A DNA stretch of 64,000 nt, taken from Necropsobacter rosorum (GTDB lineage Bacteria; Pseudomonadota; Gammaproteobacteria; Enterobacterales; Pasteurellaceae). The stretch is from contig CCMQ01000026.1 in the NCBI GenBank assembly GCA_000751835.1, positions 1-64,000 of the forward strand, read 5' to 3'. A program made the position numbers and the translations under genes. This document shows, piece by piece, positions 1 through 64,000 of this stretch. The notes beneath the pieces were generated by a model, which saw nothing but the letters and a program-made list of their open reading frames with translations, was not told the origin of the DNA and did no database searches. Numbering within the stretch: position 1 is the first letter of the stretch; every line of letters begins with the position of its first letter.

Positions 1-165
1 AATTTTGTTTGCGGACGCAAATTGCGTCCGACAACTACAAAATGAATTTCAAGTTAAGCACTTATCAAGACTTCAAAATTAAAATTTATTCAATAAAGTC
101 AATCAACAAGTGCCCACACAGATTGTCTGATAAATTGTTAAAGAACAGTTGCATGAAGCAAGGCG
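1..165 (-). promoter_or_regulatory. rRNA operon leader with boxA antiterminator
   Basis: Read on the minus strand this is the leader upstream of 16S rRNA, which itself lies beyond the left edge. A boxA-like element (GTTCTTTAACA core, 136-147) is followed by the familiar enterobacterial leader text. A perfect 9-bp inverted repeat (12-20 with 22-30) forms a hairpin close to the expected 16S start. It probably directs Nus-factor antitermination and RNase III processing. The call rests on recognising the leader, since no rRNA sequence is inside the window. Confidence 0.85.
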
Positions 166-169
166 TGCA

Positions 170-198
170 AGTATAAACAGAATCGTCCATCTCGTCAA
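170..198 (-). promoter_or_regulatory. rrn promoter P2
   Basis: Minus-strand promoter with -35 TTGACG (193-198), a 17-bp spacer and -10 TATACT (170-175), just upstream of the rRNA leader. It is the proximal member of a tandem pair, as in E. coli rrn operons. Confidence 0.8.
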
Positions 199-274
199 GC
201 GGTTATTTTTCTGTTTCAGTAAAAAACTGACCACCGCTTTCGCCTGCCCGCCGTCATCGCGGCTGCGGAGGCGT

Positions 275-302
275 ATTATAGAGATTTGCTTTATTGACGC
301 AA
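275..302 (-). promoter_or_regulatory. rrn promoter P1
   Basis: Minus-strand promoter with -35 TTGCGT (297-302), a 16-bp spacer and a perfect -10 TATAAT (275-280). A GC-rich discriminator follows the -10, which is typical of growth-rate-controlled rRNA P1 promoters. It is the distal member of the tandem pair and lies about 100 bp upstream of P2. Confidence 0.8.
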
Positions 303-339
303 GATCTTTTTTGAGAAAATGATCGCAAATGCTTTTTTA

Positions 340-389
340 TTAAACAAATCTGCATAAATAGCGTTATTTTCATCCTATTTATGCAGATT
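340..389 (-). terminator. Terminator after hemG
   Basis: A perfect 15-bp inverted repeat (347-361 with 375-389, arm AATCTGCATAAATAG) lies immediately downstream of hemG. On the minus strand it is followed by a T-containing stretch. It separates the yigZ-trkH-hemG transcript from rrn P1. Confidence 0.7.
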
Positions 390-395
390 ACGCCA

Positions 396-905
396 TCACG
401 TTAACTTTTCTGCAAACGCTTTGACTTTCTGCCAATCCGTATATTCAATCTCTTTTGTCGGATCGGTTTCGCCCCCGGTGATCTTCATAATCAACTGAAT
501 CATTATGCGATCCAAAAAACGATAACGCGGATAGCGCAGCGCACCGGCAAAAACCGCTGCCAGTTCAGGTTTCCACTGAATGCGCCGTAAAAATTTTCTG
601 ACATAAACATTGGTTTCCGGCGTATCTTTGCCGACTTTGCGCGCAGTGAGATTGACGCCGAAAAACGCACTGGGCTTTTTATTCAAAAGTGCGGTCTGTT
701 TTTTTACAAAATCGTCCAGCGCTCGTTCAAAATGGCCGTAACGGATTGATGCGCCGATAATAATTCGATCGGCCCGAACTAGTGATGATTCAGCCACCTC
801 ATGCAGCGATTGAACCGTGACATTGCCGCTCAATTCTCTTGCGATAAAATCGGCGATTTTTTTTGTCTGCCCGTCACGGCTTGAATATAAAATTAAGGTT
901 TCCAT
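396..905 (-). CDS. hemG: Menaquinone-dependent protoporphyrinogen IX oxidase HemG
   Basis: A 169-residue flavodoxin-fold protein that oxidises protoporphyrinogen IX to protoporphyrin IX, the penultimate step of haem synthesis. It passes electrons through FMN to the quinone pool. The N-terminus METLILYSSRDGQTKKIA is the FMN phosphate-binding loop of long-chain flavodoxins, and the GASIRYGHF stretch near residue 52 matches the second flavin loop of HemG. Its stop is followed by a strong hairpin, and its start abuts the trkH stop with no gap, so the two are co-transcribed. The order yigZ-trkH-hemG-rrn is the same as in E. coli, which supports the assignment. An uptake signal core lies inside the gene (687-695). 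Confidence 0.93.
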   Translation of the reverse strand: METLILYSSRDGQTKKIADFIARELSGNVTVQSLHEVAESSLVRADRIIIGASIRYGHFERALDDFVKKQTALLNKKPSAFFGVNLTARKVGKDTPETNVYVRKFLRRIQWKPELAAVFAGALRYPRYRFLDRIMIQLIMKITGGETDPTKEIEYTDWQKVKAFAEKLT

Positions 906-2366
906 CTAACTTTTCCAGAATGCCGAGGTACCGAGTACCAGCAATGAAAACAGCTCCAACCGGCCGCATACCATCGCAAATGAGAAGATAAATTTTGCAT
1001 TATCCGGGACATTTTCAAAGCTCTGACCGGTCATACCCAAACCCGGACCGGCATTCGTCAATGTCGCCAACACCCCGCCGATCGCGTCAAACGTTTCCAT
1101 GCCGCATAAAATCGCGGCAAAAACGCAAATTAAAAAGACAAACACAAACGTGATAAAAAAAGCCCAAATACTTTCGATAATCCGCTGCGGCAAAATATCC
1201 TTGCCGAATTTAATCGGCTGCACCAAATTGGGGTGAACCAGATGATTTAATTCTCTTTTAACCTGCAAACTCAGCACCAGCACCCGGATCGCTTTCAAGC
1301 CGCCGGTGGTCGAGCCGCCGCAGCCGCCGATCACCGCCGCCACAACCAACAGCAAAGACAACGCAGCCGGTAAGGTATTAATATCGAAAATCGTGTAGCC
1401 TGCCGTCATAGACATGGACGACAGTTGCAACGCGCCTTGTGCGATGGCATCGAATACGCTTAAATCATAGCTTAAATACAATCCGAGCGAAAAAACGACG
1501 ATAAAACCAATCTGCATAAAAAAGAAAAAGCGAAATTCCGGATCGGCATAATAATTTTTCCATATACCGATGCGTTTAAAATTCGACAGCAATGCAATAT
1601 GCAAGCTGAAATTACAGCCCGCAATTAACATAAAAATGGCCGTAATGATGTAAATCGTCGAATTATTAAAATAACCGATATTGGCATCATGGGTGGAAAA
1701 TCCCCCGTTTGAAATGGTGGAAAAACTGTGTCCTATGGCATCAAACACGTTCATGCCCGCAAACCAATAGGCAAAGGCGCACAGCACCGTGAGAAACAGA
1801 TAAGTGAACCATAATAATTTGGCAATTTCTGCAATTCTGGGGCGCATTTTCTGTTCTTTCAGCGGCCCGGAGGATTCCGCCCGGTATAACTGCGTTCCGC
1901 CGATCCCCAGCAAAGGAATAATCGCAACGGCAAGCACGATGATCCCCATCCCGCCAATCCACTGTAAAAACTGACGATAAAATAACATGGCTTTCGGCAG
2001 CTTATCCAGCTCCGACATCACCGTCGCGCCGGTTGTGGTTAATCCGGAGAACGATTCGAACACCGCATCCGCAAAACTTAAATGCGTCAGTTCAAACAGC
2101 ATTAACGGGATAGATCCCAGCAAACCGAGCACCGTCCAGAAAAGCACGACAATCAGAAATCCTTCCCGCGAGCGCAGCTCCTGCTTATGCGCCCGGAACA
2201 TCCACCACAATACTGCCCCGACACTCAAACTAATGGCAAACGCCTGCATAAAGGCCTTACCGCCGCCGTCACCATACAGTAACGCCACAAATGCCGGCGC
2301 CAGCATGGTGATGGAAAAACACATCACCAGAATACCGACGATCCGCACAATAGATAAAATATGCAC
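906..2366 (-). CDS. trkH: Trk potassium uptake channel subunit TrkH
   Basis: Integral membrane K+ translocating subunit, working with the NAD-binding regulator TrkA. The protein is almost entirely hydrophobic and carries the four pore-loop filter regions of the Trk/Ktr family: [27 protein letters not shown] and NAGPGLG. I place the start at the GTG at 2366 ([10 protein letters not shown]), giving 486 residues. This matches the E. coli protein of 483, and a purine-rich stretch (AGAGAAG) lies just upstream. An ATG further upstream (2417) would add 17 residues that overlap the 3' end of yigZ and have no counterpart in relatives. It sits between yigZ and hemG in an ancestral gammaproteobacterial arrangement. 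Confidence 0.93.
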
Positions 2367-2377
2367 AATCTTCTCTC

Positions 2378-2986
2378 TTATTCCGCCCGCCGCAAATGCA
2401 GAGTGCCGGCGAAACATGCTGTTAATTCCTGCTGAAATGGCGCTAGTTTATCATCACTTACGCCCAACTCAAACTGTACCGCCGCCTGAAAATCCTGCGC
2501 GTCAATCCGCACATCATATTTTTCGCACAGCGATTGTATGCGCTGCACCTGCCCGTAACCGCAGGTGAGCACATAGTGCCGGCGCTGCGTTTTTAACTGT
2601 GTCTCCAGCAACGTCAGCGCCTGCCGCACACCGTTGGCATAAGCACGCACCAGCCCGCCGGTGCCTAACAAAATCCCACCGTAATAACGCACCACCACCG
2701 CACTAATCTCACCGATTCCGCTACCCAATAAGATATTCAACATCGGTTTTCCCGCACAGCCCGCCGGTTCACCGTCATCGGAAAAACCGAGCGCCAGCGA
2801 ATTATCCGGCTGCCCCGCCACACAAGCCCAGCAGTGATGACGCGCCTGCGGATGACGCCGTCTGGTTGTCTGCCAGAATAATTTCGCCTGCTCAACTCCC
2901 GGCGTATGCGCCAGATAAGTGATAAAACGGCTTTTCTTTATTTCTTCTTCAAAAACGACCGCACTTTTCGGGATCGGATATTGCAT
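2378..2986 (-). CDS. yigZ: YigZ/IMPACT family protein
   Basis: A 202-residue protein of the YigZ (IMPACT/UPF0029) family, whose eukaryotic relative modulates GCN2. The bacterial role is unclear. Conserved stretches include [14 protein letters not shown] near the N-terminus and the [15 protein letters not shown] and [20 protein letters not shown] motifs of the N-terminal domain. A smaller C-terminal ferredoxin-like domain follows. The chosen ATG begins MQYPIP and has an AAGAAGG ribosome-binding site, and the length matches E. coli YigZ (204). A longer frame reading upstream would overlap the tusA promoter. It is the first gene of yigZ-trkH-hemG, with its start only 12 bp downstream of the tusA promoter's -10-proximal region on the other strand. 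Confidence 0.9.
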
Positions 2987-3002
2987 AATGCCTTCTTTGC
3001 TT

Positions 3003-3031
3003 TTGACCGTCATTTGATTGAACGGTATTAT
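3003..3031 (+). promoter_or_regulatory. Promoter of tusA
   Basis: TTGACC (3003-3008), a 17-bp spacer and TATTAT (3026-3031), placed 33 bp before the tusA start. It lies in the short divergent interval between yigZ and tusA. Confidence 0.6.
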
Positions 3032-3064
3032 ACGCACAAAACGGATGAAACGAATAAGCAAATC

Positions 3065-3304
3065 ATGAACCACATTACCATTCATCACACACTTGATGCG
3101 CAAGGGCTGCGCTGCCCGGAACCCGTTATGCTGGTGCGCAAACAAATCCGCCATATGCAACCCGGCGAAGTGCTGCTGATTATCGCCGACGACCCGGCCA
3201 CCACCCGGGATATTCCGAGCTTCTGTCAGTTTATGGAACACCGCCTGCTGAAAAGTGAAACGGAAAGCATACCGTTTAAATACTGGGTGCAAAAAGGCAA
3301 GTAA
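3065..3304 (+). CDS. tusA: Sulfurtransferase TusA
   Basis: A 79-residue SirA/TusA-family cytoplasmic sulfur carrier. It takes persulfide sulfur from IscS and relays it towards tRNA 2-thiouridine synthesis and other pathways. The signature [12 protein letters not shown] places the catalytic cysteine in the CPxP motif at about residue 17, and the [13 protein letters not shown] stretch is also diagnostic. I chose the ATG at MNHITIHHT because it gives the family's usual length (E. coli 81). An in-frame ATG further upstream would add 53 residues antisense to yigZ. It is divergent from yigZ and convergent with the hybrid kinase gene. Confidence 0.9.
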
Positions 3305-3366
3305 AATACGGCAAAAACTTCGCCAAAAGTTACCGCACTTTTCACGCAAAGCCTGTCTGGCGACGG

Positions 3367-5934
3367 TTACAAACAGCTTAACATGCGCTGTAACGCCGCC
3401 GGTTTAAACGGTTTATTCAAAACAGGGAATTTTACCGATTTATCCGCGGATTCCCTGTAATTTCCGGTCATTAACAGAATTTTGCAGGCAGGACAGTGCT
3501 GACGAACCCGTTGCGCCACATCAATGCCATTGATTTTACCCGTCAGCACAATATCGGATAACAGATAATCGACGCAATTGCCCTGTTTTACATAATCCGT
3601 CGCCTGCTCACCGGTTTCAAACACAATCGGCAGATAGTGCATTTCCCTAAGCTGCTCGGCTAACGTGTCGCGCAGTGCGGGCTGATCCTCCACCAACAAA
3701 ACCGATTTCATGTCATTGTTGCGCGGCATAAGATCACGATTCTCATCCGAGTGCGTTTGCGGCTGAACGGCGAGCGGAAGCTGTAAATTCACGCAGGTTC
3801 CGCGACCCGGTTCGGACTGTACAATCACCCGTCCTTTTGACTGGCGGATAAACCCATACACCATCGACAATCCCAAACCGCTGCCTTTGCCGTTTTTCTT
3901 GGTTGTGAAGAAAGGTTCGAAAATCTGTTTCCGGGTTGTTTCATCCATGCCGCAACCGTGATCAATAATAGCAATCTGCACCATTTGTTCTTTTTTATAA
4001 GTACGCTGTACCAGCAGTTGACAAGACTTGATCAGAATTTCACCTTCACCGTCCAGCGCATCTTTCGCATTCAGGATTAAATTCACCAAGGCGGTTTCCA
4101 GCTGATTTTTATCAATATAAACCGGCGGCAGATTCTCCGCCAAATCCAACCGCACTTTCACCGTCGCCGGCAGACTATGTTCCATCAGTTCGGCAAAATC
4201 AATCAACAGCTGATTAATATCCAATACGTCGGGATAAAGCGGTTGCTTTCTGGCATAAGCCAACAGGCGCTGAGTCAGGGTTGCACTGTTCTCCGCCGCT
4301 TTTAGCGCATTGTGCAGCCGTTTGGCCTGCTTTTCCGTGAGGGTTGCCGGATCAATCATGTCCAGATTGCCGATAATGACCGCCAATAAATTATTAAAAT
4401 CATGAGCGATACCGCCGGTTAAATGACCGATCGTGCGCATTTTCTGACTATGCGCCAGCTCGCTTTCCAGTTTTCTGCGCTGCGTCCGGTCAATTAAAAA
4501 CGCCACTAACCCGCCGTCTTGTAGAAAACTGATGCGCCATTCAAAAATCAAATGATTAAATACGATTTCCAACGGTTCTTGTTCGCGCCGCATTTCACAC
4601 AACAATTCAACCGTTATCGCCCGCTCGGAGCCATACACGGCGGCATGATGGCGGCGCATAAATTTCACCAATGCAGGCAGATTCCATTCGGGCTGCGGCA
4701 CCGCCTGTTCAAGCCCCAGCAATAAGGCAAACTGCGCATTATAAGACACCAGTTTATATTGCTTATCAAAAATCGCCAGCCCATCGCGCATTGCCAAAAA
4801 AGTCTGTTGCAGTAATGCGTCCGTCTGATCCAGTTTGACGACATTCTGATGAAAAACATCAAATGCCCGCGCTAAATCGCCGATTTCGTCCTGCGTCTGC
4901 TGTTGTGGTACGGCGGCATTTTTATCCCCTTTGGAAAGACGAATTAACGCCTCGGTAATGGATGACAGCCGGGTACCGATTAACCGATAAATATAACGGC
5001 CTAAAATAATGACTAACAGAATAATAAACCCGGCCAGTAGCAATACCGACAGAATATAGCGTGAAAGATCGCCCTGAAGCCGTTCAAACGTCCCATTCAC
5101 TTCCTGCGTTTTCTGCCCTGCCAGCCGGCTGTAATTTTTATCAATATGATTGACTAGCGCATCAATCTGATTGGTCAGAAACAAAATCCGCAGATTCACT
5201 CGATTTAATTCATCCGATTGTTTGATCACATCATCAAACGCCTGTTCCACTTTATGCCATTCCTGTTCAATGGCCGGGAAAGACGTCATGGCGGGTAAAA
5301 AAGAAAACATCGCCTGAATACTCAAAAACGTACTCGGCGAATAGCTACTGCGCGTTGCATCTTCAATCAGATTTTCAATTTTGCTCAATGGCGGCAGAAA
5401 ATGGCCGGATAAGGGATTTCGTGTTTGCAAACGCTTAATATGACGGATATGCAGCAGACTCTGATTGAGTTTACTGATAATCGTCGTGCGGACAATATGC
5501 CGCCGATAGGCCTGATGTAACAGTTCTTTGACGCTCTGTTCCAGCGCGCGCAGGGATTGCACAAGATCGGCAAATGGTCTGTTTGCTTTCGCACCGGCAT
5601 GTTTTTCCACATCGTTTAACAGTAAATGAACCTGCTGAATATGCTGTTCCAGTTGCTCTGACGCTTCCTTATATTCCAGCGCACGGATAGTCTGACTTAA
5701 ACGGGTGGAATAGGTCGAAATCTGTGAGGTTTTAACGCCCAGCGTCATGGAAGAAAACAGCTGATTTAGTGATCTATCTCTCAAATTTGACAAAGAATGA
5801 TAAGTATTGCTTAACCCGATTACCGCACTGAAACTGATCAGTACAATCAGAAAAATGGCCATAAAAACAAAAAATATTAACCGCACTTTTACCGTATAAC
5901 GCTTTGTAAATATTGTATTTTTCAGATTTATCAT
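3367..5934 (-). CDS. Membrane hybrid sensor histidine kinase with C-terminal receiver
   Basis: An 855-residue inner-membrane hybrid kinase. TM1 is at about 19-41. A long, mostly helical periplasmic domain runs to about 290, with TM2 at about 292-315. HAMP and PAS-like regions follow, then the HisKA box with phosphoacceptor in IAHDFNNLL near residue 510. The ATPase domain (N box NAKDAL, G boxes GSGLGLSM) and a receiver domain (about 742-855, LVEDQPALRD at its start) complete it. No HPt domain follows the receiver, unlike ArcB or TorS. It is divergent from a ribose-type ABC operon, and an OmpR-type regulator gene lies just beyond that operon on the same strand as the kinase. The kinase therefore probably senses the transported sugar, directly or through the binding protein. 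The specific signal is unknown. Confidence 0.85.
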   Translation of the reverse strand: MINLKNTIFTKRYTVKVRLIFFVFMAIFLIVLISFSAVIGLSNTYHSLSNLRDRSLNQLFSSMTLGVKTSQISTYSTRLSQTIRALEYKEASEQLEQHIQQVHLLLNDVEKHAGAKANRPFADLVQSLRALEQSVKELLHQAYRRHIVRTTIISKLNQSLLHIRHIKRLQTRNPLSGHFLPPLSKIENLIEDATRSSYSPSTFLSIQAMFSFLPAMTSFPAIEQEWHKVEQAFDDVIKQSDELNRVNLRILFLTNQIDALVNHIDKNYSRLAGQKTQEVNGTFERLQGDLSRYILSVLLLAGFIILLVIILGRYIYRLIGTRLSSITEALIRLSKGDKNAAVPQQQTQDEIGDLARAFDVFHQNVVKLDQTDALLQQTFLAMRDGLAIFDKQYKLVSYNAQFALLLGLEQAVPQPEWNLPALVKFMRRHHAAVYGSERAITVELLCEMRREQEPLEIVFNHLIFEWRISFLQDGGLVAFLIDRTQRRKLESELAHSQKMRTIGHLTGGIAHDFNNLLAVIIGNLDMIDPATLTEKQAKRLHNALKAAENSATLTQRLLAYARKQPLYPDVLDINQLLIDFAELMEHSLPATVKVRLDLAENLPPVYIDKNQLETALVNLILNAKDALDGEGEILIKSCQLLVQRTYKKEQMVQIAIIDHGCGMDETTRKQIFEPFFTTKKNGKGSGLGLSMVYGFIRQSKGRVIVQSEPGRGTCVNLQLPLAVQPQTHSDENRDLMPRNNDMKSVLLVEDQPALRDTLAEQLREMHYLPIVFETGEQATDYVKQGNCVDYLLSDIVLTGKINGIDVAQRVRQHCPACKILLMTGNYRESADKSVKFPVLNKPFKPAALQRMLSCL

Positions 5935-6083
5935 GATTTTCTACCGCACTTTTCCCAGCCGTTCAGCGCCTTATTCTAGCGATAAAAATTCGCAGAATTA
6001 TGACATTTATGAACAAGATTAAACATTTTCCATTCACATTCCTGTGCTGTAATAACCGTCAAGTTCAGTCGGAGGATAAAACG

Positions 6084-7598
6084 ATGGAGCAGGCGACACG
6101 GATTCCGCAACAACCGTTGCTAAAAATGCAAGGTATTGCCAAACGATTCGGCAGTTTTTATGCGCTGCAGGATGTTAATCTGGATATTTATCGCGGCGAA
6201 ATTCACGCCTTAATGGGCGAAAATGGCGCCGGGAAAAGTACGCTGATGAAAATTCTTGCCGGCGTATATACCGCAACGTCCGGTAACATCTATATTGATA
6301 ATCAGCGGTTTGCCATCACCTCGCCTAAAGACGCTATTCGCGCGGGTATTACATTGATTTATCAGGAAATTCATCTTTCTCCCAACCTGACTGTCGCCGA
6401 AAATATTTTTTTAGGCCGGGAAATAAAAAATTGCCTCGGGTTAAACCGAAAACACATGGCACGGCAGGCGCAGGAGGTGTTAAATCGACTCGGCGCACAG
6501 TTTTCCGCCACGCAGAAAGTCGCCTCGCTGACCATCGCCGAACAGCAACAGGTGGAAATCGCCCGCGCGTTGCACCGCAACAGCCGCATCCTCGTGATGG
6601 ACGAACCGACGGCAGCGCTTTCTTCCAGAGAGACCGAGCGTTTATTTGCGTTAATCAAAAAATTGCGTAACGAAGGTTTGGCAATCATTTATATCAGTCA
6701 TCGCATGGCCGAAATCTACGAGCTGGCGGATCGGGTCAGTGTATTGCGCGACGGTCGATATGTCGGTTCGCTTACGCGTGAAGCCATTAATGCCTCAGCA
6801 TTAGTGCAAATGATGGTCGGGCGTCCGCTGACGGATTTATTCAATAAAGAAAAAGTACCGATAGGCGATGAAGTCCTGCGTATCGAACACTTATCCGACG
6901 GCAAAAAAGTACAAGACGCCTCACTGTGCGTTAGGGCAGGTGAAATCGTCGGTTTATCCGGTTTGGTCGGTGCCGGACGTTCCGAACTGGCACGGTTATT
7001 ATTTGGGGTCAGCCCGAAAACGCAAGGCAACATTTTTCTGAACGGCGCACCAATCAGCTTCGGCTCGCCGCGCGATGCGATTGTTCATCATGTCGCATTA
7101 TTGCCGGAAAACCGAAAAGAAGAAGGGCTGTTTCTGGATATGAATGTCTTTAAAAATATTACGATGGCAACCCTGGAACGTGATGCCACCATGATGGTGA
7201 TCAATCAGGAGAAAGGGCGGGAAACGGCCGACCGTGCGATTCAAGGGCTGAAAATCCGGGTGCCGAATACCCATGTCAATGTCAGCGGATTATCCGGCGG
7301 AAATCAACAGAAAGTGTTGCTTTCCCGCTGGATGGCGATCCGGCCGAAGCTGTTCATTCTCGATGAACCGACTCGGGGGGTGGATGTCGGAGCCAAAAGC
7401 GAAATCTATAAAATGATGACCCAAATGGCCAGAGAAGGCGTTGCGATTCTGATGATTTCCAGCGAACTGCCCGAAATCATCGGTATGAGCGATCGCGTTT
7501 ATGTGATGCGTGAAGGACATATCGTCGGCGAAGTACAGGATAAACAAATTACACAGGAAAATATTATGACGCTGGCTTGCGGTGCGGCGGCGGCATGA
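6084..7598 (+). CDS. Ribose-type sugar ABC transporter, ATP-binding subunit
   Basis: A 504-residue double ATPase of the RbsA/AraG/XylG class (CUT2 family), which energises sugar import at the inner membrane. The N-terminal half has Walker [10 protein letters not shown], and [12 protein letters not shown] carries Walker B. In the C-terminal half, [15 protein letters not shown] and [16 protein letters not shown] are the signature and Walker B regions, and Walker A is degenerate, as usual for this family. The start at MEQATR follows a GGAGG site with 8-bp spacing. An upstream in-frame ATG (6000) lacks one. It is the first gene of a transporter operon, with the permease 30 bp downstream. The substrate is not evident from the ATPase. 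Confidence 0.9.
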
Positions 7599-7628
7599 CG
7601 GGTCGAGCAAACGATAAGGAGAATGATT

Positions 7629-8606
7629 ATGGCGGCTATACCGACGACGGAAACCAAACCGACCTTTAAAAAACCCGCTGTTGCGGAGGCGGTGCAAGCA
7701 ATGGGGATCCTGCCGATTCTCATATTGATTGTTATCGTCTTTTCATTTATCGCGCCGAATTTCATGACCGAAGCGAATATGATGAATATTACACGTCAGG
7801 CTTCCATTAATATTGTACTTGCCGCTGGCATGACATTCGTTATTTTAACCGGCGGAATAGACCTTTCCGTCGGCTCTATTTTAGGGGTGACTGCCGTAAT
7901 GGCGTTAGTCAGTTCTCTTAATCCGGCGCTGGCCGATTTTGCCGTACCGATCGCGTTAATTGCCGGTCTCGGTATGGGAATGTTTAACGGTTTGCTGGTC
8001 GCTTATGCCGGATTGCCGCCATTTATCGTTACGTTAGGCACCTATACCGCATTGCGCGGCGCCGCTTATCTGGTGGCGGACGGAACCACCGTCATTAATT
8101 CTAAAATCGCTTTTTCTTGGATAGGAAACGGCTATCTCGGTTCAATACCCTGGTTGGTGATTATCGCCTTTGTCGTCATTGCCGTATGCTGGTTCATTTT
8201 ACGTCGAACCACCTTAGGAACGCATATTTATGCCGTAGGCGGTAATTTACAGGCGGCACGCTTAACCGGTATTAAAGTCTCGTTAATTTTCATCTTCGTC
8301 TATGCCGTAAGCGGCCTGTTATCCGGACTCGGCGGTGTCATGAGCGCCTCCCGTTTATACAGCGCCAACGGCAATCTTGGGGTCGGCTATGAGCTGGATG
8401 CCATTGCCGCCGTTATTTTAGGCGGCACCAGCTTCGTCGGTGGTATCGGAACCATTACCGGAACATTAATAGGCGCCTTGATTATCGCAACGCTCAATAA
8501 CGGGATGACATTAATGGGCGTATCCTATTTTTGGCAGCTTGTTATAAAAGGCGGCGTAATCATTATCGCGGTATTGATTGATAAATACCGTACCCGAACA
8601 TCTTAA
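7629..8606 (+). CDS. Ribose-type sugar ABC transporter, permease
   Basis: A 325-residue inner-membrane permease of the RbsC/CUT2 family. It has multiple hydrophobic segments and the family loops ILTGGIDLSVGSILG and GGNLQAARLTGIKV, the latter being the ATPase-coupling region. The ATG at 7629 has AAGGAG seven bases upstream. The ATG six bases earlier is too close to that site. It lies between the ATPase gene and the binding-protein gene, 32 bp from the latter, so the three form one operon (rbsA-C-B order without rbsD or rbsK). Function is inferred from the family; substrate unknown. Confidence 0.9.
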   Translation: MAAIPTTETKPTFKKPAVAEAVQAMGILPILILIVIVFSFIAPNFMTEANMMNITRQASINIVLAAGMTFVILTGGIDLSVGSILGVTAVMALVSSLNPALADFAVPIALIAGLGMGMFNGLLVAYAGLPPFIVTLGTYTALRGAAYLVADGTTVINSKIAFSWIGNGYLGSIPWLVIIAFVVIAVCWFILRRTTLGTHIYAVGGNLQAARLTGIKVSLIFIFVYAVSGLLSGLGGVMSASRLYSANGNLGVGYELDAIAAVILGGTSFVGGIGTITGTLIGALIIATLNNGMTLMGVSYFWQLVIKGGVIIIAVLIDKYRTRTS

Positions 8607-8638
8607 ACGTTCATTCCATGTGAAACAGGAGAAACCCT

Positions 8639-9568
8639 ATGAAATTAAAAACATTAGCCGTCTCTTTGCTGTTAGCCGTCGCGCAGTTTTCTCAGGCAAA
8701 GGAATTAAAATCCATCGGTGTGACAGTCGGTGATTTGGCAAATCCGTTTTTCGTGCAAATCGCAAAAGGTGCGGAGCTAAAAGCCAAAGAATTGGCGGGC
8801 GACAACGTGAAAGTCACGTTAGTTTCCAGTGGTTACGACTTAGGTCAGCAGGTTGCCCAGATTGATAACTTCATCGCCGCCGGCACCGACATGATTATCC
8901 TTAACGCGGCGGATTCCAAAGGTATCGGCCCGGCGGTACAACGGGCGCGTGATGCGGGAATTATCGTCATTGCGGTTGACGTTGCGGCGGACGGTGCCAA
9001 CGCGACGGTAACCTCAAATAACTATCAGGCCGGCGAAATTGCCTGCCGGACCATTATGAACAAAATCAACAATAAAGGGAATGTGGTGATCATAAACGGC
9101 CCACCGGTATCCGCCGTACAAGATCGCGTGCAAGGCTGTATGGACGTATTTGCCAAAGTGCCGGATATCAAAGTGTTATCCCACAATCAAAATGCCAAGG
9201 GCAGTCGTGAAGGCGGTTTAGAGGTTATGACCTCATTACTTATCGCCCATCCGAAAATCGATGCCGTCTTCGCCATCAACGATCCGACTGCAATCGGCGC
9301 GGATTTGGCCGCCAAACAGGCTCAGCGCAGCGAATTTTTTATTATGGGCGTGGACGGTTCTCCTGACGGCGAGGAAGCATTAAAACAGCCCGACAGCCTA
9401 TTTATAGGCACGCCGGCACAGGATCCGCAGGTTATGGCAGCGGAAGCGGTAAAAATCGGTTACGATATTCTGCAAGGCAAAGCCGCACCGCAAGATCCGG
9501 TATTAATTCCGGTCACCTTAATCAATCGCGATAATATTAAAGACTATAAAGGCTGGACAGTGAAATAA
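8639..9568 (+). CDS. Periplasmic sugar-binding protein, RbsB-like
   Basis: A 309-residue periplasmic binding protein of the ribose/galactose cluster. The signal peptide ends near residue 20 (FSQA, then KELKS). The mature start, IGVTVGDLANPFFVQIAKGA, is typical of proteins binding pyranose or furanose sugars. GVDGSPDGEEAL near the C-terminus is the hinge/ligand region shared with RbsB and AlsB relatives. It ends the transporter operon. A downstream dyad separates it from the convergent regulator gene. Such proteins can also present the bound ligand to a membrane sensor kinase, and one is encoded at the other end of the locus. Substrate candidates are fructose, mannose, psicose, lyxose or similar, judged from the neighbouring enzymes. 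Confidence 0.88.
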   Translation: MKLKTLAVSLLLAVAQFSQAKELKSIGVTVGDLANPFFVQIAKGAELKAKELAGDNVKVTLVSSGYDLGQQVAQIDNFIAAGTDMIILNAADSKGIGPAVQRARDAGIIVIAVDVAADGANATVTSNNYQAGEIACRTIMNKINNKGNVVIINGPPVSAVQDRVQGCMDVFAKVPDIKVLSHNQNAKGSREGGLEVMTSLLIAHPKIDAVFAINDPTAIGADLAAKQAQRSEFFIMGVDGSPDGEEALKQPDSLFIGTPAQDPQVMAAEAVKIGYDILQGKAAPQDPVLIPVTLINRDNIKDYKGWTVK

Positions 9569-9576
9569 ACGGGCAG

Positions 9577-9608
9577 AATTTCGCTCTTCTTCGCCGCAGA
9601 GCGAAATT
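9577..9608. terminator. Dyad between convergent binding-protein and regulator genes
   Basis: A perfect 10-bp inverted repeat (AATTTCGCTC, 9577-9586, with 9599-9608) overlaps the stop codon of the regulator gene. There is no long T-tract, so it may act as an mRNA 3' stabiliser or a weak bidirectional terminator. Confidence 0.5.
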
Positions 9609-10347
9609 ATCCTCGAATTGCGGTATTGAATGGATTTACCCGGATAACGTCACAGGCGAATAAATACCCCGTTCCGCGGATGGTTTGAATAAAACTCGGC
9701 GCTTTCGGATTCGGTTCGATTTTTTTACGCAACCGCATAATTAATACGTCAATAGTGCGGTCGAAAATTTCCAGACTTTCGCTGTGAGTCAATTCCAGCA
9801 GTTTTTGTCTGGATAACACTTTTTGCGGATGGGTGGCTAAGGCGTGCAGTAACACATATTCGCCTTGCGTTAATCCTACTTCCTGTTTGCGCGGCGAAAT
9901 TAATTTATGGTTTTCCGTATCTAAAAACCATTGATGAAAACACAGGCCGTTATGTTGATATACGGGTGCAGCATGTTGCGGCAGGGAGCGTCGGATTGCC
10001 GCTTTGGCGCGCGCCACGACGACGCGCGGATAAAACGGTTTGGCAATATAATCATCCGCGCCCATTTCCAGCCCCACAACAACGTCGGATTCGGCGCCTA
10101 ATCCGCTGAGCATAATAACCGGCACCGGGGTCAGCGCCTTAATTTGCTGCAACAATAACAAACCGTTGATATCGGGCAGAATGAGGTCTAAAAAAATTAA
10201 CGCAACATCCGGTTCGGCCTGTAATAACGCCAAGGCGCCCGCGCCGCTTTGCGCACTTTGAGCGGTATAGCCGTGTTGGTTAAAGATATCGACCAGCAGC
10301 TCACAAATTTTAATATCGTCGTCAATAATAAGAATTTTGTTTGACAT
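9607..10347 (-). CDS. OmpR-family response regulator
   Basis: A 246-residue DNA-binding response regulator. The receiver domain (about 1-120) has the acidic pair in LIIDDD, the phosphorylation site in FLDLILPD and the conserved lysine in AKPF. The C-terminal winged helix (about 150-235) has [16 protein letters not shown] and the [15 protein letters not shown] recognition-helix region ending in IRGTGYLF, all standard for OmpR/PhoB proteins. It is on the same strand as the hybrid kinase but separated from it by the whole ABC operon, and divergent from the enzyme operon. It probably controls both operons. The direct repeat CATTCACCG (10352-10360 and 10431-10439) in the divergent gap is a possible binding element. 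Confidence 0.88.
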
Positions 10348-10464
10348 CGTTCATTCACCGTCACTGATTTAGCACGGCAAGTATATAGAATTTATGTACG
10401 GAATAATATTAACCAACTCACAAATATAAACATTCACCGACCGACACAAAACAAAGAGGAAATT

Positions 10465-11379
10465 ATGCGTATAGGTGTTGATTTAGGCGGTACCAAAATC
10501 GAAGTGATCGCCCTTTCCGATCAGGGCGACGAACTGTTTCGTAAACGGATTGCCGCGCCGCGCGGATCCTATCCGGACACATTAGCGGCAATTAAAAATC
10601 TGGTGGACGATGCCGAACGGGCGACCGAACAACGCGGCAGTGTCGGCGTCGGTATTCCCGGCACCCTTTCACCGTTCACCGGTAAAGTAAAAAACGCCAA
10701 TTCCGTGTGGCTGAACGGACACTCGCTGGATAAAGATTTATCCGCATTGTTACAACGCGAAGTCCGCGTAGCCAACGATGCCAACTGCATGGCCGTATCC
10801 GAAGCCACCGACGGGGCCGGCGCCGGCAAAGCGATGGTACTCGCGCTGATTTTAGGCACTGGGTGCGGCTCCGGTATCGTGATTAACGGCAAACCGCATA
10901 GCGGCGCCAACGGGATCGGCGGAGAATGGGGACATAATATGCTGCCATGGCTGGACGAGGAAGAACAACAGGCCGCAAAGGCAACACCGTGTTACTGCGG
11001 CAAATACGGTTGCGTTGAACAATTCGTTTCCGGCACCGGGCTATGCGATGATTACGAACGCCGTTCCGGCAATCGTTTAAAAGGGGATGAAATCGTCAGA
11101 CTTGCCGAACAGGGCGATGTCATCGCCGAGCAATCCATGCAGGCTTACGAACGTCGTTTAGCCAAAGCGTTAGCCGCTTATCTTAATATTCTGGATCCCG
11201 ATGTGGTCGTTCTCGCAGGCGGCGTCTGTAATATCGAGCGTCTTTATCACAACGTACCTAAATTACTGAACGAGTATGTTTTCGGGCATGAATGCGCTAC
11301 CGAAATTAAAAAAGCCCTGCATGGCGATTCCAGCGGCGTACGCGGGGCGGCATGGTTATGGCCGTTAGAAAATCCCTAA
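10465..11379 (+). CDS. mak: Fructokinase Mak (ROK family)
   Basis: A 304-residue ROK sugar kinase that closely resembles E. coli Mak (YajF) along its whole length, for example [29 protein letters not shown] and the C-terminal [15 protein letters not shown]. The ATP-binding DLGGTK motif is at residues 6-11. The zinc-binding [10 protein letters not shown] motif is near 176-185. It phosphorylates fructose, and more weakly mannose, to the 6-phosphate. It starts the enzyme operon after an AGAGGAAA site and is divergent from the response regulator gene. Its presence beside a D-lyxose/D-mannose isomerase-like gene suggests that fructose, or a close ketose, is an intermediate here. Confidence 0.9.
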
Positions 11380-11444
11380 CGCCTGCAACGCAACATGTAA
11401 AAACACAACAAAAAACGACCGCACTTTCAGTTGGAGACATCATC

Positions 11445-12131
11445 ATGAAACGCTCAGAAATCAATGCCATTATCCGTCACATGAAACATGTGATGCGACA
11501 TTATCACTTTCACTTACCTGAATTCGCACAATATACGCCGGCAGACTGGCAGGCCATGAATCTCACCGCTAAACGGGAAATTATTGATGCCCACTTAGGC
11601 TGGGATGTGACCGACTTCGGCTTAAATCAATTTCACAAAATCGGTTTAACTCTGTTTACCATACGCAATCAATCGCCGACGAACAATAAACCCTATGCGG
11701 AAAAAATCATGCTGGTTAATGAAAATCAGGTCACGCCGATGCACTATCATTGGAAAAAAATGGAAGACATCATTAATCGCAGCGGCGGTCATTTAATCGT
11801 GCGCCTTTACCGACGCAACGAACACACCGATCTGCCGGACGAACACGCCGATGTGCAGGTCGCCGTTGACGGCGAATCTATCACCGTACCGGCCGGCGGC
11901 ACCATTTGTCTTCACGAGGGGCAAAGCATTTGTCTGACACCGATGCTGTATCACAGTTTCTGGGCGCAGGAAGGAAAAGGCGCGGTGCTTGCCGGCGAAG
12001 TGTCAATGGCCAATGATGATCTGACCGACAACCGTTTTCTAGAACCCTTAGGTCGCTTTTCTCAAATCGAAGAGGACGAAGCGCCGGATCATTTGTTATG
12101 CAGCGATTATCAAACCTATATTAAGGAGTAA
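11445..12131 (+). CDS. D-lyxose ketol-isomerase family protein
   Basis: A 228-residue cupin-fold protein of the D-lyxose isomerase family (YdaE and the E. coli O157 enzyme are of similar length). These interconvert D-lyxose and D-xylulose, and D-mannose and D-fructose. The metal site is visible as MHYHWKKMEDIINR (two His and a Glu) with a further His near LYHSFWAQEGKGAVLAGE. The ATG chosen is preceded by TTGGAGA. An upstream in-frame ATG overlaps mak and contains an uptake signal (11418-11426). It is in a tight operon: 65 bp after mak and 3 bp before the aldolase. The true substrate may be mannose, lyxose or another aldose; sequence alone does not decide. Confidence 0.82.
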   Translation: MKRSEINAIIRHMKHVMRHYHFHLPEFAQYTPADWQAMNLTAKREIIDAHLGWDVTDFGLNQFHKIGLTLFTIRNQSPTNNKPYAEKIMLVNENQVTPMHYHWKKMEDIINRSGGHLIVRLYRRNEHTDLPDEHADVQVAVDGESITVPAGGTICLHEGQSICLTPMLYHSFWAQEGKGAVLAGEVSMANDDLTDNRFLEPLGRFSQIEEDEAPDHLLCSDYQTYIKE

Positions 12132-12134
12132 ATA

Positions 12135-13013
12135 ATGGCTTTATTAAATTTGACAGATATTTTGGCGGTAGCGGATAAACATAACTTTGCCGTCGGCGCA
12201 TTTAACGCCATTGATTCCAATTTTATCGATGCGGTGTTCGATGCGGCAAATGTTAACCGCTCCCCGGTGATTATTAATGTGGCGGAAGTCCATCTGCCGT
12301 ATATCGATATTTATGCCACCGCGGATTATATTAAGAAAAAAGCGGCGGACTCCGGTTTGCCGGTCTGTTTGAATCTTGATCACGGCTTTACCTTCAGCAC
12401 CATTGAAACCGCCGTTCAATGCGGCTTTTCTTCCATTATGTTTGACGGCTCAGGCCTGAGTTATGAGCAAAATCTGGCGCAAACCCGCAAAGTTGTCGAG
12501 CTGTGCCACCGTTATAATATTTCGGTTGAAGGCGAGCTGGGCGCGGTTGGCGGTGATGAAGGCGGCGCGCTGGAAAGTGCGGCGGATACCGCCTTATATA
12601 CACCGCCGGAACAAGCGGCGGACTTCGTACAATCCACCGGCATCGACGCACTGGCAGTTGCGATCGGCAACACGCACGGAAAATATAAAGGCGTACCGAA
12701 ACTGGATTTCGCCCGGCTGACCCAAATTGATAACGCGGTACCCATACCGCTGGTCTTACACGGCGGATCCGGTTTAAGCGCAGAAGATTTCCGTAACGCC
12801 ATTGCTCGCGGTATCCGCAAAATCAATTTCTTTACCGGTATGTCGCAAGCCGCATTACAAAGTATCGAGCAGGATGTCGCCACCACCGCACTGGTTCATA
12901 AATACAATTATTATTTGATTATGATGGAAAATATGCAGCGCGCAATCTCGACAACCGTCGCACAACAAATGGCTATTTTCAACAGCATTCATAAGGCCGA
13001 ACTCTATGACTAA
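12135..13013 (+). CDS. Class II ketose (bis)phosphate aldolase
   Basis: A 292-residue zinc-dependent aldolase of the FbaA/GatY/KbaY superfamily. It cleaves a ketose phosphate to dihydroxyacetone phosphate plus an aldehyde. Metal and active-site regions visible are LNLDHGFTF (zinc His and catalytic Asp), VEGELGAVGG, VAIGNTHGKYKG and VLHGGSGLS. The C-terminal part (YNYYLIMMENMQRAI) differs from FbaA, so it is not the housekeeping enzyme. It begins 3 bp after the isomerase and its last 8 bp overlap the PfkB kinase, indicating translational coupling. Candidate substrates are fructose 1,6-bisphosphate, tagatose 1,6-bisphosphate, or a ketose 1-phosphate made by the next gene's product. Confidence 0.85.
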   Translation: MALLNLTDILAVADKHNFAVGAFNAIDSNFIDAVFDAANVNRSPVIINVAEVHLPYIDIYATADYIKKKAADSGLPVCLNLDHGFTFSTIETAVQCGFSSIMFDGSGLSYEQNLAQTRKVVELCHRYNISVEGELGAVGGDEGGALESAADTALYTPPEQAADFVQSTGIDALAVAIGNTHGKYKGVPKLDFARLTQIDNAVPIPLVLHGGSGLSAEDFRNAIARGIRKINFFTGMSQAALQSIEQDVATTALVHKYNYYLIMMENMQRAISTTVAQQMAIFNSIHKAELYD

Positions 13014-13998
13014 ACGCAAAGGCATTCTGGCAATCGGCAACGTACTGGTGGATCGCACCCTGATGATTTCCGATTACCCGCAGGAAACCATGTTGGCGAC
13101 AATTTCCCATATCGAACAACATTGCGGCGGCGGTTGTACCAACGTGTTGTTCAACCTCGCCAAACTGGATCCCGAACTGCCGCTGTATTTAAGCGGCGCA
13201 ATCGGCGATGATGCCGAAGGCCAATTTATTATCCGGCAGGCGCTGCAACATCACGTCAATACGGAGGGGCTGTCGCTGACCGCGCTGCCCACATCATTTA
13301 CGGATGTAATGATCAACAGCCAAAGCGGTGAGCGTACCTTTTTCCATTATGTCGGCGCCATGAGCCTTTACGGGAAACAGCAGATCCTACGGCAAAATCA
13401 CCCGGCTAAGATCGCGCATATCGCATATTTGCCGCTGCTGCCGGCATTGCTTAATCACCATTTACCCGCTATTTTGCAGGCGCTGCGGGATAAAGGCTTG
13501 CTGATTTCCATTGATTTGGTTTCCGTCCGCAATAAAGCGATATTCATGCAGCATATCCGGCCAGCGCTGCCCTATATTGATTTTGCGATTATTAATGAGG
13601 TGGAAGCCAAAATGCTGACAGATAACGAAGGCTTACCGTCAAATCCGGAAAATTTATTGCGGCTGGCACACCAAATTCAGCGCCTCGGCGTGAAAAACAG
13701 CGTCATCGTGCATTGTCCCGAATGGGCGGTTGCCTGCAACCGTGCCGGAGAAAACCGGTGTATTCCGTCTTATTGGGTGGAAAAACAGAATATCGTCAGT
13801 ACTTTAGGAGCAGGTGACGCATTCTGCGCCGGTTGTTTATACGGCTTACACCAGAATATGCCGTTGCAGGCGGTTTTGCAGCTGGGCCACAGTCTGGCTT
13901 ATTTTAATCTGTTTTCCGTTTCCGCCACCGGCGGCGCCGTCAGTTACTCGCAAGTCCAACAATTCCTACGACAAAAAAGCCTGTCGCCTCAAGCTTAA
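13006..13998 (+). CDS. PfkB-family sugar kinase
   Basis: A 330-residue ribokinase/PfkB kinase. The N-terminal HCGGGCTNVLFNLAKL is the first family signature. The C-terminal STLGAGDAFCAGCLYG contains the anion hole and catalytic Asp. Its start codon lies inside the aldolase gene (8-bp overlap), so the two steps are coupled. It could phosphorylate a ketose at C1, giving the direct substrate for the aldolase, or act as a 6-phosphate kinase making a bisphosphate after Mak. It ends the operon. Two facing uptake signals (14003-14011 and 14076-14084) follow, possibly acting as a loose terminator. Confidence 0.85.
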   Translation: MTKRKGILAIGNVLVDRTLMISDYPQETMLATISHIEQHCGGGCTNVLFNLAKLDPELPLYLSGAIGDDAEGQFIIRQALQHHVNTEGLSLTALPTSFTDVMINSQSGERTFFHYVGAMSLYGKQQILRQNHPAKIAHIAYLPLLPALLNHHLPAILQALRDKGLLISIDLVSVRNKAIFMQHIRPALPYIDFAIINEVEAKMLTDNEGLPSNPENLLRLAHQIQRLGVKNSVIVHCPEWAVACNRAGENRCIPSYWVEKQNIVSTLGAGDAFCAGCLYGLHQNMPLQAVLQLGHSLAYFNLFSVSATGGAVSYSQVQQFLRQKSLSPQA

Positions 13999-14119
13999 AC
14001 AAAAGTGCGGTGCATTTTCGCCCTGTTTTATCAACACTTGGCGCCGAAAGAGGTGTAAAAACACACAGAAAAATCACCGCACTTTGCACGCAAAGTCCGA
14101 AAGCTAACAGGAGTTATTA

Positions 14120-14134
14120 GCTGAATATATGGAC
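14120..14134 (-). promoter_or_regulatory. Candidate AraC half-site upstream of araF
   Basis: Read on the minus strand, GTCCATATATTCAGC matches 13 of 15 positions of the sequence before the araB-like gene (18860-18874). It also resembles the ATCCATAAGATTAGC half-site of E. coli araI. It lies about 145 bp upstream of the araF start, beyond the CRP site, which is a normal distance for a distal AraC contact. Confidence 0.5.
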
Positions 14135-14152
14135 GATTGTGCTGTAAATTTA

Positions 14153-14174
14153 GAATGTGATCCAGATCGAGTAT
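14153..14174 (+). promoter_or_regulatory. CRP site upstream of araFGH
   Basis: GAATGTGATCCAGATCGAGTAT fits the 22-bp CRP consensus in 16 positions, with a perfect left TGTGATC half. It lies about 70 bp upstream of a TATAAT -10 (14222-14227) that lacks a good -35, as expected for an activator-dependent promoter. A perfect TTTGCG-N5-CGCAAA dyad (14202-14218) overlaps the -35 region. Confidence 0.6.
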
Positions 14175-14280
14175 TTTTGTTATCAGACCCTTTAATATGG
14201 TTTTGCGATTTACGCAAACCGTATAATCAGTAACATTATCTTATTGATTAAATTAATGATTTAAACTGAAAAGGGGCGAA

Positions 14281-15297
14281 ATGATGAACTTATCCAAAAG
14301 AACGTTTCTCAAATCTATTGTGGCGGCGTCAATTTTTGCGGTTGTCGGATTTAATGCCGAACCGGTATATTCCAGCTCGCCCGACACCATCAAACTGGGT
14401 TATTTGGTTAAACAGCCGGAAGAACCTTGGTTCCAGACCGAATGGGCATTTGCCGATAAAGCGGCAAAAGATATCGGCAATGTGCAAATAATTAAAATTG
14501 CGGTACCGGACGGTGAAAAAACGCTAAACGCCATTGATAATCTGGCGGCCAGCGGTGCGAAAGGTTTTGTGATTTGTACGCCGGATCCGCGGCTCGGCCC
14601 GGCAATTATGGCGAAAGCCAGAGCTTATGACTTGAAAGTGATCGCCGTGGATGATCAATTCTTAAACGCCGCCGGCGAACCGATGACCGAAGTACCGCTG
14701 ATTATGATGGCCGCCACCGAAATCGGCGAGCGGCAAGGTCAGGAACTCTATAAAGAGATGCAACAGCGCGGCTGGGATGTGAAGGATACGGCGGTGCTGG
14801 CCATCACCGCCGATGAACTGGACACCGCGCGCAGACGTACCGAAGGCGCTATCTCGGCGTTAATCAAAGCCGGTTTCCCGGCACAGCATATCTATAAATC
14901 CCCGACCAAGAGCAACGATATTCCGGGCGCGCTGGACGCCGCCAATGCGATGTTGGTGCAGCATCCCGAAGTGAAACACTGGCTGATTGTGGGAATGAAT
15001 GACAACACGGTGTTAGGCGGTGTGCGCGCCACAGAAGGACAGGGCTTTAAAGCCGACAATGTGGTGGCGATCGGTATCAACGGCGTGGATGCGGTCAACG
15101 AGCTTTCCAAACCGAATCCGACCGGTTTTCTCGGTTCATTGCTGCCAAGCCCGGACGTTCACGGCTACCGCAGTACGGAAATGCTGTATAAATGGATAAA
15201 AGACGGCGTTGAGCCGGAAAAATACATCGCCGTGCAGGATGTAGTATTCCTGAAACGCGATAACTTCAAAGCGGAACTGGCGAAAAAAGGCTTGTAA
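14281..15297 (+). CDS. araF: L-arabinose-binding periplasmic protein AraF
   Basis: A 338-residue periplasmic binding protein that captures L-arabinose for AraGH. A signal peptide covers about the first 30 residues (a hydrophobic stretch after KRTFLKS). The mature protein tracks E. coli AraF closely: KLGYLVKQPEEPWFQTEW, KIAVPDGEKTLNAID, GAKGFVICTPDP, VKHWLIVGMNDNTVLGGVRATEGQGF and GINGVDAVNELS. These include the sugar-contact residues. Preceded by AAAAGGGGCG. It is the first gene of araFGH-araC. A 10-bp stem hairpin between it and araG probably raises its expression relative to the other subunits. Confidence 0.96.
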   Translation: MMNLSKRTFLKSIVAASIFAVVGFNAEPVYSSSPDTIKLGYLVKQPEEPWFQTEWAFADKAAKDIGNVQIIKIAVPDGEKTLNAIDNLAASGAKGFVICTPDPRLGPAIMAKARAYDLKVIAVDDQFLNAAGEPMTEVPLIMMAATEIGERQGQELYKEMQQRGWDVKDTAVLAITADELDTARRRTEGAISALIKAGFPAQHIYKSPTKSNDIPGALDAANAMLVQHPEVKHWLIVGMNDNTVLGGVRATEGQGFKADNVVAIGINGVDAVNELSKPNPTGFLGSLLPSPDVHGYRSTEMLYKWIKDGVEPEKYIAVQDVVFLKRDNFKAELAKKGL

Positions 15298-15317
15298 TCA
15301 TTCATTGCCAGTCACTT

Positions 15318-15348
15318 CTGCCGGCATAGCATCGCCGAATGCCGGCAG
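15318..15348 (+). repeat. Intercistronic hairpin between araF and araG
   Basis: Perfect 10-bp inverted repeat CTGCCGGCAT / ATGCCGGCAG with an 11-base loop, 21 bp after the araF stop. There is no T-tract. REP-like structures after binding-protein genes protect the upstream mRNA from 3' exonucleases, which gives excess binding protein. Confidence 0.65.
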
Positions 15349-15381
15349 CCTTCCCAGATAACCTGAAAAGAGGAATTCGAT

Positions 15382-16884
15382 ATGCAAATCCCCTATTTAG
15401 AGTTTGACAACATCAGTAAACGCTTCCCCGGTGTCAATGCCCTGCAACATGTATCGTTTAAATGTTACGAGGGCAAAGTCCATGCGCTGATGGGCGAAAA
15501 CGGTGCGGGCAAATCCACGCTGCTGAAGATTTTAAGCGGTAATTATTTGCCGACCGAAGGAAAATTATCTATCGGCGGCAAAATACTGACCTTTAAAAAT
15601 ACCAAAGAGGCGCTGCTGGCGGGGATTGCGATTATTTATCAGGAACTGAATATCGTGCCGGAAATGACGGTTGCGGAAAATCTGTGTTTAGGGCAACTGC
15701 CGAACAGATTCGGGGTCATCGATAAGCAGGCGATGATGGAACGGACACAGTATTATTTAGATAAACTGGCATTATCCATTGCGCCGGATACGCCGCTAAA
15801 AGCGCTTTCTATCGGGCAATGGCAAATGATCGAAATCGCCAAGGCGCTGAGCCGCGGCGCCAAAATTATTGCCTTCGACGAACCGACCAGCAGCCTGTCC
15901 GCCCCGGAAATCGAAAAACTGTTTGCGGTCATTCGCGAGCTGAGAGACGCCGGAAAAGTGATCCTTTATGTTTCGCACCGCATGGAAGAAATTTTCCGTA
16001 TCAGTGATGAAATCACCGTACTGAAAGACGGTCAGTTCGTGGAAACGTTTTCCGATTTAAGCAAAATCAATCACGACATACTGGTACGCAGTATGGTCGG
16101 TCGTCATCTCGGCGATATTTATCGCTATCGTGCGCGTAAGCTCGGCGAAATTCGTTTAAAAACGACCGCACTTTGCGGCACCAAACTGAAAGGCGATTTT
16201 AATCTGACCGTGCGCGCCGGTGAAGTGTTGGGGCTGTTCGGCTTAGTCGGCGCCGGTCGTTCGGAGCTGCTGAAAATCATCTTCGGCGCCGATCCGATGA
16301 CACAGGGCAGCCTTGAGCTGGATGGGCGGCCCGTCACAATCCGCCGGCCGAAAGACGCCATTGAACAAGGTATTGTGCTTTGTCCGGAAGACCGGAAAAA
16401 AGAAGGGATTATCCCTACCGCGACAGTGGCCGAAAATATCAATATCAGCGCCAGACGTCTGCATAACCGGCTTAAATTCATTATTAATGAATCCTGGGAA
16501 CGTGAAAATGCGGAAAAACAGCGCCGCCAAATGAATGTCAAAACGCCGTCCGTCGAACAGCTGGTGGTGAACCTGTCCGGCGGCAATCAGCAAAAAACCA
16601 TTTTAGGCCGTTGGCTGTCGGAAAATATTAAGGTGCTGTTACTGGATGAACCGACCCGCGGCATTGATGTGGGCGCCAAATCGGAAATTTACGATTTAAT
16701 TTTCAAACTGGCCGATGAAAAACTGGCGATTATCGTGGTTTCCAGCGATTTACCCGAAATTATCGGCCTGTCGGATCGGATTATCGTCATGCGGGCGCAG
16801 CAAATTACCGGCGTGGTGGAACGAAAAGACGCCACGGAAGAAACCATTTTGAAACTGGCGATGGTTGACAGCAAAGTCGCTTAA
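15382..16884 (+). CDS. araG: L-arabinose ABC transporter ATP-binding protein AraG
   Basis: A 500-residue double ATPase (CUT2 family) energising arabinose import. The N-terminal half has [12 protein letters not shown] and IIAFDEPTSSLS. The C-terminal half has [15 protein letters not shown] and LLLDEPTRGIDVGAK. It starts after AAAGAGGAATTCGAT and is followed 15 bp later by araH. The gene carries an uptake signal (16165-16173) that encodes part of a variable linker between the two ATPase halves. Identity as AraG, not another CUT2 ATPase, comes from its place between araF and araH. Confidence 0.94.
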   Translation: MQIPYLEFDNISKRFPGVNALQHVSFKCYEGKVHALMGENGAGKSTLLKILSGNYLPTEGKLSIGGKILTFKNTKEALLAGIAIIYQELNIVPEMTVAENLCLGQLPNRFGVIDKQAMMERTQYYLDKLALSIAPDTPLKALSIGQWQMIEIAKALSRGAKIIAFDEPTSSLSAPEIEKLFAVIRELRDAGKVILYVSHRMEEIFRISDEITVLKDGQFVETFSDLSKINHDILVRSMVGRHLGDIYRYRARKLGEIRLKTTALCGTKLKGDFNLTVRAGEVLGLFGLVGAGRSELLKIIFGADPMTQGSLELDGRPVTIRRPKDAIEQGIVLCPEDRKKEGIIPTATVAENINISARRLHNRLKFIINESWERENAEKQRRQMNVKTPSVEQLVVNLSGGNQQKTILGRWLSENIKVLLLDEPTRGIDVGAKSEIYDLIFKLADEKLAIIVVSSDLPEIIGLSDRIIVMRAQQITGVVERKDATEETILKLAMVDSKVA

Positions 16885-16899
16885 CTGAGGAGAAAGAGG

Positions 16900-17874
16900 A
16901 TGAATACACCAACTTCTGCGCAAAAACATCATGCCGGCACGCTGAGCAAACTCTGGAATGCTTACGGAATGCTGCTTATTTTCTTTGTGATTTTCATCGG
17001 TTCCTGTCTGTTTATTCCGAATTTCGCCACGCTTATCAACATGAAAGGGCTGGGGCTGGCCATTTCCATGAGCGGTATGGTGGCGTGCGGCATGTTATTC
17101 TGCCTTGCCGCCGGGGAGATCGATTTATCCGTCGCTTCCGTCATCGCCTGTGCCGGAGTGGTCTGCGCGGTGGTGCTGAATGCCACCCAAAGTCTTGTTT
17201 TAGGCATCGGCGCCGGGCTGGGTTTAGGCGCGTTAATCGGTTTGCTGAACGGTATTGTGATCGCCAAACTGAAAATCAACTCGCTGATTACAACCCTCGC
17301 CAGTATGCAGATTGCGCGTGGTCTGGGCTATATTATCTCCGACGGCAAAGCGGTGGGGATCACCACGGAAGCGTTTTTCGATATCGGTTATCGATCCGTT
17401 TTCGGCATTCCGCTGCCGATTATTTTCACCATTCTCTGCATCGCGCTGTTCGGTTTTCTGCTTAGCAAAACCACCTACGGACGCAATACGCTGGCGATCG
17501 GCGGTAACGAAGAGGCTTCCCGTCTGGCGGGCATTAATGTTGATCGCACCAAGCTGATTATTTTTGTCGTATCGGGACTGGTTTCCGCCTTGGCCGGCGT
17601 TATTTTGGCGGCGCGCATGACCAGCGGGCAGCCGATGACGTCTATCGGTTTTGAACTGGTGGCGATTTCCGCCTGTGTTCTCGGCGGTGTGTCCTTAAAC
17701 GGCGGGGTGGCGAAAATTTCTTTCATCATTGCCGGCGTGCTGATTCTGGGCACCATTGAAAACGCCATGAATCTGCTGAATATCTCACCGTTCGCACAAT
17801 ATGTGGTGCGCGGATTGATTTTGCTTATTGCGGTGATTTTTGATAAATATAAACAGCGATTTATCAACGCCTAG
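16900..17874 (+). CDS. araH: L-arabinose ABC transporter permease AraH
   Basis: A 324-residue inner-membrane permease close in length to E. coli AraH (328). Hydrophobic segments begin near residue 22 (AYGMLLIFFVIFIGS). The family regions FCLAAGEIDLSVASVIAC and GGNEEASRLAGINVDR (ATPase contact) are present. It follows araG by 15 bp after a GAGGAGAAAGAGG site, and araC follows after 21 bp. Confidence 0.94.
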   Translation: MNTPTSAQKHHAGTLSKLWNAYGMLLIFFVIFIGSCLFIPNFATLINMKGLGLAISMSGMVACGMLFCLAAGEIDLSVASVIACAGVVCAVVLNATQSLVLGIGAGLGLGALIGLLNGIVIAKLKINSLITTLASMQIARGLGYIISDGKAVGITTEAFFDIGYRSVFGIPLPIIFTILCIALFGFLLSKTTYGRNTLAIGGNEEASRLAGINVDRTKLIIFVVSGLVSALAGVILAARMTSGQPMTSIGFELVAISACVLGGVSLNGGVAKISFIIAGVLILGTIENAMNLLNISPFAQYVVRGLILLIAVIFDKYKQRFINA

Positions 17875-17895
17875 AGGGTACAGGAGGGATGCGGG

Positions 17896-18750
17896 ATGAA
17901 CCGACACGAAAGCCACCAGCAGCCGGACCCGCTGCTGCCCGGTTACAATTTCGGCGCTTATCTGGTGGCCGGCTGTACGCCGATTGAAAAAGGCAAAGCG
18001 CTTGATTTTGTGATCAATCGCCCGAACGGCATGAAAGGCTATATTATTAATCTGACGGTCAAAGGCAAAGGAACGGTGTTCAGCGGCAAACAGGCCTTCG
18101 ACTGTTCGGAGGGGGATTTACTGCTGTTTCCGCCAAGTGCGGTACATTATTATCATCGTTGCCGCACCGCAAACGACTGGTTTCACCAGTGGATTTACTT
18201 TCGCCCGCGCGCTTTATGGACTGACTGGCTGAACTGGACGGACAGCGTCAATCATGTCGGCAGGCTGACGGTCAGCGATCCGCAGCTGTATCGGGAAATC
18301 CGCCGCTTATTCCGCCGCATCGAAAGAGAATACAACTCCGGCGGTTTATTTTCCGAGGAAATGTCCATGTGCCTGCTGGAGCAGCTGCTGATCACATGCT
18401 TTAAACTGGATCCGGCCAATAAACAGCGAATGTTGGATCCGCGCGTGCTGTCCACCTGCCATTTTATTACCGACAATCTGGACAAAAACCATAAAATCGC
18501 CGAAATTGCCGCCCATATTCATATGTCGCCGTCCCGTCTGGCGCATTTGTTTTCCCGCCAGATCGGCAACGGTATGATCAAATGGCGGGAAGAACAGCGG
18601 ATGATCAAAGCTCAGCATTTACTGCATACCTCCAATGCCCCGATTTACCATATCGCCCGCCAGCTGGGATATGACGACCAGCTTTATTTCTCCCGTCTGT
18701 TTAAACGTTACACCGGTTTGAACCCGTCGGCATACCGTAATTCAAGATAA
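17896..18750 (+). CDS. araC: Arabinose operon regulator AraC
   Basis: A 284-residue AraC protein. The N-terminal cupin (about 1-170) binds and senses L-arabinose, and two C-terminal helix-turn-helix motifs bind DNA. Recognisable parts are the N-terminal arm region (DPLLPGYNFGAYLVAGCTPIE), WFHQWIYFRPR, HMSPSRLAHLFSRQIG (first HTH) and ARQLGYDDQLYFSRLFKRYTGLNPSAYR (family signature region). It is the last gene of araFGH-araC, an arrangement unlike E. coli where araC is divergent from araBAD. Together with the candidate half-sites at 14120-14134 and 18860-18874 this predicts control of both ara transcription units. Confidence 0.94.
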   Translation: MNRHESHQQPDPLLPGYNFGAYLVAGCTPIEKGKALDFVINRPNGMKGYIINLTVKGKGTVFSGKQAFDCSEGDLLLFPPSAVHYYHRCRTANDWFHQWIYFRPRALWTDWLNWTDSVNHVGRLTVSDPQLYREIRRLFRRIEREYNSGGLFSEEMSMCLLEQLLITCFKLDPANKQRMLDPRVLSTCHFITDNLDKNHKIAEIAAHIHMSPSRLAHLFSRQIGNGMIKWREEQRMIKAQHLLHTSNAPIYHIARQLGYDDQLYFSRLFKRYTGLNPSAYRNSR

Positions 18751-18859
18751 CTTATCCGCTTGATTTATCAATAAAAAAAACAGTCTCGCCAACAACAAAA
18801 TCCCGTGCATAACAACCCAATCCTGCGTGCGTTCACAGATTCGCCGACACAGCCGTTTT

Positions 18860-18874
18860 GTCCATATATATAGC
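18860..18874 (+). promoter_or_regulatory. Candidate AraC half-site upstream of araB-like gene
   Basis: GTCCATATATATAGC, within a stretch (18851-18877) resembling the E. coli araI half-site, lies 100 bp before the araB-like gene in the 224-bp gap after araC. The same element occurs inverted upstream of araF. No convincing sigma70 -35 is present in the gap, consistent with activation. Confidence 0.5.
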
Positions 18875-18974
18875 GGTTTCCCCCCTACCTCTCAGGATGA
18901 AATTGCGATTAACATTTCCCTTATCCTAAACCGCAGGTATCATTGATTCGCTCACATATCGTTAAGGGGGAAAT

Positions 18975-20576
18975 ATGCAGTCTAACAAAGCGCTTATTGA
19001 TAGCGGCGACACCGCTATCGGCATTGAATTCGGTTCCACGCGAATCAAAGCGGTACTGGTTGATCAACAGGGCAATATATTGGCAAGCGGTGGCGTAAAC
19101 TGGGAAAATCAGTTTATCGACGGCATCTGGACCTATTCCCAACAGGCTATCCGGCAGGGCTTACAGCAGGCTTATCAGGCGCTGGCACAATCGGTGCGGC
19201 AGCAATATCATACGAATCTGACCTCGGCGCGGGCGATCGGTATCAGCGGTATGATGCACGGCTATCTGCCGTTCGACAGCCAAAATAACCTACTGGTGCC
19301 GTTTCGTACCTGGCGCAATAATTTTACCGCAGAATCGTCGCAAAAACTGACCGCACTTTTTAATTATCCTATCCCGCAGCGCTGGAGTATCGCCCACCTG
19401 TATCAGGCGATTCTGCGCCGGGAAGCGCATGTGGCGCACATTGATTATCTCACCACTTTAGCCGGCTATGTGCATTGGCTGCTCAGCGGAGAAAAAGTGT
19501 TGGGCATCGGCGAGGCCTCGGGCATGTTTCCGATTGATCCGCACACGCAATCTTATCAGCAATCCATGCTGGATGACTTTGACAAGCTTATCGCCGCGCA
19601 GAATTATCGCTGGAAAATCAAACAGATCCTACCGCGGGTGTTAGTCGCCGGACAATGCGCGGGCTGTCTCACCGACGCGGGCGCACGCTTGCTGGATCCG
19701 AGCGGGCAGCTACAGGCCGGCATTAAAATGTGTCCGCCGGAAGGCGACGCCGGCACGGGAATGGTCGCCACTAACAGTATCAGAGAAACCACCGGCAATA
19801 TTTCCGTCGGTACCTCCGCTTTTGCCATGGTCGTGCTGGAAAAGGCGCTGTCAAACGTATATGAACAACTGGATATGGTCACCACGCCGGCGGGCAAACC
19901 GGTGGCGATGGCGCACGCCAATAACTGCACATCGGACATTAATGCGTGGATCGCGCTTTTTCACCAAACACTGACGGTATTCGGCGTGAAAGCGGATATT
20001 GATCAGGTCTATGAAACATTGTTCCTGCATGCGCTGGAAGGCGATGCCGACTGCGGCGGACTTTTATCTTACGGTTTTTATTCCGGCGAACACAACGTCG
20101 GTTTAACGGCGGGCTGCCCGACCTTTATGCACCCGGCAAACAGCCGGTTTAACCTTGCCAATTTTATCCGCGTTCATCTCTACAGCGCGTTCGGCGCGAT
20201 GAAACTGGGAATGGACATTTTGATGCAGCGGGAAAACGTAGCCGTCACGCAAATTCTTGCCCACGGCGGCATGTTCAAAACCAAACAGGTTGCCTCGCAC
20301 ATTCTGGCCGGCGCACTTAACGTGCCGATTGCGGTTATGAATACGGCGGCCGAGGGCGGCGCCTGGGGGATTGCTCTGCTGGCCAACTATCTGGCGTACG
20401 CCCCCGCTCAATCACTGGAACAGTATTTAAACGAAACGGTGTTTAAACAAACCGCACTTTCCGTCAGCCGGCCGGACTCGGCAACGGCGCAGGGATATGC
20501 GCGATTTATGCAGCGTTATGTGCGCGGTCTTCCCGTCGTCCAGGCCGCGGCAACATTCAGTTCGGATCAACAATAA
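18975..20576 (+). CDS. FGGY-family kinase, probable non-canonical L-ribulokinase
   Basis: A 533-residue FGGY carbohydrate kinase. By context it phosphorylates L-ribulose made by AraA. The phosphate-binding start IGIEFGSTRIKAVLVD and the C-terminal ILAHGGMFKTKQVA and AAEGGAWGIALLA regions place it in the superfamily. The sequence does not resemble E. coli AraB (566 residues), however, and looks like a separate ribulokinase-type branch sometimes annotated as xylulokinase. It is preceded by AAGGGGGAAAT and followed 33 bp later by araA. Two uptake signals lie inside (19350-19358, 20451-20459). Kinase activity is near certain; L-ribulose specificity is inferred from linkage to araA and araFGH. Confidence 0.8.
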   Translation: MQSNKALIDSGDTAIGIEFGSTRIKAVLVDQQGNILASGGVNWENQFIDGIWTYSQQAIRQGLQQAYQALAQSVRQQYHTNLTSARAIGISGMMHGYLPFDSQNNLLVPFRTWRNNFTAESSQKLTALFNYPIPQRWSIAHLYQAILRREAHVAHIDYLTTLAGYVHWLLSGEKVLGIGEASGMFPIDPHTQSYQQSMLDDFDKLIAAQNYRWKIKQILPRVLVAGQCAGCLTDAGARLLDPSGQLQAGIKMCPPEGDAGTGMVATNSIRETTGNISVGTSAFAMVVLEKALSNVYEQLDMVTTPAGKPVAMAHANNCTSDINAWIALFHQTLTVFGVKADIDQVYETLFLHALEGDADCGGLLSYGFYSGEHNVGLTAGCPTFMHPANSRFNLANFIRVHLYSAFGAMKLGMDILMQRENVAVTQILAHGGMFKTKQVASHILAGALNVPIAVMNTAAEGGAWGIALLANYLAYAPAQSLEQYLNETVFKQTALSVSRPDSATAQGYARFMQRYVRGLPVVQAAATFSSDQQ

Positions 20577-20609
20577 CGGGATTCGGTTTATATCGTAAGG
20601 AGCATTGCA

Positions 20610-22097
20610 ATGGAATTTATCAAGCAACTGGAAGTCTGGTTTATCGTCGGCAGCCAGCATCTTTATGGCGAACAAGCATTACGGCAGGTAAACCGGCATG
20701 CCGAACAGATTACCGCTTATCTTAACCGGCAACAGCCGTTTATTCAGATTAAATTAAAAGCGCCGGCCACCTGCGCGGAAGATATTCTCGCGCTGTGTCA
20801 GGCGGCGAACAATACCGACCGCTGTGCCGGAATCATCGCCTGGATGCACACCTTCTCGCCGGCGAAAATGTGGATTGCCGGCTTATCCCAGCTGAGCAAA
20901 CCGCTGCTACAGTTTCATACTCAATTCAACCGGAACATTCCCTGGAATGACATTGATATGGATTATATGAACCTGCACCAAACCGCCCATGGTGATCGTG
21001 AATTCGGCTTTCTGGCGGCAAGACTGCGCAAACCGCGCACCATTGTGGTCGGTCACTGGCAAGCGGCGGCGGTACGGCAAAAACTGGATCGCTGGATGCG
21101 CGTCATCGCCGCGATTTACGATCAAAAACACCTAAAAGTGGCGCGCTTCGGCGACAATATGCGCGAAGTGGCGGTGACCGAAGGCGATAAAGTGGCGGCG
21201 CAAATCACATTCGGTTACAGCGTGAACGGCTATGGCGTCTATCAATTGGCTGACGCCGTTAATCAGGTAAAAGAAGAAGATATTGCCGCCTTAGTCAAAG
21301 AATACGAAACCGATTATCAACTGGTCGACAGTTTGCGGAAAAACGGCGCAAAACGCACCGCACTTTTAGACAGCGCGCGTATTGAATTGGGCTTAAAGGC
21401 ATTCTTGCAACAAGGCGGTTTCAACGCCTTTACCGATACCTTTGAAAACCTCAACGGTCTGAAACAGTTACCCGGCCTGCCGGTTCAGCGTTTAATGGCG
21501 CAAGGCTACGGCTTCGGCGCAGAAGGCGACTGGAAAACCGCGGCGCTGGTACGCGCGCTGAAAGTGATGAGCGACGGCTTAGGGCAAGGCACCTCCTTTA
21601 TGGAAGATTATACCTACGATCTGGACGACAATAACGAAGTGGTGCTGGGCGCGCATATGCTTGAAGTCTGCCCGTCTATCGCACGGGACAAACCGGTGCT
21701 GGATATTAAACCGCTGGGCATCGGCGGCAAGGACGATCCGCCCCGTTTAATCTTCAGCGCCAAAGCCGGCCCGGCAATCAACGCCACCATCGTGGATATG
21801 GGCAATCGCTTCCGGCTGATCGTAGCCGATCTGAACGCCATCGAAAAACCGCAGGAAATGCCGCACTTACCGGTGGGCCATGCCTTCTGGCAATTACAGC
21901 CGAATTTTGATGTGGGCACGCAAGCCTGGATTCTTGCCGGCGGCGCACATCACAGCGTGTTCAGTCTGGCTATCGACGCCGATATGCTGCAAACTTTCGC
22001 TGATTATTTCGGTATCGAGTTTATCCATATCAACCGCCGCACCACACTTGCCGAGCTAAAAAACCAGCTACGTTGGAACGACGCGGCATACGCATAA
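20610..22097 (+). CDS. araA: L-arabinose isomerase AraA
   Basis: A 495-residue manganese-dependent isomerase converting L-arabinose to L-ribulose in the cytoplasm. Landmarks are the N-terminal EVWFIVGSQHLYGEQAL, GIIAWMHTFSPAKMWI, GEGDW-type region (GFGAEGDWKTAALVRALKVM) with the metal-ligand Glu, EDYTYDL, GAHMLEVCPSI and GGAHHSVFS with the metal-ligand His. Length and text fit the E. coli enzyme (500). Preceded by AAGGAGC. No araD follows: the next gene is convergent. L-ribulose-5-phosphate epimerase must therefore be encoded elsewhere, for example by an araD or ulaF paralogue. Confidence 0.96.
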   Translation: MEFIKQLEVWFIVGSQHLYGEQALRQVNRHAEQITAYLNRQQPFIQIKLKAPATCAEDILALCQAANNTDRCAGIIAWMHTFSPAKMWIAGLSQLSKPLLQFHTQFNRNIPWNDIDMDYMNLHQTAHGDREFGFLAARLRKPRTIVVGHWQAAAVRQKLDRWMRVIAAIYDQKHLKVARFGDNMREVAVTEGDKVAAQITFGYSVNGYGVYQLADAVNQVKEEDIAALVKEYETDYQLVDSLRKNGAKRTALLDSARIELGLKAFLQQGGFNAFTDTFENLNGLKQLPGLPVQRLMAQGYGFGAEGDWKTAALVRALKVMSDGLGQGTSFMEDYTYDLDDNNEVVLGAHMLEVCPSIARDKPVLDIKPLGIGGKDDPPRLIFSAKAGPAINATIVDMGNRFRLIVADLNAIEKPQEMPHLPVGHAFWQLQPNFDVGTQAWILAGGAHHSVFSLAIDADMLQTFADYFGIEFIHINRRTTLAELKNQLRWNDAAYA

Positions 22098-22171
22098 ACT
22101 GCTTGATGCGGGGAAAACGCAGACGAAAACATAAAACGGGTAATGTGGAAATATCGGTGATGTTTTGACAG

Positions 22172-22187
22172 TGTGACAGGCATCACT
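22172..22187. promoter_or_regulatory. CRP-like palindrome between convergent genes
   Basis: TGTGACAGGCATCACT matches the TGTGA-N6-TCACA core in 9 of 10 positions but lies 75 bp after araA in a gap between two convergent genes. No protein gene starts near it, so it is either fortuitous or serves an unannotated transcript. Confidence 0.35.
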
Positions 22188-22243
22188 GATAACCATAGCG
22201 AACTACGCCACATATAAAACGCTGATAAGCAGATGTCATACCG

Positions 22244-23503
22244 CTAAAATTTATAATCCTTTTTATCAATCCCGTATTTTCGCATACGCAAGTACAGTTT
22301 CTTGCGTGGGATATCTAAATACGCCGCCACATCGTTAATTCGTCCCTGATAAAAAATCAACGCATCTTCAATAATTTGTTTCTCGTATTCTTCAATTTGA
22401 TCATGTAAAGGATTAACGGTTTCCGGCTTAATAATCGTTGCCGGCAAACCCGTGTGGATACTTTGCTGTGAAAACAGTCCGATAGAATATAACGCGGCTA
22501 CGTTAATCAGCTCCTTTACATTTCCCGGCCATGCCAGCGTCATCAAATGGCGCAATAATTTTTTAGATGGTTCAATATATTCTTTATTCAGTTTTGCACA
22601 ATTACTACGAACATAATGATTAAAAATGGCGGGAATATCGGCCGGATGTTTTTTCAGCGCTTGTAATTCCACTTGTGTATGAATCAATAGATAATATAAT
22701 TCGGGATTTAATGATTGCTGCGAAATAAGTGACAGTAACGATAAATCACTAATAATAATTAAACGTACGCTTTTTGCATCAGAATTTAATTTATTCGCCA
22801 GATATTGCTGTTCCGCATCGGATAAATAATGAATGTTTTTAAGAATAAGAGATGTTTGTTTCGCCTGTAACAGCAAATTTTCAATATCAGTTGAGGTATC
22901 CGGTAAACATTCGTAGTACACAAATGGCGATTTTTTGTATTCGCTCAGTTTATGCAGATAAGTCGCAGCCAGATGTCGCCCGGTTCCAATCTGCCCCCAC
23001 AAAAAAACCGGTATGTTACTGCAAGCCAGCTTTTGCAGCTGATGACGTAAAGATTGAATATATTCAGTATTACCAATAAATTTTTCATTCAGCTTATCCA
23101 ATTGCCACTGACGTCGTTCGATAATCCGTATGCGCGTATCTAAAGCCCGCTTGACTTGAACTAATAATCTTTCCGGGGATAACGGCTTTTCTAAAAAATC
23201 AAGCGCGCCTTTTTTCACGGCCTCAACCGCCATTGGAATATCGCCGTGTCCGGTAATCATCATAACGGGAATCTGAGAATCTGTGTGCATAATCTGTTCC
23301 AGAACCTGTAATCCTGATATATCGGGCAAAAGTACATCGCACAATACGACACCCGGCCAACATGCCGGAAGTGACGGTAAAAAACGTTTCGGATCCGCAA
23401 TTGCCAATACCCGATAACCTTCCTGACTAAGCAAATCCTGGTAAGATTCCAAAATATCGATATCATCATCAATAAGTAATACATTACAATCTTCAATTTG
23501 CAT
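22244..23503 (-). CDS. PgtA/DctD-like response regulator with degenerate AAA+ domain
   Basis: A 419-residue regulator built like NtrC-family proteins. A receiver (LLIDDDIDILES, phosphorylation site CDVLLPDISG, lysine in FLEKPLS) is followed by an AAA+-like middle domain and a C-terminal Fis-type HTH (INDVAAYLDIPRKKLYLRMRKYG). The middle domain is degraded. The P-loop reads GQIGTGRH where GESGTGKE is expected, the Walker B region reads SLILKNIHYL without Asp-Glu, and no GAFTGA sigma54-contact motif is present. It therefore cannot be a normal sigma54 activator, in line with the scarcity of RpoN in Pasteurellaceae. Salmonella PgtA is a similar case. Its start overlaps the kinase gene's end. It probably activates the divergent afu-type operon. 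Confidence 0.82.
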   Translation of the reverse strand: MQIEDCNVLLIDDDIDILESYQDLLSQEGYRVLAIADPKRFLPSLPACWPGVVLCDVLLPDISGLQVLEQIMHTDSQIPVMMITGHGDIPMAVEAVKKGALDFLEKPLSPERLLVQVKRALDTRIRIIERRQWQLDKLNEKFIGNTEYIQSLRHQLQKLACSNIPVFLWGQIGTGRHLAATYLHKLSEYKKSPFVYYECLPDTSTDIENLLLQAKQTSLILKNIHYLSDAEQQYLANKLNSDAKSVRLIIISDLSLLSLISQQSLNPELYYLLIHTQVELQALKKHPADIPAIFNHYVRSNCAKLNKEYIEPSKKLLRHLMTLAWPGNVKELINVAALYSIGLFSQQSIHTGLPATIIKPETVNPLHDQIEEYEKQIIEDALIFYQGRINDVAAYLDIPRKKLYLRMRKYGIDKKDYKF

Positions 23504-25484
23504 TATCAGCTACCTTAAATGTCAATATAATCAATGCATTGTGTGTTAATGTCGAGGCAATCAACAATTCGCCCCGACAGTGTTGCATAATGGACTGACT
23601 AATGGATAAGCCTAAACCTAGGTTAATATCTTTACTAGAGGAAAACGGTTGTAATAATTTTTCAGTCAGAGACCAACCTTTTCCGTTATCAGATATCCAT
23701 AAACAAAGTGTATCCTTATCACTGTGCTGCTGAAAAACCTGAACATTCGGTTCAAAATGTTCGCAAGCCTCCAGCGAATTTAAAAATAAATTGACAAAAA
23801 CCTGCTCAATCAGCACATCTTCACCCAATACCTGTGGTAAATCAGGCGGGACGATGAGTCGGGCATGCCGGTTATGATGTTTGGATTCCAGCAATTCCCA
23901 CGCATTCTGAATACACTGATTAATATTGACGGTTTGTAATTTTCCCGATCCCTGACGAGAGAACTGGCGCAGCCGTTTAATAATTAATGCAATTCGTTCC
24001 ACCAAATCACTTAACTTATTTAAATAATTCAATGTAGCCGCATTATCTTGTTTATTCACCGTTCGTTTAGCACTGAATAGATACGCGTTCATCGCATTAA
24101 GCGGTTGCGTAATTTCATGACTGATAGAAGTCAACGTTTTTCCTACCACCGCTAATTTTGCGGTTTGCATCAGCTCATTTTGCGTACTGACTAACTCATT
24201 TTCAATCAGAATACGATGCTGAATTTCTTCCGTCAATATGTGATTGCGTCGTTCCAGTTCCTGATTTTTTTTATTCATTTCAAATAAAAAAAGTCGTAAC
24301 AACTTACCAATCCGACCTAATTCATCATGCCCATAGATAGGTACTTTCACATTTTGTTTACCTTTAGATAATTGAACTACAGCCTGATTCAACAGTTCAA
24401 AACGTTTAAGTAAACGTAAACGGATGTAGATAAAATTAACGGCAATCAACAAAATACAGGCAAATATCATGGAAATCAGCACTAAAATGCCATTAAACCG
24501 CGTACTTTTTTCTACAATACTATGTAATAAACGGAGTTGATTTTTACTGTTTCCGATCCGCTCATCAATTTGTTCACGAAAATCATGAAAATGCGTATTA
24601 CTTTGTTCCGTTAAGTACTTGCGCTCTTGCTCTAGATGGTATCTTTGTTGAAATAACGCAGGAAGTTCATGTCCGTTCAGCCCGATAGCAATCAATTCAT
24701 TGAGTATTTGCTGAATGGAATATGTCGATGAATGAATATCAAGTCGCTGAATACGATTATTCACTAATAAAGAAAGATAATTTAAATAATTATCCGAATC
24801 CATTGCCGAGTAAGGAATTGATTCCGTTAGCCGTTTTTTTAACTCAGTAATAATCTGCTCTTCATAATTCATCAGCTCATATACCAATAACAATTCTTGC
24901 TGAACTTGCTGTAATTGCTGAATATCGGGCGTATCTTTTACACCTTGCAGCAGTTGATTTGCCAATGTTGATTGCTGCCAGCTCATTTCCTGCAGCAATG
25001 CCGTAACATCACTATGAAAATCGTTATGTAACCAATTGATTCTGATACTCTGTTTATTTAGTTCATCTTTCAGCGTAAGCGTTAAGTTCATATTATCCGA
25101 GAACTGTTCTAATAACGCGGATAATTTATCCAGTAGTGTCAGCAGCACATAATCCGGATTATTATCCGCCTCAATCAACAGCGTCTTGCGTAAATCATTC
25201 AAATGTTTTTTCGTATGGTTATACCAAGTAATTTTTTCCGCCGTGGTTTTAACACCGATTAAACGTACAAACGCATTTTTCACCTCATTTAGCTGATCCT
25301 CCATATAAAAAGCAGCCTGTACTTTTGGAAAATCCTGATCCAGTGCAAAATTAATTTCTATTCGCTGTTGATGCCAAGTATAAAGACCTATCACACCAAC
25401 GAATAAACAAAGCAGCGCACTGACTAGAAATGATAATTGCAGCGTAATACTAATATCCAACCGTTTGAACCAGCGTTTTATCAT
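23493..25484 (-). CDS. PgtB/DctB-like sensor histidine kinase
   Basis: A 663-residue membrane kinase. TM1 is near residues 15-35. A long helical periplasmic domain rich in Gln and Leu (about 40-315) follows, with TM2 near 325-350 (LVLISMIFACILLIAVNFIY). Then come HAMP, a coiled coil, a HisKA box (SISHEITQPLNAMNAYLFSA, near residue 455, as in DctB) and an ATPase domain ending in the GLGLSISQSIM G box. It overlaps the regulator gene by 11 bp and the preceding binding-protein-like gene by 4 bp (ATGA), so the three are translated together. The arrangement matches PgtC-PgtB-PgtA of Salmonella, which senses phosphoglycerates and induces their transporter. Confidence 0.85.
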   Translation of the reverse strand: MIKRWFKRLDISITLQLSFLVSALLCLFVGVIGLYTWHQQRIEINFALDQDFPKVQAAFYMEDQLNEVKNAFVRLIGVKTTAEKITWYNHTKKHLNDLRKTLLIEADNNPDYVLLTLLDKLSALLEQFSDNMNLTLTLKDELNKQSIRINWLHNDFHSDVTALLQEMSWQQSTLANQLLQGVKDTPDIQQLQQVQQELLLVYELMNYEEQIITELKKRLTESIPYSAMDSDNYLNYLSLLVNNRIQRLDIHSSTYSIQQILNELIAIGLNGHELPALFQQRYHLEQERKYLTEQSNTHFHDFREQIDERIGNSKNQLRLLHSIVEKSTRFNGILVLISMIFACILLIAVNFIYIRLRLLKRFELLNQAVVQLSKGKQNVKVPIYGHDELGRIGKLLRLFLFEMNKKNQELERRNHILTEEIQHRILIENELVSTQNELMQTAKLAVVGKTLTSISHEITQPLNAMNAYLFSAKRTVNKQDNAATLNYLNKLSDLVERIALIIKRLRQFSRQGSGKLQTVNINQCIQNAWELLESKHHNRHARLIVPPDLPQVLGEDVLIEQVFVNLFLNSLEACEHFEPNVQVFQQHSDKDTLCLWISDNGKGWSLTEKLLQPFSSSKDINLGLGLSISQSIMQHCRGELLIASTLTHNALIILTFKVADNAN

Positions 25485-26716
25485 AATTTTTCCACGGCTT
25501 TAATAAATTCGATTTGCTGATTTATAAAGAACTGCTGCCAATGAAACAATTCCCGTTCCGGATTAAAATTATCCAAATACTGTGATTCGGACGATTGCTC
25601 CGCACTAACAGGAAGTGCGGTCAGAATTTTACACAATTCGGGCAACCGGCGATTTAATTGCCGCTCTTTCTGATAAAGCATTTTCCAGTTTTCTTGCAGC
25701 TGGTTAAGCCGATAAATGATTTGTTGTTCAAATAAGACCTTTACCAAATATTGCCGCTTAATCAACAAGTTATAATCAACTTTCGGCTGTGCTAATAAAT
25801 ATTTCTGGATATTGCTATTCGGTGAACTATCCGGCAGAGAGCGAATCGGCAGTTTTCCCATCTGTCCATCATTCAGGATCATTTGCCCCCGTTCACTTAA
25901 AATAAATTCGATAAATTTTTGCGCCTGCTCTTTTTTCCGACTGCGGTTCAAAATAGCAATAAACGTCGGCGAAACCGGAAAAGACTCAAAATACTGAAAT
26001 GTCAAATGTGCCGTATTCTTCTGTTTCAGAAGATAAGCATAATTATCTATCGTAATACCGACCGCGCCGATATTTGCCCGCACTTTATCCACCACTCCAA
26101 AGCTACGAGAAGAAACCGTACCTGCATTTGCCATAATCTGATGAATTAATTCCCAACCTGACTGCCAACCATATTTTTGCAGCAACGCCTCAATAATAAT
26201 GTGATTGGTGTCCGAACGGGTCGGGCTGCTGATCATAATCATGCCTTGCATATTCGGATCAGTTAAATCCTGCCAAGAGGTCGGTGCAGATATCTTTCGT
26301 TGCGCCAATAACGCCGTATTGACTAACATGCCGTATCCTGACAAGGCAAACGCGAGAGTCGTATTTTGCAACAGAGAAGGAACAAATTGCTTATCGTAAC
26401 GATTTAATGCTGCCGGTAGCGCAGCGAGTCGTTGCTTTTCCTGCAAATTATAAAATAACATCGGGGAAGAACTCAGAATAAGGTCAACCTCCACATTATT
26501 AGGTTTTTCCGAAGACAATAACTGATTAAGGGATGAGCTGGTCCGATTTAACGTCGTCACCTGAAACGCCCCCGGCTGTTTATTCCACTCATTCAGCAGA
26601 TGCGCAATCCCCTCCGGGGAAAACGTAGTACCGATGACCAACTCGTTAGCCGAGCTAATTAAAGTACATATGCTGAATAAGAACGTAATGAAACAATATT
26701 TTACCCGATACCACAT
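25481..26716 (-). CDS. PgtC-like periplasmic sensor-accessory binding protein
   Basis: A 411-residue exported protein resembling iron/sugar-phosphate class solute-binding proteins (LVIGTTFSPEGIAHLLNEW, VDLILSSSPMLFYN, ARANIGAVGITIDNYAYL-like region). The C-terminal extension is unlike that of transport proteins (about 330-411). I start it at MWYRVKYCFITFLFSICTL, a clear signal peptide. A longer frame adds 28 residues without one. It is first in a three-gene operon with the kinase and regulator, so it probably presents a ligand to the kinase, as proposed for PgtC. Together with the afuA-type gene across the divergent gap, the locus has two binding proteins: one for sensing and one for transport. 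Confidence 0.78.
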   Translation of the reverse strand: MWYRVKYCFITFLFSICTLISSANELVIGTTFSPEGIAHLLNEWNKQPGAFQVTTLNRTSSSLNQLLSSEKPNNVEVDLILSSSPMLFYNLQEKQRLAALPAALNRYDKQFVPSLLQNTTLAFALSGYGMLVNTALLAQRKISAPTSWQDLTDPNMQGMIMISSPTRSDTNHIIIEALLQKYGWQSGWELIHQIMANAGTVSSRSFGVVDKVRANIGAVGITIDNYAYLLKQKNTAHLTFQYFESFPVSPTFIAILNRSRKKEQAQKFIEFILSERGQMILNDGQMGKLPIRSLPDSSPNSNIQKYLLAQPKVDYNLLIKRQYLVKVLFEQQIIYRLNQLQENWKMLYQKERQLNRRLPELCKILTALPVSAEQSSESQYLDNFNPERELFHWQQFFINQQIEFIKAVEKL

Positions 26717-27108
26717 TATGATTTCCCAAGCACAATCCGGATAACTTATCTTATCGAAAAAAATATCAGAAAATGCAGATATTTTTGTGATCAGATTCAA
26801 AAAAATAAAATATATATTTCAATAACTTCAGCAAAATATTGAGTTATTTTTGACCCATTTCCCATCAAAGAATACGAAATTTGGGTAAAAACTTTCCAAT
26901 GTGATTATTTTATCTTATCAAACATGATAAATTCGTCCTTTTTTGACCGGCTTTGGAATAAATTTGAAATAAAAGTGCGGTCTTTTTTTTTGTATTTTTT
27001 CAGCATATCTTTGTTTTCAGTTTCATTTGAAATGAAACGGCCCACAGCAAGCATTATCTCATCACCATATTTTCGTTAATTTTATCAATAGGTAATAAGG
27101 AGCAAATC
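26717..27108. promoter_or_regulatory. Divergent control region, pgtC-like / afuA
   Basis: AT-rich 392-bp interval without a gene. An imperfect dyad, ACCCATTTC / GAAATTTGGGT (26853-26886), is a plausible regulator target. A perfect TTATCA-N4-TGATAA dyad (26915-26930) follows. An uptake signal with a T-run (26973-26989) lies before afuA. TTGACC occurs at 26943-26948, but no good -10 sits at the right distance, which suits an activated promoter. AATAAGGAGCAA is the afuA ribosome-binding site. Confidence 0.5.
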
Positions 27109-28098
27109 ATGAATAAAAAATTATCTTTCGCCGTAATTGCCTTAGGTTTAGGCATAGCATTAAACACCTTTGCCAATACGAATGAAAAACTCATTGTCTA
27201 TACATCGATGAAAGAATCACTGATTGGTGCGCTTAAAACACAATTTAACGCCAAATATCCCGAAGTGGAAATGGATTATCAATCCGCCGGTGCCGGCAAG
27301 TTAATGGCGAAAATCGCCGCAGAAAAAGAATCCGGTCAAATTATGGCGGATATTATCTGGACCAGTGAAGTTCCCGATTTCTTTAAGATGAAAGACAACG
27401 GCATGCTGGAACCTTACATATCGAAAGAAATCGAGCATATTGTCAATCCGATTCCTAATTTTGACGGCTCATTCACTCCAATCCGTTTAGGCACATTAGG
27501 CATTGCCTATAATACGCGCTTTGTCAAAACACCGCCGGCTCAATGGTCCGACATTTTAGATAAAAAATATAAAGGCGCGTTCGGAATTGCCAACCCGGCA
27601 TTATCCGGCACCTCTTACATGAGCGTGGCATTATTGAAATCCGCATTCGGCTGGGAATTCTTTGAGAAAATGAAAGAGAACAAAGGAAAAGTGGGTAAAG
27701 GCTCCGGACAGGTGGTGGACGATACGGCATCCGGCGATTTGCTGGCTTCTTTAGCCGTTGATTATATAACCAACGATAAAATCAAAAAAGGGGCGCAGCT
27801 AAAATTAGTCTATCCACAAGAAATGTTGGTTATCCCAAGTCCTGCCGCGATTTTTAAAGGCACTAAAAACTTAGCGACCGCACAGAAATTCATTGATTTT
27901 CTCCTCTCTGAAGACGCACAAAAAATTATTGCGCAAGAAGGCACCTTACCGGTAAGAAAAGATGTTGCACCGTTGGAAAGTATGCCATCGGTCGAAGATG
28001 CCATTAATCGCGCAATTCCGATTGATTACCAGTCAATCTTATCTGAAAAAGAAAATACCGTGAAAAAATTTAGCCAGATTCTTCAAGGTCGTAACTAA
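27109..28098 (+). CDS. afuA: AfuA-type periplasmic sugar-phosphate binding protein
   Basis: A 329-residue binding protein with a signal peptide ending near residue 22 (NTFA, then NTNEK). The LIVYTSMKESLIGALKTQF start and the SAGAGKLMAKIAAEKESGQIMADI region are characteristic of AfuA. This protein was first annotated as an iron-binding protein. In Actinobacillus pleuropneumoniae and relatives it was later shown to bind hexose phosphates such as glucose 6-phosphate. It starts the operon afuA-ATPase-permease-ATPase, divergent from a Pgt-like sensing operon. The context favours phosphorylated carbohydrates over ferric iron, though phosphoglycerate-like ligands are equally possible. No tyrosine pair typical of FbpA iron sites was obvious by eye. 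Confidence 0.85.
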   Translation: MNKKLSFAVIALGLGIALNTFANTNEKLIVYTSMKESLIGALKTQFNAKYPEVEMDYQSAGAGKLMAKIAAEKESGQIMADIIWTSEVPDFFKMKDNGMLEPYISKEIEHIVNPIPNFDGSFTPIRLGTLGIAYNTRFVKTPPAQWSDILDKKYKGAFGIANPALSGTSYMSVALLKSAFGWEFFEKMKENKGKVGKGSGQVVDDTASGDLLASLAVDYITNDKIKKGAQLKLVYPQEMLVIPSPAAIFKGTKNLATAQKFIDFLLSEDAQKIIAQEGTLPVRKDVAPLESMPSVEDAINRAIPIDYQSILSEKENTVKKFSQILQGRN

Positions 28099-28122
28099 CC
28101 CTCAATAAACAGGATGTGTATT

Positions 28123-29199
28123 ATGGCAACAATCACATTTGAGAACATCAGTAAAACTTTCGGTTCAAATACCGTGTTGAAAGATTTGTCGTTAGTTGTA
28201 AAAGACGGTGAATGTTTCACGCTGCTTGGCCCGTCCGGCTGTGGAAAAACGGTATTACTCCGATTATTGGCAGGCTTTGAAGTACCTGATTCGGGGCGTA
28301 TTCTTATCGATCAACATGTGGTAGCCGATCCCGCCGCCGGCGTGGATGTACAGCCGGATCAGCGTGACCTTGGGGTCGTTTTCCAAGACTATGCAGTTTG
28401 GCCGCATATGAGCGTATTTGATAATATCGCCTATCCGCTAAAACTTAAAGCATTGGATAAAGATATTATTCGCCAACAAGTCATGGAAGTTGTTGAGCTC
28501 GTCAATCTAACAGGGCTGGAAAGCCGTTTACCGTCTCAGCTATCCGGCGGCCAACAGCAACGGGTCGCACTAGCCCGGGCGCTCGTAGCCAAACCATCGT
28601 TAATGCTGTTGGATGAGCCATTAAATAATCTTGATGCCAACCTCAGAGAAGAAATGCGCTTTGAGATCAAGGGATTACAGAAGAAACTAGGCATAACGAT
28701 TTTATACGTTACCCATGACCAAGAAATTGCTTTAGCCCTTTCCGATCGACTGGCAATTATGGACAAAAATGGTGCGATTCAGCAAATCGGTACTCCTTGG
28801 GAAATCTATGAGAAATCAGAGAATGAAATGGTGTTTAAATTCATGGGACTGGCAAATTTTTTGCCACTGCGCTATGAAAACGGCCAACATTTTATCGGAC
28901 AGGGTACGCAGGTTTTGCAATGGCAATCACTGCCTGCCGGAAACGGCAAAGTAGGGTGTCGTCCATCCGATATCATTTTGACTAAATCGGGAAACGGTTT
29001 ACGCGGCAAAATCGCACGAACAAGTTTCTTAGGAGCAGTTATGGATTATATGATCGATGTCGACGGCCTGATGTTGCGTACGGAAATATCGACTAATACG
29101 GCATTACAAGACGATCTGATATTTAAAGAGGGCGAGGATTGTTGTGTTAATTTCCATGACCTGTTGTGGTTTTCTAAAACCGAGAAAACAAGGGGGTAG
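28123..29199 (+). CDS. afuC: ABC transporter ATP-binding protein AfuC (first copy)
   Basis: A 358-residue cytoplasmic ATPase. Walker A is GPSGCGKTVLLR, the signature LSGGQQQRVALARAL, Walker B LMLLDEPLNNLD and the switch YVTHDQE. A C-terminal TOBE regulatory region (about 240-358) includes GCRPSDI. The ATG at MATITFENIS has AGGATG spacing better than an earlier ATG nine bases upstream. It powers uptake with the double permease that starts 2 bp after its stop. A second, clearly paralogous ATPase ends the operon. Both share LREEMRFEIK and LGP/GPSGCGKT text. Confidence 0.88.
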   Translation: MATITFENISKTFGSNTVLKDLSLVVKDGECFTLLGPSGCGKTVLLRLLAGFEVPDSGRILIDQHVVADPAAGVDVQPDQRDLGVVFQDYAVWPHMSVFDNIAYPLKLKALDKDIIRQQVMEVVELVNLTGLESRLPSQLSGGQQQRVALARALVAKPSLMLLDEPLNNLDANLREEMRFEIKGLQKKLGITILYVTHDQEIALALSDRLAIMDKNGAIQQIGTPWEIYEKSENEMVFKFMGLANFLPLRYENGQHFIGQGTQVLQWQSLPAGNGKVGCRPSDIILTKSGNGLRGKIARTSFLGAVMDYMIDVDGLMLRTEISTNTALQDDLIFKEGEDCCVNFHDLLWFSKTEKTRG

Positions 29200-29201
29200 C
29201 T

Positions 29202-30899
29202 ATGTCAGCTGTTATTGAGAAAAAAAGTCCGTTTAATGTAGCGAACAGTATTCTTGCCTTATCTATTGGCATCCTAGTCATCGTAGTGGCGGTACCGGTA
29301 TTATTGATTTTTATTAACTCATTTTGGGTTGACGGCCAATTTAATATTACCGATGTCGTAAAAATCCTCAAGCAACAGGAAACCTATGAAGCTTTACTCA
29401 ACTCATTGTTTATTGCCGGCGGCGTGACCATAATGAGTACCATTGTGGGAACCTTCTTTGCCTGGCTCGTTACGCGCACCGATTTACCGTATAAGGGATT
29501 TATGAAAGTCATGTTTCTGGTGCCCTTTATGTTGCCGTCGTTTATTGGTGCATTAGCCTGGAAAATGTTACTTTCTCCACGAGCCGGTTATATTAACCGC
29601 TTCTTTATGGATACATTTGGCCTAGAAGATCCCATATTTAATATTTACAGCTACGCCGGCATTATGGCGGTGGAAACCATGTATCTCTTTCCATTTGTAT
29701 TTATTCAGGTTTGTGGCGCCTTGGAACGCATGGATCCGACACTGGAAGAATCAGCGCGTATTTCCGGTGCTAGTCTGTTCACGATAACACGTAAAATCAC
29801 CATTCCACTGGTTATGCCCAGCATCGTCTCCGGCGCACTATTAATCATGCTTTACTCAATGGCACACTTCGGAACAGTCGCAGTATTAGGCGTGGAAAAC
29901 GGTATTTTTAATATCCCGACCTTAATTTACGAACGAATCCATCAAAGTGCGGGCAGTTTTGAAGCAATTCGCACCGGCACCGTATTGGCTACCGTATTAG
30001 TCGTCACCGCCGCCGTAATCATCTGGCTGCAAAACCGGGTTTTAACTAAAGGGCGTTTCCAGATTATCGCAGGTAAAAGTTTCCGTCCGGTAGAAGTCAA
30101 ATTACGTGGATTACGCATGCCTTTATTGATTATCTGTTTATGTTACATCGCGTTTACCATCATACTGCCAACAGCAACCATCTTTATCGTTGGCGGATTA
30201 AAAACCTATGGATTGCCGGTTACCTGGGAAAATCTGACACTTGAAAACTACAAATTTATTCTGTTTGACTGGCAACTCACTAAAGATGCCATTCGCAACA
30301 GCGTACTTTTAGGTTTAGCGGCTGCCGTAATTACGATGTTTGCTGGCGTAATGATTTCCTACGTTATCGTAAAAATGCGCGTAAAAGGCAAAGGTATTCT
30401 GGAATTTCTCGGTATGCTTCCGTTCTCCGTACCGGGCTCAGTTATCGCCTTAGGTGTGATCCTCGCTTGGAGCGGAAAATTCGGTATTAATCTTTACAAT
30501 ACCGTATGGATTATCCTCATCGCTTACATTGCGCGTTATATGGCTTTCTCGCTAAAAGCCAACTCAGCGGCATTAGAGCAAGTACATGATTCATTGGTCG
30601 AAGCGTCTCGTGCTTGCGGTGCAAGTATGTGGCAGTCACTGAAAGATATTGTCATTCCACTAGTCAGACCGGGGATGATCGCTGCATTTTTCCTGATCTT
30701 CCTGCCGGCATTACGTGAATTGACCGTTTCCGTTATGCTTTACGGCCCGTCAACACGCACAATCGGAGTTGCAATTTATACCCTGAATGAAGATGGTGAA
30801 ACCGTATATTCTGCTGCGCTGGCGGGTATTGCATTAATTATTATCGTTTTTGGTCAAACGATCATTAAACGCTATGCCGAAAAGAAAACACAGAAATAA
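29202..30899 (+). CDS. afuB: AfuB-type ABC transporter permease (fused double domain)
   Basis: A 565-residue inner-membrane permease of the FbpB/AfuB/ThiP type, made of two fused six-helix halves. Each carries an EAA loop: EESARISGASLFTITRKITIPLV in the first half and EASRACGASMWQSLKDIVIPLV in the second. A single polypeptide therefore supplies both membrane halves for two ATPase subunits. It begins 2 bp after the first ATPase gene and is followed 20 bp later by the second. The role is uptake of the ligand captured by the AfuA-type protein. Confidence 0.9.
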   Translation: MSAVIEKKSPFNVANSILALSIGILVIVVAVPVLLIFINSFWVDGQFNITDVVKILKQQETYEALLNSLFIAGGVTIMSTIVGTFFAWLVTRTDLPYKGFMKVMFLVPFMLPSFIGALAWKMLLSPRAGYINRFFMDTFGLEDPIFNIYSYAGIMAVETMYLFPFVFIQVCGALERMDPTLEESARISGASLFTITRKITIPLVMPSIVSGALLIMLYSMAHFGTVAVLGVENGIFNIPTLIYERIHQSAGSFEAIRTGTVLATVLVVTAAVIIWLQNRVLTKGRFQIIAGKSFRPVEVKLRGLRMPLLIICLCYIAFTIILPTATIFIVGGLKTYGLPVTWENLTLENYKFILFDWQLTKDAIRNSVLLGLAAAVITMFAGVMISYVIVKMRVKGKGILEFLGMLPFSVPGSVIALGVILAWSGKFGINLYNTVWIILIAYIARYMAFSLKANSAALEQVHDSLVEASRACGASMWQSLKDIVIPLVRPGMIAAFFLIFLPALRELTVSVMLYGPSTRTIGVAIYTLNEDGETVYSAALAGIALIIIVFGQTIIKRYAEKKTQK

Positions 30900-30919
30900 C
30901 CGGATTTTAAGGAGAAACG

Positions 30920-31978
30920 ATGATGAGTTATATTCAACTTAACCATGTAATGAAAAAATTCGGTGATGTGGTTGCCATTCCTGATTTAAACCTGTCCATC
31001 GAAAAGGGAGAATGCTTTTCTATGCTCGGGCCGTCAGGCTGCGGTAAAACAACGACTCTACGAATGATTGCAGGTTTTGAAGATCTGGATTCAGGTGAAA
31101 TTCGCGTCGGCAGCAAATTATTATCCGCCAAAGCAACAAATTTCTACCTGCCTCCGGAAAAACGCAACTTCGGCATGGTCTTTCAGGCTTTCGCAGTCTG
31201 GCCTCATATGACAGTTTATGACAATATCGCATTTCCTTTAGCGCTCAAGAAACTGTCAAAAAACGACATTGAAAAACGGACTAATGACGCATTGAAACAT
31301 ACCAATCTACTTAATGTTGCGCAAAAAAGCCCCGATGATCTCTCCGGTGGAGGAAAACAACGTGTAGCTCTTGCCCGTGCATTAGCACTCAATCCGGATG
31401 TGATGTTACTGGACGAGCCTTTATCCAGTCTTGATCCTCACTTACGCGAAGAAATGCGATTTGAGATCAAAGCATTACAGCAGAAATTCGGTTTCTCAAT
31501 TATTTATGTTACGCATGACCAAGCTGAAGCAATGGCCTTATCAGACAGGATCATGGTCATGAAAAAAGGCATGATTGAGCAAATTGACAGTCCATTGAAT
31601 GTCTATAATAGTCCGGCAAATAAATTTGTTTTTAATTTTATCGGATTATCAAACCAGCTCAACGCAACGTTAAGTTCACAAGGTGTCATATTTCAGGGTA
31701 TCGCGGAAGCATTTAATATTCAACCGATGCCACCGGCAGATTTAATTCAACAAGGTAAAGCCATTCTGGCAACCCGTCCTTCTGAAATAAATTTTGTCCA
31801 CTCCGGTGGCATCCCCGGGGTGGTAAAACGCCGCTCTTATCTGGGTGAAGTGATCGATTATAATATTTTAATCGGTGAACAGGAATTACGCGTACAAAAA
31901 GGACGTCGCGATTCCGGCCCACAGGAAGGTGAAAACTGTCAGGTATCATTTAGTAAACTACATTGGTATCCGGTGTAG
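30920..31978 (+). CDS. Second ABC transporter ATPase of the afu operon
   Basis: A 352-residue ATPase paralogous to the first ATPase of the operon. Walker A is GPSGCGKTTTLR, Walker B VMLLDEPLSSLD and the switch YVTHDQAEAMALSDR, with a TOBE-like C-terminus. Its signature motif reads LSGGGKQRVALARAL, with Gly-Lys where GQQQ is usual. It starts after AAGGAGAAACG. Afu and Fbp operons normally encode one ATPase. Two raises the possibility of a heterodimer with the permease's two different EAA loops, or of alternative partners. A perfect 13-bp dyad lies downstream. Confidence 0.88.
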   Translation: MMSYIQLNHVMKKFGDVVAIPDLNLSIEKGECFSMLGPSGCGKTTTLRMIAGFEDLDSGEIRVGSKLLSAKATNFYLPPEKRNFGMVFQAFAVWPHMTVYDNIAFPLALKKLSKNDIEKRTNDALKHTNLLNVAQKSPDDLSGGGKQRVALARALALNPDVMLLDEPLSSLDPHLREEMRFEIKALQQKFGFSIIYVTHDQAEAMALSDRIMVMKKGMIEQIDSPLNVYNSPANKFVFNFIGLSNQLNATLSSQGVIFQGIAEAFNIQPMPPADLIQQGKAILATRPSEINFVHSGGIPGVVKRRSYLGEVIDYNILIGEQELRVQKGRRDSGPQEGENCQVSFSKLHWYPV

Positions 31979-32012
31979 TGATCAAAATATAAAACCGGCA
32001 CTCATTCGATCA

Positions 32013-32046
32013 GCACTTAAAAGTCCCCCATCCGACTTTTAAGTGC
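32013..32046. terminator. Strong hairpin between convergent afu and xylB
   Basis: Perfect 13-bp inverted repeat (arm GCACTTAAAAGTC, 32013-32025 with 32034-32046) with an 8-base loop, 35 bp after the second ATPase gene. The arms are A/T-rich enough to give U-runs in both directions. It probably terminates both transcripts. Confidence 0.65.
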
Positions 32047-32091
32047 GCCTCTTTGTTATCGCATATTTTAGTTACCGCATGTTTTAGCCGG

Positions 32092-33534
32092 TTAGAAGCC
32101 TTTTAAGCGCTGGTACAGCGCGCTGAATTTTTCGCGTTTGCGGCGATAGAGGTCATGGCGTTGCGGGTCGGGGCGGTACACCGCTTCCAGTGGCAGTGGT
32201 TGGCAAAATGCGGCAATATCCTGCTGCGGATGCAATGCGATTTGCGCCAGTTTCGCCGCACCTAAGGCCGGGCCGACATCGCCGCCGGTGCGGTATGCTA
32301 ATGTGCGCCCGCTGATATCCGCCAGCAGCTGACGCCAGTAAGCGCTTTTGGCACCGCCGCCGATTAAGGTGATATTGTCGGCCTGTACGCCGGTTTCATG
32401 CAAGACGTCAATGCCTTCCGCTAAGGCGAAACTGACGCCTTCCAGCGCGGCTTTCGCCAGTGTGGCCGGATTATCATTATGGGTTAATCCCCAGAATACG
32501 CCCTTGGCATAGGGATCATTATGCGGCGTGCGTTCGCCGGACAAATAAGGTAAAAAAATCGCTTCAGAATCCACCGCACTTTGTTCGATTTGTTGAAATA
32601 ACGTTGCAATATCGCGCATGCCGGTCGCCTGCCGCACCCAATCCAGCGCGGAGGCGGCGGTTAAGATCACCGACATTAAATGCCAGCGTTCCGGCAGCGC
32701 ATGACAGAAACTGTGCACCGCCTTTTGCGGGTTGGCAGTAAAGGTATCGGTTACCACAAAATAAACGCCGGACGTACCCAGCGACAACATCGCCTGACCG
32801 GCTTGATATAAGCCGATACCAATGGCGCCCGCCGCATTATCACCGCCGCCGGCCACCACCGGCACACACTGCATGTTCCACTGTTCGGCCAGTTCGCGCC
32901 GTAAATAACCGGTAATCTGATTGCCCTCAAAAAGCGCCGGCATTTGGCTTTCATCCAGCCCGCAGGCGTTTAATAAAGCAAGATCCCAACGCCGTTTGCC
33001 GACATCCAGCCACATTGTGCCGGAGGCATCGGACATATCGGAGGCATATTCGCCGGTCATCCGCAAACGCAGATAATCTTTCGGCAGCAGCACTTTTGCC
33101 GCTTGAGCAAAAATGTGCGGTCGGTGTTCGGCTATCCATTTCAGTTTCGGCGCGGTAAAGCCCGGCATCATTATATTGCCGGTAATAGCGCGGGAACGGG
33201 GCACTAAGGCCTCCAACTGCGCACATTCGGCAAAACTGCGCCCGTCGTTCCATAAAATCGCCGGCGTTAAAACGTTATCCTGCTTATCCAGTAAAGTGGC
33301 GCCGTGCATTTGCCCGGTCAGCCCGATAGCCTTTACCGCTCTTAAATCATGTTGCGCGCTTAATTCCAGCATAGCCTGGTTGACTGCATGCCACCAATCC
33401 TGCGGCTGTTGTTCCGACCAAAGCGGCTGCGGACGGGAAATGGAAAGCGGGCGGGAAACAGTGGCAAGAATGTGTTGTTCATGCAGCAGCACAACTTTCA
33501 CACCGGATGTGCCGAGATCAATGCCGAGATACAT
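32092..33534 (-). CDS. xylB: Xylulokinase XylB
   Basis: A 480-residue FGGY kinase phosphorylating D-xylulose to xylulose 5-phosphate. It follows E. coli XylB (484 residues) closely: MYLGIDLGTSGVKVVLL, GLTGQMHGATLLD, AILWNDGRS, YASDMSDASGTMWLDV, GGGDNAAGAIG and LSGERTPHNDPYAKG. It lies downstream of xylA on the same strand, but a 227-bp gap with an uptake-signal dyad separates them, so expression of xylB may be reduced relative to xylA. An uptake signal also lies inside the gene (32573-32581). Confidence 0.95.
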   Translation of the reverse strand: MYLGIDLGTSGVKVVLLHEQHILATVSRPLSISRPQPLWSEQQPQDWWHAVNQAMLELSAQHDLRAVKAIGLTGQMHGATLLDKQDNVLTPAILWNDGRSFAECAQLEALVPRSRAITGNIMMPGFTAPKLKWIAEHRPHIFAQAAKVLLPKDYLRLRMTGEYASDMSDASGTMWLDVGKRRWDLALLNACGLDESQMPALFEGNQITGYLRRELAEQWNMQCVPVVAGGGDNAAGAIGIGLYQAGQAMLSLGTSGVYFVVTDTFTANPQKAVHSFCHALPERWHLMSVILTAASALDWVRQATGMRDIATLFQQIEQSAVDSEAIFLPYLSGERTPHNDPYAKGVFWGLTHNDNPATLAKAALEGVSFALAEGIDVLHETGVQADNITLIGGGAKSAYWRQLLADISGRTLAYRTGGDVGPALGAAKLAQIALHPQQDIAAFCQPLPLEAVYRPDPQRHDLYRRKREKFSALYQRLKGF

Positions 33535-33675
33535 GAAACCTCCTTTTTGGTTCTTGGGTTGAGTCGAGTTTATTGTAACGCGTTTAAGGCTAATCGGACG
33601 CTTTTTCAGCCGCTTTTTCGCGCCTTGACGCCTTCAGGCAGTTAAATTGCCGACCGGAGCATGCCGGCATGTCCG

Positions 33676-33732
33676 AAAGTGCGGTCGAAATTATCAACGT
33701 TTTGAAAACGATAAAAAAATCACCGCACTTTT
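33676..33732. terminator. Uptake-signal pair between xylA and xylB
   Basis: Facing uptake signals, AAAGTGCGGTCGAAA and its near-complement (TTTTCACCGCACTTTT-like), bracket a short loop 30 bp after the xylA stop. Pasteurellaceae commonly use such pairs as intrinsic terminators. Here it would act as a partial terminator inside xylAB. Confidence 0.5.
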
Positions 33733-33761
33733 GTCACATACTATCGGAATAAACGGTTTGG

Positions 33762-35081
33762 CTAGCGATAGAGATAACGGTTCACCAGATTTTCCAAATA
33801 TTCCTGCCGACCCGAAACCGGTTTCGGATCCAGCTGCATCTGTTCCGCCAGTTTCGCCAAATCCTCCAGCGAGGCTTTGCCGCTGAGAATCTGTTGGCCG
33901 ATGCCCTGATCCCAGCCGGCATAGCGTTTATCCAGATTATCCTGCAACATTCCATCTTCCAGCATTGCCGCCGCACGTTTCAGGGATAACGCCAACACAT
34001 CAATCGCGCCGATATGCGCATAAAATAAATCATACGGATCAGTACTTTGCCGACGGATTTTGGCATCAAAATTAAAACCGCCGGTGGTAAAGCCGCCGTG
34101 TTTTAAGATCTCATAAATAATTAACGTGTTTTCCTCTACGCTATTCGGGAACTGATCGGTATCCCAGCCTAACTGCGGATCGCCGCGGTTGGCGTCGATC
34201 GAGCCGAAAATATCCAACGCAAACGCACTGGCGATTTCATGCTGGAAAGTATGCCCGGCCAAGGTGGCGTGATTGGCCTCAATATTGACTTTAATCTCTT
34301 TTTCCAGCCCGAACTGCGTTAAAAAGCCATACACCGTCGCCACATCATAATCATACTGATGTTTCGTCGGCTCCTGCGGTTTCGGCTCGATAAGCAGCGT
34401 GCCGTTAAAGCCGATTTTGTGTTTATGCTCCACCACCATTTGCATAAAACGACCGAGCTGCTGACGTTCGCGTTTTAAATCGGTATTCAGCAACGTTTCA
34501 TAACCTTCACGACCGCCCCATAGCACATAATTTTCGCCGTTCAGCCGTTTGGTTGCATTCATGGCATTAACCACTTGGGTCGCCGCCCAGGCAAAAACAT
34601 CCGGATTCGGATTGGTCGCCGCGCCGGACATATAACGCGGATGCGTAAAGCAGTTGGCCGTGCCCCATAATAATTTCACGCCGCTATCGGCTTGTTTTTT
34701 CTCTAAAATATCGATAATGGCATTAAAATTGCCGATATATTCTTTAACCGAACGCCCTTCCGGCGCCACATCCACATCATGAAAACAATAATAAGGCACG
34801 CCGAGTTTAGTGAGAAATTCAAAGGCAATATCCGCTTTCTGCTTCGCCCCCTCAAGCGGGTCATTATTTTTCTGCCAGCCGCGCTCAAAAGAACCGACGC
34901 CGAACATATCATTGCCGTTCCAGCAGAACGTATGCCAATAACACACCGCCAGACGCAAATGCTGCGCCATGGTTTTCCCCAGAATCACCTGATTGGCATC
35001 ATAATGTTTGAACGCAAACGGATTCGTACTGTCCGCCCCTTCATAATTTACTTTTTCAATCTTATCGAAGTAGGTTGTCAT
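33762..35081 (-). CDS. xylA: Xylose isomerase XylA
   Basis: A 439-residue metal-dependent isomerase converting D-xylose to D-xylulose, the same length class as E. coli XylA (440). Landmarks are [11 protein letters not shown], the catalytic His in [44 protein letters not shown] (metal-ligand Glu), [13 protein letters not shown] and the [17 protein letters not shown] metal motif. I chose the ATG of [11 protein letters not shown], which has GGAGACC upstream. An in-frame ATG at 35144 would put 21 non-conserved residues into the divergent control region. It is divergent from the xyloside transporter gene, sharing a CRP site. Confidence 0.96.
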
Positions 35082-35182
35082 AATAAGGTCTCCTGATGCA
35101 GTAAGTTTCAGTAGCATGATTGATGAAAACACCCCGGCAATCAATTACGTTATTTTACTTGACCGTTAAGATTATTATTTAT

Positions 35183-35198
35183 TGTGGCTGGTATCACA
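35183..35198. promoter_or_regulatory. CRP site in the xylA / xyloside-gene divergent region
   Basis: TGTGGCTGGTATCACA matches the TGTGA-N6-TCACA core in 9 of 10 positions and sits 102 bp before xylA and 100 bp before the transporter gene. A-rich stretches to its right (35198-35216) resemble the GAAAA-type contacts of XylR, but I could not define a XylR operator with certainty. Confidence 0.65.
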
Positions 35199-35297
35199 AA
35201 AAAGAAAAAACGTAACTAAAGAGGTAAAAATAATAATTGAATGGGAAACTTATCTTGTTAAATTTATTCTAAATTTCGCCCAGAAGGAGAATTAAAT

Positions 35298-36749
35298 ATG
35301 AATGCCTCAACAAACAAAAATAATGAATTTGCAAAGTTAAGCTTATATGAACGTATCGCTTATGGTAGTGGCGATTTAGCACAAAACCTTGTATTTGGTA
35401 CAATTGGTGGCTTTCTACTCACCTATCTAACGACAGTAAATAGTATTTCTGCCACCGCAGGAGCAACAATTTTCCTTATTGTAAAATGGAGTAATGTTTT
35501 TTGGGATCCTTGGGTGGGCGCTTTTATCGATAAACGACGTCCAACAAAAAATGGTAAATATCGCCCTTATTTACTTTGGTTTGGTATTCCATTAGTCATT
35601 TTAGCATCATTATTATTCTTGCCCATTCCTGCTGTCCATGGGTCTGTTATTTATGCTTTTCTTTCTTATTTTGCAACTGCAATGATTTATTCTTTTGTAA
35701 ATATTCCTTACGGTTCTCTTTCTGCATCATTAACACGCGATACAGAAGAAATTACAAAATTAACAACAACGCGAATGACAATGGCAAATATTGCAAATTT
35801 ATTAGTATATACCTTATTCCCTTTATTTGTTCAATTAATCGCTCCTTATTCTGAATTAAAAAATACAGGATTCTTCGGTTTAGAACTAAAATTGGGCGAT
35901 TATATGTCTGTCGCTGCCGGTCCAGCTTGGTTTAAAATTTATATGATTTATATGGTAGTTGGATTTTCCGCATTAATGTTTTCCTATTTTGGTATTAAAG
36001 AACGCATCATACCAACACAAGAAGAAACCGAGCGCGTTAGTTACTCCGATTTAATCACTGAATTAAAACGTAATCGTCCATTACAAACTTTAGGTTTATT
36101 CTTTTTGATTAGTTTCACTTTTATGTTTTTCGGTAATACCGTTTGGCCATTTTATCTAAAATATAATATTGGACATTCTGAATGGATTGCCTCCATTGGT
36201 TTATTAGGTTCAATTCCCGGCATTTTTCTTGTATTCCTTTGGCCTAAATTACGCGCAACTATTGGTAAAAAGAACTTCTTCTATTTATTCTTAACCATCT
36301 TTGTATTAGGACAAATTTGTCTCTGGATATGGCAATTTGATGCCTTTAAAGATTCTCCTGCCTTAGGTTATATAGGTCGTTTCTTACAACAATGGGGATT
36401 AACATCGGCAACAGGTTTTATGTGGGCCCTTGTACCCGAAGTTATTTTGTTTGGTGAATTTCAATCACAGAAACGTGTAGCAGGAATTATTAATGCATTA
36501 ATGGGGTTATTCTTTAAGATTGGCTTAGCATTGGGCGGCATTATTCCAGGATATATTAATGCAATGTATGGTTTTGATGGCAGCAAAATGGAACAATCTA
36601 CAGATGCCTTGTTCGGTATTAATCTTTCTATGATTTGGGGACCTATTTTATTAGCTATTATTGCTGCATTTGTTATCCGTAAATACCCATTAAGTGATAA
36701 ATACTTAGAAGAAATTAATAACAAACTCTTTTCTTCTCAAAACCGCTAA
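35298..36749 (+). CDS. GPH-family xyloside:cation symporter
   Basis: A 483-residue inner-membrane symporter of the glycoside-pentoside-hexuronide (GPH) family. It starts LSLYERIAYGSGDLAQNLVFG, has about twelve hydrophobic segments, and carries the family loops WDPWVGAFIDKRRPTKNGKYRPY and VNIPYGSLSASLTRD. Relatives (XynT, YagG, XylP) import xylobiose or other beta-xylosides. It is followed 25 bp later by a GH43 beta-xylosidase, which fixes the likely substrate. The gene is visibly AT-richer than xylA or xylR on either side, with A/T third positions dominating and no uptake signal, suggesting acquisition from an AT-rich donor. Confidence 0.9.
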   Translation: MNASTNKNNEFAKLSLYERIAYGSGDLAQNLVFGTIGGFLLTYLTTVNSISATAGATIFLIVKWSNVFWDPWVGAFIDKRRPTKNGKYRPYLLWFGIPLVILASLLFLPIPAVHGSVIYAFLSYFATAMIYSFVNIPYGSLSASLTRDTEEITKLTTTRMTMANIANLLVYTLFPLFVQLIAPYSELKNTGFFGLELKLGDYMSVAAGPAWFKIYMIYMVVGFSALMFSYFGIKERIIPTQEETERVSYSDLITELKRNRPLQTLGLFFLISFTFMFFGNTVWPFYLKYNIGHSEWIASIGLLGSIPGIFLVFLWPKLRATIGKKNFFYLFLTIFVLGQICLWIWQFDAFKDSPALGYIGRFLQQWGLTSATGFMWALVPEVILFGEFQSQKRVAGIINALMGLFFKIGLALGGIIPGYINAMYGFDGSKMEQSTDALFGINLSMIWGPILLAIIAAFVIRKYPLSDKYLEEINNKLFSSQNR

Positions 36750-36774
36750 CACAGCTGATTGTAAGGAGCTTAAT

Positions 36775-38463
36775 ATGAAAATAAAAAATCCCATTTTACC
36801 TGGTTTTAATCCTGATCCTTCCATTATTAGAGTTGGAAATACTTATTATATCGCAACCTCAACATTTGAATGGTTTCCCGGAGTAAGAATTCATTCTTCT
36901 ACGGATTTGATTCATTGGGAATTAATCAAGAACGTATTAGACACAACTACATTACTGGATATGAAAGGAAACCCATCTTCGGGCGGCATCTGGGCTCCTG
37001 ATTTGTCTTATGCTGACGGATTATTTTGGTTAGTTTACACTGATGTAAAAGTTACCGACGGCGCATTCAAAGATATGACTAATTATTTAACGACCTCTAC
37101 AAATATTATGGGTCCCTGGTCTAATCCAATAAAATTAAATGGTATTGGTTTCGACGCGTCCCTATTTCACGATGATGACGGGAAAAAATATCTCATTCAA
37201 CAAACTTGGGATCATAGAGAATACCACCACCCATTTAATGGTATTACATTAACCGAATTTGACCCACAAAAAATGAAATTAAAACCTGAAACTCAACGCA
37301 CTATTTTTGAAGGAACTGACGTAAAATTAGTTGAAGGACCACATCTCTATAAGATTAACAATGAATATTATTTATTTACTGCTGAAGGCGGAACTGTTTT
37401 TACTCATCAAGAAGTAGTTTCCCGTTCTAAGACTCTCGATGCTTATTCATTTATACCTGCACCAAATACACCTTTTATTACTAATTTTGATACGCCATAT
37501 TCTTATTTACAAAAACAAGGACACGGCTCATTAGTTAATACACCAAACGGTGAATGGTATTATGCTTCACTTTGCGCACGACCTTGGAACCATAGCACCG
37601 AATCATCAACAGACCCGCGAGGTTGGTCAACACTAGGACGAGAAACAGCGATTCAAAAAGTTGAATTCGATACCGATGGGTGGCCATATATCGTAGGTGG
37701 ACACGGCGGAAATACTTTTGTTGATGCCCCGAAAAAAACAACGATTACCGATTTCTCCAAAGATCATTCTCAATATGATAAATTTGATTCTGAGAATTTA
37801 GACATAAATTGGAACACATTGAGAATCCCATTTACACCTTATATGGGGGAAACAGGCAATGGTGTTTTAAAATTAATCGGTCGAGGTTCTTTGGCAAATA
37901 CTCACGACTTGTCATTAATTGCCCGACGTTGGCAAGCATTTTATTTTGATGCCGAAACTAAAATTAAGTTTACACCTTTCTCTTATCAATCAATGGCCGG
38001 ATTAACTAATTATTATAACCACTCTCATTGGTCATGGATATTTATCACTAAAAATGATAAAAATCAAAAAGTTATTGAAGTTGCTGAAAATAGAGGAGGT
38101 GCACGAAATGGACAATATACTTCTTATTTAAAAGAAAATGCAATTATTATTCCTGAAAATACAGAATATGTCTGGTTTAAAACGAAAGTCCGTAAAAATT
38201 ATTATACTTATGAATATTCTTTTGATGGCAAACAATGGCAAGAAATTCCTGTAAAACTTGATGCTGCTATTTTATCTGATGATTATGTTTTACGCAGTTA
38301 CGGAGGATTCTTCACAGGAGCTTTTGTTGGACTCGCCGCTGTGGATTACTCAGGTTATGAGTCTACTGCCGAATTTAGTTATTTTGATTACAAAGAGTTA
38401 GGCGATACACAGTTACCTGATGGCTCCTTTAGTTGGGAAAGATCAGAACATCGTAATAAATAG
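36775..38463 (+). CDS. xynB: GH43 beta-xylosidase
   Basis: A 562-residue cytoplasmic glycoside hydrolase of family 43. It has no signal peptide. The five-bladed propeller catalytic domain (about 1-320) carries the general base Asp14 (GFNPDPSI), the pKa modulator Asp127 (GFDASLF) and the general acid Glu187 (VEGPHLYK). These match the positions in the Selenomonas xylosidase group. The C-terminal beta-sandwich (about 330-550) shapes the active site and typically limits the enzyme to short xylo-oligosaccharides; some relatives also cut arabinosides. It releases xylose from imported xylobiose for XylA and XylB. It shares the AT-rich composition of the transporter gene and ends at a good terminator. 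Confidence 0.93.
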   Translation: MKIKNPILPGFNPDPSIIRVGNTYYIATSTFEWFPGVRIHSSTDLIHWELIKNVLDTTTLLDMKGNPSSGGIWAPDLSYADGLFWLVYTDVKVTDGAFKDMTNYLTTSTNIMGPWSNPIKLNGIGFDASLFHDDDGKKYLIQQTWDHREYHHPFNGITLTEFDPQKMKLKPETQRTIFEGTDVKLVEGPHLYKINNEYYLFTAEGGTVFTHQEVVSRSKTLDAYSFIPAPNTPFITNFDTPYSYLQKQGHGSLVNTPNGEWYYASLCARPWNHSTESSTDPRGWSTLGRETAIQKVEFDTDGWPYIVGGHGGNTFVDAPKKTTITDFSKDHSQYDKFDSENLDINWNTLRIPFTPYMGETGNGVLKLIGRGSLANTHDLSLIARRWQAFYFDAETKIKFTPFSYQSMAGLTNYYNHSHWSWIFITKNDKNQKVIEVAENRGGARNGQYTSYLKENAIIIPENTEYVWFKTKVRKNYYTYEYSFDGKQWQEIPVKLDAAILSDDYVLRSYGGFFTGAFVGLAAVDYSGYESTAEFSYFDYKELGDTQLPDGSFSWERSEHRNK

Positions 38464-38490
38464 ACAAAGTACCAATTAAACATCAACGAA

Positions 38491-38526
38491 AAAGATTGTA
38501 GATAATATATCTGCAATCTTTTTTTA
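38491..38526 (+). terminator. Intrinsic terminator after the beta-xylosidase gene
   Basis: Stem AAAGATTG-AGATA pairing with TATCT-CAATCTTT around a short loop (one G-T type mismatch), followed by TTTTTTT, 28 bp after the stop codon. Confidence 0.8.
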
Positions 38527-38570
38527 TAATATGAACACACAAAAATATATGATCATTTTTATGGTGGGTT

Positions 38571-38598
38571 TTGCAATCAATCATGACTACTATACAAT
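38571..38598 (+). promoter_or_regulatory. Promoter of xylR
   Basis: TTGCAA (38571-38576), 16-bp spacer, TACAAT (38593-38598), 37 bp before the xylR start. It lets xylR be expressed apart from the upstream xyloside genes. Confidence 0.5.
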
Positions 38599-38635
38599 AT
38601 TTTCTATTTCCTAGTCCGTATTTGAAGGAACACAA

Positions 38636-39811
38636 ATGACGCAAACATCAGCCTATCCTCGTATCGCATTATTATTTAACGCCAATAAAGTCTATGACCG
38701 TCAAATCGTTGCCGGGGTCGGGCAGTATTTGCAGGCGTCGCAGTGTACTTGGGATATTTTCGTGGAAGACGATTTCGTTTACCACAAAGAAACTATTGAA
38801 AGTCTGTCTATCGACGGTATTATTGCGGATTTTGATGATCCGGAAACGGCTGAACGGCTGCAATCCGTCGATATTCCGACTGTCGCTGTCGGCGGTTCGT
38901 ATCGTAATCCGGCGTATTATCCGCCGCGCCCTTATGTCGCCACAGATAACGATGCGCTGGTGGAAATGGCATTTTTACACCTTAAGCAGAAAGGGATTAC
39001 CCATTTCGCCTTTTATGGTCAGCCTTCCCCTTGCGAACGGCATTGGGCCATCGAACGGCAAAACGCCTTTTCCGCCTTAATGGATAAATATGCTTATGCC
39101 AAAACGATTTATCCGGGCGAACATATCAACTCGCAAAACTGGCTACAGGCACAGGCGCGTTTAGGTCAATGGATCGCCGCGCTGCCCGAACATACCGGCA
39201 TTATCGCCGTTACCGACGCACGGGCGCGCCATTTGCTGCAAGCCTGTGAATATCTGAAAATCGCCGTTCCGGAACAACGCTGCGTGATTGGGATTGATAA
39301 TGAAGAACTGATCCGCTATTTGTCGCGCATTTCCCTGTCTTCCGTATCGCAAGGCACCAAACAAATCGGTTATCAGGCGGCTAAATTGCTGCATTACATG
39401 CTAAACGGGCAAACCGTCAGCCATAAACCGATCCTGATCCCGCCGGTGAAAGTGGAAGAACGCAGCTCGACCGATTACCGCTCGCTGCGTGATCCGCTGG
39501 TGATTCAAGCCATGCACTATATTCGCCACCGCGCCTGCCAGGGCATTAAAGTGGAGCAAGTACTCGATCACCTGCGCACCTCCCGCTCTAATCTGGAGCT
39601 ACGCTTTAAGGCGGAAATGCATAAAACCGTACATCAGGTTATTCATGAGGAGAAAATGAGCCGCGCGGTGAATTTATTACGCCAATCGGACATTTCCATT
39701 CAGGAAATCGCCGAAGTTTGCGGCTATCCGTCATTACAGTATTTCTATTCGGTATTCAAAAAAGAACAGCACCAAACCCCGAAAGAATTTCGCGAACGCA
39801 ATCAGGGATAA
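38636..39811 (+). CDS. xylR: Xylose operon regulator XylR
   Basis: A 391-residue activator. The N-terminal periplasmic-binding-like domain (about 1-275) senses D-xylose, and an AraC-type DNA-binding domain lies at about 285-391. It follows E. coli XylR (392 residues): RIALLFNANKVYDRQIV, EDDFVYHKETIESLSIDGIIADFDDP, HWAIERQNAF and VIGIDNEELIRYLSRISLSSV. The two HTH regions are HLRTSRSNLELRFKAEM and EIAEVCGYPSLQYFYSVFKKE. It should activate xylA and probably the divergent xyloside genes. Composition is back to the local norm, unlike the AT-rich pair before it. Confidence 0.95.
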   Translation: MTQTSAYPRIALLFNANKVYDRQIVAGVGQYLQASQCTWDIFVEDDFVYHKETIESLSIDGIIADFDDPETAERLQSVDIPTVAVGGSYRNPAYYPPRPYVATDNDALVEMAFLHLKQKGITHFAFYGQPSPCERHWAIERQNAFSALMDKYAYAKTIYPGEHINSQNWLQAQARLGQWIAALPEHTGIIAVTDARARHLLQACEYLKIAVPEQRCVIGIDNEELIRYLSRISLSSVSQGTKQIGYQAAKLLHYMLNGQTVSHKPILIPPVKVEERSSTDYRSLRDPLVIQAMHYIRHRACQGIKVEQVLDHLRTSRSNLELRFKAEMHKTVHQVIHEEKMSRAVNLLRQSDISIQEIAEVCGYPSLQYFYSVFKKEQHQTPKEFRERNQG

Positions 39812-39815
39812 ACTC

Positions 39816-39872
39816 AAAGTGCGGTCAGTTTAAAAACAGATTAAAAACTGACCGCACTTTTTAGTTTTTTTG
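39816..39872. terminator. Uptake-signal terminator between xylR and the apiose operon
   Basis: A perfect 16-bp inverted repeat (arm AAAGTGCGGTCAGTTT, 39816-39831 with 39845-39860) with a 13-base loop, followed by TTAGTTTTTTT. Both arms contain a full uptake signal core, so it doubles as a transformation signal and a bidirectional intrinsic terminator for the convergent genes. Confidence 0.85.
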
Positions 39873-39922
39873 ACGGGTGCTTAAAATGATATATCAAGCA
39901 CTTTCCGATTAATTACCATCCA

Positions 39923-41341
39923 CTAATGGTAATAACAATCAACACCCAGATATTTGGTAAACGCTTCATATAATATTTTCGCGCAAGAAGAATGGTTCAT
40001 TGCCACATGATGTTCAAAGCCGTTATTGCAGATATAAGCAAGTAACCGCTCTAATTCCTTAACCTGAATAACCGCACGGCAGCCAACGGTATCTAATTCA
40101 TCATCAACAAATTGACCTTCGCCCACATAGGCTTTTAGCCGACCGTCAAAATCATCCGTCGATAGTCTGAAATAGGTTAACGGCCCGGATTTCATCCGAC
40201 CGTTAATTGCGCCGCAGGTATTCTCGCAGCCCACCGTAGTACCGATAATATCTGCTGTACTCATAAACGGGTCGCGCAGTTCTTCCGTTGCATAATTACC
40301 ACAGTGAAACATGACACATTTATCTCGTTCATTGCCGAAATTATTATTCCAATCGGCAATAGAAGCCGGTTTCATTGATGCAATCGACAGCGCATACATG
40401 GATAACGCCCCCATAACATCCACTTCACAGGCACTTGGCATTAACTGACCAGACATTACGCTCATAATAGAGCAAACATTGATGCCCAACGTATTCTGTA
40501 AAGACGTCCAGCATTGAATGGCTGTCGTATCAATATCGTTTTCGACAATCCAGTTGCTTATCACGACGAATAATTTTGCCATCATAAATAACTTATCCTG
40601 CGGAATTGCTGAGGTATCGGCGTTGTTTTTTAGCAATTGTAATTTTTCGGCAATACGCAGATCATCATCCTGCAAACTGTTCACGCCGGTAAAAATCTCA
40701 GATAAATCGATGGTTTCCACTGAAATACCCAGCCGTTCCAGTAATTTCTCACTGTAACGTACGGTATTAAACCCGCTCGGACGCGCACCAATTGCACCGA
40801 TACGGCAACCTTTTAAGGCGTAAACCACACGACAAACCGAAATAAATGAGAGCAGATCTTGTTTGAATACTTCGCCGGTTAACGCACAGGTATGCTGGGA
40901 AGTCAAGCTAAACGGAATACCGTACTGACGTAAGTTATTGCAAAGCGAAATTTTACCGCAAAAGCTGTCACGACGCGTTGCCAATCCCATTTTATGCAAT
41001 TCATCATCTTCCGCCTGAACCAAAACCGGTACATTTAAGCCCGACAGACGAATAGTTTCAGAAATGGCTTTTTCATCACCAAAATTTGGCAGTAAAACCA
41101 CGATTCCCTGAATTTCATCACGGTATTTTTTAAGTAATTGTGCGGCAACTTTAGCATCCTGATGGGTTTCGATACCGCCGTAATTGGTCTCTTTCTCACT
41201 CAACATCACTGTGTTAATGCCTAATTCTTTAAAAATGCGTTCTGCGTCGCGTCGTGCATCATCCACTAAATAGCTGGGAAAAAATCCACGGTTACCGATT
41301 AACACTGCAATCGTCATTTGTTTCAATGCTTTTCTCATCAT
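39923..41341 (-). CDS. Sugar isomerase of the FucI/AraA superfamily, predicted D-apiose isomerase
   Basis: A 472-residue protein of the L-fucose/L-arabinose isomerase superfamily, which uses Mn2+ to interconvert aldoses and ketoses. Visible features are TIAVLIGNRGFFPSYLVDDAR at the start, GAIGARPSGFNTVRYSEKLL, QCWTSLQNTLGINVCSIMS, PSACEVDVMGALSMYALS and HHVAMNHSS near the end, with the Glu and Asp likely to bind metal in CEVDVMGA. It is not AraA or FucI proper. The adjoining kinase, split transketolase and ribose-type transporter match the D-apiose pathway described for Actinobacillus succinogenes, in which an isomerase makes D-apulose. Last gene of the operon, 12 bp after the kinase, with GGAG before the ATG. 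Confidence 0.78.
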   Translation of the reverse strand: MMRKALKQMTIAVLIGNRGFFPSYLVDDARRDAERIFKELGINTVMLSEKETNYGGIETHQDAKVAAQLLKKYRDEIQGIVVLLPNFGDEKAISETIRLSGLNVPVLVQAEDDELHKMGLATRRDSFCGKISLCNNLRQYGIPFSLTSQHTCALTGEVFKQDLLSFISVCRVVYALKGCRIGAIGARPSGFNTVRYSEKLLERLGISVETIDLSEIFTGVNSLQDDDLRIAEKLQLLKNNADTSAIPQDKLFMMAKLFVVISNWIVENDIDTTAIQCWTSLQNTLGINVCSIMSVMSGQLMPSACEVDVMGALSMYALSIASMKPASIADWNNNFGNERDKCVMFHCGNYATEELRDPFMSTADIIGTTVGCENTCGAINGRMKSGPLTYFRLSTDDFDGRLKAYVGEGQFVDDELDTVGCRAVIQVKELERLLAYICNNGFEHHVAMNHSSCAKILYEAFTKYLGVDCYYH

Positions 41342-41353
41342 CTTTCACTCCAA

Positions 41354-42835
41354 TTAATGTGTCTGAAATCTTGTTCTCTGTACTGCAATTTTCCAGCCCT
41401 GATAATTTTTTTCCATTACATCCGATATCGCATTTGGTGTAATAACATTTACCTTTCTCGGCAAAGCAGACAGTTGCTTATAATCGCCCCACCAACCTAA
41501 AGCTTTACCTGCCAGATATGCCGCCCCCAAAGCGGAAACCTCCGCCACCTCACTGCAAATAATAGTACGCTGCAGCAGATCCGCCTGAAATTGCATCAAC
41601 CAACGATTTTTAGTCGGTCCACCATCTACCGAGAGTATCTCCAATTTATGACCGAGCGTTTGTTCCATCGCAAAAAACAGATCGGCCACCTGATATGCTA
41701 CGGATTCCATCGCCGCTCGGGCGACCACGGACGGAGTTGCCGCATCAGTTAATCCGCAAATCATACCGCGCGCCTCAGAATCCCAATAAGGAGCACCCAA
41801 ACCTGCCAATGCAGGAACAAAATATACGCCACCGTTACCCGCAGCTGATTGTGCCATATCACTTAACATAGCGACATTGTCCAGCCCCAATAATCTGGAT
41901 GCGAATCCCAGCGCCGAACCGGTATGGGTAATATTGCCTTCCAGCGCCAAACTCAATTCTCCATCATGCCAGGCGACGGTAGAACTTACACCAAAATTTT
42001 GGTGTGAAATCGAACCGCACTTTGTCATCAATGAACTGCCTGTACCGTAAGTCGCTTTAACTACGCCGTTATTAAAACCACCCTGCCCGTATAAAGCGGC
42101 ATGGGAATCACCTATCTGTGCCATAATCGGAATACCATCGGGCAAACTGCCACAGCCCTGAGTTTCCCCACGATAACCGTTGGACGGCAGAATTTCCGGC
42201 AAACATGACAAAGGGATACCGAACAAATCCAGTAACTGCGGATCCCATTGCGCCGTATGTAAATTAAATAACTGGTAGCGCGAGGCATTGGAATAATCAG
42301 TAACAAACGCTTTACCGCCGGTTAATTGCCAAACCAGCCATACATCGACGGTACCGACACAGATTTCACCGCGCTCAGCCCGTCTAACACCGTCCTCAAT
42401 CGCATTCAATAACCATTTGATCTTGGAGGCGGGAAACAGCGGATCCAATACTGACCCGGTTAATTCCTGAATCATTGCGGCTTGTGGCAACGTTGCAATA
42501 GTACGACACAAGGTTTCCGAACGCCGACATTGCCAGCTAATTAAGGGAGACAAAGGCTCACCCGTGTCTCGACGCCAAGCCAATACGGATTCGCGCTGAT
42601 TACTGATCGCGATCCCTTTTAAATCAGTCGGATTTAACAAATTAATACAAAAATCAACCGCACTTTTCGTCGCCGTCCAGATAGTCAAAGGATCCTGTTC
42701 CGCCCATCCCGGATACGGATGAGTCAATTGCACGGGAACACTGCCTTTAGCCAGAATACTTCCGTCAATACCTACAGCGACCGCTTTTGCATTCGTCGTC
42801 CCTTCATCAATCGCAATAATAAAAGGTTGTGCCAT
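41354..42835 (-). CDS. FGGY-family kinase, predicted apulose kinase
   Basis: A 493-residue FGGY kinase with a glycerol-kinase-like build. It has AIDEGTTNAKAVAVG (phosphate 1), GIAISNQRESVLAWRRDTGEPL, TYGTGSSLMTK (phosphate 2) and GGVYFVPALAGLGAPYWDSEARG. The adenosine-site region is ILSVDGGPTKNRWLMQFQAD. Glycerol kinase specificity is unlikely given the operon. In the D-apiose pathway this position is filled by apulose kinase, which makes apulose 4-phosphate. It starts after AAAGGAGCAACC. A 113-bp gap with an uptake signal (42932-42940) separates it from the upstream transketolase gene, and two more signals lie within (42014-42022, 42657-42665). Confidence 0.78.
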   Translation of the reverse strand: MAQPFIIAIDEGTTNAKAVAVGIDGSILAKGSVPVQLTHPYPGWAEQDPLTIWTATKSAVDFCINLLNPTDLKGIAISNQRESVLAWRRDTGEPLSPLISWQCRRSETLCRTIATLPQAAMIQELTGSVLDPLFPASKIKWLLNAIEDGVRRAERGEICVGTVDVWLVWQLTGGKAFVTDYSNASRYQLFNLHTAQWDPQLLDLFGIPLSCLPEILPSNGYRGETQGCGSLPDGIPIMAQIGDSHAALYGQGGFNNGVVKATYGTGSSLMTKCGSISHQNFGVSSTVAWHDGELSLALEGNITHTGSALGFASRLLGLDNVAMLSDMAQSAAGNGGVYFVPALAGLGAPYWDSEARGMICGLTDAATPSVVARAAMESVAYQVADLFFAMEQTLGHKLEILSVDGGPTKNRWLMQFQADLLQRTIICSEVAEVSALGAAYLAGKALGWWGDYKQLSALPRKVNVITPNAISDVMEKNYQGWKIAVQRTRFQTH

Positions 42836-42948
42836 GGTTGCTCCTTTTTATTTCCTTTCTTTGATAAGGAAAAGATAGGAAGAATTTAAACGCTCTTTTC
42901 CGGACTCGTGATATAAAATACGCAAAATTTCACCGCACTTTTACTCAC

Positions 42949-43884
42949 TTAAACCAATGTCAGTGCAGTTTCCAACACACTTTGCGCATCAATACCATGA
43001 TATTTACGCATAGACTGACGATCCGCCGCCAGTGCGTATTGTCCGTCGGCGATACCTAACCGTTTTAACTTAATCGGCGCGCCCTGTTCCGCTAAAACCT
43101 CCGCGACCAGACTACCAAGTCCGCCGTTGACGTTATGTTCTTCTACGGTAATTACAGCCTGACAATCTCTCACCGCGGTAAATAAGGCTTCCGTGTCGCA
43201 AGGACGAAGAGATGGCACATTGATTACCGTGACTTTCATCCCTTTTTCCGCCAATAATTCAGCAGCGGAAACAATTTCATATACAGTAGAACCCATTGCA
43301 ATTAGAGCAATTTGCTCTCCTTTCTGTAGTACATCAATTTTACCCGGCTCAAAACGGTAGTCTTCTTCATGAATTTCCGGCAATTCCTTACCGTCCAAGC
43401 GAATATATATCGGCCCGACATAATTAATGGCGTAATCAATAATCTGCCGGCATTCCAGCGGGCTAGACGGCGCAAAAATCTGAATATTACCAAAACCGCG
43501 CATAATACTGATATCATCCAGACTGTGATGCGTGCTTGCCAGCGGGCCATAGCTGGCACCGGCATTCAAACCGAACAATTTGACGTTATTATTGTTGTAG
43601 CACACATCCACTTTCACCTGTTCGTTCGCGCGCGATACCAAAAACGGTGCGGCATTACAGGTCACCGCCACTTTGCCGCCCAAGGCAAGCCCCGCCGCAC
43701 AGCCAACCATTGTCTGCTCTGCAATACCGACATTCACCAAACGATTGGGAAAAGCGTTGATGAAGGGCGTAATTTTGGCCGTGGAGGTGGAGTCCGCCAC
43801 GACCGGCACTAAATCTACACCGTTTTCGACCGCACGAATAAAACGCTCGACCATAATGTTGGTTAAATGTTCTGCCTTATTCAT
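42949..43884 (-). CDS. aptB: Transketolase C-terminal subunit, predicted apulose-4-phosphate transketolase B
   Basis: A 311-residue protein equal to the pyrimidine-binding and C-terminal domains of transketolase. It contains VNVGIAEQTMVGCAAGLALGG with the conserved catalytic Glu that activates thiamine diphosphate. YGPLASTHHSLDDISIMRGF and a C-terminal domain with VITVEEHNVNGGLGS follow. It needs the companion N-terminal subunit, whose gene overlaps its start by 8 bp. Split transketolases occur in several sugar operons. Here the neighbours suggest transfer of a two-carbon unit from apulose 4-phosphate to glyceraldehyde 3-phosphate, giving xylulose 5-phosphate and dihydroxyacetone phosphate. 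The symbol follows my memory of the named Actinobacillus succinogenes pathway. Confidence 0.75.
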   Translation of the reverse strand: MNKAEHLTNIMVERFIRAVENGVDLVPVVADSTSTAKITPFINAFPNRLVNVGIAEQTMVGCAAGLALGGKVAVTCNAAPFLVSRANEQVKVDVCYNNNNVKLFGLNAGASYGPLASTHHSLDDISIMRGFGNIQIFAPSSPLECRQIIDYAINYVGPIYIRLDGKELPEIHEEDYRFEPGKIDVLQKGEQIALIAMGSTVYEIVSAAELLAEKGMKVTVINVPSLRPCDTEALFTAVRDCQAVITVEEHNVNGGLGSLVAEVLAEQGAPIKLKRLGIADGQYALAADRQSMRKYHGIDAQSVLETALTLV

Positions 43885-44707
43885 CTTTAAGCTCCTCTAA
43901 CGCTAATTCGACTTCTTCACCTTTCGGTACTTTGTGGTGCCATTCCGGTTTGCCCTGAATAAAGGAAATGCCCGCCCCTTTTATGGTGTGTGCAATCACT
44001 ACGATCGGCTTGCCCTGCGGTTTCAGCCCCTCCAACGTATCGACTACGGAATGCACATCATTACCCCGGCATTCGTGTACCTCCATACCAAAAGCCTTCC
44101 ATTTTTGATCAAGCGGATCCGTGTTCATAATATCTTTGGTAAACCCGGCCAGCTGTAGTGTATTTTTATCATTAATAATAATTAGATTGTCCAGCTTGTA
44201 ATGTGCTGCCACCAAAGCGGCTTCCCAGTTACTGCCTTCATCCAGTTCACCGTCACCGGTCAATACATAAATTTTGCGCTGATTACCGCTTTTCTTGGCA
44301 GCAAGCGCCAGCCCAACCGCCACCGGCAAGCCATGCCCCAGCGCACCAGTATTTAGCTCGACTCCCGGAGTTTTCTGTTTAACCGGATGACCGGGCAGTT
44401 TAGAATCTGCATGCTGATAGGTAGGCAGCCATTCTTGCGGAATATAACCTGCTTCCGCCAAACAGCAATAATACCCCCCTGCGCCATGGCCTTTCGATTG
44501 AATATAAATATCTCGTTTAGGATCGTCGAGTCTGTCCGGCGCACAGTTCAGTACTCTGAAATACAACGATGCCAGAATATCCACCTGAGATAAATCCGCT
44601 CCAGTGTGTCCGCCCGCCGGACTGTTGGCATTCATTACGACAATATTGCGGCGGATCGCTTTTGCTTTCTGCTCAATATCTGCGTAAGAAAGTTTATATG
44701 GATTCAT
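43877..44707 (-). CDS. aptA: Transketolase N-terminal subunit, predicted apulose-4-phosphate transketolase A
   Basis: A 276-residue protein equal to the thiamine-diphosphate-binding domain of transketolase. It contains MNANSPAGGHTGADLSQVDI, SKGHGAGGYYCCLAEAG and GALGHGLPVAVGLALAAK. The ThDP/Mg2+ motif GDGELDEGSNWEA leads to LDNLIIINDKNTLQLAG. Its 3' end overlaps the C-terminal subunit gene by 8 bp, indicating coupled production of a heteromeric enzyme. It starts after AAGGAGTAAGT, 63 bp from the permease gene. That gap holds a strong palindrome, so the catabolic genes may have their own promoter. Confidence 0.77.
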   Translation of the reverse strand: MNPYKLSYADIEQKAKAIRRNIVVMNANSPAGGHTGADLSQVDILASLYFRVLNCAPDRLDDPKRDIYIQSKGHGAGGYYCCLAEAGYIPQEWLPTYQHADSKLPGHPVKQKTPGVELNTGALGHGLPVAVGLALAAKKSGNQRKIYVLTGDGELDEGSNWEAALVAAHYKLDNLIIINDKNTLQLAGFTKDIMNTDPLDQKWKAFGMEVHECRGNDVHSVVDTLEGLKPQGKPIVVIAHTIKGAGISFIQGKPEWHHKVPKGEEVELALEELKDE

Positions 44708-44717
44708 ACTTACTCCT

Positions 44718-44745
44718 TATATATTCCAAATTGAATATATATTCA
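44718..44745. promoter_or_regulatory. Palindromic operator candidate inside the apiose operon
   Basis: Two nested inverted repeats: TATATATTC-N6-GAATATATA (44718-44741) and the overlapping perfect palindrome TGAATATATATTCA (44732-44745). Both lie in the 63-bp gap between the permease and transketolase genes. The same GAATAT/ATATTC words recur at 48994-49025, before the binding-protein gene, so both may bind the SorC-type regulator. Confidence 0.5.
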
Positions 44746-44770
44746 TTAAAATAAAAAAATAACCAATAAA

Positions 44771-45808
44771 TTATGCTTTCTGCGAAGCAACCGCGACCTT
44801 ATATTGAAGCCGATTTTGCATCTGATCGATAATAACAGCGACAATAATCACAATACCTTTGATCACCATTTGCCAGAATTCGCTAACGCCCATCATGACA
44901 AGACCGTCGGCTAAAATCCCAATGACGAACGCACCGATCAACGTTCCACCAATAGTTCCCCTTCCGCCTGCCAATGAGGTTCCGCCCAGCACTACCGCCG
45001 CAATCGCGTTCATTTCAAAGGCGTTACCTGTGGCAGGATGGCTGGCAACTAATTGTGAAGTGACAACAATACCTGCAAGAGCGGCACATAAACCCGATAT
45101 GGTATATACCCAGACTTTCACGTTATTAACTTTGATACCCGATAATTCCGCGGCCCGTTCATTATCACCAATCGCATACACATGGCGGCCAAAAGGGAGT
45201 TTTTTAGCCACATAGGCGATAATTCCAGCCACAATAAACATCAGCCAGATAGCATAAGGCACACCAAACAGGCTGCCGGCGCCTATTACCTCAAATCCTA
45301 TATTGCCTAACTGCGGATTACCCGACAACCCTGGAAAAGTCTCACCGTTAGAGGTTAGCATCGCTGCACCGCGGAAAATATACATCGTACCTAAAGTACA
45401 AATAAAAGGCGCAACGCTATAGCGCGTAATAATAAATCCGTTCAATGCGCCCATTAATCCACCGAGTAACAATACCAAAGGTATAATAACCCAAACGCTC
45501 GGGAAAATAGCGATACCAAACATAGGCAGCACGATTCCTTTGGAAATAAGATAGCCTGCGACCATTCCGCACAAACCCAAAATGGCTCCGATAGATAAAT
45601 CAATACCTGCCGTGATAATGACAAAGGTAATTCCCAGCGCCAGCAATGCATTAATTGAAATATGCTTAACCATAATAATCAGGCTTGATGGGTTGAGAAA
45701 ACCGTCAACAGTCAACGTAAAAAACGCTGAAATAATAATTAATGCAATAAATGTTCTTAATTTTAAAAGCAACAATATGACATTGCCTGATGAAGCCGAA
45801 TTCGACAT
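44771..45808 (-). CDS. Ribose-type ABC permease of the apiose locus
   Basis: A 345-residue inner-membrane permease of the RbsC/CUT2 family. It has ten or so hydrophobic segments, the loop ITFVIITAGIDLSIGAILGL and the ATPase-contact region GDNERAAELSGIKVNNVKVW. Its gene is 20 bp after the ATPase gene and part of the transporter half of the operon (binding protein, DUF2291 lipoprotein, ATPase, permease). Import of D-apiose is inferred from the catabolic genes downstream; ribose or xylose are the fallback possibilities. Confidence 0.87.
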   Translation of the reverse strand: MSNSASSGNVILLLLKLRTFIALIIISAFFTLTVDGFLNPSSLIIMVKHISINALLALGITFVIITAGIDLSIGAILGLCGMVAGYLISKGIVLPMFGIAIFPSVWVIIPLVLLLGGLMGALNGFIITRYSVAPFICTLGTMYIFRGAAMLTSNGETFPGLSGNPQLGNIGFEVIGAGSLFGVPYAIWLMFIVAGIIAYVAKKLPFGRHVYAIGDNERAAELSGIKVNNVKVWVYTISGLCAALAGIVVTSQLVASHPATGNAFEMNAIAAVVLGGTSLAGGRGTIGGTLIGAFVIGILADGLVMMGVSEFWQMVIKGIVIIVAVIIDQMQNRLQYKVAVASQKA

Positions 45809-45828
45809 AACACCTCCGTAAATATTTG

Positions 45829-47352
45829 CTACTGAAATCCTTTAGCACTGGCTAATACAAGATTTGCTTCATTTGTTTCGTTTCTCTTCACATCCGCAGT
45901 TAATTTACCGTTGGACATCACTAAAATTCGATCGGACACCGCCATAATTTCTTTTAAATCCGACGTGGAAAATAAAATACCGATACCCTGTTGAGATAAC
46001 TTAACCATCATCTCAAACACGTCTGCTTTAGCCCCGATATCGATTCCCCGGGTCGGTTCATCCAGTAATAACACTTTAGGTTCGGTCAACAGCGAACGCC
46101 CAATGACGACTTTTTGTTGATTACCACCGCTAAGTGCTTGAATTTCTACCTGAGGTGAAGATACTTTGATCGAAAGTTCTTTAATTGCAGAATCAATTGC
46201 GTGTTTTTCATCCACATCAGAAATCACCATATTTCCTTTTAACCGCTTCCATAAACTGGATATGGTTAGGTTATTACCTACGGAACTAACCGGAAAAATA
46301 CCGGAACGCTTACGATCTTCCGGTACTAATCCTAACCCCATTTTAATCCGGTTAGTTGTTGAAGTGTTTTCATTAATAATGATGCCATTCAGTGAAAAGC
46401 GCCCCGAATATTCTGCTTTGCCAAGCAGGCACTCGAATAGTTCTGTTCTGCCTGCCCCCATCAAACCGTAAATACCGACAATTTCGCCTGCTTTTAAAAA
46501 GAAAGAGACATCATCCACCACCTTATTTTCTGATTCGTTAATACAGGTAATATGTTCTGCCTCCAGTATTTTAGGACCAAACTCACGACTTTCCGGTAGA
46601 AAATCCGTCACCGGATCGCTGCCTAACATCTCTCTAACAATCCAAGGCACGTCAATATCTTTTACTGCCGCCTCCGACTGAAATTTTCCGTCACGCAAAA
46701 TGGTGATATAAGTACCGATTTCCATCAATTCTTCCAAACGGTGAGAAATATAGATAATGGAAACGCCCTGTAAAGTTAACTCGCGAATCACATTAAACAG
46801 AATTTGTACTTCAGTTTTGCTCAAGGCAGAGGTCGGTTCGTCTAAAATCAAAATATCAATTTTTCCGGCCAGCGCTTTGGCAATTTCAATTAGCTGTTTT
46901 TGCCCAACTTTTAAATTGGAGACAATTTCATTCGGATCAATATGCTGTTTCAATCGTTTAAGTAATGCCTTGCTGACCTCGTACTGCGTTTTAGTATCTA
47001 TCGGCGCAATACCGGACTGAATTTCACGCCCGAGGAAAATATTCTCCATAACGCTAAGGTTTTCAGATAAATTCAGTTCCTGATGTACCATACCGATGCC
47101 ATGCTCCGCTGCATTACGAGTACTCGTGATTTCCACTTTCCGCCCATTAATAAATAATTCCCCCAATGTCGGTCGCTGTACACCAGCCAGGATTTTCATC
47201 AACGTCGATTTTCCCGCCCCGTTTTCACCGATGATCACATTCACTGCACCACGGTAAACCTTATAACTGACATCATCTAGCGCCTTAGTACCCGGAAAGA
47301 TCATAGAAATATGCTCTGCGCGCATTATCACGTCTTCATTCTTAATATTCAC
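45829..47352 (-). CDS. Ribose-type ABC ATPase of the apiose locus
   Basis: A 507-residue double ATPase of the RbsA family. The N-terminal half has [17 protein letters not shown] and DILILDEPTSALS. The C-terminal half has [16 protein letters not shown] and VLLLDEPTRGIDIGAK. It starts at MNIKNEDVIMRAEHIS, though the internal Met ten codons on is also possible, and lies 17 bp after the DUF2291 gene. It energises import together with the neighbouring permease. Confidence 0.88.
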   Translation of the reverse strand: MNIKNEDVIMRAEHISMIFPGTKALDDVSYKVYRGAVNVIIGENGAGKSTLMKILAGVQRPTLGELFINGRKVEITSTRNAAEHGIGMVHQELNLSENLSVMENIFLGREIQSGIAPIDTKTQYEVSKALLKRLKQHIDPNEIVSNLKVGQKQLIEIAKALAGKIDILILDEPTSALSKTEVQILFNVIRELTLQGVSIIYISHRLEELMEIGTYITILRDGKFQSEAAVKDIDVPWIVREMLGSDPVTDFLPESREFGPKILEAEHITCINESENKVVDDVSFFLKAGEIVGIYGLMGAGRTELFECLLGKAEYSGRFSLNGIIINENTSTTNRIKMGLGLVPEDRKRSGIFPVSSVGNNLTISSLWKRLKGNMVISDVDEKHAIDSAIKELSIKVSSPQVEIQALSGGNQQKVVIGRSLLTEPKVLLLDEPTRGIDIGAKADVFEMMVKLSQQGIGILFSTSDLKEIMAVSDRILVMSNGKLTADVKRNETNEANLVLASAKGFQ

Positions 47353-47369
47353 AATGCTTACCTTCCATA

Positions 47370-47960
47370 TTATTCCGATTTAATGATTTCGAGCGGAACC
47401 ACATCTTGAATCTGATTATTTTTAATAGTAAGTGCGGTCAGAATTTCGATCGTTTTTCCGGCTTCAAAACTGCCGGATGAAGTCGTATTATGAACAGCTT
47501 TCTTATTAAGCTCTTTTGATAATTTTGCAAACTGAATCTGGTTTTTAAACTGATCAAAACTGATCATTACGGAAGCATCACGAATCGCGTTTCCGCGAAC
47601 AGTAGGGCCGGACTGAAGCGTTATAGTCTGCCCGCCGGTGTTGAGTGTAACATTTTGTTTTTCATCAATACTCTCAATAATACCGCGTAGAATAACAAAA
47701 TAACTCTTATCGTTTTGTGCATCAGCCATAAGTACTTCTGGTGTAATAGCAGAAGATTTCGCATTCTGTAGCAGATTCGGCCAGATTTTATCTGCAATGG
47801 TTTTCGGTTCCATATTTTTAAATGACGCCGCTTCCTCGGCTGACATCGGAATAATTGGTTTTCCATTATCGTCTAAGGAAACCACTTCACAGGCAGTAAT
47901 AAAAAAACAGCTTAATAATGCGACAAAAGAGACAGTCAATTTTCTATTATTGGTTGCCAT
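47370..47960 (-). CDS. DUF2291 predicted periplasmic lipoprotein
   Basis: A 196-residue protein with a lipoprotein signal peptide (hydrophobic stretch, then FFITAC, lipid Cys near residue 24). A DUF2291-type domain follows that includes GRGIIE-like and TGGQTITLQSGPTVRGNAIRD stretches. DUF2291 proteins recur beside ribose-type ABC transporters, so it is probably an accessory anchored in the periplasm, but its biochemical role is unknown. It sits between the binding-protein and ATPase genes. One uptake signal lies inside (47430-47438). Confidence 0.75.
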   Translation of the reverse strand: MATNNRKLTVSFVALLSCFFITACEVVSLDDNGKPIIPMSAEEAASFKNMEPKTIADKIWPNLLQNAKSSAITPEVLMADAQNDKSYFVILRGIIESIDEKQNVTLNTGGQTITLQSGPTVRGNAIRDASVMISFDQFKNQIQFAKLSKELNKKAVHNTTSSGSFEAGKTIEILTALTIKNNQIQDVVPLEIIKSE

Positions 47961-48029
47961 AATTCCTCCTGCTTTCGCTTATTTCAGGGCATTCCCAAGT
48001 GAATACCCCGAATAAATAAGACCGATCAA

Positions 48030-48989
<960 letters not shown>

Positions 48990-48993
48990 TTAA

Positions 48994-49025
48994 TGAATAT
49001 TTATTCGCACTTGTTTATATATTCA
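48994..49025. promoter_or_regulatory. Operator candidate before the apiose operon
   Basis: GAATATTTATTC (48995-49006) and TATATATTCA (49016-49025), together forming TGAATAT...ATATTCA (48994-49025), share words with the palindrome at 44718-44745. Located 26-57 bp upstream of the binding-protein start, a suitable place for regulator contact. Confidence 0.45.
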
Positions 49026-49076
49026 ATAACAATGTAAACCTTTCGGTTAAAGAGAGCAAATACGGAATTACAAAAA

Positions 49077-49092
49077 AGTGATTTACATCACA
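49077..49092. promoter_or_regulatory. CRP site of the apiose operon
   Basis: AGTGATTTACATCACA matches the TGTGA-N6-TCACA core in 9 of 10 positions and lies 109 bp upstream of the binding-protein start, in the gap before the regulator gene's 3' end. Confidence 0.65.
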
Positions 49093-49187
49093 GAATTTAT
49101 TTTGCAATAACAGTGAGAGTTAATAGAGTAAACGCTTATGGAATAGCAATGATAGAGACTGAACATTGCTATATCATAGGTAAGAAA

Positions 49188-50144
49188 TCAATCTGACAGT
49201 AGTTGTCGAGCAGCAATTTTATCAATCACTAATACGTCAATATAGCCGCCATTTAAGGCACCTTTAATCGCATTGACCTTTTCTTTTCCACCGGCGAGAG
49301 CTATGACACGCGGACATTTCTTAATAAGTTGTAAATCCATCCCTAACACAGGATCATCCTCCTGTGCTAACACAGGCACCCCATTTTGATCAAAATAGTG
49401 CAAACAAATATCCCCAACTGCTCCTTTGGCTGCAAGTAACCCGAGCATATCTTTATCGTAAAACAACCCGGAATTTTTCAACAATTGTGATGGTTCCAAC
49501 ATTCCGATACCAACAATGGCCAAATCAATTTGCGCAAATAATTCCTGAACTTTTGCCACTTCGGGTGTATTTAATAATTCTTCTTTATAATTAACGTCCC
49601 CGTCTCGGCTAAAACTCTGTGCCGGCAAGAGGTAAGCGGAACAGTTTAGCTTATCGGCCAATTCATAAGTTAAAAAATTTGCTTGTACATTACCGTTAAG
49701 CCCAACGCCACCCAATAACTGAACCACCGCTTTTGCTTTAATATTCAGCGGTAATAACGTCTCCAGCATAGCTTTAATCGTACCGCTCCAAGCAGAAATA
49801 CCGACCAATGTATCCGGCAATAACGTCACTTGTAAATAGTAAGCCGCAGCTGAGCCAATAGCAGTTTTAATTTTCAAATCATCGTCTTCTTCACTGATAT
49901 CAACGACAATGGCCTGAGAAAGGTTGTATTTTTTCTGAATTTGCTGTTCTAGTTCAAGAAAAGTATTCGCAGGTGGGATAATACTGATTTTAACGATCCC
50001 TTCAGCAATACACCTCGCTAGAGAACGGGAAACAAAAGATTGAGAAAGGTTTAATTTTTTAGCAATATCCGTTTGTTTTAACTTTTCCGTATAATATAGC
50101 GTCGCTATTTTAGTTAGAAGTCGCTTTTCATCAAGTATTGACAT
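49188..50144 (-). CDS. SorC-family transcriptional regulator, predicted apiose operon regulator
   Basis: A 318-residue SorC/DeoR-like regulator. An N-terminal HTH of the Crp/MarR-like class (KQTDIAKKLNLSQSFVSRSLARC, about 24-46) is followed by the sugar-binding domain (about 60-315). That domain has VGISAWSGTIKAMLETL, GGVGLNGNVQANFLTYELAD and IALAGGKEKVNAIKGAL. SorC proteins usually bind a phosphorylated sugar as inducer; here an apulose phosphate would fit. It is upstream of the operon on the same strand with its own start, and 219 bp of control DNA lie between it and the binding-protein gene. Confidence 0.85.
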   Translation of the reverse strand: MSILDEKRLLTKIATLYYTEKLKQTDIAKKLNLSQSFVSRSLARCIAEGIVKISIIPPANTFLELEQQIQKKYNLSQAIVVDISEEDDDLKIKTAIGSAAAYYLQVTLLPDTLVGISAWSGTIKAMLETLLPLNIKAKAVVQLLGGVGLNGNVQANFLTYELADKLNCSAYLLPAQSFSRDGDVNYKEELLNTPEVAKVQELFAQIDLAIVGIGMLEPSQLLKNSGLFYDKDMLGLLAAKGAVGDICLHYFDQNGVPVLAQEDDPVLGMDLQLIKKCPRVIALAGGKEKVNAIKGALNGGYIDVLVIDKIAARQLLSD

Positions 50145-50180
50145 AATTATTCATCTTTCAACTTACACATTAATTTAGAA

Positions 50181-50215
50181 CAAAAATAGCAGTATATCTT
50201 AACTATACTGCTATT
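50181..50215 (-). terminator. Intrinsic terminator after ribB
   Basis: Perfect 12-bp inverted repeat (AATAGCAGTATA / TATACTGCTATT, 7-base loop) followed on the minus strand by TTTTTG, 28 bp after the ribB stop. Confidence 0.8.
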
Positions 50216-50242
50216 AACTATAATAATGGTGAATAAAGAAAT

Positions 50243-50887
50243 TTAACAATGATATTTTTTACGGTAATAGATTAAATCTTCAATCGTCACTAACGCATAA
50301 CCGTGTTTTCTAACAAATTCGATCAATTCCGGCGCTCTCGCCATGGATCCGTCATCGTTGGTGATTTCACAAATGACCCCGGCCTGTTTATAGCCGGCTA
50401 GGCGGGCTAAATCGATTGCCGCTTCCGTATGGCCGTTACGGGTCAAAACGCCGTTATCCGCCGCTCTTAACGGGAAAATATGGCCCGGTCGGTGTAAATC
50501 TGCCGGTTTGGCCCCGTCGGCAATCGCGGCTTTAACCGTTGTCACGCGATCGGCGGCGGAAACGCCGGTGGTTACGCCCTCGGCGGCTTCAATGGTGACG
50601 GTGAAGGCGGTTTTATTAACGCTGGTGTTGTGCTGTACCATTGGCGGTAAATCAAGTTGCTTGCACAGTTCGTCAGTTATGCACAAACAAACGATGCCGC
50701 TGCCGTAACGGATAAGTTTTGCCATTTGTTCTGTGGTAATCGTTTCGGCAGGGAAAATCAAATCGCCTTCATTTTCACGATTTTCATCATCTAAAACTAA
50801 AACGCCGTTACCTTGTTTGAAGGCGGCAATCGCGTTTTCGACACGTTGTTCGGCATCGCCGAAAGGGGATAAAATTGACTGATTCAT
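50243..50887 (-). CDS. ribB: 3,4-dihydroxy-2-butanone 4-phosphate synthase RibB
   Basis: A 214-residue Mg2+-dependent enzyme converting ribulose 5-phosphate to 3,4-dihydroxy-2-butanone 4-phosphate plus formate, for riboflavin synthesis. Landmarks are [20 protein letters not shown] (metal and substrate acidic residues), [36 protein letters not shown] and [16 protein letters not shown]. It is a stand-alone RibB without a RibA domain. An FMN riboswitch and an intrinsic terminator lie in its leader. It is divergent from ubiK, as in E. coli. Confidence 0.95.
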
Positions 50888-50980
50888 AGTAAAATCCTTA
50901 ATTAAGTTAAACAGTTACCAGAATCAGGGCTGATGAGGAAAGATTATTTTTCTCGTTAAGGGTTAGCAAAACAATAACAA

Positions 50981-51012
50981 ATAAAAAGGCAGGTTTTGGC
51001 AACAAAACCTGT
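50981..51012 (-). terminator. Riboswitch-controlled terminator in the ribB leader
   Basis: Minus-strand stem CAGGTTTTG / CAAAACCTG (50990-51011) with a 4-base loop, followed by CCTTTTTATT. It lies between the FMN aptamer and ribB and is the likely expression platform for FMN-dependent premature termination. Confidence 0.75.
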
Positions 51013-51014
51013 TT

Positions 51015-51163
51015 ATTCTCTTCCATCCAGACTGTGACTGTCGGCTTTGGATTCACACCAAATCTGCTGACTTTGACGGCGCTATCGGCGCGCATCAAAC
51101 GCTCGTGGGCTCGTATCGGATACTTACCACCGGTAGGGAATTCCGCCCTGCCCTGAGAATGCG
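51015..51163 (-). promoter_or_regulatory. FMN riboswitch (RFN element)
   Basis: On the minus strand the leader carries the conserved RFN blocks in order: AGGGCGGAATTCCCTACCGG, TGGTAAGTATCC, GAGCCCACGAGCG, GTCAGCAGATTTGGTG, AATCCAAAGCCGACAGT and GTCTGGATGGAAGAGAA. A -10-like TATACT (51169-51174) precedes it. FMN binding should reduce ribB expression. Confidence 0.93.
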
Positions 51164-51268
51164 CGCTTAGTATAACGCAAACCGAATAGAGAAAAAATAT
51201 TTTTATTTGTAGCGGCAGGCAGCAAAGTTGCATACAATAGACAAAATCCGAAAAAATGTGAGGTCATT

Positions 51269-51520
51269 ATGCTTAATCCGAAAAAAATAGAGCAAATCAT
51301 ACAACAAATTCAAGACAGCCTGCCGCAAGGTATTAAAGATCTCGGTCAAGATGCCGAAGCAAAACTGAAACAGACTTTACAAGCTCAGCTGGCCAAACTG
51401 GATTTGATCACACGGGAAGAATTTGATGTGCAAACTCAAGTACTTATGCGGACTCGCGAAAAGTTAAACGAATTGGAAAAACGTCTCGATCAACTGCTGC
51501 CGCAACAAAAAACCGAATAA
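51269..51520 (+). CDS. ubiK: Ubiquinone biosynthesis accessory factor UbiK
   Basis: An 83-residue BMFP/YqiC-family protein. It is amphipathic and helical: an N-terminal helix ([22 protein letters not shown]) leads to a C-terminal coiled coil ([30 protein letters not shown]). It forms an oligomer with UbiJ that supports the ubiquinone assembly complex. The gene starts after GTGAGGTC and is divergent from ribB, the same neighbourhood as in E. coli. An uptake signal (51527-51535) follows the stop codon. Confidence 0.9.
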
Positions 51521-51566
51521 ATTCCGACCGCACTTTTATCCCTAACCTGCGGTATTACACTCTTGA

Positions 51567-52874
<1,308 letters not shown>

Positions 52875-52882
52875 AAAATCTC

Positions 52883-53566
52883 ATGATTTTATTTGCGGGC
52901 GACCCGCACGGCAGTTTTAATCATCTTTATCCTTTTATCCGGCAAACAGAAAATATCGCCCTTGTGATACTTGGCGATTTACAATTAACCTCAACCGATG
53001 AATTAGATAAACTGGCTCAATATTGCGATGTCTGGTTTATCCACGGCAATCACGACAGTAAAACCGTGGCGGCCTTTGAAGCGTTATGGGGCAGCGCATG
53101 GAAACAGCGCAATCTACACGGTCGGGTAGTGACGATTCAGGGGCGGCGTATTGCCGGTTTGGGCGGCGTATTCCGCGGACAAATCTGGATGCCGCCAAAT
53201 AAAGCGCTTTTTTTTGATCCGATTCATTATTGTCAGTATTGTCCGCAGGAAAAAATCTGGCGCGGCGGTGTTCCGCTGCGTCACCGAACCTCTATTTTCC
53301 CGTCCGATATCGAAGCGCTGGAAACCCAGCAAGCGGATATTCTGATTTGTCACGAAGCCCCGAAACCGCATCCCGGCGGATTTCGAGTGATCAATCAATT
53401 AGCGGAAAAAATGGAAGTAACGCACATTTTTCACGGTCATCACCACGAAAATTTTGCTTATCATGATACGCGCGCCAATCTGCCTTATCAGATCACCAAT
53501 GTCGGCTTTCGCAGCGTATGTGATGAACAAGGTAATTATTTATTGCGCGGCATTGACGATCGATAG
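52883..53566 (+). CDS. Calcineurin-like metallophosphoesterase
   Basis: A 227-residue protein with the calcineurin-type metal motifs in order: FAGDPHGSF (residues 4-12), LGDLQL, FIHGNHD, ICHEAPKPHPGG and FHGHHHENFA. This makes it a two-metal phosphoesterase, cytoplasmic since there is no signal peptide. The substrate cannot be told from sequence. It starts 8 bp after nadR, so it is likely co-transcribed with it, and a link to nucleotide or NAD metabolism is possible but unproven. A pair of facing uptake signals after its stop probably terminates the operon. Confidence 0.82.
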   Translation: MILFAGDPHGSFNHLYPFIRQTENIALVILGDLQLTSTDELDKLAQYCDVWFIHGNHDSKTVAAFEALWGSAWKQRNLHGRVVTIQGRRIAGLGGVFRGQIWMPPNKALFFDPIHYCQYCPQEKIWRGGVPLRHRTSIFPSDIEALETQQADILICHEAPKPHPGGFRVINQLAEKMEVTHIFHGHHHENFAYHDTRANLPYQITNVGFRSVCDEQGNYLLRGIDDR

Positions 53567-53583
53567 CGTGATTTACAGCAAAT

Positions 53584-53630
53584 AAAAGTGCGGTCAAAAA
53601 ATAATAAATTTTTCACCGCACTTTTTATTT
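53584..53630. terminator. Uptake-signal terminator after the phosphoesterase gene
   Basis: Arms AAAAGTGCGGTCAAAAA (53584-53600) and TTTTTCACCGCACTTTT (53609-53625) pair with one mismatch and are followed by TTATTT. A dual uptake-signal intrinsic terminator. Confidence 0.75.
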
Positions 53631-53732
53631 CTTCAAGCAATCCAACAATACTTAAGCTTGTTAATCACGGATGCCGTAATCAGAACCGCACAGGCCGAAC
53701 GATTTTCAGTCAGACGACAAATTTTGAAGCAA

Positions 53733-53759
53733 CAAAAAAGCCCACATTACTGTGAGCTT
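53733..53759 (-). terminator. Terminator of the alpha operon, after rplQ
   Basis: Minus-strand stem AAGCTCACA / TGTGGGCTT (53738-53759, one G-T pair) followed by TTTTTG, about 20 bp after the rplQ stop. Confidence 0.85.
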
Positions 53760-53780
53760 TCCAATTAGCTAAATAATAAA

Positions 53781-54203
<423 letters not shown>

Positions 54204-54214
54204 CTATGACCAAA

Positions 54215-55204
54215 CTAGTCTTCAGCAATACTTGCTGGTGGCCAATTCTCAAGGCGCATACCCAGTGACAAGCCGCGCGAAGCCAAAACATCCTTGATTT
54301 CGGTAAGTGATTTTTTACCAAGATTAGGGGTTTTTAATAACTCGACTTCAGTACGCTGCACTAAATCACCGATATAATGAATTGTTTCTGCTTTCAAACA
54401 GTTAGCAGAACGAACTGTCAACTCCAAGTCATCAACAGGACGTAACAAAATCGGATCGAATTCCGGTTTTTCTTCCTTGACTTCTGGTTGACGAACATCT
54501 CGCAAATCAACGAATGCATCCAGTTGCTCTGCTAAAATCGTTGCCGCACGGCGAATCGCCTCTTCCGGATCAATAGTACCGTTTGTTTCCAGCTCAATGA
54601 CTAACTTATCCAAGTCAGTACGTTGTTCGACACGTGCCGCTTCCACATTGTAAGCAATACGGTCAACCGGACTATAACAGGCATCTACCAATAAACGACC
54701 GATAGGACGTTCTTCATCCTGAGCGTGAACTCGGGCTGATGCCGGGACATATCCTCTGCCACGCTGAACGCGAATACGCATATTAATGGATGCGTTTTCA
54801 TCCGTTAAGTGACAGATGACATGATCAGGATTCACAATCTCAACATCGCCATCATGTACGATGTCTGCTGCAACAACAGGGCCAATTCCAGACTTGCTTA
54901 GTGTCAGAAAAACATTATCTTTGTTCTGTACTTTAACCGCTAGGCCTTTTAAGTTTAGAAGAACCTCAATAATATCTTCTTGAACACCTTCTTTACTACT
55001 ATATTCATGCAATACGCCATCAATTTCTACTTCAGTAACGGCACAACCCGGCATTGAAGACAGAAGAATACGACGCAATGCATTACCTAGAGTATGACCG
55101 AAGCCACGCTCTAACGGTTCTAAGATCACTTTAGCGTGAGTTGAGCTGATTTGCTCAATATCAACTAAACGTGGTTTTAAAAATTCTGTAACAGAACCCT
55201 GCAT
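54215..55204 (-). CDS. rpoA: RNA polymerase alpha subunit
   Basis: A 329-residue alpha subunit. The N-terminal domain (about 1-235) dimerises to start polymerase assembly, and the C-terminal domain (about 250-329) contacts UP elements and activators such as CRP. Landmarks are [40 protein letters not shown], and in the C-terminal domain [20 protein letters not shown] and [21 protein letters not shown]. Length equals the E. coli protein. Embedded in the alpha operon. Confidence 0.98.
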
Positions 55205-55236
55205 TTTATCCTCTCTTTGCTACGAAGCTTTAACTA

Positions 55237-55857
55237 TTATTTAGAATAAAGCTCAACGATCAGATGTTCGTTAATGTCTGCTGATAAATCAGAACGTTCA
55301 GGAACACGTTTGAACACACCTTCCATTTTAGCAGCATCAACTTCCAACCAGGTTGGTTTTTCTCTTTGTTCTGCTAATTCCAGTGATGCTTTAATGCGTG
55401 CTTGTTTTTTCGATTTTTCACGAACAGCAACAACATCATCAACTGAGACTTGGAAAGATGGGATATTAACTACACGACCATTTACAACAATCGCTTTGTG
55501 GCTCACTAACTGACGAGCCTCGGCACGAGTTGCAGCAAAGCCCATGCGATAAACAACGTTATCCAATCGACCTTCCAATAACACCAGTAAATTCTCACCG
55601 GTATTACCTTTTAAGCGGTTTGCTTCCTTATAGTAGTTACGGAATTGACGTTCTAAAATACCATAGATACGACGAACTTTTTGTTTTTCACGTAACTGAC
55701 TACCATAGTCTGACAAACGCGGTTTACGAGCACCGTGTTGACCGGGTGCTGTATCAATTTTACATTTTGAATCAATCGCGCGCACACCTGACTTAAGGAA
55801 TAAGTCAGTGCCTTCACGACGGCTTAGCTTGAGTTTAGGACCCAAATATCTTGCCAT
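55237..55857 (-). CDS. rpsD: 30S ribosomal protein S4
   Basis: A 206-residue S4 that nucleates assembly of the small-subunit body and represses its own operon by binding the leader before rpsM. The start [19 protein letters not shown] and the S4 RNA-binding block ([26 protein letters not shown]) are clear. No zinc cysteine motif is present in the N-terminal region, as in E. coli. Confidence 0.98.
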
Positions 55858-55886
55858 TTTCTTTCTCCAACTATCCTATGACGCCA

Positions 55887-56276
<390 letters not shown>

Positions 56277-56291
56277 TTAAATTTACCCCGA

Positions 56292-56648
56292 TTATTTCTT
56301 GATCGGCTTACGAGGACCCTTACGGGTACGCGCATTAGTTTTAGTACGTTGACCACGTACCGGTAAACTACGACGATGACGTAAACCACGATAACAGCCT
56401 AAATCCAACAGGCGTTTAATGTTAAGTGTTACTTCACGGCGTAAGTCACCTTCAACGGTAAATTTACCAACTTCGTCACGCAGTTTATCAATCTGCTCTT
56501 CAGACAATTCGCTGATCTTAACATCTTCGGCAATTCCCGCAGCGGCACAAATGGCTTTTGAACGGGTTTTACCGATACCGTAAATTGCAGTTAAAGCGAT
56601 TACAGCGTGTTTGTGATCAGGAATGTTAATGCCTGCAATACGGGCCAC
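56292..56648 (-). CDS. rpsM: 30S ribosomal protein S13
   Basis: A 118-residue S13, contacting tRNA and the large subunit at the head. Landmarks are [20 protein letters not shown] and the basic tail [20 protein letters not shown]. First gene of the alpha operon, preceded by the folded S4-responsive leader. Confidence 0.98.
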
Positions 56649-56730
56649 TATGCACTCCTATATTTTAACTGATTTGATATACTGATCTTGAAAAGCCCGT
56701 TTTCAGGATACTCAAACAGTATATCAAGGA
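56640..56730 (-). promoter_or_regulatory. Alpha operon leader, S4 repressor target
   Basis: On the minus strand, TTGAGTATCCTGAAAACGGG with the following CTTTTCA matches the E. coli alpha-operon leader that folds into the S4-binding pseudoknot. Here an inner TGAAAA/TTTTCA helix (56689-56705) is enclosed by a perfect 10-bp helix TGATATACTG/CAGTATATCA (56675-56684 with 56717-56726), with a GGAGTGCATAGTG start region for rpsM just after it. Confidence 0.85.
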
Positions 56731-56787
56731 CATAAATGAGCTGAGCATTATATATGCCCAGCCGGTTCTTTGCAAGAAAAATGTCAA

Positions 56788-56901
56788 TTAACCTTGACGT
56801 TGCTTATGTTTAGGATCACTGCACAAAACGCGTACAACACCTTCACGTTTCACAATTTTACAGTTACGACATAATTTCTTAACGGAAGCACGAACTTTCA
56901 T
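56788..56901 (-). CDS. rpmJ: 50S ribosomal protein L36
   Basis: A 37-residue L36 of the zinc-binding type: start [19 protein letters not shown] and end [11 protein letters not shown] supply the three Cys and one His zinc ligands. Too short for the usual ORF length cut-off. It lies 24 bp after secY, in the standard place between the spc and alpha operons. Confidence 0.96.
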
Positions 56902-56925
56902 TGCTTATCCCTTTATCTATACGGA

Positions 56926-58251
56926 CTATTGTCCGAAACCTTTCAGGTTTGCTTTTTTCAGCGCAGATTCATATTTCGTCGACATTAAGTGACTCTGAAC
57001 CTGAACGATGAAATCCATAATTACCACTACAACGATCAGTAAAGACGTTCCACCGAAGTAGAATTGTACGTTCCAGGCTGATGTCATAATATAAGGAACT
57101 AAACACACGAATGTGATATATAAACCGCCGATTAACGTTAAGCGGGTCATAATTTTATCAATATACCGTGATGTCTGTTCACCGGGTCTAATTCCGGGTA
57201 TAAATGCACCCGATTTTTTCAGATTATCTGCTGTATCGCGCGGATTATATTGCATTGCCGTGTAAAAGAAGCTGAAGAAGATAATCGCTACCGCATAGAC
57301 AATCAAATATAACGGCTGTCCGGGATGTAATAACATCGACAGATCAGTTAACCACTCTAAACTTGAACCCTGACCGAACCATGATGTAATGGTCGCAGGG
57401 AACAGGATAATACTTGAAGCAAAAATTGCCGGAATAACCCCGGCCATATTCACTTTTAACGGTAAATGAGTGGTATGTCCGCCCAAAATCTGACGACCTT
57501 GCTGGCGTTTAGCATATTCAACTTTAATTCTGCGTTGTCCTCTTTCGACGAAAACGACAAAATAAGTCACTGCAAAAACAATAACGGCGATCAACAAGAG
57601 AACTAATAGATGCATTTGCCCTTGACGAGCCTGCTCAATAGTCTGACCAATCGCTGAAGGAAGGCCCGCAACGATCCCCGCAAAAATAATTAAAGAAATC
57701 CCGTTACCGATACCGCGTTCAGTAATCTGCTCGCCCAACCACATCAGGAACATCGTTCCGGTGACAAGGCTGATGACCGCAGTAAAATAAAAACCGAAAC
57801 CAAGGTTAGGCACTAAGCCCGGTAACATATTCGGCAATCCGGTAGAAATCCCGATTGCCTGAATAGTGGCAAGAACTAAAGTCGAATAACGCGTATATTT
57901 ACTGATTTTACGACGTCCGCTCTCACCTTCTTTCTTTAATTCAGCTAATGCCGGGTGAACCGTCGCCAATAATTGAATAATAATCGATGCCGAAATATAT
58001 GGCATGATACCTAATGCAAAAATTGACGCGCGACTCAATGCACCACCGGAAAACATGTTAAACATATCAATGATGGTGCCTTTTTGTTGTTCAAGTAATT
58101 GAGCTAACACGGCTGCATCAATACCAGGAACCGGAATGAAAGAACCAATACGGAATACAATCAGTGCACCTAGTACAAATAACAATCTGCTTTTCAGTTC
58201 ACCTGTACCGCTTTGTGTACTTCTAGTTTGATAACCTGGTTGCTTAGCCAT
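56926..58251 (-). CDS. secY: Protein translocase channel subunit SecY
   Basis: A 441-residue inner-membrane channel of the Sec translocon with ten transmembrane segments. Landmarks are [24 protein letters not shown] (TM1), the plug-region [41 protein letters not shown] and the cytoplasmic [18 protein letters not shown] loop that engages the ribosome and SecA. It follows rplO by 7 bp within the spc operon, as usual. Confidence 0.98.
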
Positions 58252-58258
58252 TTGTTAA

Positions 58259-58693
58259 TTATTCCTCAACTGAACCGCCGGCAGCTTCAATCGCTGCTTT
58301 TGCGCCTTTAGTGACACGCAAACCGCGAACAACGACCGCACCTTTCACTTCACCTGCCAGAATAACTTTGGCAAATTGAATATCTTTAGTTAAGACGTTT
58401 GCTGCTTTTAATGTCTCTAAAGTGACGACATTACCTTCAACTTTGGTTAACTCATTCAAACGAACTTCAGCAGTAACTGCCGCTTTCATTGAAGTAAAAC
58501 CAAATTTCGGTAAACGACGGTATAAAGGCATTTGACCACCTTCGAAACCGCGACGAACACCGCCGCCGGTACGAGATTTCTGACCTTTATGACCACGGCC
58601 ACCGGTTTTACCTAAACCGGAACCAATACCACGACCTAGACGTTTTGCGCTGTGCTTGGCGCCTTCAGCCGGAGATAGAGTATTTAAACGCAT
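58259..58693 (-). CDS. rplO: 50S ribosomal protein L15
   Basis: A 144-residue L15 with a glycine-rich basic N-terminus ([20 protein letters not shown]) and the family block [15 protein letters not shown]. It lies between rpmD and secY in the spc operon, 4 bp from rpmD. Confidence 0.97.
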
Positions 58694-58697
58694 TCTC

Positions 58698-58877
58698 TTA
58701 CTCCTCCACTTTAACCATGTATGAAACTTGGTTAATCATACCGCGAATTGCCGGCGTATCGATTAACTCAACGGTATGGTGCATATGGCGAAGACCAAGA
58801 CCACGCAGTGTAGCTTTATGCTTCGGTAAACGAGCAATCGAGCTACGCACTTGTGTTACTTTAATAGTTTTAGCCAT
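58698..58877 (-). CDS. rpmD: 50S ribosomal protein L30
   Basis: A 59-residue L30 ([20 protein letters not shown], then [20 protein letters not shown]). I use the second ATG, which gives the family's length. An ATG six bases upstream would add Met-Ile. Spc operon, just after rpsE. Confidence 0.96.
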
Positions 58878-58883
58878 TATCAA

Positions 58884-59390
<507 letters not shown>

Positions 59391-59399
59391 TTACCTCTA

Positions 59400-59753
59400 T
59401 TAGAACTGTAGACCAGCTTCACGGGCAGCGTCCGCTAAAGATTGGACACGACCATGATATTTAAAACCGGAACGGTCAAACGCGACGTCTTTAACGCCTT
59501 TTGCCAATGCTCTTTCAGCAACCAGTTTACCAACGACTGCTGCGGCATCTTTATTTCCGGTATATTTCACTTGCTCACTAATTGCTTTTTCAACTGTAGA
59601 AGCAGCGGCAAGCACTTCTGAACCGTTCGGTGCGATTACCTGTGCATAAATATGACGCGGGGTACGGTGAACCACTAAGCGGGTTACACCTTGCTCTCTC
59701 ATCATATGGCGTGCACGAGTTGCACGACGGATACGAGCTGATTTCTTATCCAT
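59400..59753 (-). CDS. rplR: 50S ribosomal protein L18
   Basis: A 117-residue L18 that helps carry 5S rRNA into the large subunit with L5. It starts [20 protein letters not shown] and has the [13 protein letters not shown] and [20 protein letters not shown] blocks. Spc operon, between rplF and rpsE. Confidence 0.98.
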
Positions 59754-59766
59754 AGTGTTACCTTAA

Positions 59767-60300
59767 TTATTTCTTCTTAGCCTCTTTTGTACGCACCACT
59801 TCATCAGCATAGCGTACACCTTTACCTTTATAAGGCTCAGGACGGCGATAAGCACGAATATCTGCAGCAACTTGACCGATTAACTGTTTGTCCGCACCTT
59901 TCAACACGATTTCGGTCTGAGATGGACATTCAGCGGTAATACCTGCAGGTAATGTGTGTTCAACAGGGTGTGAAAAGCCTAAGCTTAATGCGACTACATT
60001 GCCCTTGATTTGAGCTCTGTAACCCACACCCACTAATTGTAACTTCTTAGTGAAGCCTTCAGTAACACCGATAACCATTGCATTAACTAATGCACGTGCC
60101 GTACCCGCTTGCGCGTTAGCACCGACAATTCCCTCACGCGGAGCGAATGTCAATTCATTATTATCTTGTTTAACTTCAACTGAGTTATGAATGGTACGAG
60201 ACAACTCGCCATTCTTACCTTTCACTGTTAGTAGCTGACCGTTAAGTTTTACCTCAACCCCGGCAGGAATACTAACAGGTGCCTTTGCAACACGAGACAT
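59767..60300 (-). CDS. rplF: 50S ribosomal protein L6
   Basis: A 177-residue L6 located near the factor-binding site. Start [20 protein letters not shown] and end [20 protein letters not shown] are typical. Spc operon, 15 bp after rpsH. Confidence 0.98.
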
Positions 60301-60315
60301 TTTCCTACCTCTCTA

Positions 60316-60708
60316 TTAAGCTACATAACAGATGATTTCACCGCCCAGACCCGCTTGACGGGCTGCACGGTCAGTCATCACACCTTGCGATGTAGAAACC
60401 ACTGCAACACCTAAACCGCCCATTACTTTCGGTAACTCGTCTTTACGTTTATAAATACGTAAACCCGGGCGACTCACACGTTGAATACTTTCTACAACCG
60501 GTTTGCCTTGGAAATATTTTAAAGTAATTTCCAGTTCAGGCTTGGTGCCTTCTAAAACTTTAACGCTCTCAATATAACCTTCTGCTGCTAATACATTGGC
60601 GATAGCCACTTTTAGCTTGGATGAAGGCATACTGATCGCAACTTTGTTCGCAGCTTGACCGTTACGAATACGGGTCAACATATCTGCGATTGGATCTTGC
60701 ATACTCAT
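60316..60708 (-). CDS. rpsH: 30S ribosomal protein S8
   Basis: A 130-residue S8. Start [20 protein letters not shown] and end [20 protein letters not shown] are nearly the E. coli text. Besides binding 16S rRNA it represses the spc operon by binding mRNA around the start of rplE in E. coli; the same control is likely here. Confidence 0.98.
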
Positions 60709-60744
60709 TGTGCTTTTACTCCGATTCCAAAATAAAGTGGTAAA

Positions 60745-61050
60745 TTACCAACTTGCTTTTTTAAGGCCAGGGATTTCGCCGCGCATTGCTGCTTCGCGAA
60801 CTTTAATCCGGCTTAAACCAAACTTACGCAAAACGCCGTGAGGACGTCCGGTCTGGCTGCAACGGTTACGTTGGCGGCTTGGGCTTGAATCACGTGGTAA
60901 AGTTTGTAACTTCAACACGGCATTCCAACGTTCTTCATCAGAAGAATTCTCGTTAGCAATGATTTTTTTCAACTCTACACGTTTTGCGTAGAATTTCTCA
61001 GCCAATTTAACGCGTTTTACATCGCGTGCTTTCATTGATTGTTTAGCCAT
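60745..61050 (-). CDS. rpsN: 30S ribosomal protein S14
   Basis: A 101-residue long-form S14 without zinc-binding CxxC pairs. Start [20 protein letters not shown] and end [17 protein letters not shown] are typical of Gammaproteobacteria. Spc operon, 12 bp after rplE. Confidence 0.98.
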
Positions 61051-61062
61051 TTGTAACCTGCC

Positions 61063-61934
<872 letters not shown>

Positions 61935-61947
61935 TTCTCACTTCTCC

Positions 61948-62331
<384 letters not shown>

Positions 62332-62361
62332 CTAAAATTAATAACACCCTTTCGGGACGAG

Positions 62362-62385
62362 CCTATCCCCACCATGGGAAATAGG
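62362..62385 (-). repeat. Hairpin in the rplN leader
   Basis: CCTAT and CCCA pair with TGGG and ATAGG around a short loop on the minus strand, between the spc promoter and rplN. No T-tract follows. It may be a 5' mRNA stabiliser or a regulatory fold. Confidence 0.4.
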
Positions 62386-62392
62386 TTGGCGG

Positions 62393-62421
62393 ATTATACA
62401 AAAACTCAACTAAAAAGACAA
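62393..62421 (-). promoter_or_regulatory. spc operon promoter
   Basis: Minus-strand TTGTCT (62416-62421), a 17-bp spacer and a perfect TATAAT (62393-62398), about 75 bp before rplN. A near-consensus promoter able to drive the entire spc and downstream alpha genes independently of the S10 operon. Confidence 0.8.
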
Positions 62422-62605
62422 CTGATTTATGCGATTGCGCCGGCTGAAACGTGCGAAAAAATGACCGCACTTTTTAGGAAGGATTTTTTCCTGTTTATTG
62501 AAAATAAATCAACAAAAGGCTTATTTATTCCTTTTAAGTTAAAATCTACAATACGCTTACTAACACGCAATCGGGCGTGACGGCATATATTTAGGAGAGC
62601 AAATT

Positions 62606-63295
62606 ATGTTACAAATCAGAAAATCAACTCAACGCGGTTATTTTGATCACGGTTGGCTGAAAACTTATCATTCTTTTTCTTTCGCCGATTATTTCGACCG
62701 CAATCATATGCACTTCTCGGATCTCCGCGTTATCAATGAAGATTATATCGAACCGGCAATGGGCTTCGGCACTCATCCGCATAAAGACATGGAAATTTTA
62801 ACCTATGTGCTGGCCGGAAAAATTGCGCACAAAGACAGCATGGGCAACGTACGCGAATTCAGCGCCGGCGAATTCCAGATTATGTCTGCCGGCAGCGGCG
62901 TTTATCACTCGGAGTTTAATCCAAGCGACAGTGAACGCCTGCATTTGCTGCAAATCTGGATTATGCCGAACGAGCTCGGTATCACCCCGCGTTATGACCA
63001 ACGCCGGTTTGCCGAGCAAGAAGGCGGCACCTTGATTTTATCGCCGCACGCCGCACAGCATTCTTTCAAGGTGTATCAGGATATGCTGCTCTGGCGTTAC
63101 CAATTCGCCGCCGGCAAACGGGAAGAAATCCGCTTAAATACCGACCGCACTTATTGGTTGCAGGTTGTAAAAGGCGAGCTGGACGTAAACGGCGTGGCAT
63201 TGGCGCATGGCGATGCCGTCGGTGTGCGCGCCGAAGCGCTGCTGACGCTGACCGCACAAAGCGATATTGAGTTTCTGCTGTTTGACTTACGTTAA
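62606..63295 (+). CDS. Pirin family protein
   Basis: A 229-residue bicupin of the pirin/YhhW family. The metal-binding region of the N-terminal cupin is visible as MGFGTHPHKDMEILTYVLAGKI and SAGSGVYHSEFNPS (His residues and a Glu). The start is MLQIRKSTQRGYFDHGWLKTYHSFSF. Some relatives act as quercetin 2,3-dioxygenase; the physiological role is uncertain. It starts after TAGGAGAGC and lies on the plus strand between the S10 and spc operons, both on the minus strand. Its base composition is higher in G+C at third positions than the ribosomal genes. Uptake signals flank it in opposite orientations (62464-62472, 63450-63458) and one is inside (63144-63152). Confidence 0.9.
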   Translation: MLQIRKSTQRGYFDHGWLKTYHSFSFADYFDRNHMHFSDLRVINEDYIEPAMGFGTHPHKDMEILTYVLAGKIAHKDSMGNVREFSAGEFQIMSAGSGVYHSEFNPSDSERLHLLQIWIMPNELGITPRYDQRRFAEQEGGTLILSPHAAQHSFKVYQDMLLWRYQFAAGKREEIRLNTDRTYWLQVVKGELDVNGVALAHGDAVGVRAEALLTLTAQSDIEFLLFDLR

Positions 63296-63309
63296 ATCCG
63301 GCACCATAA

Positions 63310-63449
63310 CATGCGGCGGAGATCATTTCCGTCGCACAGCAGGTTGGCTTTCAGAACGATATCCACTTGCTTCCCGACCCGAAGCACAACGCGCGTGATT
63401 ATGCGCCCATCAAATCTATCAGGCCGCTGCCGCAAGATTCATACCGTAA
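63310..63449 (+). pseudogene. Possible coding remnant after the pirin gene
   Basis: One plus-strand frame reads like real protein for about 46 codons without a plausible start (AEIISVAQQVGFQNDIHLLP, then DPKHNARDYAPIKSIRPLPQ). It then runs into the uptake signal and terminator. It looks like the C-terminal end of a lost gene. I do not recognise the family, and it may be chance. Confidence 0.3.
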
Positions 63450-63479
63450 AAGTGCGGTCATTTTTAACAAAGTTTTTAC

Positions 63480-63512
63480 AAAAAAGCCCCGGTTTTCACC
63501 GAGGCTTTATTT
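63480..63512. terminator. S10 operon terminator, after rpsQ
   Basis: On the minus strand AAGCCTCGGT-GAAA-ACCGGGGCTT forms a stable stem with a GNRA-type loop and one T-G pair, followed by TTTTTTG, 13 bp after the rpsQ stop. It also lies downstream of the convergent pirin gene and may serve both. Confidence 0.88.
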
Positions 63513-63524
63513 GATAAACGTAAA

Positions 63525-63782
63525 TTAAGCAATTACTGCTTTTTCTACAACACGAACCAGTGTCCAGGATTTTGTTTTAGAGATCGGACGACATTGACGA
63601 ATCTCTACCACATCACCCAGTTGTGCTTCGTTGTTTTCATCATGCACATGCAGTTTGGTTGTGCGACGGATAAACTTACCGTAAAGCGGATGTTTAACCT
63701 TACGCTCGATAGCGACAACAAAGGATTTTTCCATTTTGTCACTCACAACTTTACCTTGCACTGAACGAATTTTATCAGTCAT
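63525..63782 (-). CDS. rpsQ: 30S ribosomal protein S17
   Basis: An 85-residue S17 ([20 protein letters not shown] and [20 protein letters not shown]). Last gene of the S10 operon. Its start codon overlaps the rpmC stop by one base. A strong terminator follows, so S10 and spc genes are separately transcribed here. Confidence 0.98.
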
Positions 63783-63973
63783 TACTCACCCGCCTTTTCG
63801 GTTAATACAGTTTTCACTTGTGCAATACTACGACGCACTTGTTTTAACTGATGGGTTTGTTGAAGCTGACCGGTGGCTGCTTGCATACGCAATTTGAATT
63901 GCTCACCTAACAAGTTAACCAATTCAGCATTCAGCTCTTCAACAGTTTTTGTACGTAGTTCTTGAGCTTTCAT
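63782..63973 (-). CDS. rpmC: 50S ribosomal protein L29
   Basis: A 63-residue L29 ([20 protein letters not shown] and [20 protein letters not shown]), two-helix protein by the exit tunnel. Its ATG overlaps the rplP stop by one base and its stop overlaps the rpsQ start, so rplP-rpmC-rpsQ are translationally coupled. Confidence 0.98.
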
Positions 63974-64000
63974 TACATCACCGTTTTAGTTACGAATGTG
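63973..64000 (-). CDS. rplP: 50S ribosomal protein L16, C-terminal end only
   Basis: The last 28 bases encode TFVTKTVM and a stop codon, the usual C-terminus of gammaproteobacterial L16. The gene enters from beyond the right edge. Its stop overlaps the rpmC start, matching S10 operon order. Confidence 0.85.

Follow-up and report, generated by a model that had tools for sequence, protein, structure and literature searches.

A PgtA-like response regulator of Necropsobacter rosorum whose clade lacks the sigma54 motifs: predicted operator and likely sigma70-type activation

The window analyzed here, a stretch of 64,000 nucleotides of N. rosorum, carries a regulatory gene cluster on the reverse strand and a divergent transporter operon on the forward strand. 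The gene at 22244..23503 (-), an open reading frame of 419 amino acids with an ATG start, encodes a PgtA-like response regulator. Its start is overlapped by the gene of a PgtB-like sensor histidine kinase (23493..25484, -), which has HisKA and HATPase_c domains and matches NF047794 with E 1.1e-175 and 585.6 bits, under the cut-off of 1000. Next to it lies the gene of a PgtC-like periplasmic binding-protein sensor (25481..26800, -; SBP_bac_6, E 4.2e-29); its start is uncertain, and the ATG at 26713 would give a signal-peptide-like N-terminus. The first gene of the divergent operon, and the predicted target, encodes an AfuA-like periplasmic binding protein (27109..28098, +; SBP_bac_6), and is followed by the genes of an ABC transporter ATP-binding protein (28114..29199, +; ABC_tran, E 8.7e-35), a fused ABC transporter permease of 565 amino acids (29202..30899, +; BPD_transp_1 in two stretches) and a second ABC ATP-binding protein (30920..31978, +), for which the NCBIfam matches listed (PotA, PhnT2 and others) are below their cut-offs. 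Pentose-type sugar gene clusters lie on both flanks (15382-22097 and 32092-36749); named by reading the open reading frames, they comprise an ABC transporter, an AraC-type regulator, AraA/AraB-like and XylA/XylB-like proteins and a GPH-type symporter.

The first-pass annotation had described the regulator as NtrC-like in domain order, with an intact HTH and a decayed AAA+ domain, and its reading of the motifs holds. Pfam places Response_reg at residues 8-117 (E 3.1e-27), the short model Sigma54_activ_2 at 143-283, AAA_lid_14 at 286-337 and the Fis-type HTH_8 at 370-410 (E 7.5e-8), while the match to the full Sigma54_activat model is limited to residues 143-200. Walker A reads GQIGTGRH (residues 170-177), with Arg for Lys; the P-loop GQIGTGR, residues 170-176, corresponds to 22976..22996 (-), coordinates computed from the residue numbers. 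The Walker B acidic pair is absent, the segment being SLILKNIHY where the aligned GAFTGA-bearing relatives have GTLFLDEIE or near variants, and the segment running from ELFGH to GAFTGA is an alignment gap of about 19 residues. One further loss had been missing from that description: the FRxDLYYRL segment is LNPELYYLL, with both arginines gone. The residues required for catalysis in a bEBP are thus replaced by Arg176 at Walker A, KN at 222-223, and N266 and L272 at the finger positions. The receiver pocket is complete (D12, D13, D56, T84, K106). Recent pseudogene decay was rejected, as the frame is open and both HTH and receiver are conserved, and so was chance or a sequencing artefact, as the same losses are found in 36 distinct relatives.

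The best NCBIfam profile of the regulator is NF047793 (PgtA), matched over the full length with E 6.5e-153 and 509.4 bits. Because this is under the curated equivalog cut-off of 650 bits, which is reached by 5 of the 394 genomes of the order, we use the name "PgtA-like" with no claim of a role as phosphoglycerate regulator. Profile, synteny and tree agree in placing the protein in the PgtA clade. The gene order pgtC-pgtB-pgtA is found in the window, in loci L034-L041 and L114-L119, and in the E. coli locus L122, which is annotated pgtP/pgtC/pgtB/pgtA (loci and genomes are denoted by L and G numbers). The PgtC-like protein shares 54-59% identity with its counterpart in four loci from the same lineage and 42-45% with the protein that takes this position in L035-L041, which are seven loci of enteric type. 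In a tree of 59 of the 110 aligned proteins, from which most DctD-like rows from L053 up were omitted for size, all 37 PgtA-like rows stand on one side of a branch with 100/100 support, and all lack GAFTGA. Loss of this motif amounts to three changes overall in the tree, the other two mainly in alphaproteobacterial rows. A DctD-like Rhodobacteraceae-type group (L052, L063, L104 and similar loci) is without GAFTGA and keeps the Walker A Lys, its loss being independent in the tree. When compared with PgtA of Salmonella and E. coli (NF047793; AAA core 3n70), the window's regulator shares the full-length profile, the PgtB and PgtC neighbours in order, the Arg P-loop, the absence of GAFTGA and the same palindrome upstream of the transporter. 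However, its identity to enteric PgtA proteins is about 41-44%, and the divergent gene, pgtP in the enteric bacteria, is replaced in the window by an AfuABC-like ABC transporter.

The motif losses had been read as the adaptation of an enhancer-binding protein to a genome that lost RpoN, and the suggested check of the genome does bear out one part of this: the N. rosorum genome, listed as 100% complete, has 0 matches to PF00309 and 0 to PF04552, profiles that each match in 4 of 14 control genomes. The rest of the family is similar, with a PF04552 match in 6 of 140 genomes (4 above the cut-off) and none in the other 134. Apart from the regulator, the genome has a single protein that matches Sigma54_activat strongly, the 314-aa TyrR-like L031 (TyrR profile, E 2.1e-119, below its cut-off). 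Nevertheless, decay through RpoN loss in the window's lineage, leaving the AAA+ domain as a mere linker, is highly improbable. GAFTGA is absent from 36/36 distinct full-length clade members, a count that, like the tree, leaves out L026 (broken frame) and L048 (a 184-aa fragment) and in which two identical sequences were collapsed; no full-length Salmonella PgtA was identified among the 36, the nearest named proteins being those of Citrobacter and E. coli. Among 80 named loci, the 12 full-length PgtA-like proteins and one fragment are likewise without it. Of the 394 genomes of the order, searches for rpoN covered the 30 with the best PgtA-profile rows, of which 26 have PgtA-like proteins without GAFTGA and 4 have DctD-like proteins carrying GAFTGA or GSFTSA. 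An rpoN match (E 1.1e-68 or better) is present in each of the 19 sampled PgtA-like genomes from other families, whereas the 7 from the window's family comprise one with a divergent rpoN, one with a short weak match and five with none. Since the losses are common to the clade and rpoN is present in all the sampled members outside the family, GAFTGA loss is an old trait of the clade and no adaptation to RpoN loss; it predates, or is independent of, the disappearance of RpoN in this family.

Nor does the P-loop look like that of a linker, as had been proposed for an AAA+ remnant; that proposal is doubtful. Glycines 170, 173 and 175 are invariant in the 36 clade sequences, and residue 176 is Arg in 35 of them, L011 alone having Lys. 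At Walker B the pair is freely variable (DE in 0/36), and the R-finger arginine is found at the first position in 0/36 and at the second in 3/36. Residue 173 is also the middle P-loop glycine in the Citrobacter and E. coli proteins, and, according to a report on Salmonella Typhi, substitution of Gly173 inactivates PgtA, an effect for which the authors propose a loss of contact with sigma54 (PMC11077982). Because the clade lacks the loop that contacts sigma54, we infer that the substitution damages a pocket or fold that is still needed. The structure prediction that had been suggested is consistent with a preserved fold: the AlphaFold2 model (23 aligned sequences) has pLDDT 88.8 and pTM 0.72, and its AAA+ part superimposes on the solved E. 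coli domain 3n70 with Z 20.7 and an rmsd of 1.7 A over 136 residues. Over receiver plus AAA+, the model matches NtrC4, NtrX and VpsR, the lowest rmsd being that to VpsR, itself without GAFTGA (7v2b; Z 25.5, 5.8 A over 344 residues), a likeness of fold that does not in itself establish function. The sole protein of the 36 with a Walker A Lys, L011, comes from G274, the genome with the divergent rpoN.

The P-loop pocket probably serves folding or oligomerization, or else non-hydrolytic ligand binding. The last option can be extended to a ligand-sensing module, in which the Arg P-loop would bind a nucleotide or phosphometabolite without hydrolysis and gate activation in the way that c-di-GMP does with VpsR. 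The conservation of the three glycines and of the Arg beside a freely varying Walker B, the inactivating substitution and the closeness of the model to VpsR would all fit such a module. The glycines, however, may persist for loop folding alone, and the AAA region is the least conserved of the protein (mean entropy 2.04 bits, against 1.36 for the receiver and 0.90 for the HTH), so that we regard a sensing pocket as tentative and rather unlikely. A shade less likely still is its generalization to the whole clade, namely, that the AAA+ motor was turned into a non-hydrolyzing sensor whose nucleotide- or phosphometabolite-binding Arg P-loop gates a sigma70 promoter at former sigma54 enhancers. If true, these regulators would integrate two inputs, an external ligand through PgtC/PgtB and an internal one through the P-loop.

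The transporter on the other side of the intergenic region had been called afuA, a name that is loosely supported. The solved relatives nearest to its binding protein are AfuA (4r72, E 2.7e-20), 8x1a (E 1e-19) and P5PA (6wce, E 2.1e-19), P5PA thus matching almost as well as AfuA. The system resembles the hexose-phosphate transporter AfuABC of Actinobacillus in its binding-protein family, but differs in having two ATPase genes and in matching P5PA and 8x1a about equally. AfuA binds phosphorylated compounds (PMC4546632), and so does P5PA, to judge from its PDB name; the substrate of the window's transporter is therefore probably an organophosphate. The divergent ABC operon is also found in L034, L116, L117 and L119, where the second ATPase has a match at the same place, and where the binding protein is 77-84% and the permease 94-96% identical to those of the window, one of the four permease matches being partial. 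This permease identity stands in unusual contrast to that of the regulator genes in rate, the latter being about 50-63% identical. In L035, L036, L039 and L040 (enteric-type) and in L114, L115 and L118 (from the family), the gene divergent from pgtC encodes a PgtP-type MFS transporter, identified by name in E. coli and by position and sequence elsewhere. This distribution suggests that pgtP, the usual target, was exchanged for an AfuABC-like ABC transporter in the window's lineage, the regulator keeping its site while the transporter beneath it changed.

That site was first found on comparing the intergenic regions, as a palindrome, TGAGTCAAAnTTGACTCA, with a motif seed selected visually. It reaches 13 bits or more in 38 of 39 clade loci, the exception being L042, where the matrix scan did not find it in place. 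The predicted operator of the window, TGAGTTATTTTTGACCCA (26840..26857, +), scores 20.2 bits, the highest of all 18-mers in the 64 kb, the next scoring 11.1. A weak second operator-like site, TGGGTAAAAACTTTCCAA (26882..26899, +; 9.1 bits), lies 42 bp from the first and may be due to chance. In this the window differs from the 9 of 16 regions that have a pair of sites at a distance of 31-33 bp. We held out the weight matrix by group (AfuABC-type, enteric PgtP-type and Pasteurellaceae PgtP-type), training it each time on the other groups only. The best site then beat 200/200 dinucleotide shuffles in 13/13 intergenic regions, the window's included, in a test that was not fully blind because the seed had been picked by eye from the same regions. 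The limits of these 13 regions were set by hand, and L037, L038, L042-L045 and L122 were scored later. On scanning whole loci, the best 18-mer fell in the region before pgtC in 13/13 loci used for the matrix and in 6/7 of those first left out (E. coli, Serratia, Citrobacter, two Aeromonas and Photobacterium). In a later test with a fixed matrix, the best 18-mer of 8-10 kb sat 97-716 bp before the pgtC match in 19/19 clade loci, the weakest being L140 with 13.3 bits; these loci are partly redundant, as at the regulator L124 repeats L036, a training locus, and L134 repeats L045. A search of the genome returned one full match to the operator pattern, that of the window, and one further place with a mismatch, two places in all versus one for the reversed control pattern at up to one mismatch. 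A search for repeats had by itself missed the operator. Searches of an open-licence library, judged mostly from the listed papers' entries, showed no published PgtA binding site, and no paper in it contains both Gallibacterium and pgtA. The palindrome thus supplies a concrete and testable predicted operator for PgtA-like regulators.

As a control, 67 loci of DctD-type relatives were scored with the operator matrix. The four top scores (L046, L051, L047 and L056) came from positions at the regulator gene's end or just past it. Seven loci with GAFTGA or GSFTSA (these four plus L142, L144 and L145) have the palindrome followed by a sigma54-type box, which starts 77-101 bp from the start of the nearer copy. 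In six of the seven the palindrome is doubled in tandem at a spacing of 32-34 bp; the seventh, L144, has it only weakly (11.1 bits). The -24/-12 box of L047, TGGCACAGGCATTGC, has 0 mismatches, those of L046, L051, L056, L142 and L144 have 1, and that of L145 has 2. Within the clade, a box with at most one mismatch occurs within 200 bp in 1 of 38 loci (L039), a frequency close to that expected by chance, shuffles giving about 0.014 per region. In total, 71 non-clade loci were scored, 37 of them counted as GAFTGA-type, and 13 exceeded 13 bits; such a box is found in 5 of these 13, against 1/38 in the clade (Fisher p 0.003, only a guide because neighbouring loci are related). A tandem palindrome pair followed by a -24/-12 box is present in 6 of the 13, while in the remaining 7 the palindrome lies elsewhere and none has a box with at most one mismatch. 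As for the window, -24/-12 sites with up to two mismatches number 59, against 66.5 expected, and none falls in 26801-27108; a GG-N10-GC pair is present in 3/13 intergenic regions, the window's among them (4 mismatches overall).

The DctD-type activators L046, L047, L051, L056, L142 and L145 are like the window's regulator in domain order, fold and the tandem palindrome before a neighbouring target. What sets them apart is that GAFTGA or GSFTSA, the Walker A Lys, the DE of Walker B and the arginines of FRxDL(Y/F)YRL are all kept, and that a -24/-12 box follows the palindromes. As the seven GAFTGA-type relatives combine palindromes with a box and all but one of the 38 clade loci with the palindrome have no box of at most one mismatch, both regulator and promoter would have lost sigma54 and kept the binding site. 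On the simplest reading, the clade descends from a sigma54 activator at a promoter of this kind; loop and box both disappeared, and the former enhancer sites came to serve a different promoter as its operator. The comparison shows the states before and after a change of sigma factor, a box following the sites where the loop is present and none standing there where it is gone, and it raises the question of what a motor domain does once ATP hydrolysis stops. In L047 (10351-10488), L051 and L056, the predicted targets beside the PgtA palindrome seem, on reading the open reading frames, to be TRAP-type transporters, so the palindrome may be older than the phosphometabolite role.

That PgtA-like proteins still work with sigma54, as suggested for Salmonella PgtA in PMC11077982, hardly seems credible in the light of this comparison. 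The fold is indeed that of sigma54 activators, the PDB and Pfam titles bear the sigma54 name, and a box with one mismatch is present in L039, a clade member. However, the other 37 clade loci have no such box by the palindrome, the loop that contacts sigma54 is missing throughout the clade, and the window's genome lacks rpoN. In addition, a word search of the main texts of two papers on the RpoN regulon of Salmonella returned 0 occurrences of "pgt". Our results would accordingly correct two readings: decay of the regulator through RpoN loss, and the sigma54 suggestion printed for PgtA (PMC11077982).

Activation of a sigma70 promoter by recruitment, also proposed in the first-pass annotation, is the most likely mode, by analogy with precedents and in view of the missing sigma54 promoter, although the sigma70 promoter scans found none. 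Support for it is indirect and consists of the absence of rpoN and of the box, the silence of the RpoN-regulon texts, and the precedents themselves. In TyrR and R. capsulatus NtrC, the nucleotide-binding residues are kept. Proteins without GAFTGA that act with sigma70 include NtrC of R. capsulatus, HupR, TyrR, DhaR and VpsR, as described in PMC3162934 and PMC10274813. Like the window's regulator, these five combine AAA+ and HTH and have lost GAFTGA; they differ in belonging to separate lineages and in responding to other ligands. A search for a -10/-35 pair in 26700-27200 returned 0, against 3.1 expected in shuffles. No shared -10 position emerged downstream of the operator, 13/200 shuffles being as good with -10 weights that are rough.

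A predicted CRP-like site, TGTGATCAGATTCAAA (26786..26801, +), matches 9 of 10 bases of the CRP consensus. Of 14 intergenic regions, 11 have a predicted site with at least 9/10 close to pgtC, and in each of the 11 the score is matched by 0-6 of 200 mononucleotide shuffles. In Salmonella, CRP raises pgtP expression, according to PMC7873081. It could be asked whether the regulator, bound between the two operons, acts chiefly on pgtCBA by repression or autoregulation, the transporter being activated by another factor such as CRP, a division of labour that the extra operator-like site nearer pgtC in five enteric loci (L036, L039, L040, L041 and L122) would also suit. We find this very unlikely, as in the 13 regions some 107-275 bp separate the strongest palindrome from the transporter gene that follows it, and PgtA is described as the activator of pgtP in PMC11077982.

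Taken together, these results make it likely that PgtA-like regulators are sigma70-type activators that act by contact and without ATP hydrolysis, the sigma54 parts having been lost in the clade ancestor and the binding sites kept. By analogy with Salmonella PgtCBA, the PgtC-like protein would sense an external phosphorylated metabolite and signal through the PgtB-like kinase, leading to phosphorylation of the regulator, presumably at Asp56. As a dimer or higher oligomer, the phosphorylated regulator would bind the palindrome between pgtC and the divergent transporter operon and activate an ordinary sigma70-type promoter by contact. Its ancestors would have used the same palindromes as sigma54 enhancers for a -24/-12 promoter. 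In the ancestor shared by all members of the PgtA clade, the catalytic residues and the loop for sigma54 would then have disappeared from the protein and the box from the promoter, with the sites staying in place. The AAA+ core, with its structured P-loop pocket and Arg for Lys, is presumably still needed, and the exchange of pgtP for the AfuABC-like transporter would have come later, in the window's lineage.

Some members of the clade and family deserve separate mention. In L119 (9041-10292, from G368; the same gene as L026), pgtA-like is in two frames, split at a T run, and pgtB, pgtC and the transporter are kept in that genome; a sequencing error, a switch or pseudogene formation could each account for the split. 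In E. coli, transposase remnants flank the pgt locus L122; matches to the Citrobacter pgtA, taken as candidate pgtA genes, occur in 518 of 5,426 E. coli genomes, 432 of them over at least 80% of the length, and 69 of 551 places are plasmid-borne. Finally, the divergent rpoN of the window's family (L120, 1393-3339, in G274:C3; 421 aa; TIGR02395, E 1.5e-56, below the cut-off) adjoins a sigma54-activator fragment and a xylulokinase-like gene, a local pairing of sigma54 with an activator that is rare among relatives largely without RpoN; in G419, a congener of G274, the PF04552 match contains an internal TGA.
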